A stretch of DNA of 64,000 nt. Origin: Methanoculleus chikugoensis (lineage in GTDB: Archaea; Halobacteriota; Methanomicrobia; Methanomicrobiales; Methanoculleaceae). The notes below the pieces were generated by a model. That model worked only from the letters and a program-made list of their open reading frames with translations. It did no database searches and was not told the DNA's origin. The DNA is taken from assembly GCF_900095385.1 (NCBI RefSeq), contig NZ_FMID01000049.1, forward strand, positions 1 through 64,000, in the 5' to 3' direction. Shown here one piece after another: positions 1-64,000 of this stretch. Both the position numbers and the translations under genes were made by a program. Position 1 is the stretch's first letter, and each line of letters opens with the position of its first letter.

Positions 1-245
1 ATAACCACACGGGAAGTCCGTACCGATATCACCGGGGGCAATCCGAACGTGCTTCTCACAACTCCGGTTAATTTATGGACATGAGGGCGTGCCAGCCTGG
101 CGGGAAGGCCATTGCCGCGGCACTCGCCTCTACACAGGGCGGCGTTTTCCACTACGCTCCGGCAGCAAAACAGGCAGGCTTTTCAACGATCCGCCGAAGG
201 GGCCACAAAAGCCGTATACCGGGAGTACGGAAGAAGTGGAAGGAT

Positions 246-812
246 TCAGGGTTCAGTCCGCTTCAGCCAGGCTTCCCTCCAGAAAAGCAAGCACGACCTG
301 TCGCAATCACTGTGCCTCTTCCCATCGCAGTAGACCCCCTCCAGAAAAACCGTAGGACTCCTTAATATTCTTACTTCACCGTTAGATTCAAGGGTGATTG
401 ACCTTACTTTTTTAAATACGCGGCATTTTTTCCCACAAAAATCCTCCATTTCCGGCATGAAGAGCAGACCTTTGTATTTCCCATTCTCATCAAGCGTGGA
501 GCGTATTTCTTCTAAAGACCGGACCTGGACAAATTCACCGGGTTGCAGATCGAGTACCTCTTCCACAGGCATAACCTCCTTTTGGGTAACAGTTGGTCGA
601 TTTGTGCTGCAAGTGTCGTCGCTTAAAGGTGAAAGTATCGGCTGAACTTGCCTCCATAATGGAGCGACGTATGGAACTTGTTTAACAATAGGTACCAGAG
701 GAGCCTTGATAGAATCATTCCATGCTCTCTGCATGCGGAACACATATGACGGCCGCGTAAATCCGTATACCTCCTGAGCCATGAAGGTACAGGGTATTGC
801 ACGTTGGTTCAT
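246..812 (-). CDS. Cys-rich hypothetical protein of the surface-glycan region
   Basis: A 188-residue open frame. The C-terminal ~108 residues look like a compact conserved domain: the segment beginning MPVEEVLDLQPGEFVQVRS, an FCGKKCRVFKK motif, then VYCDGKRHSDCDRSC followed by LLFWREAWLKR. The Cys and His spacing suggests metal binding, but I do not know the function. I recall small proteins of this type beside bacterial and archaeal polysaccharide genes; that is memory, not a search. The ATG at 812 follows a G-rich run. A strong AAAGGAGG sits just before codon 81 (ATG 572) and 8 nt before the GTG two codons later, so the true product may be only ~106 residues. The gene is AT-richer than the core genome, like others up to 8.4 kb. 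Confidence 0.6.
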   Translation of the reverse strand: MNQRAIPCTFMAQEVYGFTRPSYVFRMQRAWNDSIKAPLVPIVKQVPYVAPLWRQVQPILSPLSDDTCSTNRPTVTQKEVMPVEEVLDLQPGEFVQVRSLEEIRSTLDENGKYKGLLFMPEMEDFCGKKCRVFKKVRSITLESNGEVRILRSPTVFLEGVYCDGKRHSDCDRSCLLFWREAWLKRTEP

Positions 813-1218
813 ATTCCCCCCGTTACTTTTACCAAGAAATTAACTCCTGGACACCACCGACCAGCAGTCACACACTTAAATCCATCCATTGCAATTATCA
901 GGATTTTACCGGCATATCATGGACTATTTCCGGAAAGGGCGCAAGATTCAAATCACATTGTTCCATTTCATCCAGCAGCGCGACCGGCCTAAACTCCTGA
1001 TTTGGCAGGATTCAGGTCGGCATAGTATATAAATCATTTGCTGCAGGTATGATTCCCGATACGTGCGGAGAACAATACAGGGTCCAGGAATTAACTCTGA
1101 CCCCTGATTCGAAACGGGGCGGTGTACTGAATGATAACTGAAAAGAGTTTCAAATCATTTTCTCTCAAATACTCTATATCTCCAATCGACCCTTTTTTCA
1201 ACGGAGTATGGTTGCCAA

Positions 1219-1352
1219 TGAGGTCGTCCCAAAAAGGTCTCCGAACCTTCGCCATACCCTAATCAGAGCGCTTACTTCTTAGGAGTCTGCCATCTGAAAC
1301 ATATCCAGGGTATTGAGGGTGAAACGGCTTTCCGTTGGGAACTGCACCTCCG
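1219..1352 (+). repeat. Left copy of a dispersed repeat, inverted relative to 8527-8656
   Basis: This copy runs from AGGTCGTCCCAAAAA through CATACCCTAATC and CCATCTGAAACATATCC to GGTATTGAGGGTGAAACGGC. The reverse complement of 8527-8656 has the same blocks in the same order, at roughly 80% identity by eye. Neither copy encodes a recognisable protein. With the right copy it brackets the AT-rich polysaccharide genes. Confidence 0.75.
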
Positions 1353-1470
1353 GTGCTCGAGCTCCGGTTCTACCGACCATCGCTTATCGCACCGTTAGGT
1401 GCGAGGAACAGAGCTTGAGCACCGCTGGGTGCGGGGGAAGGAGTTTGAGAAGTCCGAAGGGCTTCGAACG
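1345..1470. repeat. Cluster of short hairpins of the type GCACC-loop-GGTGC
   Basis: Within about 125 bp there are several small inverted repeats: GCACCTCCGGTGC, GCACCGTTAGGTGC, GCACCGCTGGGTGC and GTCCGAAGGGC. The same motif style recurs at 12716-12835 and 13065-13150 and, more weakly, near 8480-8545. Function unknown. Confidence 0.55.
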
Positions 1471-2106
1471 GGGTGTCCCCCTCCCGGTAACAGTGTTTTG
1501 GGATAACCTCAATGATTCTCACCGGCGACCCAAACCACAAGGCCTTAACCATCGAAGGCGGCTCCGCTGCGACGGTACCCGGGCGGAAACAGGAGCAAAA
1601 TCCCGGTCCGGATGCAAACATCACATCCTCATGAATAAAAACAGCCATGTGACCGTTCGGATCGAGACAGTCGCTGCATCGCTTCATAGCGCCGGATCGA
1701 TATCTCTCGAAAAGAAGGTTAGCTTACCGGCACAAAAACTATTTCGGAGTGAAAACTCAGGCGTCCACGGGCAAGGCCGTGCACAGGGCTGCCCGTGGCC
1801 GCCCTCTGCCGATCAAGGAGAAACAGGGAGGCAAAGACATCGAGAGAGCCTGCTCCCCGGCGGAGCAGCCGTTCGGCCGGCTCGGGCCGGTCCCGGATGT
1901 CGGCTGCTTCACGGTCACAATCGTTAAAACCGCCTCTGTAGAACGGCTTCAGCCGCCCCCCGATACCGCTCAGTCGACATGGGGAGAAGGTGCGATCCAC
2001 CGGCGAGGTTTTTCCACAGGGCCAAAAAACCGTCATTACTCATTAATACCCCACATTGTGTCATATAGAAAGTTTTTTTTACATTTGGAAAGGTAATGGC
2101 CCTTCC

Positions 2107-3120
2107 ATGGGCTATTCCATACAAGAACTGTCTGAGGAGAATGCGGAGGCCTGGGATGAGTTTAACAACCGGTGCCCGGAGGGGACATTTTACCATACCA
2201 CAAAATGGAAGAGTACACTGGAAAATGCACTCAAAATCGACCTTAAGTACTGGATCCTCTGGAAAGAGCAGAAGATAGTCGGCATATTCCCTTTGAGGCA
2301 CCGCACGATAGTATTTCTAAACGGGCTTGATCCTATCCCCTACTCAGGATTCAACAGTATCCTGCTGGATCATGATTTCAATCCCCGAGACCTGAATGAA
2401 ATACTCGCTCTGTTCGCATCGAAGTACGCGTTTTGTTTATTGAATATGAATAATAAAACGCTGTTGGACCATATAGGATACAACCATCATCCCACCGACA
2501 ATACAGGCAATATGGTATTGGACTTACAGCAGAAATCACCAGACAGTGTCTGGGAAAACTTCCCTGCCAGAAAAGGACAGAGAAAGTTTATTCGCAGGTT
2601 CGATGAGAAGGGATTTGAAATCCGTGAACTCCGCCGACAGGAAGATGTGAAAACGTTTTATCGGTACTATGCTGAAAACCTCATACGTATAAACGCAGAT
2701 ATTCTGCCTTTCACTTTTTTCCAGAAACTTCTGGAAACATATTCGCAGGATGAGATGCGTGTAACATTGTTATCGAAAGGGGATATGTATGCCGGGGGGT
2801 TGCTCACCTTCGTCCATCCCGCCAGCAAGACAGCATATTTCCAGTATCTCTCCCTGAATCGAAGTCTCCCTAACACATATCACCCCACCTACGCCCTCTT
2901 CTGGGAAGGGCTTAATTGGGCGTGGGACAACGGATATCAGAAGGTCTCCTTCGGCCGGCAAAATATGGATCCAAACAACGCCCGTTTTCGAATAAAGACA
3001 GATTTCGGAGCGGAATACCTGCCGATATATTCGAGGGCAGTCCTGTTCTCTAAAACTACCTCATTACTCTATCAACTCAAAGAAATATATCGTGGAAGCC
3101 AACGTGAACAGAACCAATAA
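2107..3120 (+). CDS. FemAB-like GNAT-fold transferase
   Basis: About 337 residues from the chosen start. The pattern is that of FemAB/MurM-related GNAT proteins. It has an N-terminal half with GTFYHTTKWKSTLENAL, a central basic block (ARKGQRKFIRRF) and a C-terminal half with a conserved YFQYLSLN and a KVSFGRQN segment. Family members transfer amino acids or acyl groups to cell-wall or exopolysaccharide precursors. As this archaeal lineage has no peptidoglycan, modification of a surface glycan is the likely role (inference). ATG 2107 follows GGAAAGG at 2087-2093; the ATG at 2096 is in another frame. Codon use is AT-rich, unlike the later genes. A polysaccharide deacetylase follows on the same strand. 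Confidence 0.75.
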   Translation: MGYSIQELSEENAEAWDEFNNRCPEGTFYHTTKWKSTLENALKIDLKYWILWKEQKIVGIFPLRHRTIVFLNGLDPIPYSGFNSILLDHDFNPRDLNEILALFASKYAFCLLNMNNKTLLDHIGYNHHPTDNTGNMVLDLQQKSPDSVWENFPARKGQRKFIRRFDEKGFEIRELRRQEDVKTFYRYYAENLIRINADILPFTFFQKLLETYSQDEMRVTLLSKGDMYAGGLLTFVHPASKTAYFQYLSLNRSLPNTYHPTYALFWEGLNWAWDNGYQKVSFGRQNMDPNNARFRIKTDFGAEYLPIYSRAVLFSKTTSLLYQLKEIYRGSQREQNQ

Positions 3121-3645
3121 ACAGCGGAGCCTGACAGTGCGAGGGGATGTAAAAAGGCTTGAAAATGTAAATCGAACGTCCCGGACGCATTGGCCATCAA
3201 CTCTATCCCGGGCACGGTTCTCCGTGTCAGTAACCGTTTACTCAAGGCTGAAGTCGCCTAAAACCCTCTCTGCCGGGCGGGGCCGACCTTCAAATTCCAC
3301 GTGTGCATAATAACGGGGCCGGGGGCGCACATCACCATCAGGCATCTCGTACGGATTCCGCCTCCCGACATGTTATCCGGGTGCCGGCATGAGGCTGAAA
3401 TAGAAGCCGGAGATCGCTTCTCGTCAGGTGAACCTGCAACCTGCAGGGTCTCATGACCGTTTCGGGCTGTGCTCGACAGCAGTGCGGATCGATGATGGGA
3501 CACGGGACATGATGCCGTGCTTTACCATATCCTGCCATTTTTTGGGAGAGGTGGGGAAAAGCATAATATCTTCCATTCCAAGTCTGCGTGAGGGAGTCGT
3601 CTGCAGAGAATAGATCTGCTCAGGCAGGACAGTGAGATCTGGAAC
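3121..3645. other. Intergenic stretch; possible decayed 5' end of the deacetylase gene
   Basis: No independent gene is visible. From 3592 the sequence is open in the frame of the downstream deacetylase (…LLRQDSEIWN joining LFTRKEEYD) but has no ATG. The paralogous pseudogene at 6530-7412 carries a matching segment (EIFRQNPQI). This suggests that the deacetylase once began further upstream and that its 5' end is lost or frameshifted. Confidence 0.4.
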
Positions 3646-4644
3646 TTGTTTACCAGAAAGGAAGAGTACGATGCGTGCAGCCGTGACCGGTATGACCGGT
3701 TTCCGTACTACAGGAGTTGCCACCGGGACATATCCGTACCCCGGGCATCACAGTTGTTGACAGAAAAGGGCTACTATTGTGAATATCCGGAAGCACAGCC
3801 ATTCGCAATCTGCCTGACACACGATATTGACACGGTATACAGGCCAATACGATCCAAAACCCTTGAGATCCTGAGTGCACTGAAGAACAGGGATCTCGCC
3901 CGTGCCGGTCGGATCGTCCCACAACTGCGCTCGAAAAAGTATCCTGAATGGAATTTCAACGAGATTGCCGCTCTCGAGGAGTCCTACGGAGCTCGCTCCA
4001 GTTTCTATTTCCTGGCCCTTGAAGAGGGGGACAGGACCTACGCATACGCGATCGAGGATCTGGAACAGGAGATGGGTGCACTCCTTGACAGGGGGTGGGA
4101 GATCGGGCTGCACGGAGGATGCGAGGCCTGCCGTGACCTTGAGCAGCTGCGGAGAGAGAAGCGGCACCTGGAAAAGGTTCTGAATCGGACGGTAGACGGA
4201 TATCGAAATCATTTTCTCAAGTTCCGGGTGCCGGGCACCTGGGAACTGCTGGAACAAGCAGGGTTCCGATACGACACCACCCTCGGGTACCCGGACTGTA
4301 TCGGGTTCCGGAACGGGATGTGCCACCCGTTCCGGCCGTTTAACATGAATACCAGCCAGGAAATGAATATTCTGGAGATCCCGCTCGCAATAATGGACCA
4401 GACACTGCTCTCCTACATGCGGTTGAACACGGAGCAGGCCTGGACTCAGACAGAGCGCCTTCTCGATGCTGTCGAACGGCATAACGGCGTACTCACCATC
4501 CTCTGGCATAATACGTTCATGACCGGTACGTCGCTTCAGTTCTACCGGAAGATCCTGAAGTACGGTCACGAGAAGGGCGCCTGGATGACAAGCTGCAAAG
4601 AGATTGAAGCATGGTGGCAGAAGAGCGGAATGCAGCCCCCTTGA
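3646..4644 (+). CDS. Polysaccharide deacetylase family protein (NodB-like fold)
   Basis: 332 residues from a TTG codon. Visible family motifs are ICLTHDID (metal Asp of motif 1), EIGLHGGCE (His of motif 2), GYRNHFLKFRVPGTWELL (motif 3 region), a GFRNGMCHPFRPF segment and ILWHNT near the C-terminus. Such enzymes remove N- or O-acetyl groups from sugars in polymers. The N-terminus may be incomplete: the same frame is open back to 3592 without an ATG, and a paralogous pseudogene (6530-7412) has extra matching residues there. It lies downstream of a FemAB-like gene, the mirror of the order seen around the pseudogene. Moderately sure that it is expressed, very sure of the family. Confidence 0.75.
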   Translation: MFTRKEEYDACSRDRYDRFPYYRSCHRDISVPRASQLLTEKGYYCEYPEAQPFAICLTHDIDTVYRPIRSKTLEILSALKNRDLARAGRIVPQLRSKKYPEWNFNEIAALEESYGARSSFYFLALEEGDRTYAYAIEDLEQEMGALLDRGWEIGLHGGCEACRDLEQLRREKRHLEKVLNRTVDGYRNHFLKFRVPGTWELLEQAGFRYDTTLGYPDCIGFRNGMCHPFRPFNMNTSQEMNILEIPLAIMDQTLLSYMRLNTEQAWTQTERLLDAVERHNGVLTILWHNTFMTGTSLQFYRKILKYGHEKGAWMTSCKEIEAWWQKSGMQPP

Positions 4645-4742
4645 CTTCATGTTGCACCTGTCCTTAACACTCTACGGGCGCCGTTTACCCTATGATCCCG
4701 GCACCCTCTCCGACCGATCCGGGGACAATTTTCTCAAGCCCG

Positions 4743-6290
4743 CTATCGAAAGAGACCTAACCGCTCCATCCAATCGGTGTGCTTTGTGGGATTCGAACCC
4801 TGGATCATCCCTATGAGTTCGCTACGAAGCAGGGGATCTGTAAAGAAGATCAGGAGATAATAGGCAACCGCGGCTATACCTGCGATCCCAAACAGGAGTA
4901 AGAGCGGGAGCCCGACATATACCCCGAGCATAAGAGGGAGGGAGATGATGATGCTCAACAGCAGGTGCCGGACCAGACTGAGCATGCTGTCCCGGGATCC
5001 AGCCCCGGATTCCCGCAAGAGGTAGACGCTCTTCGCTCCCCATATGAGCATGCCGCCGATGGAGAAGATAGCGAGGGTTAAGAGAGGGTTACCGGAGGCG
5101 CCGACGACAGAGAAGATGGCCACCCATGCACATAGGGTCATGACCTCGAAACATGAATAAGTCTTCTGTTTCTCCAGAACTCCGAACAGCGTTGCAATCG
5201 GTGAGACAATGAAAACTGCGAAGAGCCAGGGGGCGAGGATCTGTGCATAGGTACCGGCGGTAAGCCAGTTCGCCCCGAAGACAAAGGTGAAGAGATCCTC
5301 GGCAAGGATGATGAAGATGATAAAGGGGAAGATACCAACGGCGATAAGCCGCGTATGGACCTCCTTGACGACGGTCTTCACACCACCGGTTTGATTCATC
5401 TCCTCGCTCGCTTTCTGATAAAACACCTGGGAGATGGCTGTTCCCACCATCGCCATCGGCAGTTTTACTGCCATTATGGCAAGAGCATAGTTGCCGAGGA
5501 CGGTGGGGTTGAAGAAGTAGGCGAGCATGAAGGCAGGCAATTCCCAGGACATGCTGTTTGCAAGGTTTCCTGCGGTTCCATAGGACGCGAACTCCCTGTA
5601 CCGGACGGCAAGTTCCCTCATCCGCCTCACCGTAACGGATTTTAAGTGTCTGGCGTCCTCCTGCGTTCCGAAGAGCATGAAGAGATCGGCAAGAGCAAAA
5701 CCCGCCACCGAACTGAGGATAAGACCCAGGGGGGAGGCGATGAACAGCCCGCCTCCGATCTGGAACACTCGTGTCGAGACCGAATTCACAACAATGCCCT
5801 TGGAGAGTACGCCGTACCTCGCCTTCCGGGAGAGCCACCGATTCAGGATCACGAAGAGACTGTTGAAGGTGATGAAGACCGGGAGCCATATGAGATAATC
5901 GGCGATCATCGGCGTTTCAAAGACTGTCCCGAGCCAATCTGAAAACCCGATGAAGACAGCGCCGGCTGCGGCAGAGGTGCCTAAGATACAGACGATACAG
6001 AGCACGGAGACATTCATGGAGTCCTCATCCTTCTCCGGCAGCATGATGACATAATGGTAGGAGAGGGAGGAGATGACCACGAGCACCGCGGCAATAGAGA
6101 GGAAGAGCTGGGCGACGCCGAAATACTCCGGGGAGTAGATCCGCGTAACTACCGGGATGAGGAGGATGCCGACGACCTGCGCGAGCACGGTGCCCGTTGT
6201 CAGTTTGAAGATATTGCTGAGGAAACTTGCCACGCGATTCCCTTGTCTCCTATCCAATCCCGGAGGGGCTATATGTGTTTCGCCCTGCAC
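4743..6290 (-). CDS. Polysaccharide flippase (Wzx/MATE-like, MOP superfamily)
   Basis: 515 residues rich in hydrophobic helices, about 12-14 membrane segments. The start is typical of Wzx-type exporters: SFLSNIFKLTTGTVLAQ followed by VVGILLIPVVTRIYSP and a YFGVAQLFLS block. It probably moves lipid-linked oligosaccharide across the membrane. The longest frame starts at GTG 6290. A GTG at 6233 has better ribosome-binding context (GGAGACAAGGG upstream) and removes a hydrophilic 19-residue leader, so 6233 may be the real start. It converges with the deacetylase at 3646-4644. A second flippase sits at 18851-20092, so the region may export two glycans or contain two merged clusters. Confidence 0.85.
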   Translation of the reverse strand: MQGETHIAPPGLDRRQGNRVASFLSNIFKLTTGTVLAQVVGILLIPVVTRIYSPEYFGVAQLFLSIAAVLVVISSLSYHYVIMLPEKDEDSMNVSVLCIVCILGTSAAAGAVFIGFSDWLGTVFETPMIADYLIWLPVFITFNSLFVILNRWLSRKARYGVLSKGIVVNSVSTRVFQIGGGLFIASPLGLILSSVAGFALADLFMLFGTQEDARHLKSVTVRRMRELAVRYREFASYGTAGNLANSMSWELPAFMLAYFFNPTVLGNYALAIMAVKLPMAMVGTAISQVFYQKASEEMNQTGGVKTVVKEVHTRLIAVGIFPFIIFIILAEDLFTFVFGANWLTAGTYAQILAPWLFAVFIVSPIATLFGVLEKQKTYSCFEVMTLCAWVAIFSVVGASGNPLLTLAIFSIGGMLIWGAKSVYLLRESGAGSRDSMLSLVRHLLLSIIISLPLMLGVYVGLPLLLLFGIAGIAAVAYYLLIFFTDPLLRSELIGMIQGSNPTKHTDWMERLGLFR

Positions 6291-6306
6291 TCAGAGAGGG
6301 TTCTAA

Positions 6307-6531
6307 AATTATAGACGGATACCGGGCAAGAGGTTCCGGAAGCATCAGAAACGAGGGAGGGGCGTCTGGTTCGATCCTGAACTCTGCAAGAAGCGCAGTG
6401 CCATCGAACGGTTCTCCAGCCGGATCGAGGCATTCAAGAAGATTACTTCCCGATATGAACGCTGTGAGACCTCGTTCCTCGGCCTGATCCGCCCGGCATT
6501 TGCTATCACGAACTGGAGAATTACGGGATGA
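6307..6531 (+). mobile_element. C-terminal remnant of an IS5/IS4-type transposase
   Basis: Translation from 6307 gives about 74 residues ending at TGA 6529-6531. They include VWFDPELCKKRSAIERFSSR followed directly by IEAFKKITSRYERCE and SFLGLIRPA. This is the conserved end of DDE transposases, where the Glu of the KRSAIERF block completes the catalytic triad. An in-frame stop (6304) precedes it, and no N-terminal part or inverted repeats are visible, so it is an inactive fragment. It abuts a degenerate deacetylase gene, suggesting that an insertion and deletion damaged the locus. Confidence 0.7.
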
Positions 6532-7412
6532 ACTCAATATCAACGCCACCAACAACCTCTTCCTCAAGGCAACCATGCAGATGCATGAGATCTTCCGGCA
6601 GAACCCGCAGATATGACGCCTCTTCACCTATGCGGAGATGTGCAGTGAAACATTCAGTGACGACCGGGACCGGTTCCCCCACGATGTGAACAACCACCGT
6701 GAGCCCTTTGAGCCCCGGGCCTCACACCGCCTCGCCGAGCACAGGGCTGCCACTCCGAGGACCCGATATCCAGCCGTTCGCTCTCTGCCTCACCCGTGTA
6801 TCGACGGGGTTTACCGGTCGCGCTCCCAAGGTGTGATGCATTGCGGCCCCTGAAGGCCGGCGAGATCACAAAAACTCTCACCGGCACCCGGCAGTTCCGG
6901 TTGAAGGAACTTCCCGGGTTCAACTTCCGGGAGATCACGGCCCTTGAGGAGGGGTGCGGCGCCCGGTCGAGTTTTTACTTCCTCGCTCTCGCAGCCAAGA
7001 AGCAGCAGCTGGAAGCGGTCCTCGGCCGGCCGGTCGTCGGCTACCTCAGCCGAGCGGGGTTTTGCTGCGAAGCCACCATCGGGTATGCCGACGGCATCGG
7101 TTTCAGGGGCGGGATGTGCCATCCCTTCAAGGTTTATGACCTCAAGGCCGGCCGAGAGATTGATATCCTAGAGATCCCTCTTGCTGTTATGGACCGCACA
7201 TCCGATGGTTATATGCGGCTCGACGCCGGAAAAACGTGGGAGCTCACCCGGTGCCTCATCGACACAACCGAGCGCAGCCTGCCATGGGGGGTTCACCCAT
7301 TCTCCGGCATGATTCCTGCATGAAGGAGGGGCTGAAGATCTACAAGAAGATTCCGCGACACTGTAAGGGGAAGGGACGACGCGGGGCGGAAATTGCCGAT
7401 AGATTGATATGA
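6530..7412 (+). pseudogene. Broken polysaccharide deacetylase, paralogue of 3646-4644
   Basis: Pieces of the deacetylase appear in order but in different frames. First come EIFRQNPQI, a stop and RLFTYAEM; then FSDDRDRFPHDVNNHRE with PRASHRLAE; then DIQPFALCLT, where the intact copy continues HDID but this copy shifts frame. Later pieces are FNFREITALEEGCGARSSFY, a large deletion, then GFRGGMCHPF and EIDILEIPLAVMD, another shift near 7310, and a tail ending TGA at 7410-7412. The His motif is lost in the deletion. The terminal TGA overlaps the ATG of the next FemAB-like gene (ATATGA), a trace of former translational coupling. The only long open piece is 6796-7323. Confidence 0.8.
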
Positions 7413-8419
7413 CGGCAAATGACCTTGAAGCGAGAATTCTTGAGTTCCATGAGTACGGTTTGTGGAACGAACTTGCTGTTCAGTCTCCTCAAGGAACCAT
7501 CTTTCACAATAGCGACTACTTGCAGGTGGTTGCAGATGCCTCCTCGAGTAAACTCAAAATCTATGGGTGTTTTAAAAATGATGAACTTTTAGGTGGGTGT
7601 TCGCTGTTTGTAAAAGACTGGGGCGGGGTCGTTTCTTATGCGGTATCATCGGGACCTCTCACCCCATATGGAGGTTTTCTCCTCCCGGGCCCGGACACCT
7701 CAAAAGTGCGCGAAAGTGAATTGGTCCAACACGGCATCATCAATACACTCTGTGACAGCATCCGGGAAGATCGCTATTCTTCAATAACCATAACCAACTC
7801 GCCGGATTTGGCGGATATTCGACCCTGTTTATGGCGCGGCTGGAAGGGAAGTGTGGCGTATACGTATTACATCGATTTAGAAGGCAATTTTTCTGAGAGA
7901 TTTTCAAAGAGCGTTCGAAGAGAAGTGAGGAAAGCAGAAGATACTGGTTTGCATATTGAGAAACTCAATGATGCTGCGACGCATCATAAGTTACTTACTC
8001 AAGTATTTGATCGTCAAGATCAGGATACTCCAGTTGAAGAGAATTTTTTTACGAGCATGCTTGGCCTCACTGAGAGAAAGAAATGTGGCGGCATGTGGGT
8101 TGCACGAGATGAGTCTGAAAATATCTTAACATCCCGCATCTGGATCTGGGATAACAAAAGGGCATATGCCTGGAGTGCAGCTTCGAACCAGGAATTTCGG
8201 GACAGTGGGGCAAATCGGCTCTTATTTGTCAGTCTTCTTGAGGAGATGCAGAAGATGGGATTTCATCAGGTCAATATGATGCATGGAAATACACAACGCC
8301 TGAGTTATCATGCGGCAGGGTACAATCCAATTTTGGTGCCGTATTATAGCGTTGCAAGGAGGGATTTTGTCTATAACCTGGCATCGACTATCCAAACGGC
8401 AATAAAGAACCGCAGATGA
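7409..8419 (+). CDS. FemAB-like GNAT-fold transferase, second copy
   Basis: 336 residues. The FemAB/GNAT-like features are GTIFHNSDYLQVVADAS near the N-terminus and a middle block YYIDLEGNFSERFSKSVRRE with EVRKAEDTGL. The C-terminal half carries RIWIWDNKRAYAWSAASNQE, followed by a GANRLLFVSLLEEM helix. The sequence is only distantly similar to 2107-3120, so the two are not a recent duplication. Likely role: transfer of an acyl or aminoacyl group to a surface-glycan intermediate (inference). The ATG overlaps the stop of the deacetylase pseudogene. AT-rich codon use marks it as part of the probably transferred block. Confidence 0.75.
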   Translation: MTANDLEARILEFHEYGLWNELAVQSPQGTIFHNSDYLQVVADASSSKLKIYGCFKNDELLGGCSLFVKDWGGVVSYAVSSGPLTPYGGFLLPGPDTSKVRESELVQHGIINTLCDSIREDRYSSITITNSPDLADIRPCLWRGWKGSVAYTYYIDLEGNFSERFSKSVRREVRKAEDTGLHIEKLNDAATHHKLLTQVFDRQDQDTPVEENFFTSMLGLTERKKCGGMWVARDESENILTSRIWIWDNKRAYAWSAASNQEFRDSGANRLLFVSLLEEMQKMGFHQVNMMHGNTQRLSYHAAGYNPILVPYYSVARRDFVYNLASTIQTAIKNRR

Positions 8420-8526
8420 GAGTGAAAAGCGGGACATTTGAAGGATATCCCCTGGGGCAGCCCCGAAAGTAAGCGTGAGCAGCGCCGGGTGCGAGCGGAT
8501 GTTCTCTCCCAGACCCTCCCCCGAGC

Positions 8527-8656
8527 GGCGGCACCCGATGGGAAGCCGTTTCACCCTCAATACCCGGGATATGGTTCAGATGGAAGATTCCTAGGGAGTA
8601 AGCTCTCCGATTAGGGCATACCGAAAGATTCGGAGATATTTTTGGGACGGCCTCGC
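8527..8656 (-). repeat. Right copy of the dispersed repeat, inverted relative to 1219-1352
   Basis: Read on the minus strand it shows GAGGCCGTCCCAAAAA, then ATGCCCTAATCGG, CCATCTGAACCATATCC and GGTATTGAGGGTGAAACGGC, in the order of the left copy. The gap 8420-8823 around it has no other recognisable feature except GC-rich small hairpins near 8480-8545 and a TATA-like GAATATATGC at 8785-8794 for the next gene. Confidence 0.75.
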
Positions 8657-8823
8657 ATCCTGCAAGAACCTCCCGGGAAATATGAGAGGCGGCTGAAGCA
8701 TGGATGGGGGGATGTGATAGCGTAGTGGGGCCACCATCAAACCCGCAGACCGTCCCCGGGATCTGCTCGGGCCTCACCGAAGGGAATATATGCAATACCC
8801 ACGATTTCAGGCATGTTCCACCG

Positions 8824-9090
8824 ATGCGTAAAAGAGATATTGCACCAATCGCTCTGATGGTCTGGATGCTCACCGTGAGCAACCTTATGGGTATATCCTA
8901 CGGCTCGGACTTAAAATATTTTATAGCCGTCGCGCTTGTAGGGTTCTTCGTCATTCTCTACCTAATTCACCCGGTGTTCTCAAAACCGGGGTACATCCGC
9001 AATATCTACCGTATGGGAATTGTTTGTGCGGCGCTTTTTTGTCTGATCATTATCCTGAGAGTACTGGAGTTGATCGAATACTTGAGTTGA
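8824..9090 (+). CDS. Small three-helix membrane protein of unknown function
   Basis: 88 residues from ATG 8824 (MRKRDIAPIALMVWML). Three hydrophobic segments cover roughly residues 8-25, 30-48 and 62-84, with a positive N-terminus. The longer open frame (from 8704) adds 40 residues of non-membrane sequence. I prefer 8824 because a TATA-like GAATATATGC lies about 30 nt upstream, fitting a nearly leaderless archaeal transcript. No family recognised. It sits between the repeat arm and another membrane-anchored unknown, on the same strand. Confidence 0.55.
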   Translation: MRKRDIAPIALMVWMLTVSNLMGISYGSDLKYFIAVALVGFFVILYLIHPVFSKPGYIRNIYRMGIVCAALFCLIIILRVLELIEYLS

Positions 9091-9147
9091 CCAGCATGCA
9101 AGGGCCGTTCCACTCCCTATCCAACGAGTTGCCCTTAGATACCGGGT

Positions 9148-9945
9148 ATGACAATGAACGGGTATAACCATTACAGAATCGGCTCCTACCTCCTCATCGG
9201 CTTTGCACCTCTGCTTATCCTTGCAGCCGTACTCACCGATCCGCAGGAATACATGCAAAGCCCGTTCCTCATGCTGAGCGCGACCTGTTTCATCGGAGGA
9301 GGCTTTCTCTTCGCTCTCAGCGGAGATAAACCCATAGATGCACGGCTTGCCGGCCGACTCTCCGTGCAGGGCATCCCCACCCTCGGCCACATCATCCGTG
9401 ACATGGGCGGCTCCGGGCCCGCGGTTTTTCTTCCACCGGAGAGCGAAGGTGGGAGCGTCACGCAATTCACTTCGACCCGGTCCGATTACAGATCCTTTGC
9501 GGCTGAAGGCGGCGGATTCACGTACCATAACGGGAGCACGGGCATCCTGACCCCTCCCCTGGCAGCTCCCCTCCTGGATGACCTAAAGAATGACAGCGAT
9601 CTCGCCCTCCCAAAGGATTACAGTCTGCTCATGGGAGCGATCCGCGAGGTGTGCGAGGAAACTCTTTCGGTTACCGAGTGGATGGACATCCGGAGAGAAG
9701 GTGATCGGGTAATCTTCACGCTGCACAACTATCTGCTCTTTTCAGGCTGCGCTTCGCTTCACGCGGAGTCCCCTGAGTTCTGCATGCTCTGTCCATGCTC
9801 GATCTGCAGCCTGATCGCATGCATGATCGCTGAGGGCCTCGGGTGCGAAGTCAGCCTGAACCGGACTGCTCTGGACGATGCCGACCGCTCACTCCGAGTA
9901 GAGTTGTCCTGCGCCTTCGCGGAAAAAACCCCGCTACCGGCCTGA
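9148..9945 (+). CDS. Membrane-anchored conserved hypothetical protein
   Basis: 265 residues. Two N-terminal membrane helices (about residues 11-28 and 40-57) precede a soluble domain of ~200 residues with GGSGPAVFLPPES, a GFTYHNGSTGILTPPL segment, and a C-terminal part with ALPKDYSLLMGAIREVCEE and a Cys cluster CMLCPCSICSL. The paired cysteines may bind metal or form disulfides. I recall similar two-helix archaeal proteins of unknown function but cannot name the family with confidence. Genomic position suggests a link with surface-polymer synthesis. Starts at ATG 9148 or at the ATG two codons later. Confidence 0.65.
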   Translation: MTMNGYNHYRIGSYLLIGFAPLLILAAVLTDPQEYMQSPFLMLSATCFIGGGFLFALSGDKPIDARLAGRLSVQGIPTLGHIIRDMGGSGPAVFLPPESEGGSVTQFTSTRSDYRSFAAEGGGFTYHNGSTGILTPPLAAPLLDDLKNDSDLALPKDYSLLMGAIREVCEETLSVTEWMDIRREGDRVIFTLHNYLLFSGCASLHAESPEFCMLCPCSICSLIACMIAEGLGCEVSLNRTALDDADRSLRVELSCAFAEKTPLPA

Positions 9946-10400
9946 TGGATATTCGAGGAGAGAAGAGTCGTTGCGGCATCAGTCCCCTGCTTCATCACCG
10001 GTCAGTGGGGGTAACTCTCATCATCTGCCGCCCGGCGATCCAGTACATACTCGGTGCACAAGCAGTTAATGGTTCGGCATCCCGAGTTCCACCGTTACCG
10101 GTGCGGCACCATGCCCCAACGGGATTCGGGAGCCCCGGAAAAGCCGTATGCGTCGGGATACGCATGCTGGAGGTCATAATCAGGGCAAAATATATATCCT
10201 TGGATCGCCTGTCAGGGACTCAACGTATCGGGGAGGGAAGGCAGTATTCACGATTACCCGTGCATGATACTATCTCTCGCAGATGCCGGCAGAGTTCCAC
10301 CGATCCGGCTCGAGGGGGTGGGGACCTTCAGATCGACGATGAAGACCGGTTGCAGGCCCGGATCTTCCGCCCCGGGCAAAGATTCCGCAGGAGGAGCGGT
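9946..10400. other. Leader region of capA with TATA box and a small coupled frame
   Basis: No full gene. A clear TATA-like AAAATATATATCC lies at 10187-10199. A 46-codon frame from ATG 10264 ends at TGA 10402-10404, overlapping the GTG start of capA (GTGTGA). The leader peptide, if made, resembles nothing I know, and its coupling to capA is only a possibility. Confidence 0.4.
10187..10199 (+). promoter_or_regulatory. TATA-like promoter element upstream of capA
   Basis: AAAATATATATCC in an otherwise GC-rich region fits an archaeal TATA box. Expected transcription start is about 25 nt downstream, giving a leader of roughly 180 nt before the capA start at 10401. Confidence 0.5.
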
Positions 10401-11483
10401 GTGACATCGGTGCGGCTGCGAGCGGTCGGAGACGTGCTGCTCTGGATGAGGAACGGCAAGAGGCCATTTGCCCTGGTCCAGCACGAACTCCGGCGGAAAG
10501 ATCTGCTCTTCGGGAACCTGGAGACGGTGCTCTCCGAGAGCGGAACCGAGAGGAAGAAACGCTGGGTCAATACAACCCCCCCGGAGGCGGGCGAGTACCT
10601 CAGAGAAGCCGGGTTCGACATCCTCAGCGTGGCGAACAACCACACGCTCGATATGGGCCGGGAGGGGTTTGAGAAGACCCTCGAAGGGCTTGAGGTCCGC
10701 GGTATCGCCTACGTCGGAGGGGGAAGAGGCGATGAAAGACTCCCGGGGCTGATCGTCGAGCGGAGCGGGATCCGGTTCGGTTTCCTCGCATACACGACCG
10801 GAAGGTTCCGGTCGCCGCCGGGTGTCACCGTCGCCAAACTGAAGAAGAAGAACGTCATCGAAGATATCAGGGCGCTGAAGGAACGCACCGACCACGTTGT
10901 CGTCTCCCTGCACTGGGGGATTGAGAACACCTACTACCCCTCGCCCGACCAGGTCAGGCTCGCTCACGCCTTCATCGACAGCGGGGCGACCCTGATCCTC
11001 GGGCACCATTCGCATACCATCCAGGGGCTGGAACGGTACAAAGACGGGCTGATCGCGTATTCGCTCGGGAACTTCCAGTTCGACACCGAGATCTTCAAGG
11101 AGGGGATCAACAGCACCATGATCCTCTCGGTGGAGTTCGACCGGCACGGCATCCGGGATTACACGACCATTCCCTGCGTCATCAACAGCGACTTCCAGCC
11201 CGGGGTGGCGGAGGGACGGACCAGGGAACTGGTGGAACGCTGGATCGCGAAGTGCTCCGAGAGGGTGCGCAACGGGGGCGTCACCCGCCAGTGGTGGTTC
11301 GAGCAGATCGGCGAGGACTACCTGGAGTACAACCTGGAGAGTTACCGTTACCGGATCCGGCAGCACGGTCTTGCGCCCCTGCTCGAGTGCGGGGTCTGGC
11401 TCTTCACGCCGTTCTGTCTGAACTGCTACGCGGGCCTGATCCGGAAACGGTTCCGGGAACGCAGCACGGGGGGACGGGCATGA
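10401..11483 (+). CDS. capA: CapA-family (PgsA-like) metallophosphatase domain protein
   Basis: 360 residues from GTG 10401, chosen because AGGAGG at 10389-10394 lies 6 nt upstream; the longer open frame has no homologous-looking N-terminus. Motifs of the CapA metallophosphatase domain: VGDVLLW, LLFGNLETVL, SVANNHTLDMG, VSLHWGIE and LILGHHSHTIQGLE, ending with SLGNFQFD. The family is needed for poly-gamma-glutamate or capsule formation and anchoring in bacteria, with the exact reaction debated. Its stop overlaps the ATG of the next glycosyltransferase (ATGA), so the two are translationally coupled. Here it probably serves synthesis or attachment of an extracellular polymer. Confidence 0.85.
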   Translation: MTSVRLRAVGDVLLWMRNGKRPFALVQHELRRKDLLFGNLETVLSESGTERKKRWVNTTPPEAGEYLREAGFDILSVANNHTLDMGREGFEKTLEGLEVRGIAYVGGGRGDERLPGLIVERSGIRFGFLAYTTGRFRSPPGVTVAKLKKKNVIEDIRALKERTDHVVVSLHWGIENTYYPSPDQVRLAHAFIDSGATLILGHHSHTIQGLERYKDGLIAYSLGNFQFDTEIFKEGINSTMILSVEFDRHGIRDYTTIPCVINSDFQPGVAEGRTRELVERWIAKCSERVRNGGVTRQWWFEQIGEDYLEYNLESYRYRIRQHGLAPLLECGVWLFTPFCLNCYAGLIRKRFRERSTGGRA

Positions 11484-12715
11484 AGGTTCTGCAGGTGACC
11501 CCGTTCTTCAAACCGCTCTGGGAGTCGGGCGGGGTGGCACGGGTCGCATACGATATCTCACGGGCCCTGCACGAGAACGGGCACGAGATCACCGTCTACA
11601 CGACGAACCGGAGCATCTATCCGAACGATCTGCCGACGAATCGCGTCACCTCCGTCGACGGGATGAACGTCTATTACTTTGAGAATTTACGAAAATACGC
11701 CCTGGGTGTGACCCCGCCGGTGATGCCCTACCGCATGCCGGCGGTCGCGAGGCAGGAGATTCCCGGGTTCGACCTTGTCCACATCCACGACCACCGCACC
11801 ATGCTCACCATCATCGCCTCGCACTACGCGAGGAAGTACGGGATACCCTACGTGCTCCAGGCACACGGGGCGCTCCCGCAGGATACGGGGTCAAAACGGA
11901 TGAAGCGGCTCTTCGACCGGTTCTGGTCGGATACGGTGATCCTCGGCGCCGCGGGAGTTATCGCGCTCAACGAGACGGAGGCCGAGCGGTACCGCGAGCT
12001 GGGTGTTGCCGACGAGAAGATGGCGATCGTCCCGAACGGCATCGACCTCGCCGAGTACCCTTCCCTCCCTGCCCGCGGCAGGTTTCGTGCGGCATGGGGG
12101 ATCGACGACGCTGCGAAGGTCGTGCTCTACCTGGGAAGGCTCGACCCGACGAAGGGGATCGATCTCTTGATCCGTTCGTTTGCCGTGGTCGCGCGGGAGG
12201 AGGGCGACGCCATCCTGGTGCTGGTGGGTGGAGACATGGGCCACAACGACGAGTTCAGGCACCGGGTCGGCTCGCTCGGTCTCGACGATCGGGTGGTCTT
12301 CACGGGGTTCGTGAGCAAGGAGGAGAAGATGGCGGCGTACACCGACGCGGACGTCTTCGTGACGCCGAGCTTCACCGGTTTTCCGGTCACGTTCCTCGAA
12401 GCGTGCCTCTGCGGGACACCCATCGTGACGACGGGCAAGGGGGATCTGCTCGGGTGGATCGACAACACCGTCGGGTTCAATACCCGGTATACACCGGAGG
12501 CCCTCGCCGGCGCCATCGGACGCCTGCTTACCGACGAAGCGTTGCGGGCAAGGTTCGGGGAACAGGCGAAAGAACTCGTCCGGACCAGGTACAACTGGGA
12601 GACGATCGTCCGCGACATCGAGACGTTTTACGCGAAGGTTGCCGGGAGCGCGGAAGGAGGTGTGCCGGCGGGGGTCTCGAAAGGGACAACACCAAAGGCC
12701 CCGGATACGTTGTAG
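11480..12715 (+). CDS. Glycosyltransferase family 4 (GT-B fold)
   Basis: 411 residues from ATG 11480, overlapping the capA stop by 4 nt. The N-terminal domain starts MKVLQVTPFFKPLWESGGVA (acceptor-side Rossmann strand). The C-terminal donor domain has VVLYLGRLDPTKGIDLLI, then FTGFVSKEEKMAAY, and a nucleotide-sugar binding block with TGFPVTFLEACLCGTPIV, where the Glu is the usual donor-ribose contact. It adds a sugar to a lipid-linked oligosaccharide or surface polymer on the cytoplasmic side. The donor sugar cannot be read from the sequence. Confidence 0.9.
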   Translation: MKVLQVTPFFKPLWESGGVARVAYDISRALHENGHEITVYTTNRSIYPNDLPTNRVTSVDGMNVYYFENLRKYALGVTPPVMPYRMPAVARQEIPGFDLVHIHDHRTMLTIIASHYARKYGIPYVLQAHGALPQDTGSKRMKRLFDRFWSDTVILGAAGVIALNETEAERYRELGVADEKMAIVPNGIDLAEYPSLPARGRFRAAWGIDDAAKVVLYLGRLDPTKGIDLLIRSFAVVAREEGDAILVLVGGDMGHNDEFRHRVGSLGLDDRVVFTGFVSKEEKMAAYTDADVFVTPSFTGFPVTFLEACLCGTPIVTTGKGDLLGWIDNTVGFNTRYTPEALAGAIGRLLTDEALRARFGEQAKELVRTRYNWETIVRDIETFYAKVAGSAEGGVPAGVSKGTTPKAPDTL

Positions 12716-12835
12716 GCGCACCCGGCCGGAGGGCGGGTGCGTGAGCACCGTTAGGAACGACTGCCCGTAGGACAGGAGTTCGAGCACCGAAGGTGGGTGT
12801 TGCGATGGGCGTTCGGAAGGCCGAAGCGAGGAAAA
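12716..12835. repeat. Small-hairpin cluster, second site
   Basis: Contains GCACCCGGCCGGAGGGCGGG with its partner TGC arm, GAGCACCGAAGGTGGGTG and GTTCGGAAGGCCGAAGC, in the same style as 1345-1470. It begins directly after the glycosyltransferase stop. The whole gap 12716-13270 has no gene. Confidence 0.5.
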
Positions 12836-12844
12836 AGTCCGAAA

Positions 12845-12935
12845 CAGTGGACCGTGGTGGCTATCGCCATACGGGGGAGGCGGCTCGCGGGGAGGGGGGA
12901 GTATTCCCCCCTCGCGGCGATAGCCCCTCGAAAGC
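12845..12935 (+). repeat. MITE-like long hairpin element, copy 1
   Basis: The unit starts CAGTGGACCGTGGTGG, continues into outer arms GGCTATCGCC (12859-12868) and GGCGATAGCC (12916-12925), and encloses an inner G-rich/C-rich stem (GAGGGGGGA with TTCCCCCCTC). A related element lies in the opposite orientation at 47875-47966. No coding capacity. Confidence 0.7.
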
Positions 12936-13064
12936 CGTACACGGGGCATGCAATGTTCCGACTGAAACGGCTGTCCGCAGGATGCAACCGGCCGGAGTGA
13001 AACTGTCGGAACGTGCGACGGTTCATTAGTATGACGTTCCGAAACGCGACTGGCTGGAAGCGCC

Positions 13065-13150
13065 ATGGTGCGAGCACCGAAGGTGCGAGTTGCGATGGGC
13101 CAAAGGGCCGGAGCATGAGAAGGCCAAAGGTCTTCGAGTTGCGACTCCGG
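13065..13150. repeat. Small-hairpin cluster, third site
   Basis: GAGCACCGAAGGTGCGAG, GGGCCAAAGGGCC and GGCCAAAGGTC follow one another within about 80 bp. Same hairpin style as 1345-1470 and 12716-12835. Confidence 0.5.
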
Positions 13151-13270
13151 CGGAACAGCGGGTCGGCACTATCAAAATTCTCCGAGTATCTCATCCACCC
13201 GCCCTCCAGCCGGTACAAAACTAAAAAAAGATTAGGACCGGGGCCGTCAGGCCCGATGGTATCGACCGGT

Positions 13271-14728
13271 TTACGCGCCGGCAGACGCAACCGTCATACC
13301 GTCCGTCCGGACGTTCTGGCCACCCTCGACCAGGAACGCCTTCTCGGAGGCGGAGGTTACCTCTCCCGTGTACTGGACGTTCTGGTTGTTCTTCGCCCAG
13401 ACGAGCGTATCGACCCGGTCACCGGAGGCGTGGATGTCAACTTCGGCATTGCTGAACTGGCCGTTCGTGCCGCCGAGGCTTGCACCCTTGCCGTCGATCC
13501 CTGCCGGGTTCACGAGCTCGAAGTTCTCGATCCGGATGTTGCTCGCGAGGTCGACCTGAAGGCCGTAGCCGTGCGAGTCGATGCTCGTGCAGTTCTCAAG
13601 CACCAGGGCGGGGTCGGTCGAACGGCTCGGGATGCTGTAGTAGCCGGCCGGCTTACGGTGGGTGTAGTCGGTCTTCCCGGCGCCGGTGTCCTTGTCGACA
13701 CAGTCGTAGAGTTTGCCGCCGTTCGTCGCGTAGAACCCATACAGCGAGTTGCCTTCCGCGACGCAGTTCTTGAACGTCACGTCGGCGTTCGGGGCGTAGT
13801 AGCCGCACCCGAAGTAGTGGGTCGACATGTCGCTCTGCTTGTAGGGCACCGTCGGGTAGGGCTTCTGCCCGTTGTTGTTGCTCACGCAGTTCTCGAGGAC
13901 GGCGTTCGTCACCTTCGGGTCGAACTCGAAGTGGAACCCGGACTCCAGGTTACCCTCAGCAAGGCAGTTCGTCACGCGAAGACCGTCCATGTCGTTCAAC
14001 TCCGCGAAGTCGAACCCGGTGATCCAGGGGTTGAACGCGCCTTTGCTCCCGCAGTTGATCGCCTGACAGTTATCGTAGCGGACGTCCTTGATCACCTTGT
14101 TGGACGACCCCCAGGCATTGTGGAGGAACCCGTAGGTGCCGGTGTCCACGGCCTTGCAGTTGATGAACTCGACGTCTTCAAGGGTCGGGGCATAGACCGC
14201 CGGATCGTGGATCAGGAGATAGACCGCCTGGATGCTCGTGTCCGCGGTTCCCGTGATGTTGTGAACTTTCGCGTGGCTTGCCCGGATGGTCATCACGCCA
14301 AGCCATTTGACGCCGCTGCTGTAGCCGCTGCCCTCGATGTGGAACCCGTCGAGGGTCACGTACTCCTTGTCGACGCTGATACGTCCGTCGCTGGTGAAGA
14401 CGAGGTTCGTTGCATCCGGACCCTGTCCGGAGAGCGTCGTGCCTGCCGGCGGCGCGATGACGCCGGCGCAGTTGAACGTACCGTCCGAGAGGACGACGTT
14501 ACCGCCGTCGGGCAGCGCGGCGAGCGCCGCCTGGATCTCGGCCTGGTCGTCGACTCCGTCACAGACATAGTCTGCCTGGTTCTTCGACAGCTCGGTGCTA
14601 TCGCTTGCAGCCACGGTGAGCGTGGCCGGACTTGCGGACTCGGCTGCACTTACCGGAGAGAGTGCCGCAACAAAGCAGCACACGAGAAGTGCTGCAGCCA
14701 GTCTCAGTATATTCTGCCTGTCTGTCAT
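13271..14728 (-). CDS. Secreted right-handed parallel beta-helix protein, paralogue 1
   Basis: 485 residues: a signal peptide (about residues 1-28, cleavage near SPVSAAES), then a pectate-lyase-like beta-helix. It opens with the family signature YVCDGVDDQAEIQAALAALP, follows with LSDGTFNCAG, and continues with many short turns containing conserved Asn and Cys. Diagnostic blocks shared with the three paralogues at 20-27 kb are GTYGFLHNAWGS, a GAFNPWITGFDFAELNDM block, and NLESGFHFEFDP. The fold usually binds or cleaves carbohydrate; no catalytic residues can be assigned. No membrane anchor or sorting tail is seen, so it is probably released or held non-covalently. It lies divergent from the glycosyltransferase at 15274. 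Confidence 0.85.
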   Translation of the reverse strand: MTDRQNILRLAAALLVCCFVAALSPVSAAESASPATLTVAASDSTELSKNQADYVCDGVDDQAEIQAALAALPDGGNVVLSDGTFNCAGVIAPPAGTTLSGQGPDATNLVFTSDGRISVDKEYVTLDGFHIEGSGYSSGVKWLGVMTIRASHAKVHNITGTADTSIQAVYLLIHDPAVYAPTLEDVEFINCKAVDTGTYGFLHNAWGSSNKVIKDVRYDNCQAINCGSKGAFNPWITGFDFAELNDMDGLRVTNCLAEGNLESGFHFEFDPKVTNAVLENCVSNNNGQKPYPTVPYKQSDMSTHYFGCGYYAPNADVTFKNCVAEGNSLYGFYATNGGKLYDCVDKDTGAGKTDYTHRKPAGYYSIPSRSTDPALVLENCTSIDSHGYGLQVDLASNIRIENFELVNPAGIDGKGASLGGTNGQFSNAEVDIHASGDRVDTLVWAKNNQNVQYTGEVTSASEKAFLVEGGQNVRTDGMTVASAGA

Positions 14729-15273
14729 GCCATTCAGCCTCTCTGTGAGGTATCACTACCGTCTTGCAATCGCCATATATATATTTTATTGTAAAAATAA
14801 AATTAACCTGAGGGATTAAACGGCAATATGGGCCGCACCGATGCGATCTGTTGTGGTGACATGGCATCATAACAGAGATCGTTTCCTGCAAAAAGATATT
14901 ATATAACTAGTTTGATTAAAACCGAAGATTACAAATACTCGCGCTTCCCGCCACCGTTCGCCGGGAGTGACCCTTCCCCGAAACGGTTTCAGCCGGAACG
15001 GATGGGAGTTCGGTCTCGTGCGCCGGCACGGCACGGCCTCCCCGGCCATCGCTACGAGGCGACGGCGTGAAACGGCAAGGATTCCATACCGCTTGCGCGT
15101 ATCGGGAATCGCGGGTGCCCGATAGAGCAGGAATACCATATGGATACGCCGGGAGGGAAACGGCCGGCCGGGTGGATGCCGCCGGCTCTCCGCAGACCCC
15201 ACCAGGGTTCATCCGTCAAACGACGCTTCAGGGCACAATCTCTATATACAGCATCCTCATAGAGAGGGCCCCT
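14729..15273. other. Divergent promoter region, no gene
   Basis: The gap between the beta-helix gene (minus) and the glycosyltransferase (plus) contains an AT-rich block at 14775-14820 (probable promoter of the beta-helix gene). It also has an imperfect inverted repeat GATCTGTT / AACAGAGATC at 14840-14880 and a TATA-like TCTATATACA at 15241-15250. No protein-like frame is visible. Confidence 0.45.
15241..15250 (+). promoter_or_regulatory. TATA-like element of the glycosyltransferase gene
   Basis: TCTATATACA ends 24 nt before ATG 15274, the normal distance for a leaderless or short-leader archaeal transcript. This supports 15274 rather than the longer open frame as the start. Confidence 0.55.
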
Positions 15274-16449
15274 ATGCGCGTGGCGTGCCTGACCTTCTGG
15301 TTCTACGACTACACCATCCAGATGGCAAACGAACTTGCCCGGCACACCGAAGTGCTGCTGCTGCTCCCCGACTACAGGTCGGAAGAGTATGTGGAGAGCA
15401 TCGACCCGGCCGTGAAGGTTCACATCTTCGGCTACTCGCGATACGCCGGGAGGTTCGGGCCGTCGTGCTACCCGATGCTCAAAGATATCGTCGCCGCAAT
15501 CGACGACTTCGCACCCGACGTCGTCCACTTCCAGGTGAACAACCCCATGCTCTGTCCGCTCCTCCCGATGCTCCGGAAGTACCCGCTGGTGGCGACGTTT
15601 CACGACATCGAACCGCACCCCGGTGAAGACCGTCTCCTTGACGCAGGTTCACTGCTCTACCGGCTCACCCTCTTCGTATCGCGGGCCATGCCCGACCGGA
15701 TCTTCGTTCACGGGGAGGCACTCCGGGAGACCCTGGTGAAGAACTACCGCGTCCGCGGAGAGAACGTGCACGTCATCCCCATCGGCGAGCACGAAGTGGC
15801 GCCGTTCGTGAAGTTCGAGCGGGACGACCTGGAGCCCGACGGCCGGCGGGTTCTCTTCTTCGGACGCATTCACCGCTACAAAGGGCTCGACTGCCTGATC
15901 CGGGCGGAGCCGCTCATCACCCACGAGATCCCGGACGCCCGGATCGTCATCGCCGGAACGGGCGAGGACTTCGGCAGGTACCGGGAGGCGATGGCGGACC
16001 GGGACGCGTTCGAGGTCCACAACTACCGGATACCCTACGAAGAGGGCGCCCGGCTCTTCCAGCAGGCGAGCGTCGTGGCGCTCCCGTACCTCGAAGCGTC
16101 CCAGAGCGGCGTCATACCGACCGCGTACGGGTTCCGGCGACCGGTGGTGGTGACCGACGTGGGGAGCCTGCCCGAGGTCGTCGACGACGGGGTGACCGGC
16201 TACGTCGTGCCGCCGCGGGATCCGGAAGCGCTGGCAGCCGCGATCGTCCGCCTGCTGAAGGACCCCGGGGCGTGCCGCCGCATGGGGGAGCGGGGTTACG
16301 CGAAACTGAAGACGGACATGGCCTGGTCGACGATAGCACGGTCTCTCCTCGCTGTCTACAGTGAGCTGGCAGCCGCCCGGGGGAGGGGAAACGTTCCCGC
16401 GGACGAGGCGTTCGCCGATACCCCCCCTGCCGCCGGGAACGAGCGTTGA
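15274..16449 (+). CDS. Glycosyltransferase (GT-B fold, GT4-like)
   Basis: 391 residues from ATG 15274 (MRVACLTFWFYDYTIQMANE), selected because of the TATA box 24 nt upstream. Donor-domain motifs: RRVLFFGRIHRYKGLDCLI, then DARIVIAGTGEDFGRY, ALPYLEASQSGVIPTAYGFR, and VVTDVGSLPEVVDDGVTGYV. The N-terminal half contains VVHFQVNNPM and VATFHDIEPHPGE. It adds a sugar during surface-glycan synthesis; substrate unknown. The last ~25 residues are a low-complexity hydrophilic tail. Confidence 0.9.
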   Translation: MRVACLTFWFYDYTIQMANELARHTEVLLLLPDYRSEEYVESIDPAVKVHIFGYSRYAGRFGPSCYPMLKDIVAAIDDFAPDVVHFQVNNPMLCPLLPMLRKYPLVATFHDIEPHPGEDRLLDAGSLLYRLTLFVSRAMPDRIFVHGEALRETLVKNYRVRGENVHVIPIGEHEVAPFVKFERDDLEPDGRRVLFFGRIHRYKGLDCLIRAEPLITHEIPDARIVIAGTGEDFGRYREAMADRDAFEVHNYRIPYEEGARLFQQASVVALPYLEASQSGVIPTAYGFRRPVVVTDVGSLPEVVDDGVTGYVVPPRDPEALAAAIVRLLKDPGACRRMGERGYAKLKTDMAWSTIARSLLAVYSELAAARGRGNVPADEAFADTPPAAGNER

Positions 16450-16607
16450 CCTCATCCTCCTCCCGCAACAGGGCCCGAACCGGCGCAACACATTAATAGG
16501 TTGCCGGGGAGTAGGTGCACCGATGCTGCAGGCGGCCCGTCGGGTGTCACCGAAGGAGAAGACTCGCTGCTCACACATAGCCGGCCGGAGACAGAACAAG
16601 GGATACC

Positions 16608-18818
16608 ATGCACCTTCGAAACCCGCTCCGAATGAATGACTGGGATAACAGAACGTTCTTCTGGACATTCCAGGCGATCCAGTTCGTCTTCCTCGGGGTG
16701 GTCAGTCTCGATCTCGTCGGGTATTACATACCGATTGCAAGGGAGGGCCTGGCGTTCCTGTATCTCACCTTCCTCCCCGGAGTCCTCGTGCTGAAGGCGC
16801 TCAGGCTCCACGATCTCGGCACGATCGAGACGGTACTCTACTCCGCCGGGCTGAGCCTTGTACTCGTCATGCTCACCGGCCTTACCGCCAACGTCGTATA
16901 CCCGGTACTCGGGTACACGCGGCCGTTCTCGTTTCCGATCCTCCTCCTCACACTCGTCGCCGTCATGCAGGTTCTGCTCTATCTCGCGCTCACCAGGGAT
17001 AAGGGGCGTACCGGTGAGAGCCCCGGGCTCGCCGTCCCCTCCTCTCCTGCGGTACCGTTCCTGATACTCCTCCCGTTCCTCGCGATCATCGGGACATACC
17101 TGCGCGACAACTACCACATGGTCACGCTCCTCTTCCTGCTCCTCGTCCTGATCGCCGTCATCGGTCTCGCCGTCGGGTTCGACCGTTTCATCCCGAAGTC
17201 CTGCTATCCGCTCGGGATCTACGCCATCGCGTTGTCGCTCCTCTACCATACCTCGCTGATATCGGAGTACGTCTGGGGTTACGACATCCACCACGAACTT
17301 CACCTCGCAAACGGCGTGCTGATGCCGGGGCTCTGGGACATGGCCATCCCGTATAACACGAACGGGATGCTCTCCGTCGTCGCGCTCGTCCCCATCTACT
17401 CGCTCATATGCGATCTTGATCCCGTCTGGATCTTCAAGATCGTCTACCCCCTTCTCTTCGCGCTCGTGCCGCTCGGGCTCTACCGGGCGGTCGAGAAACA
17501 GACGGACGCAAGGATAGGGTTTCTCTCGATCTTCTTCTTCTTCTCGTTCTTCACGTTCTACACGGAGATGATCTCCCTCGCCCGCCAGCAGATCGCGGAA
17601 CTCTTCCTCGCGCTGACCGTGCTCGTGATGATCGACAAGACCATGGACCGGGGGAAGCGGGCATTCCTCATGATCGCATTCGCGTTCGCCATGATCGTCT
17701 CGCACTACGGGCTCTCGTACATCTACCTCTTCTCGCTCGTTCCGGCATGGCTGCTGCTTGCCGTTCCCGAGCGCCTGCAGTCCCGGCTGCCGGAGAGGCT
17801 CGCCAGGGGCGTCGCCCTCCTGAGGCACGATCCCCTCGCTCCGCCGGGAACCGGCGGGAGGACGATACCGGTGAGGACGCTCATCCTCCCCTACATCATC
17901 ATCTTCGCCGCCCTGGTCTACCTCTGGTACTCAACGGTCGCCGAAGGCACGGCGCTCGCTACCGTCACCGGCATCGGGGACAAGATATGGAACACCCTCT
18001 TTATGGACTCATTCAACCCGACAACCGCCCAGGGGATGCATATTCTCACCAGCCAGTCGACGACGCCCCTCCACGGCCTCGCGAAACTCGTCCATGTCGC
18101 CACCCAGGGCCTCATCGCCGTCGGGCTGCTTGCAACCCTCGCAAGACGCGAGCGGTGGCGCATCGAGCCCGAGTATCTCGCCGTCTCGCTCGTTTTCCTG
18201 CTCATCAACGTAGCCGGCATCGTCGTCCCGTTCTTCGCAAGCTCGCTCAACACCAGCAGGCTCTACCACATCACCCTGATCTTCCTTGCCCCGTTCGCGA
18301 TCATCGGCGGCATAGCGCTGTACGAGAGGTTGACCGGGTGGATACGCGCAGTCAGGGCCGCCCCGTTCATGGGGACGGCGTACCAGGCCCTCTCCGTATT
18401 CCTCGTCATCTTCTTCCTCTTCAACAGCGGGCTCCTCTACCAGGTCATGGACGACAACCCGACGTCGATGGCGCTCGACACCGCCGGCGACAAACCGGTC
18501 TTCAACGGCAGGGAGGTGCAGGGAGCGGTATGGCTCTTCTCGGAGGGGAACGAGCGCCCGGTCTACGTCGACGGCACACGCTGGTGGCTTCTCTTAGGGT
18601 TCAACCCCGGCAGCCAGCGGTACGTTCCGGCAAATGCGTCGCTGCTGGAGCCCAACTCCTACCTCTACTTCGGTACGTACAACCTCGTGCGGGAGAGCAT
18701 CCGGATCGAGACGCAGGAGCACGCGGTCACCACGGCAACGTATACGGGTGCGGACCGGTTCATCCGGAGCCACCACCGGATCTACGATAACGCCGGTTCC
18801 GCCGTCTACTACCGGTGA
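16608..18818 (+). CDS. Large multi-spanning membrane protein (DUF2206-like)
   Basis: 736 residues with about 14-16 membrane helices and a soluble C-terminal end of ~130 residues. It starts at ATG 16608 after AAGGG. Features include a helix-rich N-terminus with LAFLYLTFLPGVLVLKALRL, a SEYVWGYDIHHELHLAN loop with charged and aromatic residues facing outside (typical of GT-C-like enzymes), SLARQQIAELFLALTVL and a SHYGLSYIYLFSL motif. I recognise it as resembling archaeal DUF2206 membrane proteins found in surface-glycan loci. A role as a GT-C type transferase or polymerase is inference. It converges on the flippase gene at 18851. Confidence 0.75.
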   Translation: MHLRNPLRMNDWDNRTFFWTFQAIQFVFLGVVSLDLVGYYIPIAREGLAFLYLTFLPGVLVLKALRLHDLGTIETVLYSAGLSLVLVMLTGLTANVVYPVLGYTRPFSFPILLLTLVAVMQVLLYLALTRDKGRTGESPGLAVPSSPAVPFLILLPFLAIIGTYLRDNYHMVTLLFLLLVLIAVIGLAVGFDRFIPKSCYPLGIYAIALSLLYHTSLISEYVWGYDIHHELHLANGVLMPGLWDMAIPYNTNGMLSVVALVPIYSLICDLDPVWIFKIVYPLLFALVPLGLYRAVEKQTDARIGFLSIFFFFSFFTFYTEMISLARQQIAELFLALTVLVMIDKTMDRGKRAFLMIAFAFAMIVSHYGLSYIYLFSLVPAWLLLAVPERLQSRLPERLARGVALLRHDPLAPPGTGGRTIPVRTLILPYIIIFAALVYLWYSTVAEGTALATVTGIGDKIWNTLFMDSFNPTTAQGMHILTSQSTTPLHGLAKLVHVATQGLIAVGLLATLARRERWRIEPEYLAVSLVFLLINVAGIVVPFFASSLNTSRLYHITLIFLAPFAIIGGIALYERLTGWIRAVRAAPFMGTAYQALSVFLVIFFLFNSGLLYQVMDDNPTSMALDTAGDKPVFNGREVQGAVWLFSEGNERPVYVDGTRWWLLLGFNPGSQRYVPANASLLEPNSYLYFGTYNLVRESIRIETQEHAVTTATYTGADRFIRSHHRIYDNAGSAVYYR

Positions 18819-18850
18819 AGAACCGGGCCCGGCAGCGTATCCAAAAAAAA
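18819..18850. terminator. Bidirectional terminator between convergent genes
   Basis: A perfect palindrome CCGGGCCCGG (18823-18832) and an A8 run (18842-18849; T8 for the minus-strand flippase) lie in the 32 bp between two convergent stops. Confidence 0.6.
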
Positions 18851-20092
18851 TTATAGCCACCCTTTCTTCTTCAGGATCAGGCCGACGAGGAGCGTTCCGG
18901 CGACGTACGTGGCGAGCCACGCGTATCCCATGCCGATGAGGCCGAACCGGTTCATCATGGCGTAGCCGAGCCCGAGCAGGGCGACGCTGATAAAACCGCT
19001 GAGGACGACGAGGCTCCGGATATCGTTTCTGACCTTTGCGATGGATATGAACGTCTGGCAGATGGAGACGAAGAGGGCGGATGCGGCAAGCACGCGGAGC
19101 AGGGCCATCCCTTCGACGTAGTCCTTGCCGATCAGGTTGAGAATCTGCTCCCCGAAGAGGGAGAGGCCGATGATCGCGGGTACGAGCAGGAGGAACATGC
19201 TCGCGAGCGTCCGGAGAACGCTCCTCTTCATCTCCCCCCCGTGGCTCCCCTCGACGAAGAGCGAGGTCGTGAACGCGTAGGGGATCATGAAGAGGATCGA
19301 GACGATCGCGTAGGTGATGTAGTAGTTGGCGGTGCTCTCGGCCCCGAGCACGTTGAGCACCATGATCGGGATGAGCATGTTCGGGGCGGACATCAATATC
19401 CCGGCGACATACGCACCGGCGGAGAACTGCCATGCCTCCCGCAGGAAGACCCGGTCGACGCACGGCGTCGGCCGGACGGAACACCGAGCAAGGAGGACGA
19501 GAGCCAGGACGAGACCAAGGATGAACGAGAGGCCGAAGGCGCCGAAGATGCCCACCGCGCCGAGGAAGACCAGGGGGACGAGGAAGAGGATCCGCGTCCC
19601 GTAGAGCAGGTTCAGCGCGAAGTAGTGTTCGGACTTCCGCAGGGCGTTGAACGCACCCTCAAAGACCCAGGTGATGGAGTAAGCCCCGAGGATGACGAGG
19701 TAGAGCGGCGCGATCGTTCTGACGATGGCGAGCTCGGGAGCCAGGACGTCGACCGTTGCGATGAAGAAGAGGCCCGCACCGAGCGCAACCGCCGTAGGGA
19801 CGAGGACGGCGGTTCCGATCACCCTGTTCTTGTCGCGGGTCGGAAAGAACCGGATCACCGACTGGTCGAGACCGAGGCGGGAGATGAGGATGAGGAGGCC
19901 CATCGACGACATCAGGGCGGTTGCAATACCCACGTCCGCCTGCGAGTAGAACCGGGCGGCGATCATCCAGAAGAAGAACCCGAACCCCGCTGCAACGAAC
20001 GACGAGGCCATGATAAAGAACGAATTCCGGATAAGCGGCTGCTGTAGGTGCTGCCTGACCTCACTGAAATTCTTCGGGAGCGCTACTGCCAT
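18851..20092 (-). CDS. Oligosaccharide flippase (RfbX/Wzx-like)
   Basis: 413 residues, about 12-14 hydrophobic helices. N-terminal QPLIRNSFFIMASSFVAAGF followed by FFFWMIAARFYSQADVGIAT is the classic start of polysaccharide-export flippases. It probably moves lipid-linked glycan outward. The open frame extends to a GTG at 20116, but a TATA box (CTATATAG) lies only ~5 nt before that GTG. The transcript should therefore start near 20095, and ATG 20092 is the better, leaderless start. It faces away from the beta-helix gene at 20342-22903 by 250 bp. Confidence 0.88.
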   Translation of the reverse strand: MAVALPKNFSEVRQHLQQPLIRNSFFIMASSFVAAGFGFFFWMIAARFYSQADVGIATALMSSMGLLILISRLGLDQSVIRFFPTRDKNRVIGTAVLVPTAVALGAGLFFIATVDVLAPELAIVRTIAPLYLVILGAYSITWVFEGAFNALRKSEHYFALNLLYGTRILFLVPLVFLGAVGIFGAFGLSFILGLVLALVLLARCSVRPTPCVDRVFLREAWQFSAGAYVAGILMSAPNMLIPIMVLNVLGAESTANYYITYAIVSILFMIPYAFTTSLFVEGSHGGEMKRSVLRTLASMFLLLVPAIIGLSLFGEQILNLIGKDYVEGMALLRVLAASALFVSICQTFISIAKVRNDIRSLVVLSGFISVALLGLGYAMMNRFGLIGMGYAWLATYVAGTLLVGLILKKKGWL

Positions 20093-20118
20093 TCGGCCGC
20101 CCGTATCGGTCGGCACCT

Positions 20119-20128
20119 ATATAGATGT
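20119..20128 (-). promoter_or_regulatory. TATA box of the flippase gene
   Basis: CATCTATATAGG read on the minus strand. Its distance to ATG 20092 (about 27 nt) fits a leaderless transcript and rules against the GTG at 20116. Confidence 0.6.
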
Positions 20129-20341
20129 ATCCGCCGCTCCAACCCCGCGAGAGCCGGAGATCCTCCGGGAGAGAACGTTCAGGGCCGTGTTGCACGATGC
20201 GGCAACGGACGATGCCCGCCGGATTCGGAGAGGAGCGCCGTCCATAACCACTATCGCCACCAACTGTAGAGAAGGTAGGGGCGGCACCCGTGGCAAAACC
20301 CGGAGGAGAGGAGGGATCAACCGCTCCTCCCGGGAGACACT

Positions 20342-22903
20342 TTAGAGAGAAGAGGTCCTGCCGAAGAAGAAGTCGGCGAGCAGGGCAACATCCTTCCAGT
20401 CCACGGTGCCGTCTCCATTAACGTCGGCAGCCGGGTCGGACGGCGTTGTTTTCTGCGCCATCTCGGCAGCGATCGTCACGTCGACCCAATCGACGTTGCC
20501 GTCTCCGTTGAGGTCGCCCCTGACGGGGGCGGGGGTGCCGACGACGATCGCTTTGCTCATGACGTTGTTGGTCTCGTTCGACTCGGCAATCCGGTTGACG
20601 TCGTCGACGGTGGCCTTCACGGTGTGGGTGCCCTCGACGGCCTTCCAGGTTGCACCGCTTGAGCCGCCGTTCGCGGTCAGGGTAACCGACGCGCCGGGAG
20701 CGATCGCCGTGGCGTGGGTGTCGGACCAGACGCCGGGCCCTGCCGCGCCGTCATCGAACGTAAAGAGGACGCCGTGCTTGGTGCCCGCAGGCGTGGGGGC
20801 GGTGCCCTGGTTCTTGATCGTGGCCTTCAGCGTCACCGCATCCCCGGTAGCGGGGTTCGCCGGCGTCCAGGCGATGTCGGTCACCACAAGGTCCGGCTTC
20901 CCGGAGGGGGCCGGCGTGGTGGGGGTGGGGGTCGGGGTGGACCCCGACGCGGCCTTCGAGACCGCGATCTGCTCGGTGCGAACGTTGTTTGCATCGTTCG
21001 ACTCAGCAATCCGGTTGACGTCGTCGACGGTGGCCTTCACGGTGTGCGTACCCTCGACGGCCGTCCAGGTTGCACCGGCCGAACCGCCGTTCGCGGTCAG
21101 GGTGACCCAGGAGCCGGGGGCGATCGATGCCGCGTGGGCGTCGGACCAGACCCCGGGGCCGGCGGCACCGTCATCGAACGTAAAGAGGACGCCGTGCCGG
21201 GTGCCCGCAGGCGTGGGGGCGTCGCCCTGGTTCTTGATCGTTGCCTTCAGCGTCACCGCATCCCCGGAGGCGGGCTTCGCCGGCGTCCAGGCGATGTCGG
21301 TCACCACAAGGTCCGGCTTCCCGGAGGGAGCCGGGGTGGTGGGAACGGTCGGGGTCGGTGCCGGCGAGCCGGTGGACGTCACCTTCACGTTCTGGAGGGT
21401 CGCCTGACCTGCCGGAACCGTGCTTGCGACAGTCACACCGGGGGAACCGGCGGGGAGGGTCTTAGAGACGATCTCCATGTCCTTCACGAGGACGTTCTGG
21501 GTCCTGTAGCCCTCGATCACGAACGGTTTTGCCGCATCGGAGACGATCTGACCGGAGAAGACGGTGTTAACGTTCTCCTTCGCCCAGACAAGCGTCTCCA
21601 CGCGGTTGCCGGACGCATAGATGCTCACCTCGGAGTTGTCGAACTGGCCGTTCGTGCCGCCGAGGCTGGAACCCTTGCCCTTGTACCCGATCGGGTCGAC
21701 CAGGTGGAAGTTCCGGATCTTCACGTTGTTCGCGAGGTCGACCTGGAGGCCGTAGCCGTTCGCGTTGATGCTCGTGCAGTTCTCCATCACCGTAGAGGGG
21801 TTGACCGAACGGCTCGGGATACTGTAGTAGCCGGCAGGCACCCGGTAGGAGAAGTCGGTTCTCCCGGCACCGGTGTCCTTCTCGACACAGTTGTAGAGCT
21901 TGCCGCCGTTCGTCGTGTAGAACCCGTTCATGGAGTTGCCTTCCGCGACGCAGTTGATGAACGTCACGTCACAGTTCGGGGCGTAGTAGCCGCACCCGAA
22001 GTAGTGAGTCGACATGTCGTTCTGCTGGTAGGCCCGCGCCGGGAAGGGTTTCTGCCCGTTGTTGTTGCTCGTGCAGTTCTCGAGGACGGCGTTCGTCACC
22101 TTCGGGTCGAACTCGAAGTGGAACCCGGACTCGAGAGTGCCCTCCGCATAGCAGTCCTTCACGCGAAGACCGTCCATGTCGTTGAGCTCCGCAAAGTTGA
22201 ACCCGGTCACCCAGGGGTTGAACGCTCCGAACTTGCCGCAGTTGATCGCCTGGCAGTTCTCGTAGCGAACGTTCTTGATCACCTTGTTCGTCGATCCCCA
22301 GGCATTGTGGAGGAACCCGTAGGTGCCGGTGTCCACGGCCTTGCAGTTGACGAACTCGACGTCCTCGAGGGTCGGGGCATATACGGTAGGATCGTGGATC
22401 AGGAGGTAGACCGCCTGGATGCTTGCATCAGCGGTTCCCGCGATGTTGTGGATCTTCGCGTGGCTTGCACGGATGTTCATCACACCGAGCCACTTGACAC
22501 CGCTGCTGTAGCCGGTTCCCTTGATGTGGAACCCGTCCAGCGTGATGTACTCGCGGTCGACGTTGATCCGCCCGTCGCGGGTGAAGACGAGGTTCGTCTC
22601 CGATTCACCTTCCCCCTTGAGGGTGGAGCCTGCTTTAGGAGAAATGATCCCTGCGCAGTTGTACGTACCACTGGAGAGGAGGACAACACCGCCGGATGAC
22701 GGCAGGGCATTCAGTGCTGCCTGGATCTCCACGTGATCGTTGACCCCATCACAGACGTAGGCAGCCGCCGCTTTATCGGCTGCACTGCTGTCGCTTGCCG
22801 CGACAATCGTGGTGGGAGTCGCTTCGAGTGCCCCGACAATCGGGATGAGCCCGACAATCAGGAACACTGCAATAAGAAGCTTCGTTGTCCGTCTATCTCG
22901 CAT
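20342..22903 (-). CDS. Secreted beta-helix protein with two CARDB domains and a dockerin, paralogue 2
   Basis: 853 residues from ATG 22903 (MRDRRTTKLLIAVFLIVGL, signal peptide). Order: beta-helix about residues 40-500, with YVCDGVNDHVEIQAALNALP, GFLHNAWGSTNKVIKNVRYE and GFNFAELNDMDGLRV. Next come a Pro/Thr linker, two CARDB adhesion domains (each beginning KPDLVVTDIAWTPA, ~105 residues) joined by another Pro/Thr linker, and a C-terminal type I dockerin. The dockerin has two calcium-binding repeats, DLNGDGNVDWVDV and DVNGDGTVDWKDV. Dockerins pair with cohesins to assemble extracellular complexes; no cohesin is visible in the window. The CARDB units are nearly identical at DNA level, suggesting recent duplication. 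Likely a matrix or carbohydrate-binding surface protein. Confidence 0.88.
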   Translation of the reverse strand: MRDRRTTKLLIAVFLIVGLIPIVGALEATPTTIVAASDSSAADKAAAAYVCDGVNDHVEIQAALNALPSSGGVVLLSSGTYNCAGIISPKAGSTLKGEGESETNLVFTRDGRINVDREYITLDGFHIKGTGYSSGVKWLGVMNIRASHAKIHNIAGTADASIQAVYLLIHDPTVYAPTLEDVEFVNCKAVDTGTYGFLHNAWGSTNKVIKNVRYENCQAINCGKFGAFNPWVTGFNFAELNDMDGLRVKDCYAEGTLESGFHFEFDPKVTNAVLENCTSNNNGQKPFPARAYQQNDMSTHYFGCGYYAPNCDVTFINCVAEGNSMNGFYTTNGGKLYNCVEKDTGAGRTDFSYRVPAGYYSIPSRSVNPSTVMENCTSINANGYGLQVDLANNVKIRNFHLVDPIGYKGKGSSLGGTNGQFDNSEVSIYASGNRVETLVWAKENVNTVFSGQIVSDAAKPFVIEGYRTQNVLVKDMEIVSKTLPAGSPGVTVASTVPAGQATLQNVKVTSTGSPAPTPTVPTTPAPSGKPDLVVTDIAWTPAKPASGDAVTLKATIKNQGDAPTPAGTRHGVLFTFDDGAAGPGVWSDAHAASIAPGSWVTLTANGGSAGATWTAVEGTHTVKATVDDVNRIAESNDANNVRTEQIAVSKAASGSTPTPTPTTPAPSGKPDLVVTDIAWTPANPATGDAVTLKATIKNQGTAPTPAGTKHGVLFTFDDGAAGPGVWSDTHATAIAPGASVTLTANGGSSGATWKAVEGTHTVKATVDDVNRIAESNETNNVMSKAIVVGTPAPVRGDLNGDGNVDWVDVTIAAEMAQKTTPSDPAADVNGDGTVDWKDVALLADFFFGRTSSL
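20560..21345 (-). repeat. Tandem 420-bp repeat encoding the two CARDB domains
   Basis: Blocks such as GATGTCGGTCACCACAAGGT recur at about 20874 and 21294, a shift of 420 bp. The surrounding sequence matches almost base for base over the full domain length plus part of the linker. Confidence 0.8.
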
Positions 22904-23303
22904 TATCTCACCTCTTGGGAGATACTCCATTATCTGACAGCCGTCTTTTAAAAGGTTTTTTAAATAAAATAGGCTGATTTAAAAGATTTGAATTTTAAAC
23001 AGACCCATCATTAGAGAGATAATCGATTATTTCCACCATTTTGGGAATTTATGCCCCGACGAAAAGTAATATATACAAATTCGAAATTTAGCGCATACGC
23101 CCCGCAGAATACGCACCTTGACCGGGGATCCCCGGAGGTATTCCTGACGGATGAACGGGGGCAGAATATCCATTATAATACTGTAACTAATATAAAACTC
23201 GCAGAATTGTGCGACACCCCGCGCCCGGCCGACCGCGGCGGCAACTACCCCCTGCCGCACCCCGGCCGGATACGGCACCGGTGATCCGGGAGACGGGCGG
23301 CGA
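22904..23303. other. AT-rich promoter region, no gene
   Basis: 400 bp with strikingly AT-rich stretches (22945-23060 and 23165-23205) between two minus-strand beta-helix genes. It contains probable promoter elements for the downstream gene (runs such as TTTTATTTAAAAAA on the minus strand) and some short poly-T tracts that could end the upstream transcript. No coding frame recognised. Confidence 0.45.
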
Positions 23304-24950
23304 TCAGAGCGAGCCCGAGACGACCGCCACGTTCTCAAACGTCACCGCACCGGCAGGAACCGTATTCGTGAGGATGACGCCGTTGGTGAACGGTGCGAGG
23401 TTCGCGGAGACGATCTCCATATCCCTGATCCGGACGTTCTGCGTGCGATCGCCCTCGATCACGAACGGTTTTGCCGATTGCGAGACGATCCTGCCCGAAT
23501 ACTCGACGTTCTCGTTGTTCCTTGCCCATATCAGCGTCTCCGCCCTGTCCCCCGATGCATAGATGTTGACCACGGAGTTAGACAGCGGCCCCCCCTGCGA
23601 TCCTCCGAGGTTCGTCGCCTTTCCATCGATCCCGGCCGGATTCTCCAGGGAGAAGTTCTTGATCAGGACATCGCTTGCGAGGTCGATATGAAGGCCGTAG
23701 CCGTACGAGTCGATGCTCGAACAGTTCTCAAGCACGAGAGACGGGGCTATCGATCGTGTCGGGGCGGCGTAGAACGATGCCGGCTGGACGAACCGGTAAT
23801 CGGTCTTCCCGGCTCCGACGTTCCGGTCGACACAGTTGTAGAGTTTGCCGCCGTTCGTCGCGTAGAATCCGTGCCGGCTGTTCCCCTCGGAGTAGCAGCT
23901 GATGAAGGTGACGTCACCGCGGGGTGCGTAGTAGCCGCACCCAAAGTAGTGCGTGGATCGGTCGTCCTCGCGGTAGGGCTTTGTCGGGTAGGCTTTCTGC
24001 CCGTTATTTCTGCTGATGCAGTTTGTGAGGATGCAGTCGCGCTTCTCGGGGTCCCACTCGAAGTGGAACCCGGACTCCAGGTTGCCTTCCGCGAGGCAGT
24101 TCGTCACCCGGAGGCCTTCGATGTCGTTTAACTCCGCGAAGTCGAACCCGGTCACCCAGGGGTTGAACGCACCGTACCTGCCGCAGTTGATCGCCTGACA
24201 GTTCTCGTAGCGGACGTTCTTGATCACCCTGTTCGTCGACCCCCAGGCGTTGTGGAGGAACCCGTAGGTCCCGGTGTCCACGGCCTTGCAGTTGACGAAC
24301 TCGACGTCCTCGAGGGTGGGGGCGTAGACGTCCGGGTCGTGCAGCAGGAGGAAGACCGCCTGGGTGCCGGCATCAGCAGTCCCCTCGACGGCGAGGACCT
24401 TCGCGTGGCTCGCGTAGATGGTGACCACGCCGAGCCAGAGATCGGGCTCGGTCTTCGGGTACCCGGTGCCCCTGACGTGGAAGTTGTAGAGCGTGACGGA
24501 TTCGCGGGAGACGAGGAGCCGCCCGTTGTCGGTGAACTCGATGAACGTCGCATCCACCCCTTCCCCGCAGAGCATGGTCTTCGCACCCGGGTAGATGTTC
24601 CCGGCGCAGTTGAACGTCCCTTCGAGGAGGGCGACCGTTCCGCCCGAGGATAGTGCATCGAACGCCGCCTGGATCTCCGCCTGGTCGTCGGTGCCGTCGC
24701 AGACGATATCGGCCCGGGCCTTCGCTGCAGCGCTGCTGTCGCCTGCCGCAACGACGATCGTCGGCCCGGCGACCTCCGGGGGCACCGCCGGAGTCGTGGG
24801 AATCGGGGTGACCGGTGGAGGGGGCGGGGGTACCGGCACCGGAGGGTAAAAGTGCACGATCAGCACGACGGCGACGATCACCGTGAGTATGATCGCGACG
24901 GCGATGAGGATGCGCCGTTCTCTCGTCCCCAGCTGCAGTCCTGCCGACAT
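23304..24950 (-). CDS. Membrane-anchored parallel beta-helix protein, paralogue 3
   Basis: 548 residues. An N-terminal membrane helix (about residues 13-34, ILIAVAIILTVIVAVVLIV) is followed by a proline-rich stalk (PPVPVPPPPPPVTPIPTTP) and the same beta-helix as its neighbours. The helix shows DIVCDGTDDQAEIQAAFDAL, GFLHNAWGSTNRVIKNVRYE, GFDFAELNDIEGLRVTNCLA and ESGFHFEWDPEKRDC. Unlike paralogues 1 and 2 it has no cleavable signal, so it is probably displayed on the cell surface through the helix. A carbohydrate-related function is inferred from the fold; catalytic residues are not identifiable. Confidence 0.85.
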   Translation of the reverse strand: MSAGLQLGTRERRILIAVAIILTVIVAVVLIVHFYPPVPVPPPPPPVTPIPTTPAVPPEVAGPTIVVAAGDSSAAAKARADIVCDGTDDQAEIQAAFDALSSGGTVALLEGTFNCAGNIYPGAKTMLCGEGVDATFIEFTDNGRLLVSRESVTLYNFHVRGTGYPKTEPDLWLGVVTIYASHAKVLAVEGTADAGTQAVFLLLHDPDVYAPTLEDVEFVNCKAVDTGTYGFLHNAWGSTNRVIKNVRYENCQAINCGRYGAFNPWVTGFDFAELNDIEGLRVTNCLAEGNLESGFHFEWDPEKRDCILTNCISRNNGQKAYPTKPYREDDRSTHYFGCGYYAPRGDVTFISCYSEGNSRHGFYATNGGKLYNCVDRNVGAGKTDYRFVQPASFYAAPTRSIAPSLVLENCSSIDSYGYGLHIDLASDVLIKNFSLENPAGIDGKATNLGGSQGGPLSNSVVNIYASGDRAETLIWARNNENVEYSGRIVSQSAKPFVIEGDRTQNVRIRDMEIVSANLAPFTNGVILTNTVPAGAVTFENVAVVSGSL

Positions 24951-25180
24951 GGAACTACCTGCCCGTTATTGCTGCTATCCGGGGATCGTGCGGAGCCGCG
25001 AGAGCCCGGCGACACCTCCCACCCCGGATCACCCACTATGGCACGGAAGTACCATTTAAGGGTTTAGCCGACTCCCTCCCGCCGGAGGGTTCCGCCGGGG
25101 ATTCCGGAAAGAAAACGGCCGGCTCTGGAGGTCGAGGGATTTACGCATGAAGCCTTCCGCACCACGGGCGCCCCGGGGAC

Positions 25181-26734
25181 CTATGCCGCACCGCCGGCCG
25201 GCAGCACCTTGAGATCCGTCAGGTCCGCACCCCCTTCCAGCGTCCACTCGACCGCCACAGGCCGGGGAGCATCGGAGACGATCGTCCCGGAGTATGCGAC
25301 GTTTCTGTTGTTGACGATGGAGACCAGCGTCTGCGGCCGGTCGCCCGACGCGGAGAGATCGATGACCGAGTCGGAGATGCCCGCATCGATCGTCGAATTC
25401 ACCGGGAGTTCGCCGGACGGGCACCCGAGCATCGCCCCTACACCGTTGATACCCGCCGGATCGGTCATGGTGAAGTTCCTGATGAGCGCGTTCTCCGTGC
25501 CGCAGACAAAGAGGCCCCAGCCGTAGGAGTCGAGGCTCCGGCAGTGATCCATCACGATGGACGGGCTCTTCGAGACGGGCAGGGACTGGAGGATGCAGTA
25601 AGATATGGGTTTTACGGAGCCGCCAGCGGTCGAGTTGCGGCCGGTCTCGCTCTCGGTGCAGTTGTAGAGGAGCACGCCTTCCGGGTTGATGACGAAGAAC
25701 CCGAACGCACCGTTCCCCTCTGCCCGGCAGTTCACCAGCGCCACTTCCCCTCCCGGGAGGTAGAAGCCGGCGCCGAAGAAGTCGGGGTCGCCCACCAGGT
25801 AGTCGTCGGGATAGGGTTTCCGGCCGTTGTTGCGGCTCACGCAGTCGGTGAAGACGCAGTCGCGTTTCTCCGGGTCCCACTCGAAGTGGAACCCGGACTC
25901 CAGGTTGCCCTCCGCAAGGCAGTCCGCCACCCGGAGGCCTTCGATATCGTTCAACTCCGCAAAGTTGAACCCGGTCACCCACTGGTTGAACGCACCGTCG
26001 CTCCCGCAGTTGATGGCGGAGCAGTTCTCGTACCGGACGTTTTTGATCGTCGTGTTTTTAGTTCCCCAGGCGTTGTGGAGGAACCCGTAGGTCCCGGTAT
26101 CCGCGGCCCGGCAGTCGACGAACTCGACGTCTTCGAGGATGGGGGCGTAGACGTTCGGGTTGTGCAGCAGGAGGAAGACCGCCTGGATGCTCGCGTCCGC
26201 CGTGCCCGTGACGTTGTACACCCGGGCATGGCTCGCGTAGACGGTGAGCACCCCGTGCCACCGGGTGAGGTCGAGGGTCGTATCCGTGCTCGCGTTCACG
26301 TAGCCCGAGCCCCGGACGTGAAACCCGTCCAGGGTGACCCGCTCCTCCGAGACGTTGAGGAGGCTGTTCCGGCTGAACTCGAGGGACGTATTCTCCGGCC
26401 CCTGCCCGAGAAGCGTCGCTCCGGCGGCGGGGATGAGGCTGCCCGAACAGTTGAACGTGCCGTCCGAGAGGACGACCGTGCCGCCCGGCGGCAGCGCATC
26501 GAGCGCCGCCTGGATCTCCACCTGGTCGTCGAGGCCGTCGCAGACGTAGTGCGCATCCGCTGCAGCGCTGCTGTCGCTCGCCGCCACAACGATCGGCGCC
26601 GCGGGTGCGGCGGCAACACCCTGGACGAGCAGAAGCCCGGCAACTATGCCGACCAGGAGAACGACCGGCAGGTCCGCGGCGGGTGGGCGTGGCCGGGATG
26701 GATCTGACGCTTTTTGACGCAGGCGGGTAGTCAT
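25181..26734 (-). CDS. Secreted parallel beta-helix protein, paralogue 4
   Basis: 517 residues from ATG 26734 (MTTRLRQKASD); the open frame reaches 26752. A signal peptide with a long n-region (hydrophobic core LPVVLLVGIVAGLLLVQGVA, about residues 22-43) leads into the beta-helix domain. That domain has HYVCDGLDDQVEIQAALDAL, GFLHNAWGTKNTTIKNVRYE, GFNFAELNDIEGLRV and NLESGFHFEWDPEKRDC. It is the most divergent of the four in its C-terminal third (PISYCILQSLPVSKSPSIV). No anchor or sorting signal at the C-terminus. Part of the beta-helix cluster, same strand as paralogues 2 and 3. Confidence 0.85.
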   Translation of the reverse strand: MTTRLRQKASDPSRPRPPAADLPVVLLVGIVAGLLLVQGVAAAPAAPIVVAASDSSAAADAHYVCDGLDDQVEIQAALDALPPGGTVVLSDGTFNCSGSLIPAAGATLLGQGPENTSLEFSRNSLLNVSEERVTLDGFHVRGSGYVNASTDTTLDLTRWHGVLTVYASHARVYNVTGTADASIQAVFLLLHNPNVYAPILEDVEFVDCRAADTGTYGFLHNAWGTKNTTIKNVRYENCSAINCGSDGAFNQWVTGFNFAELNDIEGLRVADCLAEGNLESGFHFEWDPEKRDCVFTDCVSRNNGRKPYPDDYLVGDPDFFGAGFYLPGGEVALVNCRAEGNGAFGFFVINPEGVLLYNCTESETGRNSTAGGSVKPISYCILQSLPVSKSPSIVMDHCRSLDSYGWGLFVCGTENALIRNFTMTDPAGINGVGAMLGCPSGELPVNSTIDAGISDSVIDLSASGDRPQTLVSIVNNRNVAYSGTIVSDAPRPVAVEWTLEGGADLTDLKVLPAGGAA

Positions 26735-27057
26735 CACGCTCCTCGGGCACATCGTACGGGCTACCGGGTAGAGGTGTCGGAAACTTCACCCCGATATAGC
26801 AGCAGAGATATAAAAATCCATGCGCGAAGAAATAGCCATACGCCACCATACACAGGGGTTCCGGCACCCACGCGGGCGGCGGTCGGAACCGGCCCGGATA
26901 CCCGGGGCAGCCACCTGTCTTCATCGTGCCGCCGACTGCCGGCCCGGATCGCCCCCGGTGCCGGGGCGGAGAAATGCGGCCGAACCGGCCGAACGGCGGG
27001 GCGATGCGGGTCGCCGGTGGAATTGTATATAAAGAGATACAATATTATTCGGGAAAT
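26735..27057. other. Divergent intergenic region upstream of the zinc-ribbon gene
   Basis: About 320 bp, partly AT-rich (26795-26820, with GAGATATAAAAATCC). It contains the promoter of the beta-helix gene on one side and a TATA box at 27024 on the other. I looked for origin recognition boxes because orc1 is near and saw none here. Confidence 0.4.
27024..27033 (+). promoter_or_regulatory. TATA box of the zinc-ribbon gene
   Basis: TTGTATATAAAG about 25-30 nt before ATG 27058 implies a leaderless transcript. Confidence 0.6.
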
Positions 27058-27645
27058 ATGTCCAGCAAGAAGGAAGTCACCATCGGGATCACCATCAACC
27101 TCGAGAACTACGAAAATCTCCGTCTTGAGGTCGAGGGAGATGTAGAGACCCACGAGGATGTGGACGACCTTATCACATTCCTCGACGGGATCCTTGCCCG
27201 GCTCGGGCGCGGCGATCAGGCGACCGCCGAGCGCGTGGATGCATACCGTCGCCGCGTTCTCGCGGCAAGGCCCCCGGTCCAAGAGGTGCCTCTCCCGGAG
27301 AAGAAGGCGCCTGAGCCGGCAGCCCCGGTGACGGAACCGGCTGCCCGGGAGGAGGAGAAGAGAGCCTGCCCTCCGCCCGAGGTCATCGAGGCGGCGATTC
27401 CGCCGGCACCGGAGCACCCGGAGCCCCCCCGGGTGCCGAGACCGCCCGAGAAGCCGGAGGAGAAGCCCGCAGCACAGCCGGAGGCGGCACCGCCGCAGCA
27501 GGAACCGGTTCCGGCGAAGCCGTCCGGGGCTCCGGCGGAGGATGTCTGCGAGGTCTGCGGAGCAGAAGTGACGAAATCACAGGCAAAACTCTCTCAACTC
27601 TTCATGAGCAAAACGCTCTGCAAGAAGTGCATGGAACAGCCCTAA
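27058..27645 (+). CDS. Hypothetical protein with proline-rich linker and C-terminal zinc ribbon
   Basis: 195 residues from ATG 27058. The N-terminal ~70 residues (KEVTIGITINLENYENLRLE and VEGDVETHEDVDDLI) form a small alpha/beta domain. A ~75-residue linker rich in Pro, Ala and Glu follows, then a Cys4 zinc ribbon with CEVCGAEV and LCKKCMEQP, the pairs 24 residues apart. The architecture suggests a nucleic-acid- or protein-binding accessory factor, but no function is assigned. It lies 74 bp upstream of orc1/cdc6 in the same direction; orc1 has its own TATA box, so joint control is only partial at best. Confidence 0.75.
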   Translation: MSSKKEVTIGITINLENYENLRLEVEGDVETHEDVDDLITFLDGILARLGRGDQATAERVDAYRRRVLAARPPVQEVPLPEKKAPEPAAPVTEPAAREEEKRACPPPEVIEAAIPPAPEHPEPPRVPRPPEKPEEKPAAQPEAAPPQQEPVPAKPSGAPAEDVCEVCGAEVTKSQAKLSQLFMSKTLCKKCMEQP

Positions 27646-27687
27646 TTCCTGCAGGATCCGCGCGATGAGGAGAACCCAACCTGGAGG

Positions 27688-27697
27688 ATATAAATAC
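27688..27697 (+). promoter_or_regulatory. TATA box of orc1/cdc6
   Basis: GATATAAATA 22 nt before ATG 27720; transcript probably leaderless. Confidence 0.6.
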
Positions 27698-27719
27698 TAC
27701 CGTACCCGAGGATTGTATA

Positions 27720-28868
27720 ATGAAGAAGAACCTGCTCATGTGGGACGAGACGCTTTTTCGGGACCCTGAAGTCTTCGAGATCGATTATGTCCCCGAGCAG
27801 TTCAACCACCGTGACGCCCAGATCCGGGAACTCGCGTATCAGGTCAAGCCCGGACTGCGGGGGGCGAGGCCGCTCAACACCATCTGCCGCGGCCTCCCGG
27901 GAACCGGGAAGACGACGAGCGTGAAGAAGGTCTTTGCCGAGATCGAAGAGGCCACGAAGAAACTCGTCCCCGTCTACATCAACTGCCAGATCGACAACAC
28001 GAAGTTCGCCATCTTCTCCCAGATCTACCGCCGCGTCACCGGGCACCCGCCGCCGCCGTCGGGCACGTCGTTCAAGCAGGTCTTCGACGCCATAGCGAAA
28101 GTGCTGCAGCGCGAAGAGCAGGTGCTCCTCGTGGCACTCGACGACGCGAACTACCTCCTCTACGAGAACGAGATCAACCAGGTGCTCTATCCCCTGTTGC
28201 GCTCGCACGAGGCCTACCCGGGCGTCCGGATCGGGGTCGTCGCCATCGTCAGCGACATGTCCGTCACCCTGCAGACCGAGGTCGACGCACGGGTGGCGTC
28301 GGTCTTCCGCCCGACCGAGATCTACTTCCCTCCCTACTCAGCGGAGGAGATCCACGGCATCCTCGAGGAGCGTGTCCTGCAGGGTCTCTACCCGAACGTC
28401 CTCCGGGCCGAGATGCTGGATCTCGTGGTGGAGCAGACGATGAAGAGCGGCGACCTCCGCGTCGGCATCGACCTCCTGAAGCGTGCGGCCCTGAACGCCG
28501 AGCGGGAGGCACGCCGGTCGGTCGAGCGGGGGGATGTCTGCAAGGCATACGAGGTCTCCCGGTACCTCCACCTTGCGTTCTCGCTCCGGGCGCTCAAGGC
28601 CGAGGAGCGGGAGGTGCTGGCCAGGATCGCGGATATGTCGGCCCGCGACGATAAGGAGATGAACGCCGGCGACGTCTACCGGTTCGTCAAAGAGCAGGTG
28701 GGAGGGGTCAGTTACACCAAGTTCTACGAGATCATCCAGAAGTTCGATGCGATGCGGCTCTTAAACCTCCACTACCGCCAGGGAAGAGGGCGGACGAGGC
28801 TGATCAGTCTCCGGTACGATCCCGGGCGCGTGCTGGAGCACCTGGGGCAGGAGCAGACGATTTCATAA
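27720..28868 (+). CDS. cdc6: Orc1/Cdc6-type replication initiator
   Basis: 382 residues, normal for the family. AAA+ ATPase: Walker A GLPGTGKTTS at about residues 58-67, Walker B LLVALDDANYLL near 137, sensor-like IVSDMSVTLQTEVDARVASVF, and a lid region with SGDLRVGIDLLKRAALNAE. A C-terminal winged helix from about residue 305 (FVKEQVGGVSYTKFYEIIQK) binds origin DNA. It recognises origin recognition boxes and loads the MCM helicase. One box-like site is seen 6.6 kb away (34355-34379). The Walker B has DD rather than the usual DE, seen in some euryarchaeal paralogues. It is followed by mch after 46 bp. Confidence 0.93.
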   Translation: MKKNLLMWDETLFRDPEVFEIDYVPEQFNHRDAQIRELAYQVKPGLRGARPLNTICRGLPGTGKTTSVKKVFAEIEEATKKLVPVYINCQIDNTKFAIFSQIYRRVTGHPPPPSGTSFKQVFDAIAKVLQREEQVLLVALDDANYLLYENEINQVLYPLLRSHEAYPGVRIGVVAIVSDMSVTLQTEVDARVASVFRPTEIYFPPYSAEEIHGILEERVLQGLYPNVLRAEMLDLVVEQTMKSGDLRVGIDLLKRAALNAEREARRSVERGDVCKAYEVSRYLHLAFSLRALKAEEREVLARIADMSARDDKEMNAGDVYRFVKEQVGGVSYTKFYEIIQKFDAMRLLNLHYRQGRGRTRLISLRYDPGRVLEHLGQEQTIS

Positions 28869-28888
28869 TCCTTATCAGTTCCCCCGCC

Positions 28889-28898
28889 GTTTATACTC
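28889..28898 (+). promoter_or_regulatory. TATA-like element of mch
   Basis: CGTTTATACTC about 20-25 nt before ATG 28915, giving mch its own promoter separate from orc1. Confidence 0.5.
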
Positions 28899-28914
28899 TG
28901 ATGAGGTTTTCCAC

Positions 28915-29862
28915 ATGCTCAGCGTGAACGAACTGGCACTGGATATTTTTGAGGAACTCTTCGAATACGCCGAGGAGTTCAATGCCGTCCCGCACGAGCT
29001 CGACAACGGCGCACGCATTGTTGACTGCGGCGTCAGCACTTCGGGCGGGTACCTGACTGGGAGGCGGTTCACCGAGATCTGCATGGGCGGGCTCGGCGAG
29101 GTCGACATTACGATGGGCCGGATCAAGGAGTTCCCCATGCCGTTCATCGAGGTCAGCACCGACTTCCCGTCGATTGCGTGCCTCGGCGCCCAGAAGGCGG
29201 GCTGGACGATCAGCGTCAACAAGTACTTCGCGATGGGGAGCGGCCCCGCACGGGCGCTCTCCCTGAAGCCCAAGCACACCTACGAGGTCATCGAGTACGA
29301 GGACGAGTTCGATTACGCGGTCATCTGCCTCGAGAGCGACCACCTCCCGAACGCCGCGGTGATGGAGAACATCGCCGAGGCCTGCAACGTGGACGTGGCG
29401 AACACCTGCGCGGTCGTCGCCCCCACAGCCTCCCTCGTCGGCTCGATCCAGGTCGCCGGCCGCTGCGTGGAGACCGCGGTCTACAAGCTGAACGAGCTCG
29501 GGTTCGACACCAGAAAGATCACCGCGGGTATCGGCCACGCCCCGATCGCGCCCGTCAAGAAGGACGGCACGAAGGCGATGGGCTGCACCAACGACGCGAC
29601 GATCTACCACGGCAGCATCATGCTGACGATGAACGCCCCGGAGATCAAGGACTACCTGGATCGGATCCCGAGCAACAAGTCCAAGGGGTACGGGAAGCCG
29701 TTCTACGATATCTTCAAGGAAGCCAACTTCGACTTCTACCAGATCGACACCTCGCTCTTCTCCCCGGCCGAGGTCGTCATCAACGAGCTCTCCGAGGGCA
29801 AGATCTACCATGTGGGCGCCGTCAACCCCGAAGTGACGCTGAAGTCCTTCGGGTTTATCTGA
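28915..29862 (+). CDS. mch: Methenyltetrahydromethanopterin cyclohydrolase
   Basis: 315 residues, the standard length. Mch interconverts 5-formyl- and 5,10-methenyl-tetrahydromethanopterin in the cytoplasm, the third step of CO2 reduction to methane. Recognised from family blocks: NGARIVDCGVSTSGGYLTGR, then GLGEVDITMGRIKEFPMP, IACLGAQKAGWTISV, MGSGPARALSLKPKHTYE, and GIGHAPIAPVKKDGTKAMG. The start at 28915 follows a TATA element. The gene is followed by a T8 terminator. No sign of disruption; codon use is strongly GC-rich, as in highly expressed genes of this genome. Confidence 0.97.
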   Translation: MLSVNELALDIFEELFEYAEEFNAVPHELDNGARIVDCGVSTSGGYLTGRRFTEICMGGLGEVDITMGRIKEFPMPFIEVSTDFPSIACLGAQKAGWTISVNKYFAMGSGPARALSLKPKHTYEVIEYEDEFDYAVICLESDHLPNAAVMENIAEACNVDVANTCAVVAPTASLVGSIQVAGRCVETAVYKLNELGFDTRKITAGIGHAPIAPVKKDGTKAMGCTNDATIYHGSIMLTMNAPEIKDYLDRIPSNKSKGYGKPFYDIFKEANFDFYQIDTSLFSPAEVVINELSEGKIYHVGAVNPEVTLKSFGFI

Positions 29863-29863
29863 A

Positions 29864-29878
29864 CTCTTTTTTTTAGAG
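29864..29878 (+). terminator. Oligo-T terminator after mch
   Basis: CTCTTTTTTTTAGAG starts two bases after the mch stop: a T8 run inside a small inverted repeat. Confidence 0.6.
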
Positions 29879-30032
29879 GATACTTTCGTCAATCTCCCAT
29901 CATGCATACTCCGGCGGAGGCCTCTATGAGCGCAGGCCACAACGGACGGGAGATGCCGCGCACGACGACACCGGAATAGGAGCAGGCAACACGTTTATCC
30001 GTCACGGTGCAAAACACTATAAGGCATCCACG

Positions 30033-30106
30033 GGGCTTGTGGTCTAGCCGGTTATGACGTCGCCCTTACACGGCGAAGATCCCCGGTTCGAATCCGGGCA
30101 GGCCCA
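30033..30106 (+). tRNA. tRNA-Val (anticodon TAC)
   Basis: 74 nt. The acceptor stem GGGCTTG pairs with CAGGCCC (one G-U). The anticodon stem TCGCC/GGCGA encloses loop CTTACAC with anticodon TAC, and the T stem CCCGG/CCGGG encloses TTCGAAT. The discriminator base is A and CCA is not encoded. No intron. Accessory gene fragments follow directly, so the locus may act as an integration site. Confidence 0.95.
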
Positions 30107-30252
30107 TTTCTTTTGTAGAATATCTCACACGGTTCTGAGCGCATAACGCTCCGGTGATCGTTCCAAAATCCCCAGGAGGAGGTTCATCCGCCCCCAATCA
30201 CCCTCACGATCACCGCCACCACCCCGCCGACGATCCCGCCCGCCCCGGCGCC

Positions 30253-30426
30253 CTGGTCGAGGGCCTTCTTGCGATGAACAAAGCGCTCGCCGGGGATCTC
30301 CCGCCGGAAGAGCGCTCAAGGCTGGAAGCGGCGTGCGAGGAGGCCGACCGGGAGATCGACCGGATCGTGTATGCGCTCTACGGGCTAACGGAGGAGAAGA
30401 CCGTGGTCATGGAGGGGGCGGGGTGA
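30253..30426 (+). pseudogene. C-terminal fragment of an Eco57I/TaqI-class restriction-modification protein
   Basis: The frame reads LVEGLLAMNKALAGDLPPEE and ends EIDRIVYALYGLTEEKTVVM EGAG. A helix with DREIDRIVYALYGLTEEE-like sequence is the usual C-terminal end of large type II restriction-methylase fusions, near their target-recognition region. Upstream sequence is low-complexity Pro/His-rich and not homologous, so only the tail survives. It lies 150 bp past tRNA-Val and next to a toxin-antitoxin pair, suggesting a decayed defence island. Confidence 0.6.
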
Positions 30427-30799
30427 CGTTCCGGGCCGGCTGAGTCCGGCAGGTTTTATCACGCAATAAACGAGGGGTTCCTCCCCGCCGCACCCCCGGC
30501 AGGAAACCGTCCCGGCCATATCCCGGAGCCCTTCCCCATTGATTGCCTCCTCTACGTCCGCACTTGAGGCATCCTTGAGAGCAGGGAAACGACAGAAACG
30601 GGTGTGCGCTGCTCGTTAGCGCACACAACGAGAGATTGGTAGCAGGAGACTATCGATGAACCACGATAGGATCGTAAAGGGATCGTAGCCTCCGCTGATC
30701 ACCGCCCCTACCCCGTCCCCCCAGCCCCGAAAACCCACCACACTCCGGCACACCCGGGGATACCTATACAAGAGAGAACGGCGCATATCCCGATCAGGA
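30427..30799. other. Intergenic region with a 9-bp stem hairpin, no gene
   Basis: No coding frame recognised. Contains the hairpin at 30602-30626 and a TATA-like ACCTATACAAG at 30761-30771 serving the MntA gene (ATG 30800). Confidence 0.45.
30602..30626. repeat. Inverted repeat (9-bp arms, 7-nt loop)
   Basis: Arms GTGTGCGCT and AGCGCACAC around GCTCGTT. No T-run follows, so it is not an obvious terminator; an operator or small structured element is possible. Confidence 0.6.
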
Positions 30800-31117
30800 A
30801 TGGACACCATCACCGGCGAGCCCGGCGGGGAGTGTGCGAGGATCATCGGCATTCTCCGGGCGAAGAAGGCATACCTGGAGGAGACCTACCACGTCGGGTC
30901 CATCGGCATCTTCGGCTCGTGCCGGCGCGGCGAGGAGCACGAGGGGAGCGACGTGGATATCCTGATCGAGTTCTCCAGGGTGCCGGGGATCTTCGGGTTC
31001 CTCAGGCTTGAGCGGTACCTCTCCGAACTTCTCGATAGGCCGGTGGATCTGGTCGAGAAGAGTGCACTCAAACCCCGTATCGGCCGCCGTGTTGCAGAAG
31101 AGGTCATCTATATATGA
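30800..31117 (+). CDS. mntA: MntA-type nucleotidyltransferase antitoxin
   Basis: 105 residues. Minimal nucleotidyltransferase fold: IGIFGSCRRGEEHEGSDVDI contains the GS-x(n)-DxD core, with Ser, Asp and Asp positioned for metal and nucleotide binding, and FLRLERYLSELLDRPVDLVE follows. Known MntA proteins silence the partner HepT RNase by transferring AMP to it. The stop overlaps the next ATG by 4 nt (ATATATGACG), the usual coupling. ATG 30800 lies ~30 nt after a TATA-like element. Located beside tRNA-Val in a region of gene fragments. Confidence 0.87.
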   Translation: MDTITGEPGGECARIIGILRAKKAYLEETYHVGSIGIFGSCRRGEEHEGSDVDILIEFSRVPGIFGFLRLERYLSELLDRPVDLVEKSALKPRIGRRVAEEVIYI

Positions 31118-31506
31118 CGGCTCCGCGAAGCGCCCTTGATTACCTGGATGATATCCTTGATGCCATCGAAAAGATCGAGATCTTTACCCGGGGCATGTCG
31201 CATGAGGAGTTCTCCGACGATGATAAAACCGTCTACGCAGTCATGCGAGCGCTGGAAGTGATCGGTGAAGCGACGAAGTGTATCCCTCCCGAGATCAGGG
31301 AGAGCTGCCCGTCTCTTCCCTGGACAGAGATGGCCGGCATGCGCGACAAACTGATCCACACCTACTTCGGGATCAACAGGGCAATCATCTGGAGAACGAT
31401 CCAGGACGATATCCCTCTGCTCAGGCCCGGAATGCAGGCCCTCCGCGATGGCCTGGCCGCAGAGGAGAACAGGGATCAACAAACGCCCGATCCGCGGGGC
31501 TTTTGA
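31114..31506 (+). CDS. hepT: HepT-type HEPN RNase toxin
   Basis: 130 residues. The HEPN signature R-x4-H is present in GMRDKLIHTYFGIN, where Arg and His form the RNase site and the Tyr two residues after His is the position AMPylated by MntA in studied pairs. Helical DYLDDILDAIEKIEIFTRG and VMRALEVIGEATKCIP blocks match the family. As toxin it would cut RNA when MntA fails. The C-terminal ~12 residues (RDQQTPDPRGF) look unconserved; they run into a fragment of another gene, so the 3' end may have been altered by recombination. Confidence 0.87.
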   Translation: MTAPRSALDYLDDILDAIEKIEIFTRGMSHEEFSDDDKTVYAVMRALEVIGEATKCIPPEIRESCPSLPWTEMAGMRDKLIHTYFGINRAIIWRTIQDDIPLLRPGMQALRDGLAAEENRDQQTPDPRGF

Positions 31507-31742
31507 AAGTAACCGAACAAGTAACGCGCCTTCTGGCCTGTTTGAAGGAGAGACCATCAGGAGCTCGGGATGCCATGCAGTGCCCGGGTCTCAATCACCG
31601 ACCCACATTCCTGTACGATTACCGGAGACCAGCGATTCAGGCAGGTTTTGTTCAGATGACGCATCCGGATTCCCCGAGAAGCCCAGAACAGAAATACCGA
31701 CTGACAGAAAAGGGGAAGAAGTGCCTGGAGAGCAGAGAGTGA
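31503..31742 (+). pseudogene. C-terminal tail of a Fic or Schlafen-AAA type protein
   Basis: About 79 residues: LKVTEQVTRLLACLKERPSG, a degenerate middle, then FVQMTHPDSPRSPEQKYRLT ending EKGKKCLESRE. A VTxxVT run leading into a winged helix with PRSxxQKYRLTEKG is the usual C-terminal end of Fic-family or AlbA_2/AAA_4 helicase-like proteins. No start codon or N-terminal part remains, as the frame upstream lies inside hepT. It is an inactive relic joined to the 3' end of the toxin gene. Confidence 0.6.
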
Positions 31743-31953
31743 TACCTGGGATGGAGGGGAGAATGCCTGCCGACACCATGCACGGCAGGTTTACGTCCTG
31801 GCGGTTCCCCCCTCACCTCCCATCCATCCCACGCACGATCACCGCCCCCACAAAACTCTAATCCTACCCCGCGCAAACATCCCATCAGGAACGCCCCGCC
31901 GGCGGCGCGAGAGACCCCGGCCACGCGCTCCGAGATCCGGAGGGATACACCCC

Positions 31954-32922
31954 ATGCCACTCATCGCTCTCACAACCGTAGCGCTCCTCGCGCTCTGCAT
32001 CGCGGCCGGCGGATCGAACGTCACCATAACCAGAACCGACGGCGACACCCGCGAGGGCTACGTCGACGTCACCGGCGGCCGGGTCTGGTTCCGGATCGTC
32101 GGTGCGGAGAGCGCGGGAACGCCCCTCCTTGTCCTCCACGGGGGGCCGGGGATGACGCACGACTACCTCGAACCGCTCGAGGCGCTCGCGGACGAGCGGC
32201 CGGTCGTCTTCTACGACCAACTCGGGTGCGGGAACTCCGACCGGCCCGACGATCCCGCTCTCTGGACGGTGGAGCGCTACGTCGCGGAGGTCGACGAGGT
32301 CAGGGAGGCGCTCGGCCTCTCCCGGGTGCACCTCCTCGGGCAGTCCTGGGGAGGCGGGCTCGCGGCCGAATACGTCCTCGCTAAAAAACCCGACGGCGTC
32401 GAGAGCCTCATCCTCTCCGGGCCGCTGCTGGACGCCGGCCGGTGGGTCGCCGACCAGCGGGCGAACCTCGCGGCGTTCCCCGACGAGATGCAGGAGGATA
32501 TCCGGGAGGCGGAAGCAGGCGGGAACTTCGACTCACCGGAGTACCAGGAGGCCATAACGGCGTACTACACCCGGCACGTCTGCCGGACGGATCCCTGGCC
32601 CGAATGCCTGAACAGGTCGATCGAGCAACTCGCCATGCCGGTCTACCTCCAGATGTGGGGGCCGAGCGAGTTCACCTGCACGGGAACCCTCCGGGAGTTC
32701 AGCGTCACCGACCGGCTCGGCGAAGTCACGGTCCCGGTGCTCTTCACCTGCGGGGAGCACGACGAAGCAACGCCCGAAGCGATGGCATACTACCGGAGCC
32801 TGGTGCCAGGATCGGAGATCGCGGTCTTTAAAGGCGCCTCGCACAGCCACCACCTCGAAGAGACCGCGGCATACATCGCGGCCGTGCGGGAGTTTTTATG
32901 CCGGGTCGATGCGGCACACTGA
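31954..32922 (+). CDS. Alpha/beta hydrolase, proline iminopeptidase family
   Basis: 322 residues. Hydrophobic N-terminus (residues 2-20) resembles a signal peptide or anchor. Hydrolase motifs: LLVLHGGPGMTHDYLE (HGGPG oxyanion loop), VVFYDQLGCGNSDRP, nucleophile elbow HLLGQSWGGGLAAEY (Ser in GQSWGG), acidic residue in LFTCGEHDEATPE, and catalytic His in GASHSHHLEE. The HGGPG plus GQSWGG pair is typical of prolyl aminopeptidases that release N-terminal proline. Export would mean action on external peptides (inference). A GGAGGG site lies about 10 nt before ATG 31954. Confidence 0.85.
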   Translation: MPLIALTTVALLALCIAAGGSNVTITRTDGDTREGYVDVTGGRVWFRIVGAESAGTPLLVLHGGPGMTHDYLEPLEALADERPVVFYDQLGCGNSDRPDDPALWTVERYVAEVDEVREALGLSRVHLLGQSWGGGLAAEYVLAKKPDGVESLILSGPLLDAGRWVADQRANLAAFPDEMQEDIREAEAGGNFDSPEYQEAITAYYTRHVCRTDPWPECLNRSIEQLAMPVYLQMWGPSEFTCTGTLREFSVTDRLGEVTVPVLFTCGEHDEATPEAMAYYRSLVPGSEIAVFKGASHSHHLEETAAYIAAVREFLCRVDAAH

Positions 32923-33293
32923 CCCGGGGGCAGACAAACCCACTCTTTTGCGCCCAGGAGAATCATATCACAACTCCGGAGTCTCGCGCGAAGGCGCGAA
33001 GAACGCGAAATCCAGAGAAATGCTGGCAATCCCCTTCGCGTCTTCGCGTGCAGCAACGTCGATGGAGGTAGCAGGTGCTATGCCTCAGGGTGAGACATTC
33101 AACAGAGCCCTATTTTAGCACTCGTGCAGGCCGGGGGCACATCAGGCGCCGCCGCTCTTCCCCATCCCGGAACCCACAGCGACAGACAGCATCGCGGCAT
33201 CCCCATCCACAGGGAGAGGTTGCGCACCACGCTGTTGTCCCGGGCATCGAAACTTATATTACCCGGAAAGCAGGATCACCGCCGCGGTGCATC
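32923..33293. other. Intergenic region with a GCGAAG-type inverted repeat, no gene
   Basis: At 32985-33052, CGCGAAGGCGCGAAGAACGC and downstream TTCGCGTCTTCGCGTG form an imperfect inverted repeat about 65 bp long. This resembles the dispersed GCGAAG repeats known in many genomes. The rest shows no coding frame. ACTTATATTAC near 33252 may be the TATA box of the molbindin gene. Confidence 0.4.
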
Positions 33294-33503
33294 ATGAAGT
33301 TAAGCGCAAGAAACCAGCTTCCCGGAAAAGTAAAGGCCATTGATGTGGGCGTCGTCACCGCAGAGGTCGTCATCGCGCTGGACGGCGGCGGCGAACTTAC
33401 CGCGGTCATCACGAAGAAGTCCGTGGAGAACCTCGGGCTTACCGTCGGCAAGAAGGTCTACGCCGTGGTCAAGTCGACCGAGGTCATGGTCGCCATCGAC
33501 TGA
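33294..33503 (+). CDS. Molbindin-like Mop (TOBE) protein
   Basis: 69 residues, a single Mop domain: LSARNQLPGKVKAIDVGVVT at the N-terminus, AEVVIALDGGGELTAVITKK in the middle and VYAVVKSTEVMVAID at the end. Mop proteins oligomerise and bind molybdate or tungstate for storage or homeostasis. This fits a methanogen that uses Mo/W formylmethanofuran and formate dehydrogenases. It lies 9 kb from modABC and has its own probable TATA element about 40 nt upstream. High confidence in the family. Confidence 0.92.
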   Translation: MKLSARNQLPGKVKAIDVGVVTAEVVIALDGGGELTAVITKKSVENLGLTVGKKVYAVVKSTEVMVAID

Positions 33504-33590
33504 ACAACCCACCCCTTTTACCCCGAGCAGGGCGGCAACGCATAAATAGGCCGGCAACCGTTCTGCCGGCATACCCACCGTGGGGCAACC

Positions 33591-34103
33591 ATGGCACGAG
33601 AATACCCTCCCCTGCTGATTGCGGTCATCATCTGCGTCCTGATGACCGTGTTTGCCGCCACCCACGCCCTCCTCGCGAACGAGGGCACACCCCCTCCGGG
33701 ACCGCCCGCTCCGCCTCCAACGACCCCAGCCGGAACCCCGGGAACGCCGGTCGCGACGGGCGCCCCGGTGCAGGTTGCGTCCCGCACGTTCTCGATCAGC
33801 GTCACCCCATCGTCCGCCACGGCCCAGCCGGGCGATACCGTCAGGTTCACGCTCACGGTGCACCCAGAAGACGGATTTGCCGCACCCATCGAGGTCAAAG
33901 TCACCGCTACGGCGCTCGGGGGCGTATACCGCGATAACCATGACCTCGGCACGATCTCCGTACCCTACCCGCCGCTCACCTACGAGGTCGTGGCCCCCGA
34001 CCTCCCGCCGCTCGTCTCCACCGCGACCGTGGATGCCGTGGTCACGGCGACCGGAGGAGGCACCGTGCGGACGGAGCGGGTGCAGTTGGTCATCAGGAGA
34101 TAG
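33591..34103 (+). CDS. Membrane-anchored Ig-like surface protein, function unknown
   Basis: 170 residues. One N-terminal membrane helix (about residues 8-26) is followed by a Pro/Thr-rich stalk (residues 32-60). An all-beta domain of ~100 residues starts at FSISVTPSSATAQPGDTVRF and contains TLTVHPEDGFAAPIEVKVTA, a typical invasin/Ig-like sandwich pattern. It is probably displayed on the outer face of the membrane. No partner gene is evident; the next gene is 430 bp away and on the other strand. Confidence 0.65.
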   Translation: MAREYPPLLIAVIICVLMTVFAATHALLANEGTPPPGPPAPPPTTPAGTPGTPVATGAPVQVASRTFSISVTPSSATAQPGDTVRFTLTVHPEDGFAAPIEVKVTATALGGVYRDNHDLGTISVPYPPLTYEVVAPDLPPLVSTATVDAVVTATGGGTVRTERVQLVIRR

Positions 34104-34533
34104 GGCACCGGCACGGCATATCGGCCGATATGGTCGTTGCAGCCGGATTGCGGCGCGTCCGGGCCGCATCTCTCTTCTCACACACCTACACCCCGGACAC
34201 CCACCGGAGATATCCCCGAATTGCCCTCTAATCCCTCAAATCTCCCAATTTAAAGGACGGTTCTGAGCTACCCGCACGGCCTGCGGGACGGTTACCGGGG
34301 TCGACAGCCGCAACGGAGAATCGAGAGAATACCTACAATATAGAGAGTATTGTGCAAACCCCTTGATTTCCACTGGAGATTTTGGCAGGCGGGCCTGAAC
34401 TGCCTGGTGAGGATGGGGCGATGTCCCGGAACCTGGTTCGGGATACCGGCGACGACCGCTCTGTCCCGGGGATAAACCGGAGCAAAATGGGGTTGGAACA
34501 GCAGATCAGCGCGGCTCCAAGCGTGGAGAGGAC
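34104..34533. other. 430-bp gap with origin-like features, no gene
   Basis: Bounded by two 3' ends (the Ig-like gene and the SET gene). It contains a 16-bp perfect palindrome, CATATCGGCCGATATG (34117-34132), the inverted repeat at 34335-34353 and an ORB-like box at 34355-34379. The local sequence 34320-34380 is AT-richer than its surroundings. Confidence 0.5.
34335..34379 (-). other. Candidate origin recognition box (ORB) with adjacent inverted repeat
   Basis: On the minus strand 34379-34355 contains TCTCCAGTGGAAATCAAGGG followed by GTTTG. This fits the known archaeal ORB layout: a dyad element CCAGTGGAAA followed by a G-string. Directly beside it is ACAATA-n7-TATTGT (34335-34353) in an AT-rich stretch. 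Only one full box is seen, whereas active origins usually have several. The orc1/cdc6 gene is 5.5 kb away. Confidence 0.45.
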
Positions 34534-34974
34534 TCACTCCTCCACCGCATCGAACCAGACGGGGTCGGGACAGTCCGCCGGCCCGCCGTAGTTGATGGTG
34601 ATCTCCTCGCCCCTCGAGATGGGGCGGTGGGCGGAGATGCGGATCGCGCCCCGGAGATGATCGCAGACGTGATCCGCGTTCGCGTGGTAGGAGTGGTTGT
34701 AGAGCGACCCGTAGCCCAGCGCCACGGCGGCGTGCTCCCCCCATGCGAAGTAGTAGTCGAAGAGGTGCGTCTTATCAAGGTGTTCCTGCTCGTCCGCTCC
34801 CCCGAGCACGATCACCGGGCAGGTCTCGATCACCTCGCCGGCCGCAAGATCCCTGCGGGCGAAGACGCCCCGCCCGCGGCACCCCGATGAACCGACGTAT
34901 ACGGTCTTTGGAGGGGAGAAGACCCCTCCCGTCTCCCTGAAATTGTCGATCATGGTTTCGCTGCGACTCCACAT
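34534..34974 (-). CDS. SET-domain protein (putative protein-lysine methyltransferase)
   Basis: 146 residues from ATG 34974; a TTG at 35007 and an ATG at 34953 are alternatives. SET motifs: GCRGRGVFARRDLAAGEVIE (SAM-binding start), a LYNHSYHANAD block equivalent to the NHS motif, and RGEEITINYGG near the C-terminus that carries the catalytic Tyr. Post-SET cysteines are absent. Small SET proteins in methanogens have been reported to methylate chromatin or other proteins, but the target here is unknown. It stands alone, between the origin-like gap and an ABC transporter. Confidence 0.82.
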   Translation of the reverse strand: MWSRSETMIDNFRETGGVFSPPKTVYVGSSGCRGRGVFARRDLAAGEVIETCPVIVLGGADEQEHLDKTHLFDYYFAWGEHAAVALGYGSLYNHSYHANADHVCDHLRGAIRISAHRPISRGEEITINYGGPADCPDPVWFDAVEE

Positions 34975-35183
34975 CTGCAGATAAGAGCGGTTCGCTCTGC
35001 CGGGCAAAAAGGCTGCGGGGGCTCCGTCACGGTAGACAGGAGTTCCGGCCCGGACGGAGCAGGAACTGCGGCATGCACCGACGGCGCGGCAGAAGGGTGA
35101 GCGAAAGAATGTTGTAGTCGCACGACTCCACTGACCCTTCAGGAGGAGAAACGATCGGGGACGTCATCGTAGCGCACGACCTC

Positions 35184-36065
35184 TTGAAGCGGTTCGGAGA
35201 CCTCGTGGCGGTCGACCGTATCGCCTTCCGGGTCAGAGAGGGAGAGGTCTTTGGGTTTCTCGGCCCGAACGGAGCGGGAAAGACGACGACCATGAAGATG
35301 ATCCAGTGCATCTCCCCGAAATCCGGCGGCACCCTGCAGGTCTTCGGCATGGACGTGGATACCCACCACCGCCGGATCAAGAGCCGTCTCGGGGTGGTGC
35401 CGCAGGAGAACAACCTCGACCCGGACTTCTCGGCCTACCGGAACCTGCTGATCTACGCCCGCTACTTCGGCATCCCGAAGCGAGAGGCGGAGAGGCGGGC
35501 CGAAGACCTCCTCGCGTTCATGCAGCTCGACGAGAAACGGGACGTCCTGATCGACAACCTCTCGGGCGGGATGAAACGGCGGCTGATCATCGCCCGGGCG
35601 CTCGTCAACGAGCCGGAACTGCTCATCCTGGACGAGCCCACCATCGGGCTCGACCCGCAGGCGCGACACCTGATCTGGGAGAAACTCCGGAGTCTCCGGG
35701 CGGAAGGAAACACCCTCGTCCTCACCACCCACTACCTCGACGAAGCGGAACGGCTCTGCGACCGGCTGGTGATCATGGATCACGGAAAGATCCTCGTCGA
35801 GGGCACCCCGGCGGACCTCATCCGGGAGCACGCGGGAAACGACGTCGTCGAGGTCGAGCGGACACAGAAGGTGGTCGCCCGCCTGGAGGAACTCGGGCTG
35901 AACTACGACCTTGCCGGGGATGTGGTTCAGGTCTTCACGGATCGCCCGAACGACGTTGCACGAGAACTGCTCGAAGCCTGCCGGCACGAGGCGGCGGTGA
36001 CGGTCCGGCCGGCAACCCTCGAGGACGTCTTTCTGCGGCTGACCGGCCGGAGCCTGCGGGAGTGA
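35184..36065 (+). CDS. ABC-2 transporter ATP-binding protein
   Basis: 293 residues from TTG 35184. Walker A GFLGPNGAGKTTTMKMIQ, Q-loop VVPQENNLDPDFSAY, signature NLSGGMKRRLIIARALVNEP, Walker B LLILDEPTIGLDPQ and switch His VLTTHYLDEAERL are all present. A C-terminal ~90-residue extension is typical of drug/antibiotic or NodI-like exporters. The TTG start cuts off the first strand: the same frame continues upstream as DVIVAHDLLKRFG back to 35154, where an ATC codon sits 7 nt after AGGAGG (35141-35146). The real start may be that ATC. Four bases separate it from the permease gene. Confidence 0.92.
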   Translation: MKRFGDLVAVDRIAFRVREGEVFGFLGPNGAGKTTTMKMIQCISPKSGGTLQVFGMDVDTHHRRIKSRLGVVPQENNLDPDFSAYRNLLIYARYFGIPKREAERRAEDLLAFMQLDEKRDVLIDNLSGGMKRRLIIARALVNEPELLILDEPTIGLDPQARHLIWEKLRSLRAEGNTLVLTTHYLDEAERLCDRLVIMDHGKILVEGTPADLIREHAGNDVVEVERTQKVVARLEELGLNYDLAGDVVQVFTDRPNDVARELLEACRHEAAVTVRPATLEDVFLRLTGRSLRE

Positions 36066-36068
36066 GCG

Positions 36069-36839
36069 ATGATCGTCGACATCACCACGAGAGTGCAGAG
36101 CGTCTGGCGGAGGAACTGGGACGCCTTCCTCAGGACATACAAGGTAAACTTCATCCCGCCCTTCGTCGAGCCGGTCCTCTACCTCCTGGCGCTGGGGTTC
36201 GGTCTCGGGACCTACATCGAGGCGGTCGACGGGATCCCCTACCCCGTCTTCATCGCACCCGCCCTCGTCTCGATATCGGTGATGTACTCGGCCTTCTTCG
36301 AGTGTACCTACTCGTCGTTCGTCCGGATGTACTACCAGAAGACGTTCGACGCCATCATCGCGACCCCGGTCGGCATCGACGAGGTGATCGCGGGGGAGAT
36401 GCTCTGGGGCGCCACCCGGGGGATGATCTACGCCGCACTGATGCTCCCCGTGCTCCTCATCTTCAACGTCGTCGCCATGCCGTCGTCCCTGCTGCTCATA
36501 CCCTTCGCGTTCCTCGCCGGCCTCCTCTTTGCGGGCATCGCGATGTGCTTCACCGCTATCACGCCGAGCATCGACGCGCTGAACTACCCCTCGTTCCTCT
36601 TCATCACCCCGATGTTCCTCTTCTCGGGGACGTTCTTCCCGCTCGACCTCCTGCCCGAACCAATCCAGTACTTCGCCCTCGCCACGTTGCCGCTCACGCA
36701 CGTCGTCGCCGTCAACCGGGCAATCACGCTCGCGGCGTTCTCGCCGGTAAACCTCCTCAACCTCGCCTGGATAGCGGCGGCTACCGCGATCTTCTTCGTC
36801 CTCGCCATCAGGCTGATGCGAAGGCGGCTCATCGTGTGA
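36069..36839 (+). CDS. ABC-2 type permease (NodJ-like)
   Basis: 256 residues with six hydrophobic helices. The N-terminus NFIPPFVEPVLYLLALGFGL and the motif FECTYSSFVRMYYQKTFDAI are typical of ABC-2 permeases that pair with NodI/DrrA-type ATPases. A further block is FITPMFLFSGTFFPLDLLPE. With the upstream ATPase it forms a homodimeric exporter; the substrate (glycolipid, drug or polymer) cannot be read from sequence. Converges with a tiny zinc-protein gene; an A8 run separates them. Confidence 0.9.
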   Translation: MIVDITTRVQSVWRRNWDAFLRTYKVNFIPPFVEPVLYLLALGFGLGTYIEAVDGIPYPVFIAPALVSISVMYSAFFECTYSSFVRMYYQKTFDAIIATPVGIDEVIAGEMLWGATRGMIYAALMLPVLLIFNVVAMPSSLLLIPFAFLAGLLFAGIAMCFTAITPSIDALNYPSFLFITPMFLFSGTFFPLDLLPEPIQYFALATLPLTHVVAVNRAITLAAFSPVNLLNLAWIAAATAIFFVLAIRLMRRRLIV

Positions 36840-36841
36840 CG

Positions 36842-36857
36842 GCGGTAAAAAAAAGGG
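36842..36857. terminator. A8/T8 run between convergent genes
   Basis: A8 at 36847-36854, read as T8 just after the stop of the minus-strand zinc gene. A simple oligo-T archaeal terminator. Confidence 0.45.
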
Positions 36858-37049
36858 TTAGAACCGGGGTTTTCTGTGCTTCGGGAGGCAGTCGCGGCAG
36901 TAGACCGGCCTGCCCTCAGTCGGCTTGAAAGGAACTTCGCACTCTTTACCGCAGTCGGAACAGACCGCCTTGTGGAACTCACGGGGGCGGTCGTCATACG
37001 AACGGGGGCCCCTGCGGGGGTATCTCTCTTCCATTGGAACTTCACTCAC
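36858..37049 (-). CDS. CxxC-x17-CxxC zinc mini-protein, copy B
   Basis: 63 residues from GTG 37049. Reads MEERYPRRGPRSYDDRPREF then VCSDCGKECEVPFKPTEGRP and VYCRDCLPKHRKPRF. The cysteine pairs are exactly 17 residues apart, the signature of the small CxxC-x17-CxxC zinc-ribbon domain. The basic tail suggests nucleic-acid binding. It is nearly identical to copy A, which lies 28 bp upstream on the same strand, so the two arose by tandem duplication. Confidence 0.8.
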   Translation of the reverse strand: MSEVPMEERYPRRGPRSYDDRPREFHKAVCSDCGKECEVPFKPTEGRPVYCRDCLPKHRKPRF

Positions 37050-37077
37050 TTCTGGAAACAGAATTCGTACTGGCTAC

Positions 37078-37266
37078 TCAGAACCGGGGTTTCCTGTGCT
37101 TCGGGAGGCAGTCGAGGCAGTAGACCGGCCGACCCTCCGTAGGCTTGAACGGAACTTCGCACTCTTTACCGCAGTCGGAACAGACCGCCTTGTGGAACTC
37201 GCGGGGACGGTCGTCATACGAACGGGGGCCCCTGCGGGGATATCTCTCTTCCATATACTCAACCAT
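37078..37266 (-). CDS. CxxC-x17-CxxC zinc mini-protein, copy A
   Basis: 62 residues from ATG 37266 (MVEYMEERYPRRGPRSYDDR). Identical to copy B over almost the whole length; one visible difference is VYCLDC here against VYCRDC in copy B. The start is supported by a TATA box at 37300-37308 (CTATATATG), about 35 nt upstream, which probably drives both copies. Function unknown; proteins of this type are usually thought to bind RNA or DNA through the zinc ribbon. The nucleotide identity extends beyond the coding part into the short spacer ends. Confidence 0.82.
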   Translation of the reverse strand: MVEYMEERYPRRGPRSYDDRPREFHKAVCSDCGKECEVPFKPTEGRPVYCLDCLPKHRKPRF

Positions 37267-37299
37267 GCAGATAATCTGCACATACACAACTACCTGCCT

Positions 37300-37308
37300 G
37301 CATATATA
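37300..37308 (-). promoter_or_regulatory. TATA box for the duplicated zinc mini-proteins
   Basis: CCTATATATG read on the minus strand, with transcription expected to start around 37275. Confidence 0.55.
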
Positions 37309-37558
37309 GGTGTTTCTTGGGGATCCGGGACCGGGGAACCCGGCCCGGAGTGGCCGGTGCGTGGCCGGGATGGGCGGGAACCAAAACCCGCCTTCAATGT
37401 GCCTGATTCCCGCTAAAGAGAGGATCGTGACGCAATGCTTTTATCGATACCATCCTATCGAAAGATCATCCAACTATGTACAGGATAACCGTTCTCTTTT
37501 GCAACCCGGCAGAACATCGGTTCTATTCCGGAAACGGAGTCGGGGGGAGTGGGCCGGC

Positions 37559-39550
37559 ATGATCGACGAGGTCAACACCGACGAACCTCCCGATAGCAGA
37601 CGCAAGGCAAAACACCGGGACAAAAGGACGTTCGGTCCGGTCCCGAACCTTGAGGAACACGTAAAGCCCGACTGGTGGCGGGGTATCTTCAATCGCCTCT
37701 ACCTGAAGACCGACGGCGACGTCGTCGACGACCCCGGGATCACCGAGCGGGAGATCGACCGGATCGCCCGGGTCCTGCACCTCCAGCCCCACGAGAGGGT
37801 TCTCGACCTCTGCTGCGGCCAGGGCAGGCACACCCTCGAACTCGCGCGCAGGGGCTACAACGTCGAAGGCCTCGACCAGTCGCACTACCTGATCCAGCGG
37901 GCCCGGTCGACCGCGAAGAAAGAGGGGCTCCCCATCCGGTTCCGGGAGGGGGACGCCCGGCGGCTCCCGTACCGCACCGACACCTATGACGTCGTCCTCA
38001 TCCTCGGGAACAGTTTCGGCTACTTCGATTCCGTCGAGGAAGACCTGCGGATCCTCACCGAGATCCGGCGCATCCTCAAACCCTGGGGGCGGCTGCTCCT
38101 GGACGTCGCCGACGGCGAGTACTTACGCGAGCACTTCCAGCCGAGGTCCTGGGAGTGGATCGACGATGGTATGTTCGTCTGCCGCGAGAGGTCGCTCTCG
38201 TTCGACGAACAGCGCCTGATATCCCGCGAGGTGATCACCGACGTCGAGAAGGGCGTCGTGGCCGACCAGTTTTACGCCGAGCATCTCTACACCCCCGAGG
38301 CGCTCCGGCGGCTCCTGGAACGGGCGGGGTTCTCCGGGATTGCCTTCCAGGAGATCGCGACCGAGTCGCAGCGCAACCAGGACCTCGGGATGATGGAGCG
38401 CCGCCACATCGTCACCGCGCACGTCAGGAAGGAATGGTCGGCGACGAAGACGAAAGGCCGGGAGACGGCAAAACACGTCGCGGTGCTCCTCGGCGATCCG
38501 GCCAGGCCCGACGCCCTGAAACCCTCCTGCGCCTTCGACGACGACGACTTCTACACCATCGACCAGATGAAGGCGGCGCTGCGGGAACTCTCCGGCTACC
38601 GGTTCACCTACCTCTCCAAACACGAGACGCTGATCCAGGATCTCCCGCGGCTGAAGGGGAAGGTGGACTACGTCTTCAACCTCTGCGACGAGGGGTTCAA
38701 CAACGACCCGAGGAAAGAACTCCACGTGCCGGCGCTTCTCGAGATGTACGGCATTCCGTACACGGGAGCCGGCCCGCAGTCGCTCGCGTTCTGCTACGAC
38801 AAATCGCTCGTGCGCGGGATCGCAAAAGAGATGGGGATCCCGGTGCCGGACGCCTGCTTCATCACCCCCGGCGACCGCACCTACGATGTCGGGATGAAGT
38901 TCCCGGCGATCGTCAAGCCGAACGCGGGCGACTCCTCCTACGGCATCACGCAAAAGAGCATCGCCCAGACCATCGAGGAACTCTCCGACATCATCACCTC
39001 GCTCCGGACGACCCTCGGGTATGACTGCTCGCTCCTCGTCGAGGAGTTCCTCACGGGAAAGGACATCAGCGTCGGCATCATCGGGAACCCGTCGGGCTAC
39101 AGCATGGTGCTGCCCGTCATCGAGGAGGACTACTCCGCCCTGCCCCCGGACCTCCCCCGTATCTGCGGCTACGAAGCAAAGTGGCTCCCGGACTCGCCGT
39201 ACTGGAAGGTCACGTCAAAGCCGGCGGATCTCCCCGAGGGGACCGAGAAGATGATCGTGCGGTGCTGCCTCGCCCTCTTCGAACGCCTGGAGTGCCGCGA
39301 CTACTGCCGGTTCGACTGGCGGCTCGACGAGCACGGCAACCCGAAACTCCTCGAGGTCAACCCGAACCCCGGCTGGTGCTGGGACGGCCACCTCGCCAGG
39401 ATGGCGAAGTACGCAGGCCTGAACTACTCCGAGATGCTCGGCCGGATCCTCAAAGCCGCCGAAGAACGGTTCGGGATGGAGCCGGAGAGGGATACGCGCG
39501 AGACCGGCAAGGAACGCCTCCCGTTCGACCTCAGCCAGGAGACGGCCTGA
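37559..39550 (+). CDS. Fusion of SAM methyltransferase and Ddl-like ATP-grasp ligase
   Basis: 663 residues from ATG 37559, with GGGGGAG about 9 nt upstream; the longer frame adds unconserved sequence. Residues ~40-290 are a class I methyltransferase: motif I VLDLCCGQGRHTLELARRGY (81-100), VLILGNSFGYFDSVEEDLRI and ILKPWGRLLLDVADGEYL. Residues ~305-645 are an ATP-grasp ligase of the D-Ala-D-Ala ligase type: KVDYVFNLCDEGFNNDPRKE, MYGIPYTGAGPQSLAFCYDK, FPAIVKPNAGDSSYGI, SLLVEEFLTGKDISVGIIG and the metal-binding LLEVNPNPGW. The ligase should join a carboxylate to an amine using ATP. In a lineage without murein its product is unknown, perhaps a modified peptide or metabolite. nifB follows but has its own TATA box. 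Confidence 0.9.
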   Translation: MIDEVNTDEPPDSRRKAKHRDKRTFGPVPNLEEHVKPDWWRGIFNRLYLKTDGDVVDDPGITEREIDRIARVLHLQPHERVLDLCCGQGRHTLELARRGYNVEGLDQSHYLIQRARSTAKKEGLPIRFREGDARRLPYRTDTYDVVLILGNSFGYFDSVEEDLRILTEIRRILKPWGRLLLDVADGEYLREHFQPRSWEWIDDGMFVCRERSLSFDEQRLISREVITDVEKGVVADQFYAEHLYTPEALRRLLERAGFSGIAFQEIATESQRNQDLGMMERRHIVTAHVRKEWSATKTKGRETAKHVAVLLGDPARPDALKPSCAFDDDDFYTIDQMKAALRELSGYRFTYLSKHETLIQDLPRLKGKVDYVFNLCDEGFNNDPRKELHVPALLEMYGIPYTGAGPQSLAFCYDKSLVRGIAKEMGIPVPDACFITPGDRTYDVGMKFPAIVKPNAGDSSYGITQKSIAQTIEELSDIITSLRTTLGYDCSLLVEEFLTGKDISVGIIGNPSGYSMVLPVIEEDYSALPPDLPRICGYEAKWLPDSPYWKVTSKPADLPEGTEKMIVRCCLALFERLECRDYCRFDWRLDEHGNPKLLEVNPNPGWCWDGHLARMAKYAGLNYSEMLGRILKAAEERFGMEPERDTRETGKERLPFDLSQETA

Positions 39551-39594
39551 CCCTACCACCTTTTTACGGTCCACCCGGACCGGCCGGCAACCAT

Positions 39595-39604
39595 CAGTAT
39601 ATAA
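39595..39604 (+). promoter_or_regulatory. TATA box of nifB
   Basis: AGTATATAATAT about 27-35 nt before ATG 39631. Confidence 0.6.
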
Positions 39605-39630
39605 TATCCTCCGGCGCATAGATCAGTTAT

Positions 39631-40542
39631 ATGGCCGACGAGTATCGAACCGCAACGGTCCAGGGAAGGGAGGTTCCCTACGATCCGGAGCAGTTGCGCA
39701 AGATCAGCGAGCACCCCTGCTACTCAGATAAAGCCTGCCACGCCTTCGGGAGGTGCCACGTCCCCGTCGCTCCGAAGTGCAACATCCAGTGCAACTACTG
39801 CATACGGGACTTCGACTGCGTGAACGAGAGCCGGCCGGGCGTGACGAGCAGGGTGCTCTCCCCGGAGGAGGCGCTCGACCTTGTTCGGAACGTCGTCAGG
39901 GAGTACCCGTACGTGAAGGTGGTCGGGATCGCAGGTCCGGGCGAACCGCTCGCAAACCCGGAGACGTTCGAGGCGCTCAAGCTGATCCACGAGGAGTTCC
40001 CGCACCTGATCATGTGCATCAGCACGAACGGTCTTGCGCTCCCCGAGTCGATCGAGGAACTCGCGAAGTACGATGTCGGGAACGTTACGGTCACGCTCAA
40101 CGCTGTTGACCCCGCGATCGGTGAGAAGATCTACTCCTGGGTCGAGTACAACGGGAAGAAGTACCACGGGCGCGAGGCGGCCGAACTCCTCCTCGCCCAG
40201 CAGATGAAGGGGATCGAGATGGCGGTGGCAAAGAAGATGTTCGTCAAGATCAACACCGTCTACATCCCCGGGATCAACGACGAGCACATCCCCGAGATCG
40301 CGAAGAAGGTCGGGGAGATGGGAGCGTTCACCTTCAACGTCATCCCGCTCATCCCGCAGTACAAGTTCGCCGCGATCACCCCCCCGACGTCGAAGGAGAA
40401 GCGGGAGATGCAGGACCGGTGCGAACCGTACATCAAGCAGATGCGCCACTGCGCACGCTGCCGGGCGGACGCGATCGGGAAACTGGGCCAGGACGTCCAG
40501 TCCTGCGTCTACCAGCAGATGAAGGATGAGAAGAAAGAATAA
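39631..40542 (+). CDS. nifB: NifB, radical SAM FeMo-cofactor biosynthesis protein (stand-alone form)
   Basis: 303 residues. NifB fuses two [4Fe4S] clusters and inserts a carbide and sulfur to make NifB-co. Radical SAM motif CNIQCNYC at residues 50-57 (C50, C54, C57). Extra cluster ligands precede it (C30, C36, C42 in HPCYSDKACHAFGRCHVPVA). The block RDFDCVNESRPGVTSRVLSP is diagnostic, and a C-terminal CARCRADAIGKLGQD ends the protein. The NifX-like domain of bacterial NifB is absent, as in methanogens. No other nif genes are visible in the window. nifB is widespread in methanogens, even non-diazotrophs, so its presence does not prove nitrogen fixation. Confidence 0.93.
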   Translation: MADEYRTATVQGREVPYDPEQLRKISEHPCYSDKACHAFGRCHVPVAPKCNIQCNYCIRDFDCVNESRPGVTSRVLSPEEALDLVRNVVREYPYVKVVGIAGPGEPLANPETFEALKLIHEEFPHLIMCISTNGLALPESIEELAKYDVGNVTVTLNAVDPAIGEKIYSWVEYNGKKYHGREAAELLLAQQMKGIEMAVAKKMFVKINTVYIPGINDEHIPEIAKKVGEMGAFTFNVIPLIPQYKFAAITPPTSKEKREMQDRCEPYIKQMRHCARCRADAIGKLGQDVQSCVYQQMKDEKKE

Positions 40543-40555
40543 CCCCTTTTTTTAT
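40543..40555 (+). terminator. Oligo-T terminator after nifB
   Basis: CCCCTTTTTTTAT immediately after the stop; T7 run. Confidence 0.5.
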
Positions 40556-40573
40556 CCGCCGCTGCCACCGGCC

Positions 40574-41437
40574 ATGAAGACGATCGAACTCCGGCCCGAC
40601 CAGCCGTTCGACCTCGACCTGACGCTCGCCTGCGGGCAGGCATTCCGCTGGGAGAAGGCGGGCGGGTGGTGGCGGGGCGTCGTCGAAGGCCGGGCCGTCC
40701 GGATACGGCAGGACGGATGCCTTCTCGCGTTTGAGGGGGCGGACGATGGGTTCGTCCGCGATTACTTCCGGCTCGACCAGGATCTTCCCGCCATTCTTTC
40801 GTCGATCGACCGCGACGCGGCGATCGGCGCCGCCATCCGGGAGTGCAGGGGGCTGCGGCTCGTGAGACAACCGCCGTGGGAGTGCCTGGTCTCGTATCTC
40901 TGCGCCACGAACACGAACATCCCGGCGGTGAAGCGGCGGGTCGCGCTGATGGCGGAGCGCTACGGGAGGCCGGTAGACGGGCCCTCCGGCAGGGCGTACG
41001 CGTTCCCCGGACCGGAGGCGCTCGCCGGGGTCTCACGCATGGATTTATGGGACTGCAAACTCGGTTACCGGACGGACTACGTCTGCGAGGCTGCCGGTTT
41101 CGCAAGCGAAAACCCGGACTGGGCGGAGCGGGTTGCCGCCCTTCCGTTCGAGGAGGCGCGGCAGGCGCTGATGCAACTGAAGGGCGTCGGGCCGAAGGCG
41201 GCGGACTGCGTGCTGCTCTTTGCGTTCGGGTTTTTTGAAGCGTTCCCGGTCGACGTCTGGATACGCCGGATTGTGGGGGAGACGTATCTTCCCGACCTTG
41301 CCGGCAAAAACTGCACCCCGGCGGAGTACGAGCGGATCCGGCGATTTAGCCGGGACTATTTTGGGGAGTATGCCGGGTATGCACAGGAGTACCTCTACTG
41401 CGCACGGGGCCCGGCAAGCCGCGCGGGGGCGCCGTGA
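40574..41437 (+). CDS. ogg: 8-oxoguanine DNA glycosylase (OGG1-like)
   Basis: 287 residues from ATG 40574. The N-terminal OGG domain (FDLDLTLACGQAFRWEKAGG) precedes an HhH-GPD domain. The HhH hairpin and catalytic Lys are in LKGVGPKAADCVLLFAFGFF (Lys near residue 207), and the catalytic Asp in FPVDVWIRRIVGETYLP. The enzyme removes 8-oxoguanine opposite C and nicks the strand (bifunctional). The last residues (ARGPASRAGAP) are unconserved. The gene follows nifB after 31 bp with a terminator between them, so joint transcription is unlikely. Confidence 0.9.
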   Translation: MKTIELRPDQPFDLDLTLACGQAFRWEKAGGWWRGVVEGRAVRIRQDGCLLAFEGADDGFVRDYFRLDQDLPAILSSIDRDAAIGAAIRECRGLRLVRQPPWECLVSYLCATNTNIPAVKRRVALMAERYGRPVDGPSGRAYAFPGPEALAGVSRMDLWDCKLGYRTDYVCEAAGFASENPDWAERVAALPFEEARQALMQLKGVGPKAADCVLLFAFGFFEAFPVDVWIRRIVGETYLPDLAGKNCTPAEYERIRRFSRDYFGEYAGYAQEYLYCARGPASRAGAP

Positions 41438-41610
41438 TGGGTTCACGGTGCCGGGACATATACGATTATTCTCGTCATCAGGTTGCCGGGGCCACCGTTT
41501 TGCAGGGCTCTTCGGGGCAGAGCGGGAAGAGCCCCTTCGCTTCACCGCCCTCTCATCGAAGAGAATACCATGGGGTAATCATTATACCACATACACCCCT
41601 ATAGAGCACT

Positions 41611-41838
41611 ATGGTTACGACGATCCAGCTTCGACCGGAGACCAAGTCTCGCCTGGATGATGTGAAGATCCATCCGCGAGAGACCTACGACGAGACGCTG
41701 AACCGCCTCCTGGACATGGCATACGATCCGGAACCGCTCTCCGAAGAGTCCATGAAGAAGATTGAAGAATCCTTTGAAGACATCCGTGCCGGTAGAGTTC
41801 GTCCCTTCGAGGAGTATGTGCAGGAACGCGGCCTATGA
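41611..41838 (+). CDS. Antitoxin partner of the RelE-type toxin
   Basis: 75 residues. MVTTIQLRPETKSRLDDVKI followed by HPRETYDETLNRLLDMAYD is the short N-terminal DNA-binding/dimerisation part seen in small archaeal antitoxins. The acidic C-terminal half (EESMKKIEESFEDIRAGRVR) would wrap the toxin. Its stop overlaps the toxin start by 4 nt. A TATA-like ACCCCTATAGAG sits very close upstream. Likely represses its own promoter. Confidence 0.8.
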   Translation: MVTTIQLRPETKSRLDDVKIHPRETYDETLNRLLDMAYDPEPLSEESMKKIEESFEDIRAGRVRPFEEYVQERGL

Positions 41839-42107
41839 TATGGCGACTGCTCATCACGGCGGGCGCCGAGCGGGACCTCGATAACATCCCGGAATTTGAT
41901 CGCAAACGAATTAAGGATGAGCTCTATGCTCTGGCGGATGAACCGAACCCTAAATCTTACGTCAAAAAGATGAAGGGGCATTCACGCAGCCCCCTGTACT
42001 CTTTTCGTGTTGGCCAGTATCGAGCGGTCCTCACCATCGAGGGTAATACCATGATAATCACCCTGGTCGAGGTCGGAAACCGGAGCAAGGTCTATCGGAA
42101 ATATTGA
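41835..42107 (+). CDS. RelE/ParE-superfamily toxin
   Basis: 90 residues. The fold signature is clear: WRLLITAGAERDLDNIPEFD, then a short linker with ADEPNPKSYVKKMKGHS, SPLYSFRVGQYRAVLTIEGN and a C-terminal ITLVEVGNRSKVYRKY. Basic residues and the terminal Tyr match RelE mRNA-cleaving toxins that act in the ribosomal A site. Translation is coupled to the antitoxin by a 4-nt overlap. Base composition is more AT-rich than the flanking ogg gene, suggesting acquisition. Confidence 0.87.
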   Translation: MIWRLLITAGAERDLDNIPEFDRKRIKDELYALADEPNPKSYVKKMKGHSRSPLYSFRVGQYRAVLTIEGNTMIITLVEVGNRSKVYRKY

Positions 42108-42330
42108 TCCAATACAACGGTGTGCCGGGGTGCTGAACGGAGCGTTCCGATAGCGCACGGGAGCGTGAGACGGGGTTCGGATCGCCATCCAGTCCAGAAA
42201 GCTCCCCGGGCGCGCGCCTTCTCTCTTCGGCACTGCGGTCGCACCGCCATCCACACTCCAGGCCCGGGCAGGCGATATCCCGGCGGTTTGTATGGAGTGC
42301 CTTTACCCCGCACGGGGCCAGAAACGACGT

Positions 42331-42783
42331 TCACTCCTTCTTACGGACCCGCTCCAGGACGAGAGCGACCGCCACGAGCAGGGCAAGGATGACGATACCG
42401 GCAAGGCCGAGGATGGCGACACCAACAATCTGGATAGGTACCCCGCACACCGAGACCACGGGTGAGGCGGTGGCAATGGCAACTTTTCCCATCTTCAGGG
42501 GCGGCACAAATTCCCCATCAGCACCGGGAGGCCGTTGCCGCGCCATCGTCGTGTTGTAGAGGTGCGCCCTCGTCTCCGGGGGCATGCCCTCCAGGAATTC
42601 GGGGCAGGCCCTCTCATAATACTCGCCGACGGAGGCGTTCTGCTCCAGCATCCGCTCGTATATCTCCGCGTGCGACTCGTCGAACGAGTAATTAATGGGG
42701 ATCTCCCCGCCCGCGGCCGATCCCGGCAAAAGTGCGGCAACCGCGAACAGTGCGAGGAACAGCACGTAACTCTGTTTCTTCAT
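42331..42783 (-). CDS. Secreted, C-terminally anchored hypothetical protein
   Basis: 150 residues from ATG 42783. Signal peptide at residues 1-27 (core YVLFLALFAVAALLPGSAAG). A short extracellular region with ASVGEYYERACPEFLEGMPP and one conserved-looking Cys follows, then a C-terminal membrane helix (about 118-143, IQIVGVAILGLAGIVILALL) with a basic end (ERVRKKE). I recognise no family. It lies 86 bp downstream of modC on the same strand, so it could be cotranscribed with the molybdate transporter, but the link is unproven. Confidence 0.6.
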   Translation of the reverse strand: MKKQSYVLFLALFAVAALLPGSAAGGEIPINYSFDESHAEIYERMLEQNASVGEYYERACPEFLEGMPPETRAHLYNTTMARQRPPGADGEFVPPLKMGKVAIATASPVVSVCGVPIQIVGVAILGLAGIVILALLVAVALVLERVRKKE

Positions 42784-42868
42784 GGTCGTCACGAGAAGGG
42801 CCGGGAGTCCGGCGGCCCCCGGCTATGACCAGTGATGGGTGCCGGGGGCATAAAGCCGTTGTGGGGCC

Positions 42869-43579
42869 TTACCCGGCAAAGCTCGCGATGAACCCGTTCT
42901 CCCGCATCGCAAGCACCTCCCCCGGCGCACCCTCGGCCACCACCTTCCCCTCCTCGATGAGGCAGAGGCGGTCGCCGAGTTCAAGAGCGTCGCGGAGGTT
43001 GTGGGTGACGACGATGCAGGGGATGCCGGCGTCCTTTATCCTGCCGCGGAGTTCGCTCCGCATCGCAGTCTGCGCCCGCATATCGACGGCAGCGAGCGGT
43101 TCGTCGAGGAGGAGGAGGTCCGGTTCGAGCACCAGCGCCCGGGCGAGGGCCACCCGCTGCCGCTGCCCGCCCGAGAGCCGGCCGGCGTTGACGTCCGCGA
43201 GATCGACGAGGTTCATGGCGCGGAGCTGGTTTGTCACGGAAAAGGCGATCTCCGGCCGCGGGACCTTCCGGCACCGGAGGCCGAACGCTATGTTCTCGGC
43301 GACGGTCATGTGCGGGAAGAGCGCGTAGGACTGGAAGAGGTGGCCGATCTTCCGGCTCTCGGGAGGAATACCGATCTTTTTTTCGTCCGAAAACAGCGTC
43401 CGATCCCCGAGCACGATCTCGCCGTGGTCCGGGGTGAGGATGCCGGAGATCAGGTTCAGCACCGTGGACTTGCCCGATCCGTTCTCACCGATGAGGACGA
43501 GGGTCTCGCCGGACCGGACGGAGAGCGTGACGTCGAGGACGAAGTCACGCAGCTCTCGGACGGCATGGACGGCGAGCAT
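42869..43579 (-). CDS. modC: Molybdate/tungstate ABC transporter ATP-binding protein
   Basis: 236 residues from ATG 43579, whose ATG overlaps the permease stop (TGATG). Walker A LIGENGSGKSTVLNLISGIL, Q-loop HLFQSYALFPHMTVAENIAF, signature RLSGGQRQRVALARALVLEP, Walker B LLLLDEPLAAVD and switch VTHNLRDALELGD. It lacks the C-terminal TOBE/Mop regulatory domain of longer ModC proteins; a separate Mop protein is encoded at 33294-33503. Powers oxyanion uptake through ModB. Confidence 0.9.
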   Translation of the reverse strand: MLAVHAVRELRDFVLDVTLSVRSGETLVLIGENGSGKSTVLNLISGILTPDHGEIVLGDRTLFSDEKKIGIPPESRKIGHLFQSYALFPHMTVAENIAFGLRCRKVPRPEIAFSVTNQLRAMNLVDLADVNAGRLSGGQRQRVALARALVLEPDLLLLDEPLAAVDMRAQTAMRSELRGRIKDAGIPCIVVTHNLRDALELGDRLCLIEEGKVVAEGAPGEVLAMRENGFIASFAG

Positions 43580-44421
43580 CAATACTTCCTCCGGGTGACG
43601 ATCTTCACGGCAGAGATCACCGCAAACGATATCACGACAAGGATGATGGAGAGGCTGATTGCGGCGTTCATGTCTCCCTGCATGGTCGTGTAAATTGCAA
43701 GCGGCATCGTCTGGGTTCTGCCCTGGAAGTTTCCGGCAAACATGATCGTGGCACCGAACTCCCCGAGTGCCCGGGCGAACGAGAGGATCGCCCCGGAGAC
43801 GAGTCCCCCCCACGCAAGCGGGATGGTGATCCGGAGAGCGACGGTCATGCGGGAGGCCCCGAGCGTCCGCGCCGCATCCTCGTAGAGGCGGTCGACCGTC
43901 TCGAAACTCGCCCGCGCCTGCCGGATGTAGAACGGCGAGGCGACAAAGACCTGTGCGAGGATCACCGCGATCGTGGTGAAGCCGATATGGATGCCGAAGA
44001 TGTCGAGGTACTGCCCGATCACGCCCCGGCGGCCGAAGGCCATCAGCAGCGCGAGACCCGCCACCGCCGGCGGGAGGACGATGGGGAGGTCGGTGAGGGT
44101 GTCGACGAGTTCCCTGCCCCGGTAGTCGTGCCGGGCGTTCACCAGGGCAAGCGGCGTCCCGAAGAGGACGACAATCACCGTGCTCACCGTCGCGGTGACG
44201 AAGGAGAGCGAGAGCGCATCGAGCACCACCGGTTCGGTAAGCGAGCTGAGGAACGCCTCCGGCGATATGCGCAGGAAGAGCGAGACTACCGGCAGCGTGA
44301 TGAAGAGGAGGAAGAGTGCAAGAAGGACGGCGGTGAGGAGGGAGAGCACCACCCTCCTCAATACCGTCAGGCTGCCGTGCGGGGAGATCCCGCGTTCAGG
44401 CAGCGATCGGGTCAAAACCAT
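43579..44421 (-). CDS. modB: Molybdate/tungstate ABC transporter permease
   Basis: 280 residues with six membrane helices. It contains the family EAA-type loop (ARASFETVDRLYEDAARTLG, followed by ASRMTVALRITIPLAWGG) that docks ModC, and FARALGEFGATIMFAGNFQG, a strong molybdate-permease signature. The start at 44421 overlaps the end of modA by 26 nt, so translation is probably coupled. Order modA-modB-modC on the minus strand. Confidence 0.92.
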   Translation of the reverse strand: MVLTRSLPERGISPHGSLTVLRRVVLSLLTAVLLALFLLFITLPVVSLFLRISPEAFLSSLTEPVVLDALSLSFVTATVSTVIVVLFGTPLALVNARHDYRGRELVDTLTDLPIVLPPAVAGLALLMAFGRRGVIGQYLDIFGIHIGFTTIAVILAQVFVASPFYIRQARASFETVDRLYEDAARTLGASRMTVALRITIPLAWGGLVSGAILSFARALGEFGATIMFAGNFQGRTQTMPLAIYTTMQGDMNAAISLSIILVVISFAVISAVKIVTRRKY

Positions 44422-45217
44422 ATTCCGTCAGGATGGCGCTGCCGTCCGGGCCTCGGACGAATGCTATGAACGACTCTGCTTCAGTCTTGCCCGGCGACTC
44501 CGCAAGGATGCCGAGCGGATAGGTGGCCACGACGTTGTATTCGGCCGGGATGTCGAGCCGGGTCACTTTCGTCAGGTCGTCTTTTGAGACGTCAGATTTG
44601 TAGACGATCGCCGCATCGGCCTCGCCGAGCGCCAGCTTGGGTACCACGGAACTCACCGCTGTCTCCTCGGAGACGACGTTCTTCATCACGGCGTCCTTGT
44701 AGGCCGGACCATAGGCAGGATCGGCGGCCATCTTCTCGAACATCTGCCGGGTATAGTCGCCGAAGGGAACATCCTTGGTGCCGATGACGATCTTCACACC
44801 GGGTTTGTTCAGGTCGGCGAGACCGGTGATCCCTGCCGGGTTATCGACCGGGACGATCAGGGCCAGGCTGTTCCCGAGGAACGGCGCCACGGTGCTGTTC
44901 TCCATGAACCCGCCGCCCTGGAGCGCCTTCATGTGCTTTGTACTCGCGGAGACGAAGATATCCGCATTCGCTCCCTGTTCGATCTGGGTGCGGAGGGTCT
45001 GTGAGCCGTCGAAGACGAAGTCGACCTTGACGTTCTCGTTCTGCGCCTCGTAAGCTTTGCCGATATCCGTGAAGGCCCCCGTGAGCGATGCGGCCGTAAA
45101 GACAGTCAGGGTTGTCTCTCCCGGGGTCTCCTCCGTGGTCGTGCATCCCGCAACCAGGAGACCGGCGATGATCATGAGCGTTACGGCAACGAGGGTTGCC
45201 GGGGTTGATACTTTCAT
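44396..45217 (-). CDS. modA: Molybdate ABC transporter substrate-binding lipoprotein
   Basis: 273 residues. N-terminal signal with lipobox-like LLVAGC (Cys at about residue 25). ModA fold: LTVFTAASLTGAFTDIGKAY, FVFDGSQTLRTQIEQGANAD, IFVSASTKHMKALQ, IVIGTKDVPFGDYTRQMFEK and KLALGEADAAIVYKSDV. It captures molybdate or tungstate outside the membrane and passes it to ModB. The composition resembles bacterial-type ModA more than WtpA. A spacer Thr/Glu stretch follows the lipid Cys. Promoter: AT-rich AAATTAAATATG on the minus strand near 45260. Confidence 0.92.
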   Translation of the reverse strand: MKVSTPATLVAVTLMIIAGLLVAGCTTTEETPGETTLTVFTAASLTGAFTDIGKAYEAQNENVKVDFVFDGSQTLRTQIEQGANADIFVSASTKHMKALQGGGFMENSTVAPFLGNSLALIVPVDNPAGITGLADLNKPGVKIVIGTKDVPFGDYTRQMFEKMAADPAYGPAYKDAVMKNVVSEETAVSSVVPKLALGEADAAIVYKSDVSKDDLTKVTRLDIPAEYNVVATYPLGILAESPGKTEAESFIAFVRGPDGSAILTEYGFDPIAA

Positions 45218-45450
45218 AATAATGACACCTTGTTCATAAAGGATTACGGCACGGCATATTTAATTTAGCTCATTCGGAGCCCATATAAACGATATTCGGT
45301 TTACAGGTTCGACGAGCATAAAAATATGTTGTGCTGCCGGTTGCTGGATACGGGGGTTTGAGGAGATTCTTCATGACGACCGGCCCGGGCGAGAACCGGC
45401 CGTCACCCCGGCCGATGACGGTCGCACGCAGGTTGAACGATACGTTCGGG

Positions 45451-45729
45451 TCAGGCTCGCCGCCGTTTCACTTCGTCCAGGAGCTCGCGGCGGACGCTTT
45501 CAATCCGCTCGTTCACCATCTGGGCAAGGGGCTCTTCCCCTACATCATAACGCGAAGTCTCCCGCAACCGCATCTCTTCGAGCGCCCTCGTTTTCGTCAG
45601 TTCTCCGATGACCGACTGGGCCATATTCGAGTACTCGCCGCTGTCGACCTTCTCCTTCAGCCACCGGTAGAGGTGACCCGGGAGCCGCACACCCACCTGC
45701 TTGCTTGAGACGTTATCGGGAGACTCCAT
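45451..45729 (-). CDS. Ribbon-helix-helix (CopG-like) regulator
   Basis: 92 residues. SKQVGVRLPGHLYRWLKEKV followed by DSGEYSNMAQSVIGELTK is an RHH motif: the beta strand VGVRLP, helix A, a turn with GEYSN, then helix B. The C-terminal helix rich in Arg and Glu (RIESVRRELLDEVKRRRA) probably mediates oligomerisation. A TATA-like ACAATATAAT lies about 30 nt upstream of the ATG on the minus strand. A 26-bp perfect palindrome sits just upstream of that, at 45790-45815. Autoregulation through the palindrome is likely (inference). No partner toxin is adjacent. Confidence 0.8.
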   Translation of the reverse strand: MESPDNVSSKQVGVRLPGHLYRWLKEKVDSGEYSNMAQSVIGELTKTRALEEMRLRETSRYDVGEEPLAQMVNERIESVRRELLDEVKRRRA

Positions 45730-45789
45730 CTTCCTATTCAGGTATTCCGGCAGGACAATTATATTGTATTGTTTTTATTTTTTCAGCGA

Positions 45790-45815
45790 GATACCTATGG
45801 GTACCCATAGGTATC
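45790..45815. promoter_or_regulatory. 26-bp perfect palindrome, candidate operator
   Basis: Each half reads GATACCTATGGGT and its reverse complement. A further CACCCATAGGGAG at 45832-45844 repeats the core. It lies between the RHH gene (minus strand) and the zinc-ribbon gene (plus strand), next to the RHH promoter. Confidence 0.75.
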
Positions 45816-45966
45816 ATTTAAGCGATCGGAGCACCCATAGGGAGTGTATGAGACAGAGCAGTGTGGTTGACCCGTGCAGGCCGGAAAGTATACCGGAAGC
45901 ACGAAAGGGGTGGAGTAACACCCTCCCGGAGAGGAACAAACGTGCAGAGAACAGGGGGACGGGTGT

Positions 45967-46299
45967 GTGCGCGGGTTAGACAGGACCCGGAAGACGGCGT
46001 GCCCGTCGTGCGATACCGGAGCGGATGGACCTGCTCCCTGCCCATTCTGCGGGTGCCGGGACCACGTCAAGGAGATCATTACCGCCAACCCACGGGTCCA
46101 TACCGTCCATCAATGCCTCAAATGCGGTCACTGGTTCGACGATCGGGGGGCGGCATGCCCCCGGTGCGGCTCCCCGGGGGAACTTCTGGGGAATGTCGAT
46201 GTTCCCGGGTGCGGCATATATGCGCAGTATCGGTGCCGGAGATGCAGTCACGGGTTCATGCTCAAGATACGAGAAAGCACAGATGGCCACGGGCGCTAA
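45967..46299 (+). CDS. Multi-zinc-ribbon protein
   Basis: 110 residues from GTG 45967. Four CxxC-type units are present: CPSC, CPFCGC, HQCLKCGHWFDDRG with AACPRCGSPGE, and YRCRRCSHGFML. These would make two to three zinc ribbons, resembling rubredoxin-like or transcription-factor ribbons. The function is unknown; a role in nucleic-acid or protein binding is usual for such proteins. It is transcribed away from the RHH gene across the palindrome and may be under its control. Converges with ahcY. Confidence 0.65.
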   Translation: MRGLDRTRKTACPSCDTGADGPAPCPFCGCRDHVKEIITANPRVHTVHQCLKCGHWFDDRGAACPRCGSPGELLGNVDVPGCGIYAQYRCRRCSHGFMLKIRESTDGHGR

Positions 46300-46387
46300 C
46301 GGCGAACCGAACCCCGCCCGCCGTCCGCTCCCATCACGGATCGTGCGCAGGCATCTATAATAGTGCGGTAAAAAGAGAAGGGACGAG

Positions 46388-47614
46388 TTACGTCCCGATC
46401 GTCCAGCTGCTCATGTAGGTCTTCTGCTCGGGCGTCAGCCGGTCGATCGAGAGACCGAGCGCGTCGAGTTTCAGCCGTGCCACAGCCTCGTCGAGGGCCG
46501 ACGGGACGTCGTGCACGCCGGGAGCGAGTTCGCGGCCGTGCTTCGCGATGAACTCGGCGGAGAGCGCCTGGACGGCGAAACTCAGGTCCATCACCTCGAC
46601 GGGGTGGCCCATGCCCTTCGGCGTCGCGAGGTTCACGAGCCTCCCTTCGGCAAGGACGTGGACGGCCTTCCCGCCGAGCACGTAGGTGTCGATCCCGTCC
46701 CGGTGGACGGTGGAGTCCGCGTGCGACGCAAGCCAGTCGACGTCTATCTCAACGTTGAAGTGGCCGGCGTTCGCGAGGATCACCCCGTCCTTCAGGCTCG
46801 GGAAGTGGCGTTCGGTGAGGATGCTCGTATTCCCGGTGGTGGTGGCGAAGATGTCGCCGAGCGGTGCCGCTTCATCCATCGTCATGACGTCGAACCCGTC
46901 CATGTGCGCCTGGAGCGCCCGCCGGGGGTCCACTTCGGTCACGATGACGCGGGCACCGAGGCTCCGGGCCTTCTGCGCAAGTCCCCGGCCGCAGTAGCCG
47001 TAGCCGGCGACGACGAACCGCTTTCCGGCGATGAGGACGTTCGTGGTGATCATGATCGACGCAAGCGAGCTCTCGCCGGTGCCGTGGACGTTGTCGAAGA
47101 AGTGCTTCATCGGGGTGTCGTTGACGGCGACGACCGGGAACTTGAGCGCCCCTTCCTGTGCCATCGCGCGGAGCCGGTGGATGCCGGTCGTGGTCTCCTC
47201 GCACCCGCCGACGATCGAGTCCAGCACATCCCGCCGCTCGGTGTGGATGCGGTGGATCAGGTCCATCCCGTCATCGATGGTGATTGCGGGGCGGGCATCG
47301 AGCACCCGGTCGATGGCCGCGTAGTACTCCTCGACACTGGCGCCCCGGCGGGCGTAGGAGTGAATCCGTTCCCGGGTATCGAGCGCCGTCGAGACGTCGT
47401 CCTGGGTCGAGAGAGGGTTGCACCCCGTGATGTATACCTCGGCTCCGCCTGCCGCGAGCGTCTCGACCAGCACCGCGGTCTTCGCCTCGACGTGCAGGGC
47501 CATACCGATAGTCATGCCGGAGAACGGCTTCTCCTCGACAAAACGTTTCCGAATGGACGAGAGCACCGGCATATACTGCCGCGCCCACGCAATTTTTAGA
47601 TCTCCAGACTCCAT
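46388..47614 (-). CDS. ahcY: S-adenosyl/S-inosyl-L-homocysteine hydrolase
   Basis: 408 residues from ATG 47614; the frame continues 3 codons further. Family blocks: MGMALHVEAKTAVLVETLAA-like near residue 35, EETTTGIHRLRAMAQEGAL, VAVNDTPMKHFFDNVHGTGE, the NAD-binding GKRFVVAGYGYCGRGLAQKA, FATTTGNTSILTERHFPSLK and GVILANAGHFNVEID. It recycles the by-product of SAM-dependent methylation to homocysteine. In methanogens the enzyme has been shown to act on S-inosylhomocysteine after deamination, which I infer here as well. GGTGG lies upstream of the ATG. Confidence 0.95.
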   Translation of the reverse strand: MESGDLKIAWARQYMPVLSSIRKRFVEEKPFSGMTIGMALHVEAKTAVLVETLAAGGAEVYITGCNPLSTQDDVSTALDTRERIHSYARRGASVEEYYAAIDRVLDARPAITIDDGMDLIHRIHTERRDVLDSIVGGCEETTTGIHRLRAMAQEGALKFPVVAVNDTPMKHFFDNVHGTGESSLASIMITTNVLIAGKRFVVAGYGYCGRGLAQKARSLGARVIVTEVDPRRALQAHMDGFDVMTMDEAAPLGDIFATTTGNTSILTERHFPSLKDGVILANAGHFNVEIDVDWLASHADSTVHRDGIDTYVLGGKAVHVLAEGRLVNLATPKGMGHPVEVMDLSFAVQALSAEFIAKHGRELAPGVHDVPSALDEAVARLKLDALGLSIDRLTPEQKTYMSSWTIGT

Positions 47615-48204
47615 AAAAACCACCAGACCGGTTATCCCGCCCGGATATTCTCCGGTTTGCCTGTAAAGGTGTCTTTCGTGAGTACTTAAAAGTAAGGGAG
47701 CAGCACGGGCTCCAGGGGATCGGGTTCGCCCGCGTGTATGTGCAATATCTATTGACGGCTATTCTCCAGGAGCATCCCGGAGTGTTCAGCCATTTGTAAA
47801 GGCCATGTTTTAGAAGTTTTCACCTATGCGCTCACGGATGTTGTATCACACGAACTGGACACGGATTTTCACCTGATATCGCCACGCGGGGAGGGGCTGA
47901 CGGGGAGGGGGCACGCCCCCCTCCCCCTGTCCCCACCCCTCAAGGGCGATATCCCCACGGTCCACTGCACCGGGATTTTTCATGGCTCGGCTGTAGGTAG
48001 GCTCCACCCAGCTAAAGGCTTCTGTTTTACGTGATACGAAACAGGGAGTTTCAGACGGTTTTGCGTTCACCAGGGCATATCCTGGACTTTGCGACCCCCA
48101 CCCCGCCAGGGCTCCACCAAACACCCGCAAGCCAACCCCGCTCACAAGAACAGCGAACTCTTATAGGCAAACCCTCATCACCTCCGCCCTCAAAACCACT
48201 ACCC
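47615..48204. other. 590-bp divergent gap between ahcY and hisF with a repeat element
   Basis: Contains the probable ahcY promoter (ACTTTTAAGTAC near 47683 on the minus strand), the hairpin element at 47875-47966 and a TATA-like CTCTTATAGGC (48156-48166) for hisF. The minus-strand frame 47846-48145 is probably a chance frame of the repeat. No other gene seen. Confidence 0.45.
47875..47966 (-). repeat. MITE-like long hairpin element, copy 2
   Basis: Outer arms GATATCGCC (47875-47883) and GGCGATATC (47945-47953) enclose G-rich and C-rich inner arms (GGGGAGGGGG / CCCCCCTCCCC). On the minus strand the flank reads CAGTGGACCGTGGGGATATC, matching copy 1 at 12845. It is not coding. Confidence 0.7.
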
Positions 48205-49011
48205 ATGGTTTTGACCAAGCGGATCATCCCCTGCCTGGACCTCAAGGACGGGCGGGTGGTCAAGGGCACGCACTTCGTCGGCCTGCGCGACGCGGGCGAT
48301 CCCGTGGAACTCGCCCAGCGCTACAACGAGCAGGGCGCGGACGAGGTGGTCTTCCTCGACATCACCGCCACCAGGGAGGACCGGGGCACCATCATCGACG
48401 TCGTGCAGCGGGCGGCCGATCAGCTCTTCCTTCCGCTCACCGTCGGCGGCGGCATCCGGACGATCGAGGATATGAAGCAGATCCTCCGGGCGGGCGCGGA
48501 CAAGGTGAGCATCAACTCGAGCGCCGTCGCCGACCCGAACCTGATCTCGCAGGGCGCAGAACGGTTCGGCACCCAGTGCATCGTCGTCGCCGTCGATGTC
48601 CGGCGCAACTACGAGACGGCGCCGGGAAAGACGCCGATAAGCCTTGCCGACGGCCAGGAGTGCTGGTACGAGGTCGTGACCCACGGCGGCAGCCGGGGCA
48701 CGGGGCTTGACGCCGTCGCCTGGGTGAGAGAGGCGGAGGAGCGCGGGGCAGGCGAGATCCTGCTCACCAGCATGGAGACCGACGGGACGAAGGAGGGGTT
48801 CGATATCCCGGTCACGAGAGCGGTCTCGGAGGCGGTCGGGATCCCGGTGGTCGCGAGCGGCGGCGTGGGAACGCTCGACCACTTCTACGAAGGGTTCACG
48901 GAAGGAAAGGCCGACGCCTGCCTCGCGGCAAGCGTCTTCCACTACGGCGAGTTCACCGTCCGCCAGGTCAAGGAGTACCTGGCAGCGCGGGGTATCCCGG
49001 TACGGCTGTAA
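48205..49011 (+). CDS. hisF: Imidazole glycerol phosphate synthase subunit HisF
   Basis: 268 residues from ATG 48205. (beta/alpha)8 cyclase: [20 protein letters not shown] has the catalytic Asp (D11-type), [20 protein letters not shown] the first phosphate site, [13 protein letters not shown] the second catalytic Asp, and [17 protein letters not shown] the second phosphate site. With HisH it makes imidazole glycerol phosphate in histidine synthesis; hisH is not in the window. A TATA-like element lies ~40 nt upstream. Its last 44 nt overlap the end of pheT on the other strand. Confidence 0.96.
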
Positions 49012-50608
49012 GGTCGAGCGCGAGCGCCGCGACCGGGTGCTCGAGGTCGAACGCCCCGAGAACAGCCGGGTGGATCTCCCCGAACACCCCCACTATTCTT
49101 CCGTCGACAACGATATCCCCGCGGCGGCCGTCGAGGAACGCCGGGTCGGCCGACTCCGTGACCGTATAGGAGAGCGAGAGTTCCCGGCAGAGGACGTCCG
49201 CCGCCGCGTATGCCTCGGAGAAGTCGGCCGCCGGATGGATGCTGACCGCGGCGGCCTGCTGGGAGGTGACGCAGTCCTCGACCACGTCGCCCACCGCAAA
49301 GAGCCGCTGCGGGAGTTCGCGGTGCTTGTTCGCCTGGAGCATCTCCATCAGCAGGGGGAGGAGGTCGGTCCGGACCACCGTCTGCTCCTCGCTGATCGGG
49401 TGGAGAACCCGCAGGGTCCCCGGAGCAGGCTCGCGCTGCATGTTCGCGTAGAGCACCCGCTCGTTTGAGAGGGTGAACGGCATCATCTCGAGGTACCCGA
49501 GGCCGATCATCACCGACCTTACCGCTCCCGCGATGGCGGGGATCGGGTGCTCCTGTGCGACCGTGGAGGTCTCCGGGAGGACGGCGTCGAAGTTCTCGAT
49601 ACCGTAGGCGATTGCCACGTCCTCAAAGACGTCCCAGTCGTGGAGGATGTCCGAACGGTAGCAGGGGACGAGCACCCGGACCCGTGAGTCGCCGTCGGGC
49701 TCTGCCCCGAACCGCATCCGGCGAAGAAGCCGCGATATCTCCTCTCCCGTGAGGGAGAGGCCAAGAAGGGAGGAACACTCCGCGACCGAGACGACGCGCT
49801 CCGCGGGGGCGAGCGTGGGCATCTCCTCTCCCTTGACGGTGACGCTCTCGATCGTCGCTCCGGCCTCGGCGAGCGCCGTGCAGATGATGTTGACCGCCGT
49901 CATCACCGCTTTCTGGTCGGTGCCGGTGCAGTCGAGCAGGATGTTCTTTGTCGCCGACGTGACCCTCGTCAGCTCGCCGTTGATGATCGGCGGGAAGGAA
50001 AGCACCCGGTCGTCGGCATCGACGATCAGCGGGAAACGATCGAACTTCTCCACCAGGTGGGCATAGTCCCGGCCCTTCGGGTGGTCGGCGAGCATCTCCT
50101 CCATCGTCATCTCCCGCTCGAAGTCCAGCGGGACGAACGATCGGCTCCGGGGCGAGGCGATGTAGCGGAAGGGCGGCGTGATCGCGTCCAGATCGTGGAC
50201 GCCGATCGCCACCTTGCCCCGACCGCGCCCGACCGCCCAGTGGAGGGCCTCCTGGAGGGCCATCAGGCTCTCGATCGCCTCCTCGTCGAGGTTGACGTTC
50301 CTTATCACCGCCGAGCCGAGATACGGCCGGATACCGGCAAGCCCCGGGTCGACCGAGAAGGTGATCCCGGAAGGGCGGACGGTGTAGGCCGGCAACCCCT
50401 CTTCGATACCGAGGAACCCGCGCATCGCCCGGGCAACGCCCTCGGGAGAGTAGAGGTCAGGCCGGTCCGGGAAGAACTCGACGTCCACGTGGTCTTCCTC
50501 GATCCGCTCGATGTCGGCCCCGATCATCGGAACGCGGTCGATGATCGTCTGCCGGTCGGTTCCGGCCAGCCGTTCCAGGTACCGGTAGGGTAACGTTATA
50601 ATCGCCAT
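48968..50608 (-). CDS. pheT: Phenylalanyl-tRNA synthetase beta subunit (archaeal type)
   Basis: 546 residues from ATG 50608, the usual archaeal length (no B1 tRNA-binding EMAP-like extension). Recognised from [20 protein letters not shown], a B3/B4 editing region with [20 protein letters not shown], a B5 region with [33 protein letters not shown], and the C-terminal catalytic-like core [20 protein letters not shown]. Forms the (alpha-beta)2 enzyme with PheS. The start lies 2 nt after the pheS stop, so the genes are coupled. The 3' end overlaps hisF by 44 nt. Confidence 0.96.
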
Positions 50609-50610
50609 GC

Positions 50611-52062
50611 TCACCGCCTCCCGCCGTAGGTGGGCGTCTCCCGGACCCACTCGACGTCGCTCCTGTATAGCTGCCGGAGATCCCGCAGGCCAAGCCGGAG
50701 CATCGCCACCCGGCTGATCCCGAGGCCCCACGCGAGGACCTTGTGCTCGATCCCGAAGGGCGCGGTCACCTCCTCCCGGAAGATGCCCGCGCCGCCGAGT
50801 TCCACCCAGCCAAGCCCGTCGACGTAGACCTCCGGCTCCACGGAGGGTTCGGTGTAGGGGAAGTAGCCGGGGCGGAACCGGACCTTCTCAAAGCCCATCT
50901 TGGCATAGAACTCCTTCAAGAACCCGAGGAGGTGGCGGAAGTTCACCCCTTCGTCCATCACGATCCCCTCGAGCTGCTCGAACTCCGCGAGGTGGGTGGG
51001 GTCGACCGCCTCCCGCCGGTAGACCCGGCCGATGCAGAACGCCTTCACCGGGGGGGTGGGGTGGCTCGCCAGGTGCTGGATGGAGAGGCTCGTCGTGTGC
51101 GTCCGGAGAACGCACTGCTCCGCCTTTGCGGCGCTCCAGGTGCCTCCCCAGCCGGTGGACGAGGTCTCGCCGCCGTGCTCGTGCATGTCGCGGACGCGCT
51201 CATAGCCCGCCGGGAGCGGCCAGCGCTCGCCGAGGAAGAAGGTATCCTGCATCTCCCGCGCCGGGTGATCCTGCGGCTGGAAGAGGGCGTCGAAGTTCCA
51301 GAACGAACTCTGCACGATCCCGCCCGCCATCTCTTCGAATCCCATGTCAAAGAGGGTGCGGCGCATCTCGTCGATGATGCGCTGGTAGGGGTGGGTCTTG
51401 CCCGGGTAGGCGCGCCGGGGGAGTTTCGTGACGTCGTAGCGCCGGAGCGGGAGATCCTTCCACTCGCCGGAGAGGATCTGCTCGCGGGTGAGCGTCTCGA
51501 CCTCTTCCCGCAGGTCGAGCCCTCCGCTGAGGAGTTCGCGGCCGCGGGGCGTGATCGAGACGGTGTAGGCGACGGTCTCCTCCTCAATGGCGAGCCCGCG
51601 CTTCACGAGATCGCCGACCCCAACGCCGTCCTCGATCGCGCCGCTCTCGCTGAGGCGGGCGAACGCGGCCTCATCGGGGCCCGGGGCGGTCCGGCCGGTC
51701 TTCTCCACGACCCCGTCGCGGATGGCGATCCAGCCCTTCTTGCGCATCCAGCCGATCGCGATCTTTGCGAGCGGATGGCGCTGGAGGTCGCGCATCGGGA
51801 TCGTCTCCTCGAAACTCTCGAGCACCTGCCGCTCGGGAAGGCCCTTTTCCATGTAGGCCCGCCCCTCCTCCGTCGGGACATACCGCCGGGAGACGTGTTT
51901 ATCTACGTCCACAAGCCCCCGCTCCCCGGCGAGGTTCGCGTACTGCACCACCGCTTCCCGGCGGGCATCCATCTTCTCCGCAAGGACGGCCGCATCGACC
52001 GACCCGGTCGCCTCCAGGGCGACCAGGAGCCTCTTCTCGTTCAGCGTCAGTTCCACCGTCAC
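50611..52062 (-). CDS. pheS: Phenylalanyl-tRNA synthetase alpha subunit
   Basis: 483 residues. The N-terminal ~180 residues are three winged-helix (DBD) modules seen in archaeal and eukaryotic PheS ([20 protein letters not shown]). The class II catalytic core follows: [20 protein letters not shown] (motif 1), [20 protein letters not shown] (motif 2) and [20 protein letters not shown] (motif 3). It charges tRNA-Phe together with PheT. The ATG overlaps the trpS stop by 4 nt. Confidence 0.96.
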
Positions 52063-53315
52063 ACCTCCTCTGCAAGATGCTCGACTGAATCCATCTTATC
52101 CCGTAACTCCACAAGGAACGCCTGCACGCGCTCATACGTCTCCTTCTTGCACTGCCCGCAGGTGAGTTCGCCGCTCTCGCACCGGCGGCGGAGGTCGGCG
52201 AGCTCCACGTCGTCCTCGAGCATGTGGAAGAGATTCAGGAGATAGACCGAGCAGGCGTCCGGCTCGCCCCCGAGACGCTGTTGCTCCTCAAGCGTCATCC
52301 TCCCGCCGGTCATCGCCCCCATGACCTTCTTCCTGACCGATTTATCGGGCTCGTAGAACCCGAACAAACTCTCGGGCACGCTGCTCGACATCTTCCCGCC
52401 CTGGAGTCCGGGCATGAAGATGTGATAGGTCGACGAGGGGAGGTAGAACCCGAACCCGCCGTGAGCGATCTCGATCTTCCTGACGGCGTCCTCGACCTGC
52501 TCCTGCGGAAGGCCGGTGACGTCGACGTGACCCGCATACTTCTTCGAGCCGGGGAAGGCGCGGTGGACGGCTTCGAGAGCCGCCTCGGGAGCGTTCTTCG
52601 ACCGGACGCTGATATGGTCGCCGCGATCCTCGACCGTGAAGAGCCTGAGTTTGTAGGCCACGTCCCGGGTGAGCCGGATGTGCGGGTCCTGGTCGAGGCC
52701 GACCGGGACGACGGTGGGCGCAGGGCCGGCGTCGAGCTGCGGGAAGAGGATGTCGGCAACCTGGGTGATGACGCTCACGGCATGGGAGAGCGAGGTATCG
52801 GGTCCAAACCCGTAGATCGCCGACATCTCCGAGAAGTTCACCTTCGTGGACGCCTCGAACGCGAGGTCTTTCAGGCGCTCGTTTTTGCTCTGGTAGTAGG
52901 TCGTGCCCTCGAATCCCAGGGCGTAGAGGGCTTTGAGATACTCCTTCCCGTACTCGCGGCACTTCTCCCACGAGATCCCGCGGACCGCGTGCGCCTCCCG
53001 GTCGGCGACGGCGACGTAGCCGTTCCCGCCCTGCCGGACGTGCCAGACGACCTCCTTCATGACCATCAGGTGCCCCAGATGCGGGAGGCCCGAGGGCATG
53101 AACCCGGTCAGCACGTGAAACGGGGTGCGCTTTTGGATGGCGTCGGCGACCAGGTTGTAGTCCCGGTGCCCGACGACGATACCCCTGCGCATAAACGACG
53201 GTACTTCGGGAAGCCTTCGTGCGACCTCACTGATCGGCTCGATGCCGAACTCGGCAAAGAGTCGATCCACATCAACGGTCTGGTTACTCGACCACGGGTT
53301 CACTTCAGAATGCAT
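52059..53315 (-). CDS. trpS: Tryptophanyl-tRNA synthetase (archaeal/eukaryotic type)
   Basis: 418 residues. Class I signature PSGLPHLGHLMVMKEVVWHV (HxGH motif) and IFMPGLQGGKMSSSVPESLF (KMSKS motif). PVGLDQDPHIRLTRDVAYKL is typical of the archaeal branch. A C-terminal CGQC (in GELTCGQCKKETYERVQAF) pairs with upstream residues of a small terminal domain. It joins tryptophan to tRNA-Trp. Lies between endA (10 bp upstream) and pheS (4-nt overlap). Confidence 0.96.
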   Translation of the reverse strand: MHSEVNPWSSNQTVDVDRLFAEFGIEPISEVARRLPEVPSFMRRGIVVGHRDYNLVADAIQKRTPFHVLTGFMPSGLPHLGHLMVMKEVVWHVRQGGNGYVAVADREAHAVRGISWEKCREYGKEYLKALYALGFEGTTYYQSKNERLKDLAFEASTKVNFSEMSAIYGFGPDTSLSHAVSVITQVADILFPQLDAGPAPTVVPVGLDQDPHIRLTRDVAYKLRLFTVEDRGDHISVRSKNAPEAALEAVHRAFPGSKKYAGHVDVTGLPQEQVEDAVRKIEIAHGGFGFYLPSSTYHIFMPGLQGGKMSSSVPESLFGFYEPDKSVRKKVMGAMTGGRMTLEEQQRLGGEPDACSVYLLNLFHMLEDDVELADLRRRCESGELTCGQCKKETYERVQAFLVELRDKMDSVEHLAEEV

Positions 53316-53325
53316 GTGCTGACGC

Positions 53326-54336
53326 TCACAGTTTTATTCGGGCGAATTCGACGTATCTGATATCGGTGTTATATATGCAGGCAAACAACATCTTTTTTTT
53401 GACGCTGTGAGCGAGCCTGACGGAGCGGGAGACGGCGCTCATCGGCGTGGAGGTTCCGGACGGAACCGCGTGGACGAGCATCTCGGAATGGCTCTTCTTT
53501 CCCGAGTAGACACGGAAGTGGTGGCCGAACTTGTAGCCCGTCCGGGGGATGTAGCCCTTCTCCCGCAGATCGGAGAAGACCCGCTCTTTTTCATGGATCT
53601 CGACGTCTTTTCCTGCCGCCGCATCGAGGAACTGCTCTGCGGTCATCTGTCCCCCGTCCTGCACGACCGAGAGGCAGCGTCTGCGCATGAGATAGATCGA
53701 CTCGACCGGGCGGAGGAGGAGCCGTTCGGTATCGAGCCGCTTGCCGTACCAGTCCTCTTCGAGCGGGGTTCCCGGCGGCAGGTGGGCGAGCGCGTAGGTC
53801 CCGAAGAGCGTGGCCTCCACCGGCGTCGCGCATCCCGCAGGCTCCCCGACCCCGGGAAGATCCTGCACCCGCACCTCGTAGTAGGTCAACTCGTCCTCGT
53901 CGTCGACGACCGCGAGGAGGTACTGTTTGCGCATGTTGACGGCGGCAAGCACGTCCTGGCTTAACCGGTCGAAGTCGACGATGTCGCGCTCGGAGAGAAC
54001 CCGGATCAGGTACCGGGACTTCCCGACGCCGGGCTTGTGGCCGCGGCGGAAGACGCGGAAATCCTGCGGCCCGGGCTGGATTACGTATCCCCGCTCGCGG
54101 ATGTCGCGGTAGACGAGGTACCTGCGGATGAAGTTCGGCTGGCCGGCAAAGAGGCCGAGCAGGGCGTCGAAACCGAAGTCTTTCACGTCGATCTTGTTTC
54201 GTTCCATGAGGTAGAGTGCCTCTTCGGGAGAGAGGCGGAGGCCGGTTCCCTCGGGCCTGCCGTAGCCGCCCTGCTCGTAGAGCGTCCGCCCTTCACCGCC
54301 GAGGCGCACCCAGGTTCCGTCGAATGTTGCCAACAC
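53326..54336 (-). CDS. endA: tRNA-splicing (tRNA-intron) endonuclease, duplicated form
   Basis: 336 residues from GTG 54336, the length of the homodimeric alpha-prime type, in which an inactive N-terminal repeat (LSPEEALYLMERNKIDV, then RGYVIQPGPQDFRVFRRGHK) is fused to an active one. The catalytic triad is visible in the C-terminal repeat: Tyr in TGYKFGHHFRVYSGKKSHSE, His in SHSEMLVHAVP, and Lys in RLAHSVKKKMLFAC. It cuts introns at bulge-helix-bulge sites in tRNA and rRNA precursors. First gene of the endA-trpS-pheS-pheT operon. Confidence 0.94.
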   Translation of the reverse strand: MLATFDGTWVRLGGEGRTLYEQGGYGRPEGTGLRLSPEEALYLMERNKIDVKDFGFDALLGLFAGQPNFIRRYLVYRDIRERGYVIQPGPQDFRVFRRGHKPGVGKSRYLIRVLSERDIVDFDRLSQDVLAAVNMRKQYLLAVVDDEDELTYYEVRVQDLPGVGEPAGCATPVEATLFGTYALAHLPPGTPLEEDWYGKRLDTERLLLRPVESIYLMRRRCLSVVQDGGQMTAEQFLDAAAGKDVEIHEKERVFSDLREKGYIPRTGYKFGHHFRVYSGKKSHSEMLVHAVPSGTSTPMSAVSRSVRLAHSVKKKMLFACIYNTDIRYVEFARIKL

Positions 54337-54430
54337 GTGCTAGAGGTATTGGAGGTTCACGTTCATTAATGGATTGCCGGGGCGAACCACTACGCTTTTT
54401 GCGTGCCGCGCCGCACCAGTGATCGATTCC

Positions 54431-55648
54431 ATGACGGAAACAGTCCGAGACTTCTGGAAGCCGGGGACGATCCTCGCGGCACTGCTCATAGCGGTGGTGA
54501 TGCCGGCAGGAATCGTCTCTGCGAGCGAGACCTCACCGGAGGTCGCCTGGAACGTGACGTTCGCACCGGAGAACAACAACAAGTTCGACGCCGTTGCGCC
54601 GACGGCGGACGGCGGGTTCATCGCCCTCGGTTCAACCCTTGCGGAGAAGTACGGGGGGAGCGAGAGCCTGCTGCTCGTAAAGACCGACGGCCGGGGTAAT
54701 GAGACATGGACGGTGACGATGCCCGAGATAGCGCCGGCCTCCGTTGCGGAGACCGATGACGGGGGATATATCATCGGCGCCTACAACATGTCCACAACCG
54801 TGGTCGATCAGGACTTCAACTACCAGGGTTCCTCGTTCCTGATCAGGACGAATGCCGCCGGTGAAGAGGAGTGGCGGCAGGTCATTCCCGGGATGAAGGT
54901 CTCGTCCGTCGAGGAGACTGCGGACGGCGGGTACGCCGCGATCGGGTGGCTCTGGAACCCGCCCGAATCGGAGAACGAGACGACGGCGGTCATCGTAAAG
55001 ACCGATGGTGACGGCACGCCCGCCTGGAACAGGACGTTCCCCGGGATCTCTGCGAACGTAGGAACCGTGACCGCTGACGGCGGCTACGTCCTCGGGGGCA
55101 CCAAGTCGCCCTTTACCTACGACATCGGCGACGCCTTCCTGATCCGGCTGGATGCCGACGGGAAGACGCTCTGGCATGAGAACTACCAGGTCCCGATCAT
55201 CTTCGACGTCAAGGAGACGGATGACGGGCGGTTCGTCTACGCGGGCAACTACTGGTACGGCCTCGTCGACGGAGACGGCAAGGAGGTCTGGCTCCGGAAC
55301 ATGGAGGGGCTGACCGGATACGCCGTCGAGTTGCGGCCCTCCGGCGGGTATGTGGTTGCAGGCACGGACGCGAGGAGCGGAGAGGGATTCGTCTTCGGAA
55401 CGGATGCAGACGGAACGATCCTGTGGGACACGGCGTTCACCGCTACCGGGATTTACGGGGCCGCCAGCGCTCCCGGCGGATACACCCTCGCGGGCATCCG
55501 GTTCCTCTCCCCCGATACCAGCGCCGCCTGGCTTGCCGGCATCACGGAGGCGGTGAGCCCCGCCCCGACGGCGGCACCGGGATTCGGTGCGGCTGCTGCC
55601 GGGGCGGCGCTGCTCCTCCTCCTCGCGGGGAGGAGACGGAGAGGGTAA
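54431..55648 (+). CDS. Surface beta-propeller-like protein with PGF-CTERM-like tail
   Basis: 405 residues from ATG 54431. Signal peptide at residues 1-32. About seven repeats follow of the type ADGGFIALGST…LLLVKTDGRGNETWT and DGGYIIGAYN…LIRTNAAGEEEW, which probably form a beta-propeller. The C-terminus ends PAPTAAPGFGAAAAGAALLL followed by LLAGRRRRG: a Pro/Thr linker, PGF, a hydrophobic helix and a basic end. This is the layout of PGF-CTERM proteins processed by archaeosortase A and lipid-anchored. The ligand is unknown; such repeats are common in Methanomicrobia surface proteins. It converges with the next large surface gene. Confidence 0.82.
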   Translation: MTETVRDFWKPGTILAALLIAVVMPAGIVSASETSPEVAWNVTFAPENNNKFDAVAPTADGGFIALGSTLAEKYGGSESLLLVKTDGRGNETWTVTMPEIAPASVAETDDGGYIIGAYNMSTTVVDQDFNYQGSSFLIRTNAAGEEEWRQVIPGMKVSSVEETADGGYAAIGWLWNPPESENETTAVIVKTDGDGTPAWNRTFPGISANVGTVTADGGYVLGGTKSPFTYDIGDAFLIRLDADGKTLWHENYQVPIIFDVKETDDGRFVYAGNYWYGLVDGDGKEVWLRNMEGLTGYAVELRPSGGYVVAGTDARSGEGFVFGTDADGTILWDTAFTATGIYGAASAPGGYTLAGIRFLSPDTSAAWLAGITEAVSPAPTAAPGFGAAAAGAALLLLLAGRRRRG

Positions 55649-55668
55649 CCCTCCTCCATCGCTTTTTT
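55630..55668. terminator. Hairpin and T-run between convergent surface-protein genes
   Basis: GGAGAGGGTAACCCTCCTCC followed by GCTTTTTTTG (T7). The hairpin overlaps the end of the plus-strand gene and could also serve the minus-strand gene from the other side. Confidence 0.5.
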
Positions 55669-55690
55669 TGAACAGTTTTCAGGGCCCGCT

Positions 55691-58273
55691 TCAGGGCTCT
55701 CCTTTCCGGAAGTAGAGGAGCGCCCCCGCCCCCGCGATGATGAGGGCAAGCAAGCCCGGGATGAGGTGCGCGTACGGGATCTCCTCCCCGGCCGTGGGTT
55801 CCTGGCCGGTATCGGCGGCAACCGCCTGTGCCGCGCCGTCATCGGGTGCCGCGGCAAAGAGCGCATACGCACTGAAGTGCAGGACTTCGGCCGTGACGCT
55901 CCGGGCCTCCGGGAGGACGGCGGTGGGAACTTCCTCCCAGGTGCCGGCCGACCGGTTGTATCGCTGCACCACGAGCCCGCCCTGCACGCTGCCGTTGTAG
56001 ACGGCGTCCCACTGCTCTTCTGTGAAGTTGAACGAGAGCGTCGCCGGCGGGGAGAAGGCGGCACCCTCCGGCCCGGCGGTGCAGGCGTACCCGGCAAACA
56101 CGTACGCGCCGGGCGCCGCGGGCACGTCGGCCGGATCGATCGTCGCAAGGGTCACCGCGCGAAGCGGATTGCCGGCGGCATCGACCGCCCGGATGCCCTC
56201 AGCAATCATGAGGGTCGCGACCCCGTCGGCCGAATGGATCCTGGCGACCTGGTCGACAAGGCCGGTCTCTCCGAGGTGCAGGCTGCCGGAGTCGGCTTCA
56301 CGGGGGGTGGGCTTCGGCGTGGGGTTGGGCTCCGGCGTGCTCCAGCCGGGGTTGACCGGGGCGGAGCCGCCGCCACCGCCTCCTCCTCCTCCCCCTCCGC
56401 CCGGGGGGTTCTGTATCGCGGTCGGGGTGGGCGTCTGGGTCTGGGTCGGCGTCACGTTAACCGTCGGGGTCGGGGTTACGGTCGGGGTCACGGTCGGAGA
56501 GGGCGTCGGCGTCACGCTAACCGTCGGGGTCGGGGTCGCGGTCGGGGGATGGACGGTTATGTAGCCGGGCTCTGCTGCCGTGCCGCTCCCGGCGGCGTTC
56601 CCTGCGGTCAGGGTGACGTCATAGGCACCGGGGCTCACGTAGGTGTGCACCGGGTTCTGCTCCGAAGAGGTTCCGCCGTCACCGAAGTCCCAGAGCCATG
56701 TTTCGGGCCCGCCGGTCGAGGTATCCGTGAACCTGGCGGTGAGCGGCGCAGTCCCGTTCCTGACGTCGGCCGAAAACGAGGGGTCGAGTTGCTCGTAGAC
56801 GGTGATGTAGTCGTACTCCGTGTGCGTCGCGCTGGCTCCCGCGTTGTCACAGGTCAGGGAGACGTTGTAAACACCGGGACGATCGTAACGGTGATACGTG
56901 TCCCGGTGTACCGATCTCTCGCCGTCACCGAAATCCCAGAGCCAGGCCGTCGCGTAGTCCGGCAAATCACCATAGAAAGCGACCGTGAGGGGCGCAGGCC
57001 CCGACACCGGCTCAGCCCGGAAACGGATGACCGGCGGTTCCGGGGGACCGACGCGGATGAGATCGGTCTTCGTGACGGTGTCTGACCCGAACGCGTTGCT
57101 CACCGTGAGCGAGACGGTATAGTTCCCGGGGATCTCGTAGAAGTGCCGTGGGTCCTGCAAGGTTGAGGTGTTCCCGTCGCCGAAGTCCCATTCCCAGGTG
57201 CCCGGGTCGCCGGCCGACTGGTCGATGAACCGGACGTTGAGTACCGCCCCTCCTTCGCCGGGGTTTGCCGAGAACTCCGCTACCGGGGCCGTTCCGCTGA
57301 AGTAGGTGAAGGCGTAGACGTCCGAACCCTCGCCACGGCCGTTCTGCCAGACGACCCGATCGCCGCTGACGGCGGGGTAGAGTTGTTCGGTCGCGGAAGG
57401 AATGACCGGCACCTGCTTATCCTTCCCTGCGGTGAGGTCGCAGATGTAAACGTTCCACGGCCCGTCCCGCCTGTCCTCCCAGGCGATGAGGTCCCCGTCA
57501 ATCGCCGGGGAGACCTGCCAATCGGGGTCGTCGGTGATCCTCTGCTCTCCGGCGCCAGGATCGTCGAGATCGAAGAGGTAGATGTCGGGAGCCCCGTTCC
57601 GGTAGTCCTCCCAGACAATCCGGCTCACCGATATCGACGGGTAGGTCTGTCGTGCACCGTTTCCGGTGATCCGGTGCCGCTCTCCGCTCCGGATATCGTA
57701 CAGCCAGATATCCCCGTTCCCGGTGCTCTCCTCCCAGACGACGTACCGCTCCGAGAGCGCGGGCTTCCAGTCGGTCACCGGCGAGCAGGAGAGGAAGGTC
57801 TCGCTGCCGGTCTCGATATCATAGAGGCAGATATCCGTGCTCCCGCTCCGGGCATCGTACCAGACCACATGCTCCCCGTGAACGACGGGCATCCACTGGT
57901 CGGCCGGATCGTCGGTGAGCGCCGTCGTCACGCCGGTCGATATCTCGAAAAAGAAGATGTCCGGGCTCATGTTCCGGTTCTCCTCCCAGACGATGTAATC
58001 CCCGGAGACGGACGGATACCTCTGCCCCGTCCCCGCGCCCGCAACCTTCCGGCTTCCGCCGCCGGGGCCGCTCGAATAGTAGATCGACTTTCCGTTCCTT
58101 CCGTCCTCCCAGACAACCGTTCCCCCGTCGATGTCGGGATGTTCCTGCGACCCTCCATCGATACAGATCGAAACGATATCCCCCGGGGCCCTCTCCCCGG
58201 CCACGGCAGGCGATGCCAGTAATCCTATGGCAATGGCGGTACAGATAACAATCAGCGCTTTACATGCAGTCAT
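55691..58273 (-). CDS. Large surface protein: TolB-like propeller, three PKD domains, anchor helix
   Basis: 860 residues from ATG 58273 (MTACKALIVICTAIAIGLLA, signal peptide), chosen because GGTGAT lies just upstream; the longer frame has a basic unconserved leader. Order: ~7 propeller repeats (YIVWEENRNMSPDIFFFEIS type) to residue ~335; three PKD domains (WEWDFGDGNTSTLQDPRHFY, AWLWDFGDGERSVHRDTYHR, TWLWDFGDGGTSSEQNPVHT); a Thr/Pro linker; a run of 12 Gly; a ~170-residue beta domain; and a C-terminal membrane helix (IPGLLALIIAGAGALLYF) with RKGEP. It is probably anchored in the membrane with a long glycosylated stalk. PKD domains suggest adhesion or cell-cell contact; the propeller may bind ligand. 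It is not PGF-CTERM-like. Confidence 0.88.
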   Translation of the reverse strand: MTACKALIVICTAIAIGLLASPAVAGERAPGDIVSICIDGGSQEHPDIDGGTVVWEDGRNGKSIYYSSGPGGGSRKVAGAGTGQRYPSVSGDYIVWEENRNMSPDIFFFEISTGVTTALTDDPADQWMPVVHGEHVVWYDARSGSTDICLYDIETGSETFLSCSPVTDWKPALSERYVVWEESTGNGDIWLYDIRSGERHRITGNGARQTYPSISVSRIVWEDYRNGAPDIYLFDLDDPGAGEQRITDDPDWQVSPAIDGDLIAWEDRRDGPWNVYICDLTAGKDKQVPVIPSATEQLYPAVSGDRVVWQNGRGEGSDVYAFTYFSGTAPVAEFSANPGEGGAVLNVRFIDQSAGDPGTWEWDFGDGNTSTLQDPRHFYEIPGNYTVSLTVSNAFGSDTVTKTDLIRVGPPEPPVIRFRAEPVSGPAPLTVAFYGDLPDYATAWLWDFGDGERSVHRDTYHRYDRPGVYNVSLTCDNAGASATHTEYDYITVYEQLDPSFSADVRNGTAPLTARFTDTSTGGPETWLWDFGDGGTSSEQNPVHTYVSPGAYDVTLTAGNAAGSGTAAEPGYITVHPPTATPTPTVSVTPTPSPTVTPTVTPTPTVNVTPTQTQTPTPTAIQNPPGGGGGGGGGGGGSAPVNPGWSTPEPNPTPKPTPREADSGSLHLGETGLVDQVARIHSADGVATLMIAEGIRAVDAAGNPLRAVTLATIDPADVPAAPGAYVFAGYACTAGPEGAAFSPPATLSFNFTEEQWDAVYNGSVQGGLVVQRYNRSAGTWEEVPTAVLPEARSVTAEVLHFSAYALFAAAPDDGAAQAVAADTGQEPTAGEEIPYAHLIPGLLALIIAGAGALLYFRKGEP

Positions 58274-58586
58274 TCTTGTATCACCGCGATGAGAACGCCC
58301 CCTTCGTCCCATACGATGGTGTCTGTACGCACGCCGGGGAAACGAGGTTCCTTCGCCGGCGTACAAACGGAAATCCTGTGGAATCCCGGAGAATCACCGG
58401 GAGTCCTCAGGATAAAGGGTTCGCGCGTTGCAGGATAGAATTAGCAATATAAATATCTTACCATAAAATAGAATGGGCTGAGAAAAAATATCCGATTATT
58501 ATAAAAATTATGCAATATTTGCTGCCCCCGGGGCCGGCACAGGATAACCGGCAGCACGATCCCGCCGGAGCGACGTCACGGGGCGC
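58274..58586. other. AT-rich gap between surface-protein gene and nfo
   Basis: The stretch 58430-58510 is very AT-rich (TTAGCAATATAAATATCTTACC and following) and probably contains the promoter of the minus-strand surface gene, though 160 nt upstream. I see no gene or RNA in it. Confidence 0.4.
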
Positions 58587-59435
58587 TCAGGCTCCCGCAA
58601 GTTCACGGACCTTCGCGATATTCCCGGTATCGTCCCGCCGCCCGTCGACCGGCGTCTCGCAGATGAGGGGGAGGCAGCGGACGGCCGGGTGACTGAGTAT
58701 ATGCCGGAAGCCTTCCTCACCGATAGAACCGAGCCCGATGTGCTCGTGCCGATCAAGCCCGCTCCCGAGATCCCCTTTGCAGTCGTTGAGGTGGATGATC
58801 CGGAGATGGGATAGACCAATCCGGTCGTCGAACTCATCCATGACCGCATCGACGCCTTCGGCCGTCCGGAGGTCGTAGCCGGCGGCGAACGCATGGCAGG
58901 TATCGAAACAGATCCCGACCCTTCCTTCTGCGTCGATCCCCTCCACGATCCGGGAGAGATCGTCGACGGTCGTTCCCACGCTGTTCTTCTCCCCGGCGGT
59001 GTTCTCGAGGAGGAGCGTCACGCCGGCATCCCCGGCATCCGCAAACGCCCGGTTGACGGCGGCAACGACCCGCTCCTGCCCCGCCGCCGTCCCGGCGCCG
59101 CGGTGGTGCCCGAGATGGGTCACGAGATAAGGTATCCCGAGGAGAGCGCACCGCCGGAGTTCCCCGGTGAGCGACGCGACCGATTTTTCGTAGATCTCGG
59201 TATCGGGCGAGGCCGGGTTCGGGAGGTAGGGCATGTGGTCGACGACGGGCCCGATCCCCGCCGCACTCACCGCCGCCCTGAAGGCCGCGGCCACCTCGGG
59301 GTCGAGGTCCTTTGCCTTCCAGCCGCGGGGGTTGCGGGAGAAGATCTGAAACGTATCGCAGCCCGCATCAAGGGCCCGCCCGACCGCAAGATCGATCGAG
59401 CCGGCGATGGAGACGTGGCATCCTACCAGCACCAT
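58587..59435 (-). CDS. nfo: Deoxyribonuclease IV (endonuclease IV)
   Basis: 282 residues from ATG 59435 (MVLVGCHVSIAGSIDLAVGR). TIM barrel with the three-zinc ligand set: GCHVSIAG, DHMPYLPN, LVTHLGHHRG, VTLLLENTAGEKNSVGTT (Glu), GICFDTCHAFAAGYDL (Asp and His), HLNDCKGDLGSGLDRHEHIG and PLICETPVDG (Glu). It cleaves DNA 5' to abasic sites during base excision repair; an 8-oxoguanine glycosylase is at 40574. It is the last gene of the leuA/aks-type operon, 26 bp after leuB/aksF. Confidence 0.95.
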   Translation of the reverse strand: MVLVGCHVSIAGSIDLAVGRALDAGCDTFQIFSRNPRGWKAKDLDPEVAAAFRAAVSAAGIGPVVDHMPYLPNPASPDTEIYEKSVASLTGELRRCALLGIPYLVTHLGHHRGAGTAAGQERVVAAVNRAFADAGDAGVTLLLENTAGEKNSVGTTVDDLSRIVEGIDAEGRVGICFDTCHAFAAGYDLRTAEGVDAVMDEFDDRIGLSHLRIIHLNDCKGDLGSGLDRHEHIGLGSIGEEGFRHILSHPAVRCLPLICETPVDGRRDDTGNIAKVRELAGA

Positions 59436-59461
59436 ACCGTAATCTCTCGACCCCAAATCGC

Positions 59462-60430
59462 TTAGGCCTTCCCCCGCCCGACCTCGCGGAGCACCGCCGC
59501 CCCGAACTCCCGGGTGCCGGCGGTCCCGCCGAGGTCGGGTGTCCGGATGCCTGCACGGAGCACCCGGTCGACGGCCTCCTCGACAGCCGCCGCGGATGCG
59601 GGATCGCCGAGGTGTTCGAGCAGCATTGCGGCGCTCCGGATGGCCGCGATGGGGTTTGCGACGTTTTTGCCCGCGATATCGGGGGCGCTCCCGTGGACGG
59701 GCTCGAAGAGGGCAGCACGCTTTCCGATGTTCGCGCTCGGGAGCATCCCGAGCCCCCCGACAAGGTAGGCGGCGGCGTCGGAGAGGATATCGCCGAAGAT
59801 GTTGGTCGTCACGATCACGTCGTAGCGGTCGGGGTGCATCAGGAGGTCGAGGCAGAGCGCGTCGATGTAGCAGAGCGTGCAGGGAACCCCCGCCCGGGCG
59901 GCCTCCGCGGTGCAGACCTCGACGAAGAGGCAGTCCGACTTCAGCACGTTCGCCTTGTTGCCGACGGTGAGACGGCGGCGGGACTTCGCGAGGGTGCAGG
60001 CGTAGCGGGCGATACGCTCGCTCCCCCGGCGGGAGACGACCCGGACGGTGCAGGCGCGGTCGGGTTCCGTCCACTCGATGCCGGAGTAGAGCCCTTCGGT
60101 GTTCTCCCGCACGATGACGACGTCGACCCCCTCGCCCCGGATCGGGCGGACGTTCGCGTAGAGGTCGAGAGCATGCCGGATCTGGAGGAGAACGCTCCGG
60201 TATTCGGGATCGGGCGGCGTCGTGACCGCCCCGAAGAGGATAGCGTCGGCCGACCGCAGATCGGCGATCGTCTCATCGTCGCAGGCGCTCCCGGTCCGCT
60301 CCCACCGGCCGTATCCCACCTCGACGTCGAAGAACTCGATATCCGGACGCACTGCCGCGAGGATATCGCGGGCGACGGGGACAACCTCGCGCCCGATGCC
60401 GTCGCCCTCAACGACCGCTACCTTCACCAT
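59462..60430 (-). CDS. aksF: Isopropylmalate/homoisocitrate dehydrogenase family (LeuB/AksF)
   Basis: 322 residues from ATG 60430 (MVKVAVVEGDGIGREVVPVA). Beta-decarboxylating dehydrogenase: ANVRPIRGEGVDVVIVRENT EGLYSG holds the substrate-binding arginine and Glu, NKANVLKSD the Lys, DIVVTTNIFGDILSDAAAYL-like (VIVTTNIFGDILSDAAAYLV) the metal Asp ligands, and LFEPVHGSAPDIAGKNVANP the NAD site. Family members oxidise 3-isopropylmalate, isocitrate or homoisocitrate. Among the latter, AksF acts in chain elongation to 2-oxosuberate for coenzyme B. The neighbours favour AksF but leucine biosynthesis is not excluded. It overlaps the upstream unknown gene by 23 nt. Confidence 0.82.
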   Translation of the reverse strand: MVKVAVVEGDGIGREVVPVARDILAAVRPDIEFFDVEVGYGRWERTGSACDDETIADLRSADAILFGAVTTPPDPEYRSVLLQIRHALDLYANVRPIRGEGVDVVIVRENTEGLYSGIEWTEPDRACTVRVVSRRGSERIARYACTLAKSRRRLTVGNKANVLKSDCLFVEVCTAEAARAGVPCTLCYIDALCLDLLMHPDRYDVIVTTNIFGDILSDAAAYLVGGLGMLPSANIGKRAALFEPVHGSAPDIAGKNVANPIAAIRSAAMLLEHLGDPASAAAVEEAVDRVLRAGIRTPDLGGTAGTREFGAAVLREVGRGKA

Positions 60431-61229
60431 CCCGTCTCCTCCACGCGGTTGCGACCTCTCTCGCCGCCGTCGCAATCTCCCAAGACGACGCTCCCCAGTG
60501 AACCACCGCGCCGAAGAGGCCGTTCCAGAGGCCGAGACCGGCACGCTCGCTCCTGCAGCACCGCGCGATGAACGGCTCGGCCGCAACCTTCTCAAGCGGG
60601 CAGATGGTCTCCACGGCGACCTCTTCGCCGTAGCACTCCCGCAGCAGTTCCCGTGCCGTCAGGCACCCCGCCACGCGGTCGCCGGGCCGGAGCGGGTCGG
60701 CGTCGACGGTGCGGGGGAACCCGGCCGCCCGGCAGGGGTAGACGTCGGCTTTGATCTCGCGGATGTCCCGGACGTGGTGCTCGAAGACGACCTCGAGGTC
60801 GCCGAAGAGCCCGGTTCTCTCGAGGTCGCCGAGCGTGGCCGAGAGATGGGGGCGGGGCGGGGTGATGTCGTAGACGTGGACGCGGAGGAAGGCCGAGAGG
60901 TCCGGGTCGAGCACGAACGTGGTCTGTTCCCCGTGGCCGCAGAATACGGTGCACCGGTACCCGGACCGCATTGCTTCCTGTACTAAGAATGTTCGATCCT
61001 GAACGTTCACGCGTTCCGGGTAGCGGTAGACATCGTCGCCGGAGGCGAGCACCCGGGCCGAGAGAACGTCGCGCATCAGGCCGGTTCCGTTCGGGTCGGT
61101 CTCCACCTCAAGCACCTCGGTGCCGCCGGGAGTCTCCCGGACGAGGTAACGCGAGAGGAAGTAGGCCCGCTTTCCGCACGGCGTGCCGTTCGCGGATCCG
61201 ACAAACTTGCAGTGGGGCGGGAAGATCAT
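60408..61229 (-). CDS. Conserved-looking unknown protein embedded in the aks-type operon
   Basis: 273 residues from ATG 61229 (MIFPPHCKFVGSANGTPCGK), 4 nt overlapping the leuD stop and 23 nt overlapping leuB/aksF. Features: an N-terminal Cys-rich strand, a central domain with RCTVFCGHGEQTTFVLDPDL and VYDITPPRPHLSATLGDLER, then FGDLEVVFEHHVRDIREIKA. The C-terminal part has DVYPCRAAGFPRTVDADPLR, CLTARELLRECYGEE and ETICPLEKVAAEPFIARCC. Several Cys/His residues could bind metal. No signal peptide or membrane helix. I do not recognise a family; the tight overlaps suggest it works with or regulates the pathway. Confidence 0.75.
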   Translation of the reverse strand: MIFPPHCKFVGSANGTPCGKRAYFLSRYLVRETPGGTEVLEVETDPNGTGLMRDVLSARVLASGDDVYRYPERVNVQDRTFLVQEAMRSGYRCTVFCGHGEQTTFVLDPDLSAFLRVHVYDITPPRPHLSATLGDLERTGLFGDLEVVFEHHVRDIREIKADVYPCRAAGFPRTVDADPLRPGDRVAGCLTARELLRECYGEEVAVETICPLEKVAAEPFIARCCRSERAGLGLWNGLFGAVVHWGASSWEIATAAREVATAWRRRDGEGSGR

Positions 61230-61696
61230 CGGCACGACCTCCAGTAGGGAACCAGCCCTCCGGCCCGGAGGATGGCGACCATCTTCTCCGAGAGCGGGCG
61301 GGCGGGATACCGCATCCCGTCCACCTCCACCCACCCGCTATCGAGGTCGAAGGCGACGCGGGAGCCGTCGGTGCAGGCGACGGAGGCCTCGACCACCGGC
61401 AGGCCGACGTTGACGGCGTTCCTGAAGAATATCCGGGCGAACGACTCCGCGACGACTGCGACCACCCCGGCCTCGCGGAGGGCGACCACCGCCTGCTCGC
61501 GGGACGACCCGCACCCCATGTTCCTCCCGGCGACGATGACCGAGCCGCGGATGCGGCCGGCGAGCGTCGGGTCGAGGTCCTCGAAGACGTGCTCCGCCCA
61601 GACGGAGCGGTCCTTCGTCCGGAGGTAACGGCCGGCGATGATGAGGTCGGTGTCGATATCGCGCCCGAGGCAGATCGCTGGTCCAGCGCCCTGCAT
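61226..61696 (-). CDS. aksE: Small subunit of isopropylmalate/homoaconitate hydratase (LeuD/AksE)
   Basis: 156 residues. Swivelling-domain signature ICLGRDIDTDLIIAGRYLRT, RGSVIVAGRNMGCGSSREQA (59-78) and VAESFARIFFRNAVNVGLPV. The loop after IIAGR reads YLRT. In Methanocaldococcus work, an Arg in this loop was linked to homoaconitase rather than isopropylmalate isomerase specificity. I cite this from memory, so the aks assignment is an inference. The start overlaps the large-subunit stop by one base (TGATG); the end overlaps the next gene by 4 nt. Confidence 0.85.
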   Translation of the reverse strand: MQGAGPAICLGRDIDTDLIIAGRYLRTKDRSVWAEHVFEDLDPTLAGRIRGSVIVAGRNMGCGSSREQAVVALREAGVVAVVAESFARIFFRNAVNVGLPVVEASVACTDGSRVAFDLDSGWVEVDGMRYPARPLSEKMVAILRAGGLVPYWRSCR

Positions 61697-62907
61697 CACG
61701 CCACCTCCGGCACGGTTATCACACCGGTGATCGCGCTCGCTGCGGCGGTGGCGACCGACGAGAGGTAGATCTCGCCGCCCACGCCCATCCGGTTCTTGAA
61801 GTTCCGGTTGGCGGTGGAGAGGCAGACCTCCCCCTCCCCGAGCACCCCGGCATGCGCCCCGAGGCACGGCCCGCACCCCGGCGACCCGACGACACAGCCG
61901 GCATCCACGATATCGGCGAGAACCCCGGTGGCGATTGCCCGGGCAAGCACCGCCCGCGAGGCGGGGAAGACCAGGGTGCGGACGGCCACCTTCTTCCCCC
62001 GGACGATGCGGGCGAACCGGGCAAGGTCCTCGTAGCGGCCGTTCGTGCAGGTCCCGACGAAGACCTGGTCGAGGTGCGTGCCCGCGACCTCCTCCGCCTC
62101 CCGGACGGTATCCACCCGGTGCGGGACCGCGACGAGCGGCACGATATCGTCGAGATCGATCTCGACCGTCCGTTCGTAGCGGCAGTCCTCCGGCACCTGG
62201 GACGATGCCGTGACCCCGTAGTCCGCAAGGTAGCGGACGGTGACGGGATCGGCATAGAACATACCCGTCTTCGCCCCCGTCTCGACCGCCATGTTCGAGA
62301 GGGTCAGCCGCCCGTCCATGGAGATCGTCGCCGCCCCGTCGCCCGTGAACTCCAGCGCCCGGTAGGTCGCCCCCTCCATCCCGAGGTCTGCGACGTAGGC
62401 GAGGGCGACGTCTTTCGGCTCCGCAGGACCGGAGAGCCGTCCTGTGAGATTGACCGCGATCGTCTCCGGGACGCGGAACCACGTCTCCCCCGAGGCCCAG
62501 ATCGCCGCCATATCGGTCGCTCCCACCCCGGTGGCGAACGCGCCGAAGGCACCGAGGGTGCAGGAATGGGAGTCGGCGCCGACGAGGATCGTGCCGGGCC
62601 GGACGACCCCTTCGCTCATCACCTGGTGGCAGATCCCCCCGCCGGCATCCGAGAGCGCGATCCCCGAGACCCGGGCATACTCCCTGAGCTCGGCCTGGAG
62701 CGTCGCCGTCGTCCCGGTGTTCGCCGGGACGATGTGGTCGAAGACCAGGCGCAGGCGGTCGGGGTGCGGGAGCCGCTTCACCCCCATCTCCCGGAGCGCT
62801 TCGTGCGCGAGAACACCGGTTCCGTCGTGGGCGAAGGCGATATCGACCTCGCGGTCGACATACCTCCCCGCCGGCGCCCCGAGGATCGCTTCGGAGAGCG
62901 TACTCAC
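61696..62907 (-). CDS. aksD: Large subunit of isopropylmalate/homoaconitate hydratase (LeuC/AksD)
   Basis: 403 residues from ATG 62907, the short archaeal form. Aconitase-superfamily features: YVDREVDIAFAHDGTGVLAH, LRLVFDHIVPANTGTTATLQ, LVGADSHSCTLGAFGAFATG, GTCTNGRYEDLARFARIVRG (first cluster Cys, in CTN) and GSPGCGPCLGAHAGVLGEGE (the other two Cys), then STANRNFKNRMG. The three Cys hold a [4Fe4S] cluster that binds substrate. It works with the small subunit encoded next. It overlaps the synthase gene by 4 nt. Confidence 0.88.
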   Translation of the reverse strand: MSTLSEAILGAPAGRYVDREVDIAFAHDGTGVLAHEALREMGVKRLPHPDRLRLVFDHIVPANTGTTATLQAELREYARVSGIALSDAGGGICHQVMSEGVVRPGTILVGADSHSCTLGAFGAFATGVGATDMAAIWASGETWFRVPETIAVNLTGRLSGPAEPKDVALAYVADLGMEGATYRALEFTGDGAATISMDGRLTLSNMAVETGAKTGMFYADPVTVRYLADYGVTASSQVPEDCRYERTVEIDLDDIVPLVAVPHRVDTVREAEEVAGTHLDQVFVGTCTNGRYEDLARFARIVRGKKVAVRTLVFPASRAVLARAIATGVLADIVDAGCVVGSPGCGPCLGAHAGVLGEGEVCLSTANRNFKNRMGVGGEIYLSSVATAAASAITGVITVPEVA

Positions 62908-64000
62908 TGAAGGATACCCCCCTTCGCCTGCCGGAGGAACCCACAGAGCACCTCAGGGGTGACGCTGCACTTCCCCTCGCTCCTCTGTTTGATCTGCTCG
63001 AGCACCCATCGTGCCTCGTCGTCGGAGAGGTCGAACCCGTAGGCCTGTGCGATGTGGTCGAGCGCCTTCCTCCCCGTATGCTTCCCGAGGACGAAGCGCC
63101 TCTCACCGCCCACCAGTTCCGGCGGGACGTACTCGTAGGTCGAGGGGTCGCAGAGGATGGCGGCGATATGGATGCCGCTCTCGTGGGCAAAGGCGTTCTC
63201 GCCGACGATCGGCCGGGTGCGCTCCGGGGCAACCCCCGAGCACCGGGCGACCAGGCGCGAGACCTCCTGCAGGCGGCCGAGATCGTAGCGGTCGACGCCG
63301 CCCTTAAGCCGCAGGACGGCGAGCACCTGTTCGAGCGCCGCGTTCCCTGCACGCTCCCCGATGCCGTTGACGGTGGTGTGGAGCTGGAACGCCCCGGCGG
63401 CCGCGGCCGTGACGGTGTTCGCCGTCGCAAGCCCGAGGTCGTTGTGGCAGTGGATGCAGAGCGGAAGCGGGGCGGCATCGAGGAGGCGGGTGACGACCGC
63501 ATGAGTCTCGAGCGGCGTGAGGCAGCCGACGGTATCCGCGAAACTGACGTAGTTCGCACCGCGCTCGACGCCGCGGGTATACATCTCGACGAGAAACGCC
63601 GGGTCGGTTCGCGAAGCGTCTTCGGCGGCGAACCTGACCTGCACGCCGTGGTCGGCGGCGAACTCAACCATATCGAGGGCGCCGTCGAGCACTTCTTCGC
63701 GGGGTTTGCGGTACTTGTGCCGGATGTGGAGATCAGAGGTCGCGAAGAATATGCTGACCATATCCACGTCGCAGTCGAGCGCCGCCTCGATATCGGGCTT
63801 GAGCGCCCGTGCGAGGCAGCAGACCCGGGCAGATAGGCCGGCCCGGGCGATGGCCGCGACGCATTCCTTCTCCGCCGCGGAGACCACGGGAAACCCGGCC
63901 TCGATCACCTCCACGCCGATCTCGTCGAGTAGTTGTGCAATCGCCGTCTTCTCATCACGGGTAAACGAGACGCCGGGAGTCTGCTCCCCGTCTCGCAGCG
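62904..64000 (-). CDS. Homocitrate/isopropylmalate synthase family, 5' end beyond the window (AksA/LeuA-type)
   Basis: At least 364 residues; the N-terminus lies outside the window. The frame is still open at the last base and starts there with LRDGEQTPGVSFTRDEKTAI, the acetyl-CoA/2-oxoacid binding motif of the family. Further motifs: EVIEAGFPVVSAAEKE, LCIHCHNDLGLATANTVTAA (metal His pair), TTVNGIGERAGNAALEQVL and ENAFAHESGIHIAAIL (second-domain start). In the window it lacks the LeuA regulatory C-terminal domain; it ends soon after the helical subdomain II (QIKQRSEGKCSVTPEVLCGF). That short form fits AksA or an archaeal homologue more than LeuA. Neighbours favour AksA but citramalate or isopropylmalate synthase is possible. 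Confidence 0.85.
   Translation of the reverse strand, partial: LRDGEQTPGVSFTRDEKTAIAQLLDEIGVEVIEAGFPVVSAAEKECVAAIARAGLSARVCCLARALKPDIEAALDCDVDMVSIFFATSDLHIRHKYRKPREEVLDGALDMVEFAADHGVQVRFAAEDASRTDPAFLVEMYTRGVERGANYVSFADTVGCLTPLETHAVVTRLLDAAPLPLCIHCHNDLGLATANTVTAAAAGAFQLHTTVNGIGERAGNAALEQVLAVLRLKGGVDRYDLGRLQEVSRLVARCSGVAPERTRPIVGENAFAHESGIHIAAILCDPSTYEYVPPELVGGERRFVLGKHTGRKALDHIAQAYGFDLSDDEARWVLEQIKQRSEGKCSVTPEVLCGFLRQAKGGILQ

Follow-up and report, generated by a model that had tools for sequence, protein, structure and literature searches.

What do several closely related, apparently exported beta-helix proteins do among genes for the making of a surface glycan? The question is raised by a locus of Methanoculleus chikugoensis in the window analysed here (the whole stretch of 64,000 nucleotides), whose minus strand carries four paralogues that we call BH1 to BH4 in coordinate order, BH standing for right-handed beta-helix. 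With moderate confidence, we favour the reading that the locus builds and exports a glycan and that the BH proteins act on this glycan outside the cell, as putative enzymes.

Four paralogues with a common core

The original prediction had named four paralogues sharing diagnostic sequence blocks. All four open reading frames are indeed present on the minus strand, and their common core of about 450 residues aligns end to end, the other three being 72, 63 and 53% identical to BH1. The family size of four holds for the window but not for the genome, which has six members. The blocks were found with small variants between the pairs BH1/BH2 and BH3/BH4: GFLHNAWG occurs in all four proteins, a second block reads FAELNDMDGLRV in BH1 and BH2 and FAELNDIEGLRV in BH3 and BH4, and a third reads ESGFHFEFDP in the first pair and ESGFHFEWDP in the second.

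The paralogues differ in what surrounds the core. BH1 (13271..14728, 485 aa) has a signal peptide followed by the core up to the end of the protein, and BH4 (25181..26734, 517 aa) has a signal-peptide-like start and the core; both are released forms that stop where the core stops, with both ends kept in orthologues. BH4 had been described as secreted with a divergent C-terminus, of which the secretion start stands; there is no separate C-terminal domain, the last helix rungs being merely less conserved. BH3 (23304..24950, 548 aa) is the tethered form, with the predicted N-terminal membrane helix (hydropathy 3.59 across 19 residues), a Pro-rich stalk (YPPVPVPPPPPP) and then the core; both features recur in the complete BH3 orthologues read from Methanoculleus. 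The member expected to carry CARDB and dockerin is BH2 (20342..22903, 853 aa), a released modular form consisting of signal peptide, core, Pro/Thr linker, two CARDB domains (2.6e-28) and one type-I dockerin (Dockerin_1, 8.2e-08), all above the Pfam cut-offs. On the same strand, the first CARDB repeat spans 20969..21316 (right end approximate; the first PDLVVTDIAW repeat lies at residue 530, and the CARDB family matched in two stretches) and the second 20555..20896 (Pfam CARDB, residues 669-783). The dockerin (20375..20518, minus strand; PF00404, 35.1 bits) has two intact 12-residue calcium loops (DLNGDGNVDWVD and DVNGDGTVDWKD) and can be aligned to the cellulosomal dockerin 2y3n_B.

The Pfam group of the core is the right-handed beta-helix (PF13229, PF12708); PF13229 scored 44.5 bits in BH1 and 35.6 in BH4, above the cut-off of 25.9, and slightly below it in BH2 and BH3. 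Modelled by AlphaFold2 with a mean pLDDT of 91.2, the BH1 core shows the recurring strands typical of a parallel beta-helix. Compared with the PDB by Foldseek, it matched GH87 glucanase, chondroitinase B and other PL6 lyases, mannuronan C5-epimerases, the Sf6 tailspike and RbmB. The nearest folds are thus nearly all polysaccharide-acting proteins, in keeping with the carbohydrate-type fold originally proposed; since the TM-scores are only 0.2-0.5, these matches fix the fold class and no enzyme family. By sequence profile, the best solved relatives were AlgE6 and AlgE4 (E 2e-10), chiefly through the N-terminal cap, the match consisting of the cap and a weak later stretch outside the active-site rungs of AlgE. 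As modelled, the core is a parallel beta-helix with an N-terminal cap, of the right-handed beta-helix/pectate-lyase-like superfamily. A NosD/copper reading was set aside, as it gave only weak matches far below the cut-off. A phage tailspike origin was likewise rejected, since the fold is common to both and yet the BH family is order-restricted in cellular genomes; a search of viral contigs found no relative, and one of plasmids found CARDB matches only.

Glycan genes beside the BH genes

Interleaved with the BH genes are genes of the kind needed to make and move a glycan. A polysaccharide flippase-like protein (18851..20116; PF01943) is encoded on the minus strand, as are BH2-BH4, and the plus strand carries a DUF2206 membrane protein (16608..18818; PF09971, 6.7e-82), which is a candidate outer-face glycan transferase or polymerase, two GT4 glycosyltransferases recognised by Pfam (15268..16449 and 11477..12715) and, as end member of the conserved cluster, a PGA_cap-family protein (9843..11483, start uncertain; PF09587, 4.5e-62). 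The flippase and the two GT4 genes, features of Wzx/Wzy-type loci, are syntenic in the genus. The AlphaFold model of DUF2206 reached a pLDDT of only 35.6, and its profile found no relative among solved structures. No upstream motif of at least 10 bases was found in three or more of the BH genes.

Mapping of the window proteins onto 31 loci of other genomes revealed a recurring order: mch, a cdc6-like gene, BH4, BH3, BH2, flippase, DUF2206, GT4, BH1, GT4 and PGA_cap. The four-BH set with its interleaved glycan genes is syntenic through Methanoculleus and core to the genus. A second locus of the host genome, on contig C26, contains two GT4 genes, DUF2206, a flippase, a long BH gene with a CARDB-CARDB-dockerin tail and a short tethered BH gene.

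Other glycan-related genes were seen in passing. Two FemAB/GNAT-like proteins (2056-3117 and 7409-8416, plus strand) and a second flippase (4743-6290, minus strand) occupy a stretch of the window whose G+C content is 0.49-0.56, rising to about 0.62 beyond it; this may be a glycan island acquired next to the conserved cluster. At 37310-39547 on the plus strand, an unusual single open reading frame fuses a methyltransferase domain to a D-Ala-D-Ala-ligase C-terminal domain. On host contig C8, a 770-aa protein (locus L087, 6361-8670) with CARDB, CBM6 and beta-helix regions lies amid glycosyltransferases, and its CARDB closely resembles the one in BH2.

The proposed link of the family to glycan genes is borne out by synteny, by locus controls and by co-occurrence across genomes. 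In a phylum-wide sample the BH family was present in 26 of 394 genomes, all but one weak match within the same methanogen order, and within that order in 60 of 199 genomes and 12 of 38 genera. Purpose-built models of GT4, GT2, flippase and DUF2206 detected at least one glycan gene no more than about 10 kb away in 22 of the 33 BH stretches (two of the 33 share one contig), compared with 1 of 20 control stretches placed at round coordinates in four genomes (Fisher p 8e-6, related genomes making the set non-independent). The association is tighter for loci with two or more BH genes, 19 of 20 being beside glycan genes (L135 and L131, with a second member weak or cut by a contig end, are excluded from this set); in the single exception, L117, a DUF2206 gene is about 27 kb off. 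Across the 199 genomes, 50 had both BH and DUF2206, 10 BH only, 5 DUF2206 only and 134 neither. Within Methanoculleus, 29 of 37 DUF2206 genes are no more than 12 kb from a BH gene and 3 more are near a BH dockerin tail. Both occur together in 21 of 24 good genomes of the genus, and the three that lack DUF2206 have no BH match (G002, G023) or a weak one (G024).

The unlinked BH stretches are mostly contig ends and divergent singletons of family f5, and only as such singletons was the family seen scattered away from glycan genes. These proteins (L125-L132, genomes G093 and G131) are distant from glycan genes with the polar site described below largely kept, and some have PKD, CBM6 or dockerin tails. 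Separately, the contig giving G129, a genome of another family of the order, its BH match (L135/L029) carries an mch gene 94% identical to that of the window, and is probably a wrongly binned Methanoculleus contig.

Tethered and released formats

In nearly every paired locus the format follows a rule: the short BH protein is tethered and the long one is released with a swappable tail. Formats were called in the 20 paired loci by hydropathy and inspection by eye. The long members have a signal-peptide-like start 0-11 residues before the core and no further membrane segment. The short members are anchored in different ways, by an N-terminal membrane helix with a stalk of 12-30 residues, by a C-terminal membrane helix (FWC-SCC1, G099, G044 and G039) or by an amphipathic-looking C-terminal segment (G049, G054, G064 and G027); the anchoring is less clear in G043 and G059. 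In the lineage of FWC-SCC1 and G099 there is an own four-member set of one tethered, two released and one modular protein, which forms a clade apart from the Methanoculleus four in the core tree; this single tree, with deep branches partly unsure, suggests that the same division of labour arose twice.

The tails of the long members vary by lineage, comprising CARDB-CARDB-dockerin, CARDB repeats, PEGA with CARDB, three to four CBM6/35, three to five PKD or three Golvesin_C modules. The CBM6/35 modules on the long partner in related lineages agree with the carbohydrate-related role originally assumed for the family.

Heads and tails appear to have separate histories. In a tree of 83 cores, members of the same locus tend to be mutual nearest relatives, a pattern that local duplications or gene conversion, happening again and again, would leave. 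When BH1-BH4 are compared with one another, the central part of the core shows more similarity than its ends do, at fourfold sites as well, which is suggestive only, each stretch offering few sites. The tail of BH2 (codons 515-853; 20345..21361, minus strand) is near-identical to that of the long BH gene on C26, with 96.2% amino acid, 96.6% nucleotide and 94.7% fourfold-codon identity, whereas the cores share only 50.8, 60.3 and 39.5%, respectively, with the break near codon 515. The CARDB-dockerin tail has therefore been copied between unlinked loci by recombination. By pairwise identity, the two-locus tails of G000, G003 and G004 are nearest each other within each genome and the cores match their orthologues; G033 and G006 have no such within-genome pairing of tails, and in G018 a tail of the CARDB-dockerin type is joined to a core only 39% identical to BH2. 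The copied tail may then serve a partner common to its loci, and the core the glycan of its own locus. As a separate observation, the long BH gene at the second locus (L156/L158) is 100% DNA-identical, core and tail, in G004 and G006, despite otherwise divergent species, which suggests either that this locus was transferred recently or that an assembly is mixed.

For the dockerin, no cohesin partner could be recognised. A PF00404 search of the host genome (99.7% complete) found two dockerins only, both on BH proteins, and neither PF00963 nor a profile made from cohesins of the genus itself found a cohesin in it, the latter search having no positive control of its own; a cohesin was consequently rejected as partner of the BH2 dockerin in this genome. 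The original prediction spoke of a hypothetical extracellular matrix or glycan-binding system with released, anchored and scaffolded members: the first two stand as conserved formats, and the scaffolded one is unsupported in the cellulosome sense, as no cohesin was found in the genome. Within Methanoculleus, dockerin occurs in 29 of 35 genomes and cohesin in 11 of 35 at E 0.01, with none in 24. Cohesin-bearing genomes generally carry additional dockerins in other proteins, and in some of them (L091-L098) separate large cohesin proteins with further dockerins make up a distinct system, not found in the host genome. A conserved dockerin lacking a recognisable cohesin means that a new partner exists or that the module has another use.

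The polar site and the proposed role of the BH proteins

The core carries a conserved polar site, placed in BH1 at 13862..14026 (minus strand) and comprising W224, E232, E247, E251, H255, E257, N275 and K278 in the numbering of a 474-aa BH1 construct (adding 11 gives full-length BH1, 224-278 becoming 235-289, with E243, E262 and E268). All 83 non-redundant cores have E232, E251, E257 and N275, 99% have W224 and 95% H255, and at position 278 nearly all carry Lys or Arg; several structural Gly, Phe and Cys residues are invariant too. The site persists down to about 30% identity. BH1-BH4 all retain these residues, and none of the four thus resembles a dead copy. Charged residues fixed on a few neighbouring rungs are what would be expected of a catalytic or calcium site, and such an invariant site favours an enzyme over a pure lectin.

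In the mechanism that we propose, the four BH genes would form one half of a surface-glycan locus, the GT4 enzymes, flippase and DUF2206 serving glycan synthesis and export. The BH proteins would exit by the Sec route and act on the same glycan extracellularly, the invariant Glu-Glu-Glu-His-Lys/Arg site being putatively that of a calcium-dependent lyase or epimerase, or of a hydrolase. BH3 would process the glycan at the membrane and BH1, BH2 and BH4 further out, BH2 being held outside by its CARDB-dockerin tail through a partner other than a recognisable cohesin. The core would follow the glycan of its own locus, and the tail would be a common handle for several loci.

A serious competitor, to which we give a little over a quarter of our belief, is that the BH proteins are non-catalytic matrix lectins whose cores bind the glycan of the cell itself, the tethered form being the cell's hold on it and the released modular form a cross-linker. 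The CBM6, PKD, CARDB and Golvesin_C tails, the pairing of tethered and released forms and the sharing of a tail by several loci all suit this role; a site for different glycans should vary, however, and three Glu, the Asn, the Trp and the basic residue change little or not at all among the 83 cores. Less probable still, in our estimate, is a two-format recognition of glycan, by which the tethered and released pair with the same core, kept alike within the locus by local duplication or gene conversion, would hold and cross-link only the glycan of that locus, and the homogenised CARDB-dockerin handle would be common to loci with different cores. If true, it would be an archaeal lineage-specific system of self-coat or kin matrix, in which a dockerin works without cohesin.

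We think it improbable that the BH proteins are structural proteins of an S-layer or sheath, substrates rather than agents of a cluster that supplies protein glycosylation. The flippase and glycosyltransferases might just as well produce a lipid-linked oligosaccharide for N-glycosylation, and the export signals would fit; the locus is nevertheless absent from three good genomes of the genus (two with no BH match, one with a weak one), and neither paralogue pairs with swapped tails nor an invariant polar site are like an S-layer protein. Slightly less credible yet are enzymes for foreign polysaccharides, used in foraging or in clearing neighbours' slime, whose genes would simply happen to sit by glycan genes: secreted depolymerases and phage tailspikes are among the nearest folds and released forms with CBMs exist, but Methanoculleus-type hosts are expected to be CO2-reducing methanogens without sugar catabolism, and the BH set belongs to the core of the genus and goes together with synthesis genes.

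The surface glycans and matrices of digester methanogens are poorly known, yet they may be needed for granules and syntrophic contact. The BH loci offer a testable gene set, core to Methanoculleus, with a candidate active site; two evolutionary patterns, a rule of tether and release arrived at with different anchors and a tail copied from locus to locus, hint at the parts that have to fit the glycan and those that have to fit a common partner. In the open-licence papers searched, a weak negative, no description of the BH family in Methanoculleus and no paper on DUF2206 was found.

Among known systems, the PL6 lyases (chondroitinase B) and GH87 alpha-1,3-glucanase share the fold class (E about 1e-6), with only 10-16% identity to the BH core and a TM-score of about 0.4. 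The archaeal dockerin and cohesin proteins of ANME and Archaeoglobus (PMC9012536) resemble BH2 in that a type-I dockerin ends an exported archaeal protein; the BH genome differs in having no recognisable cohesin and in bearing the dockerin tail on beta-helix cores, copied between loci. The mannuronan C5-epimerases AlgE4 and AlgE6, the best solved sequence relatives, are extracellular beta-helix enzymes acting on their own polymer, although the similarity is mainly in the cap and their R-modules are absent from the BH proteins. RbmB of Vibrio cholerae, among the Foldseek matches, is an own-matrix polysaccharide lyase with a beta-helix, tied to a Wzx/Wzy-type locus (PMC11637428), and is likewise an exported parallel beta-helix protein. 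The BH proteins are most likely enzymes on the glycan of their own locus, which would work in the manner of matrix lyases or epimerases such as RbmB and AlgE. Unlike RbmB, which is single and released, the BH proteins are archaeal, known from sequence, and occur as two to four per locus in tethered and released forms with modular tails; such sets beside coat genes point to a so-far undescribed way of remodelling or organising a cell's own coat.
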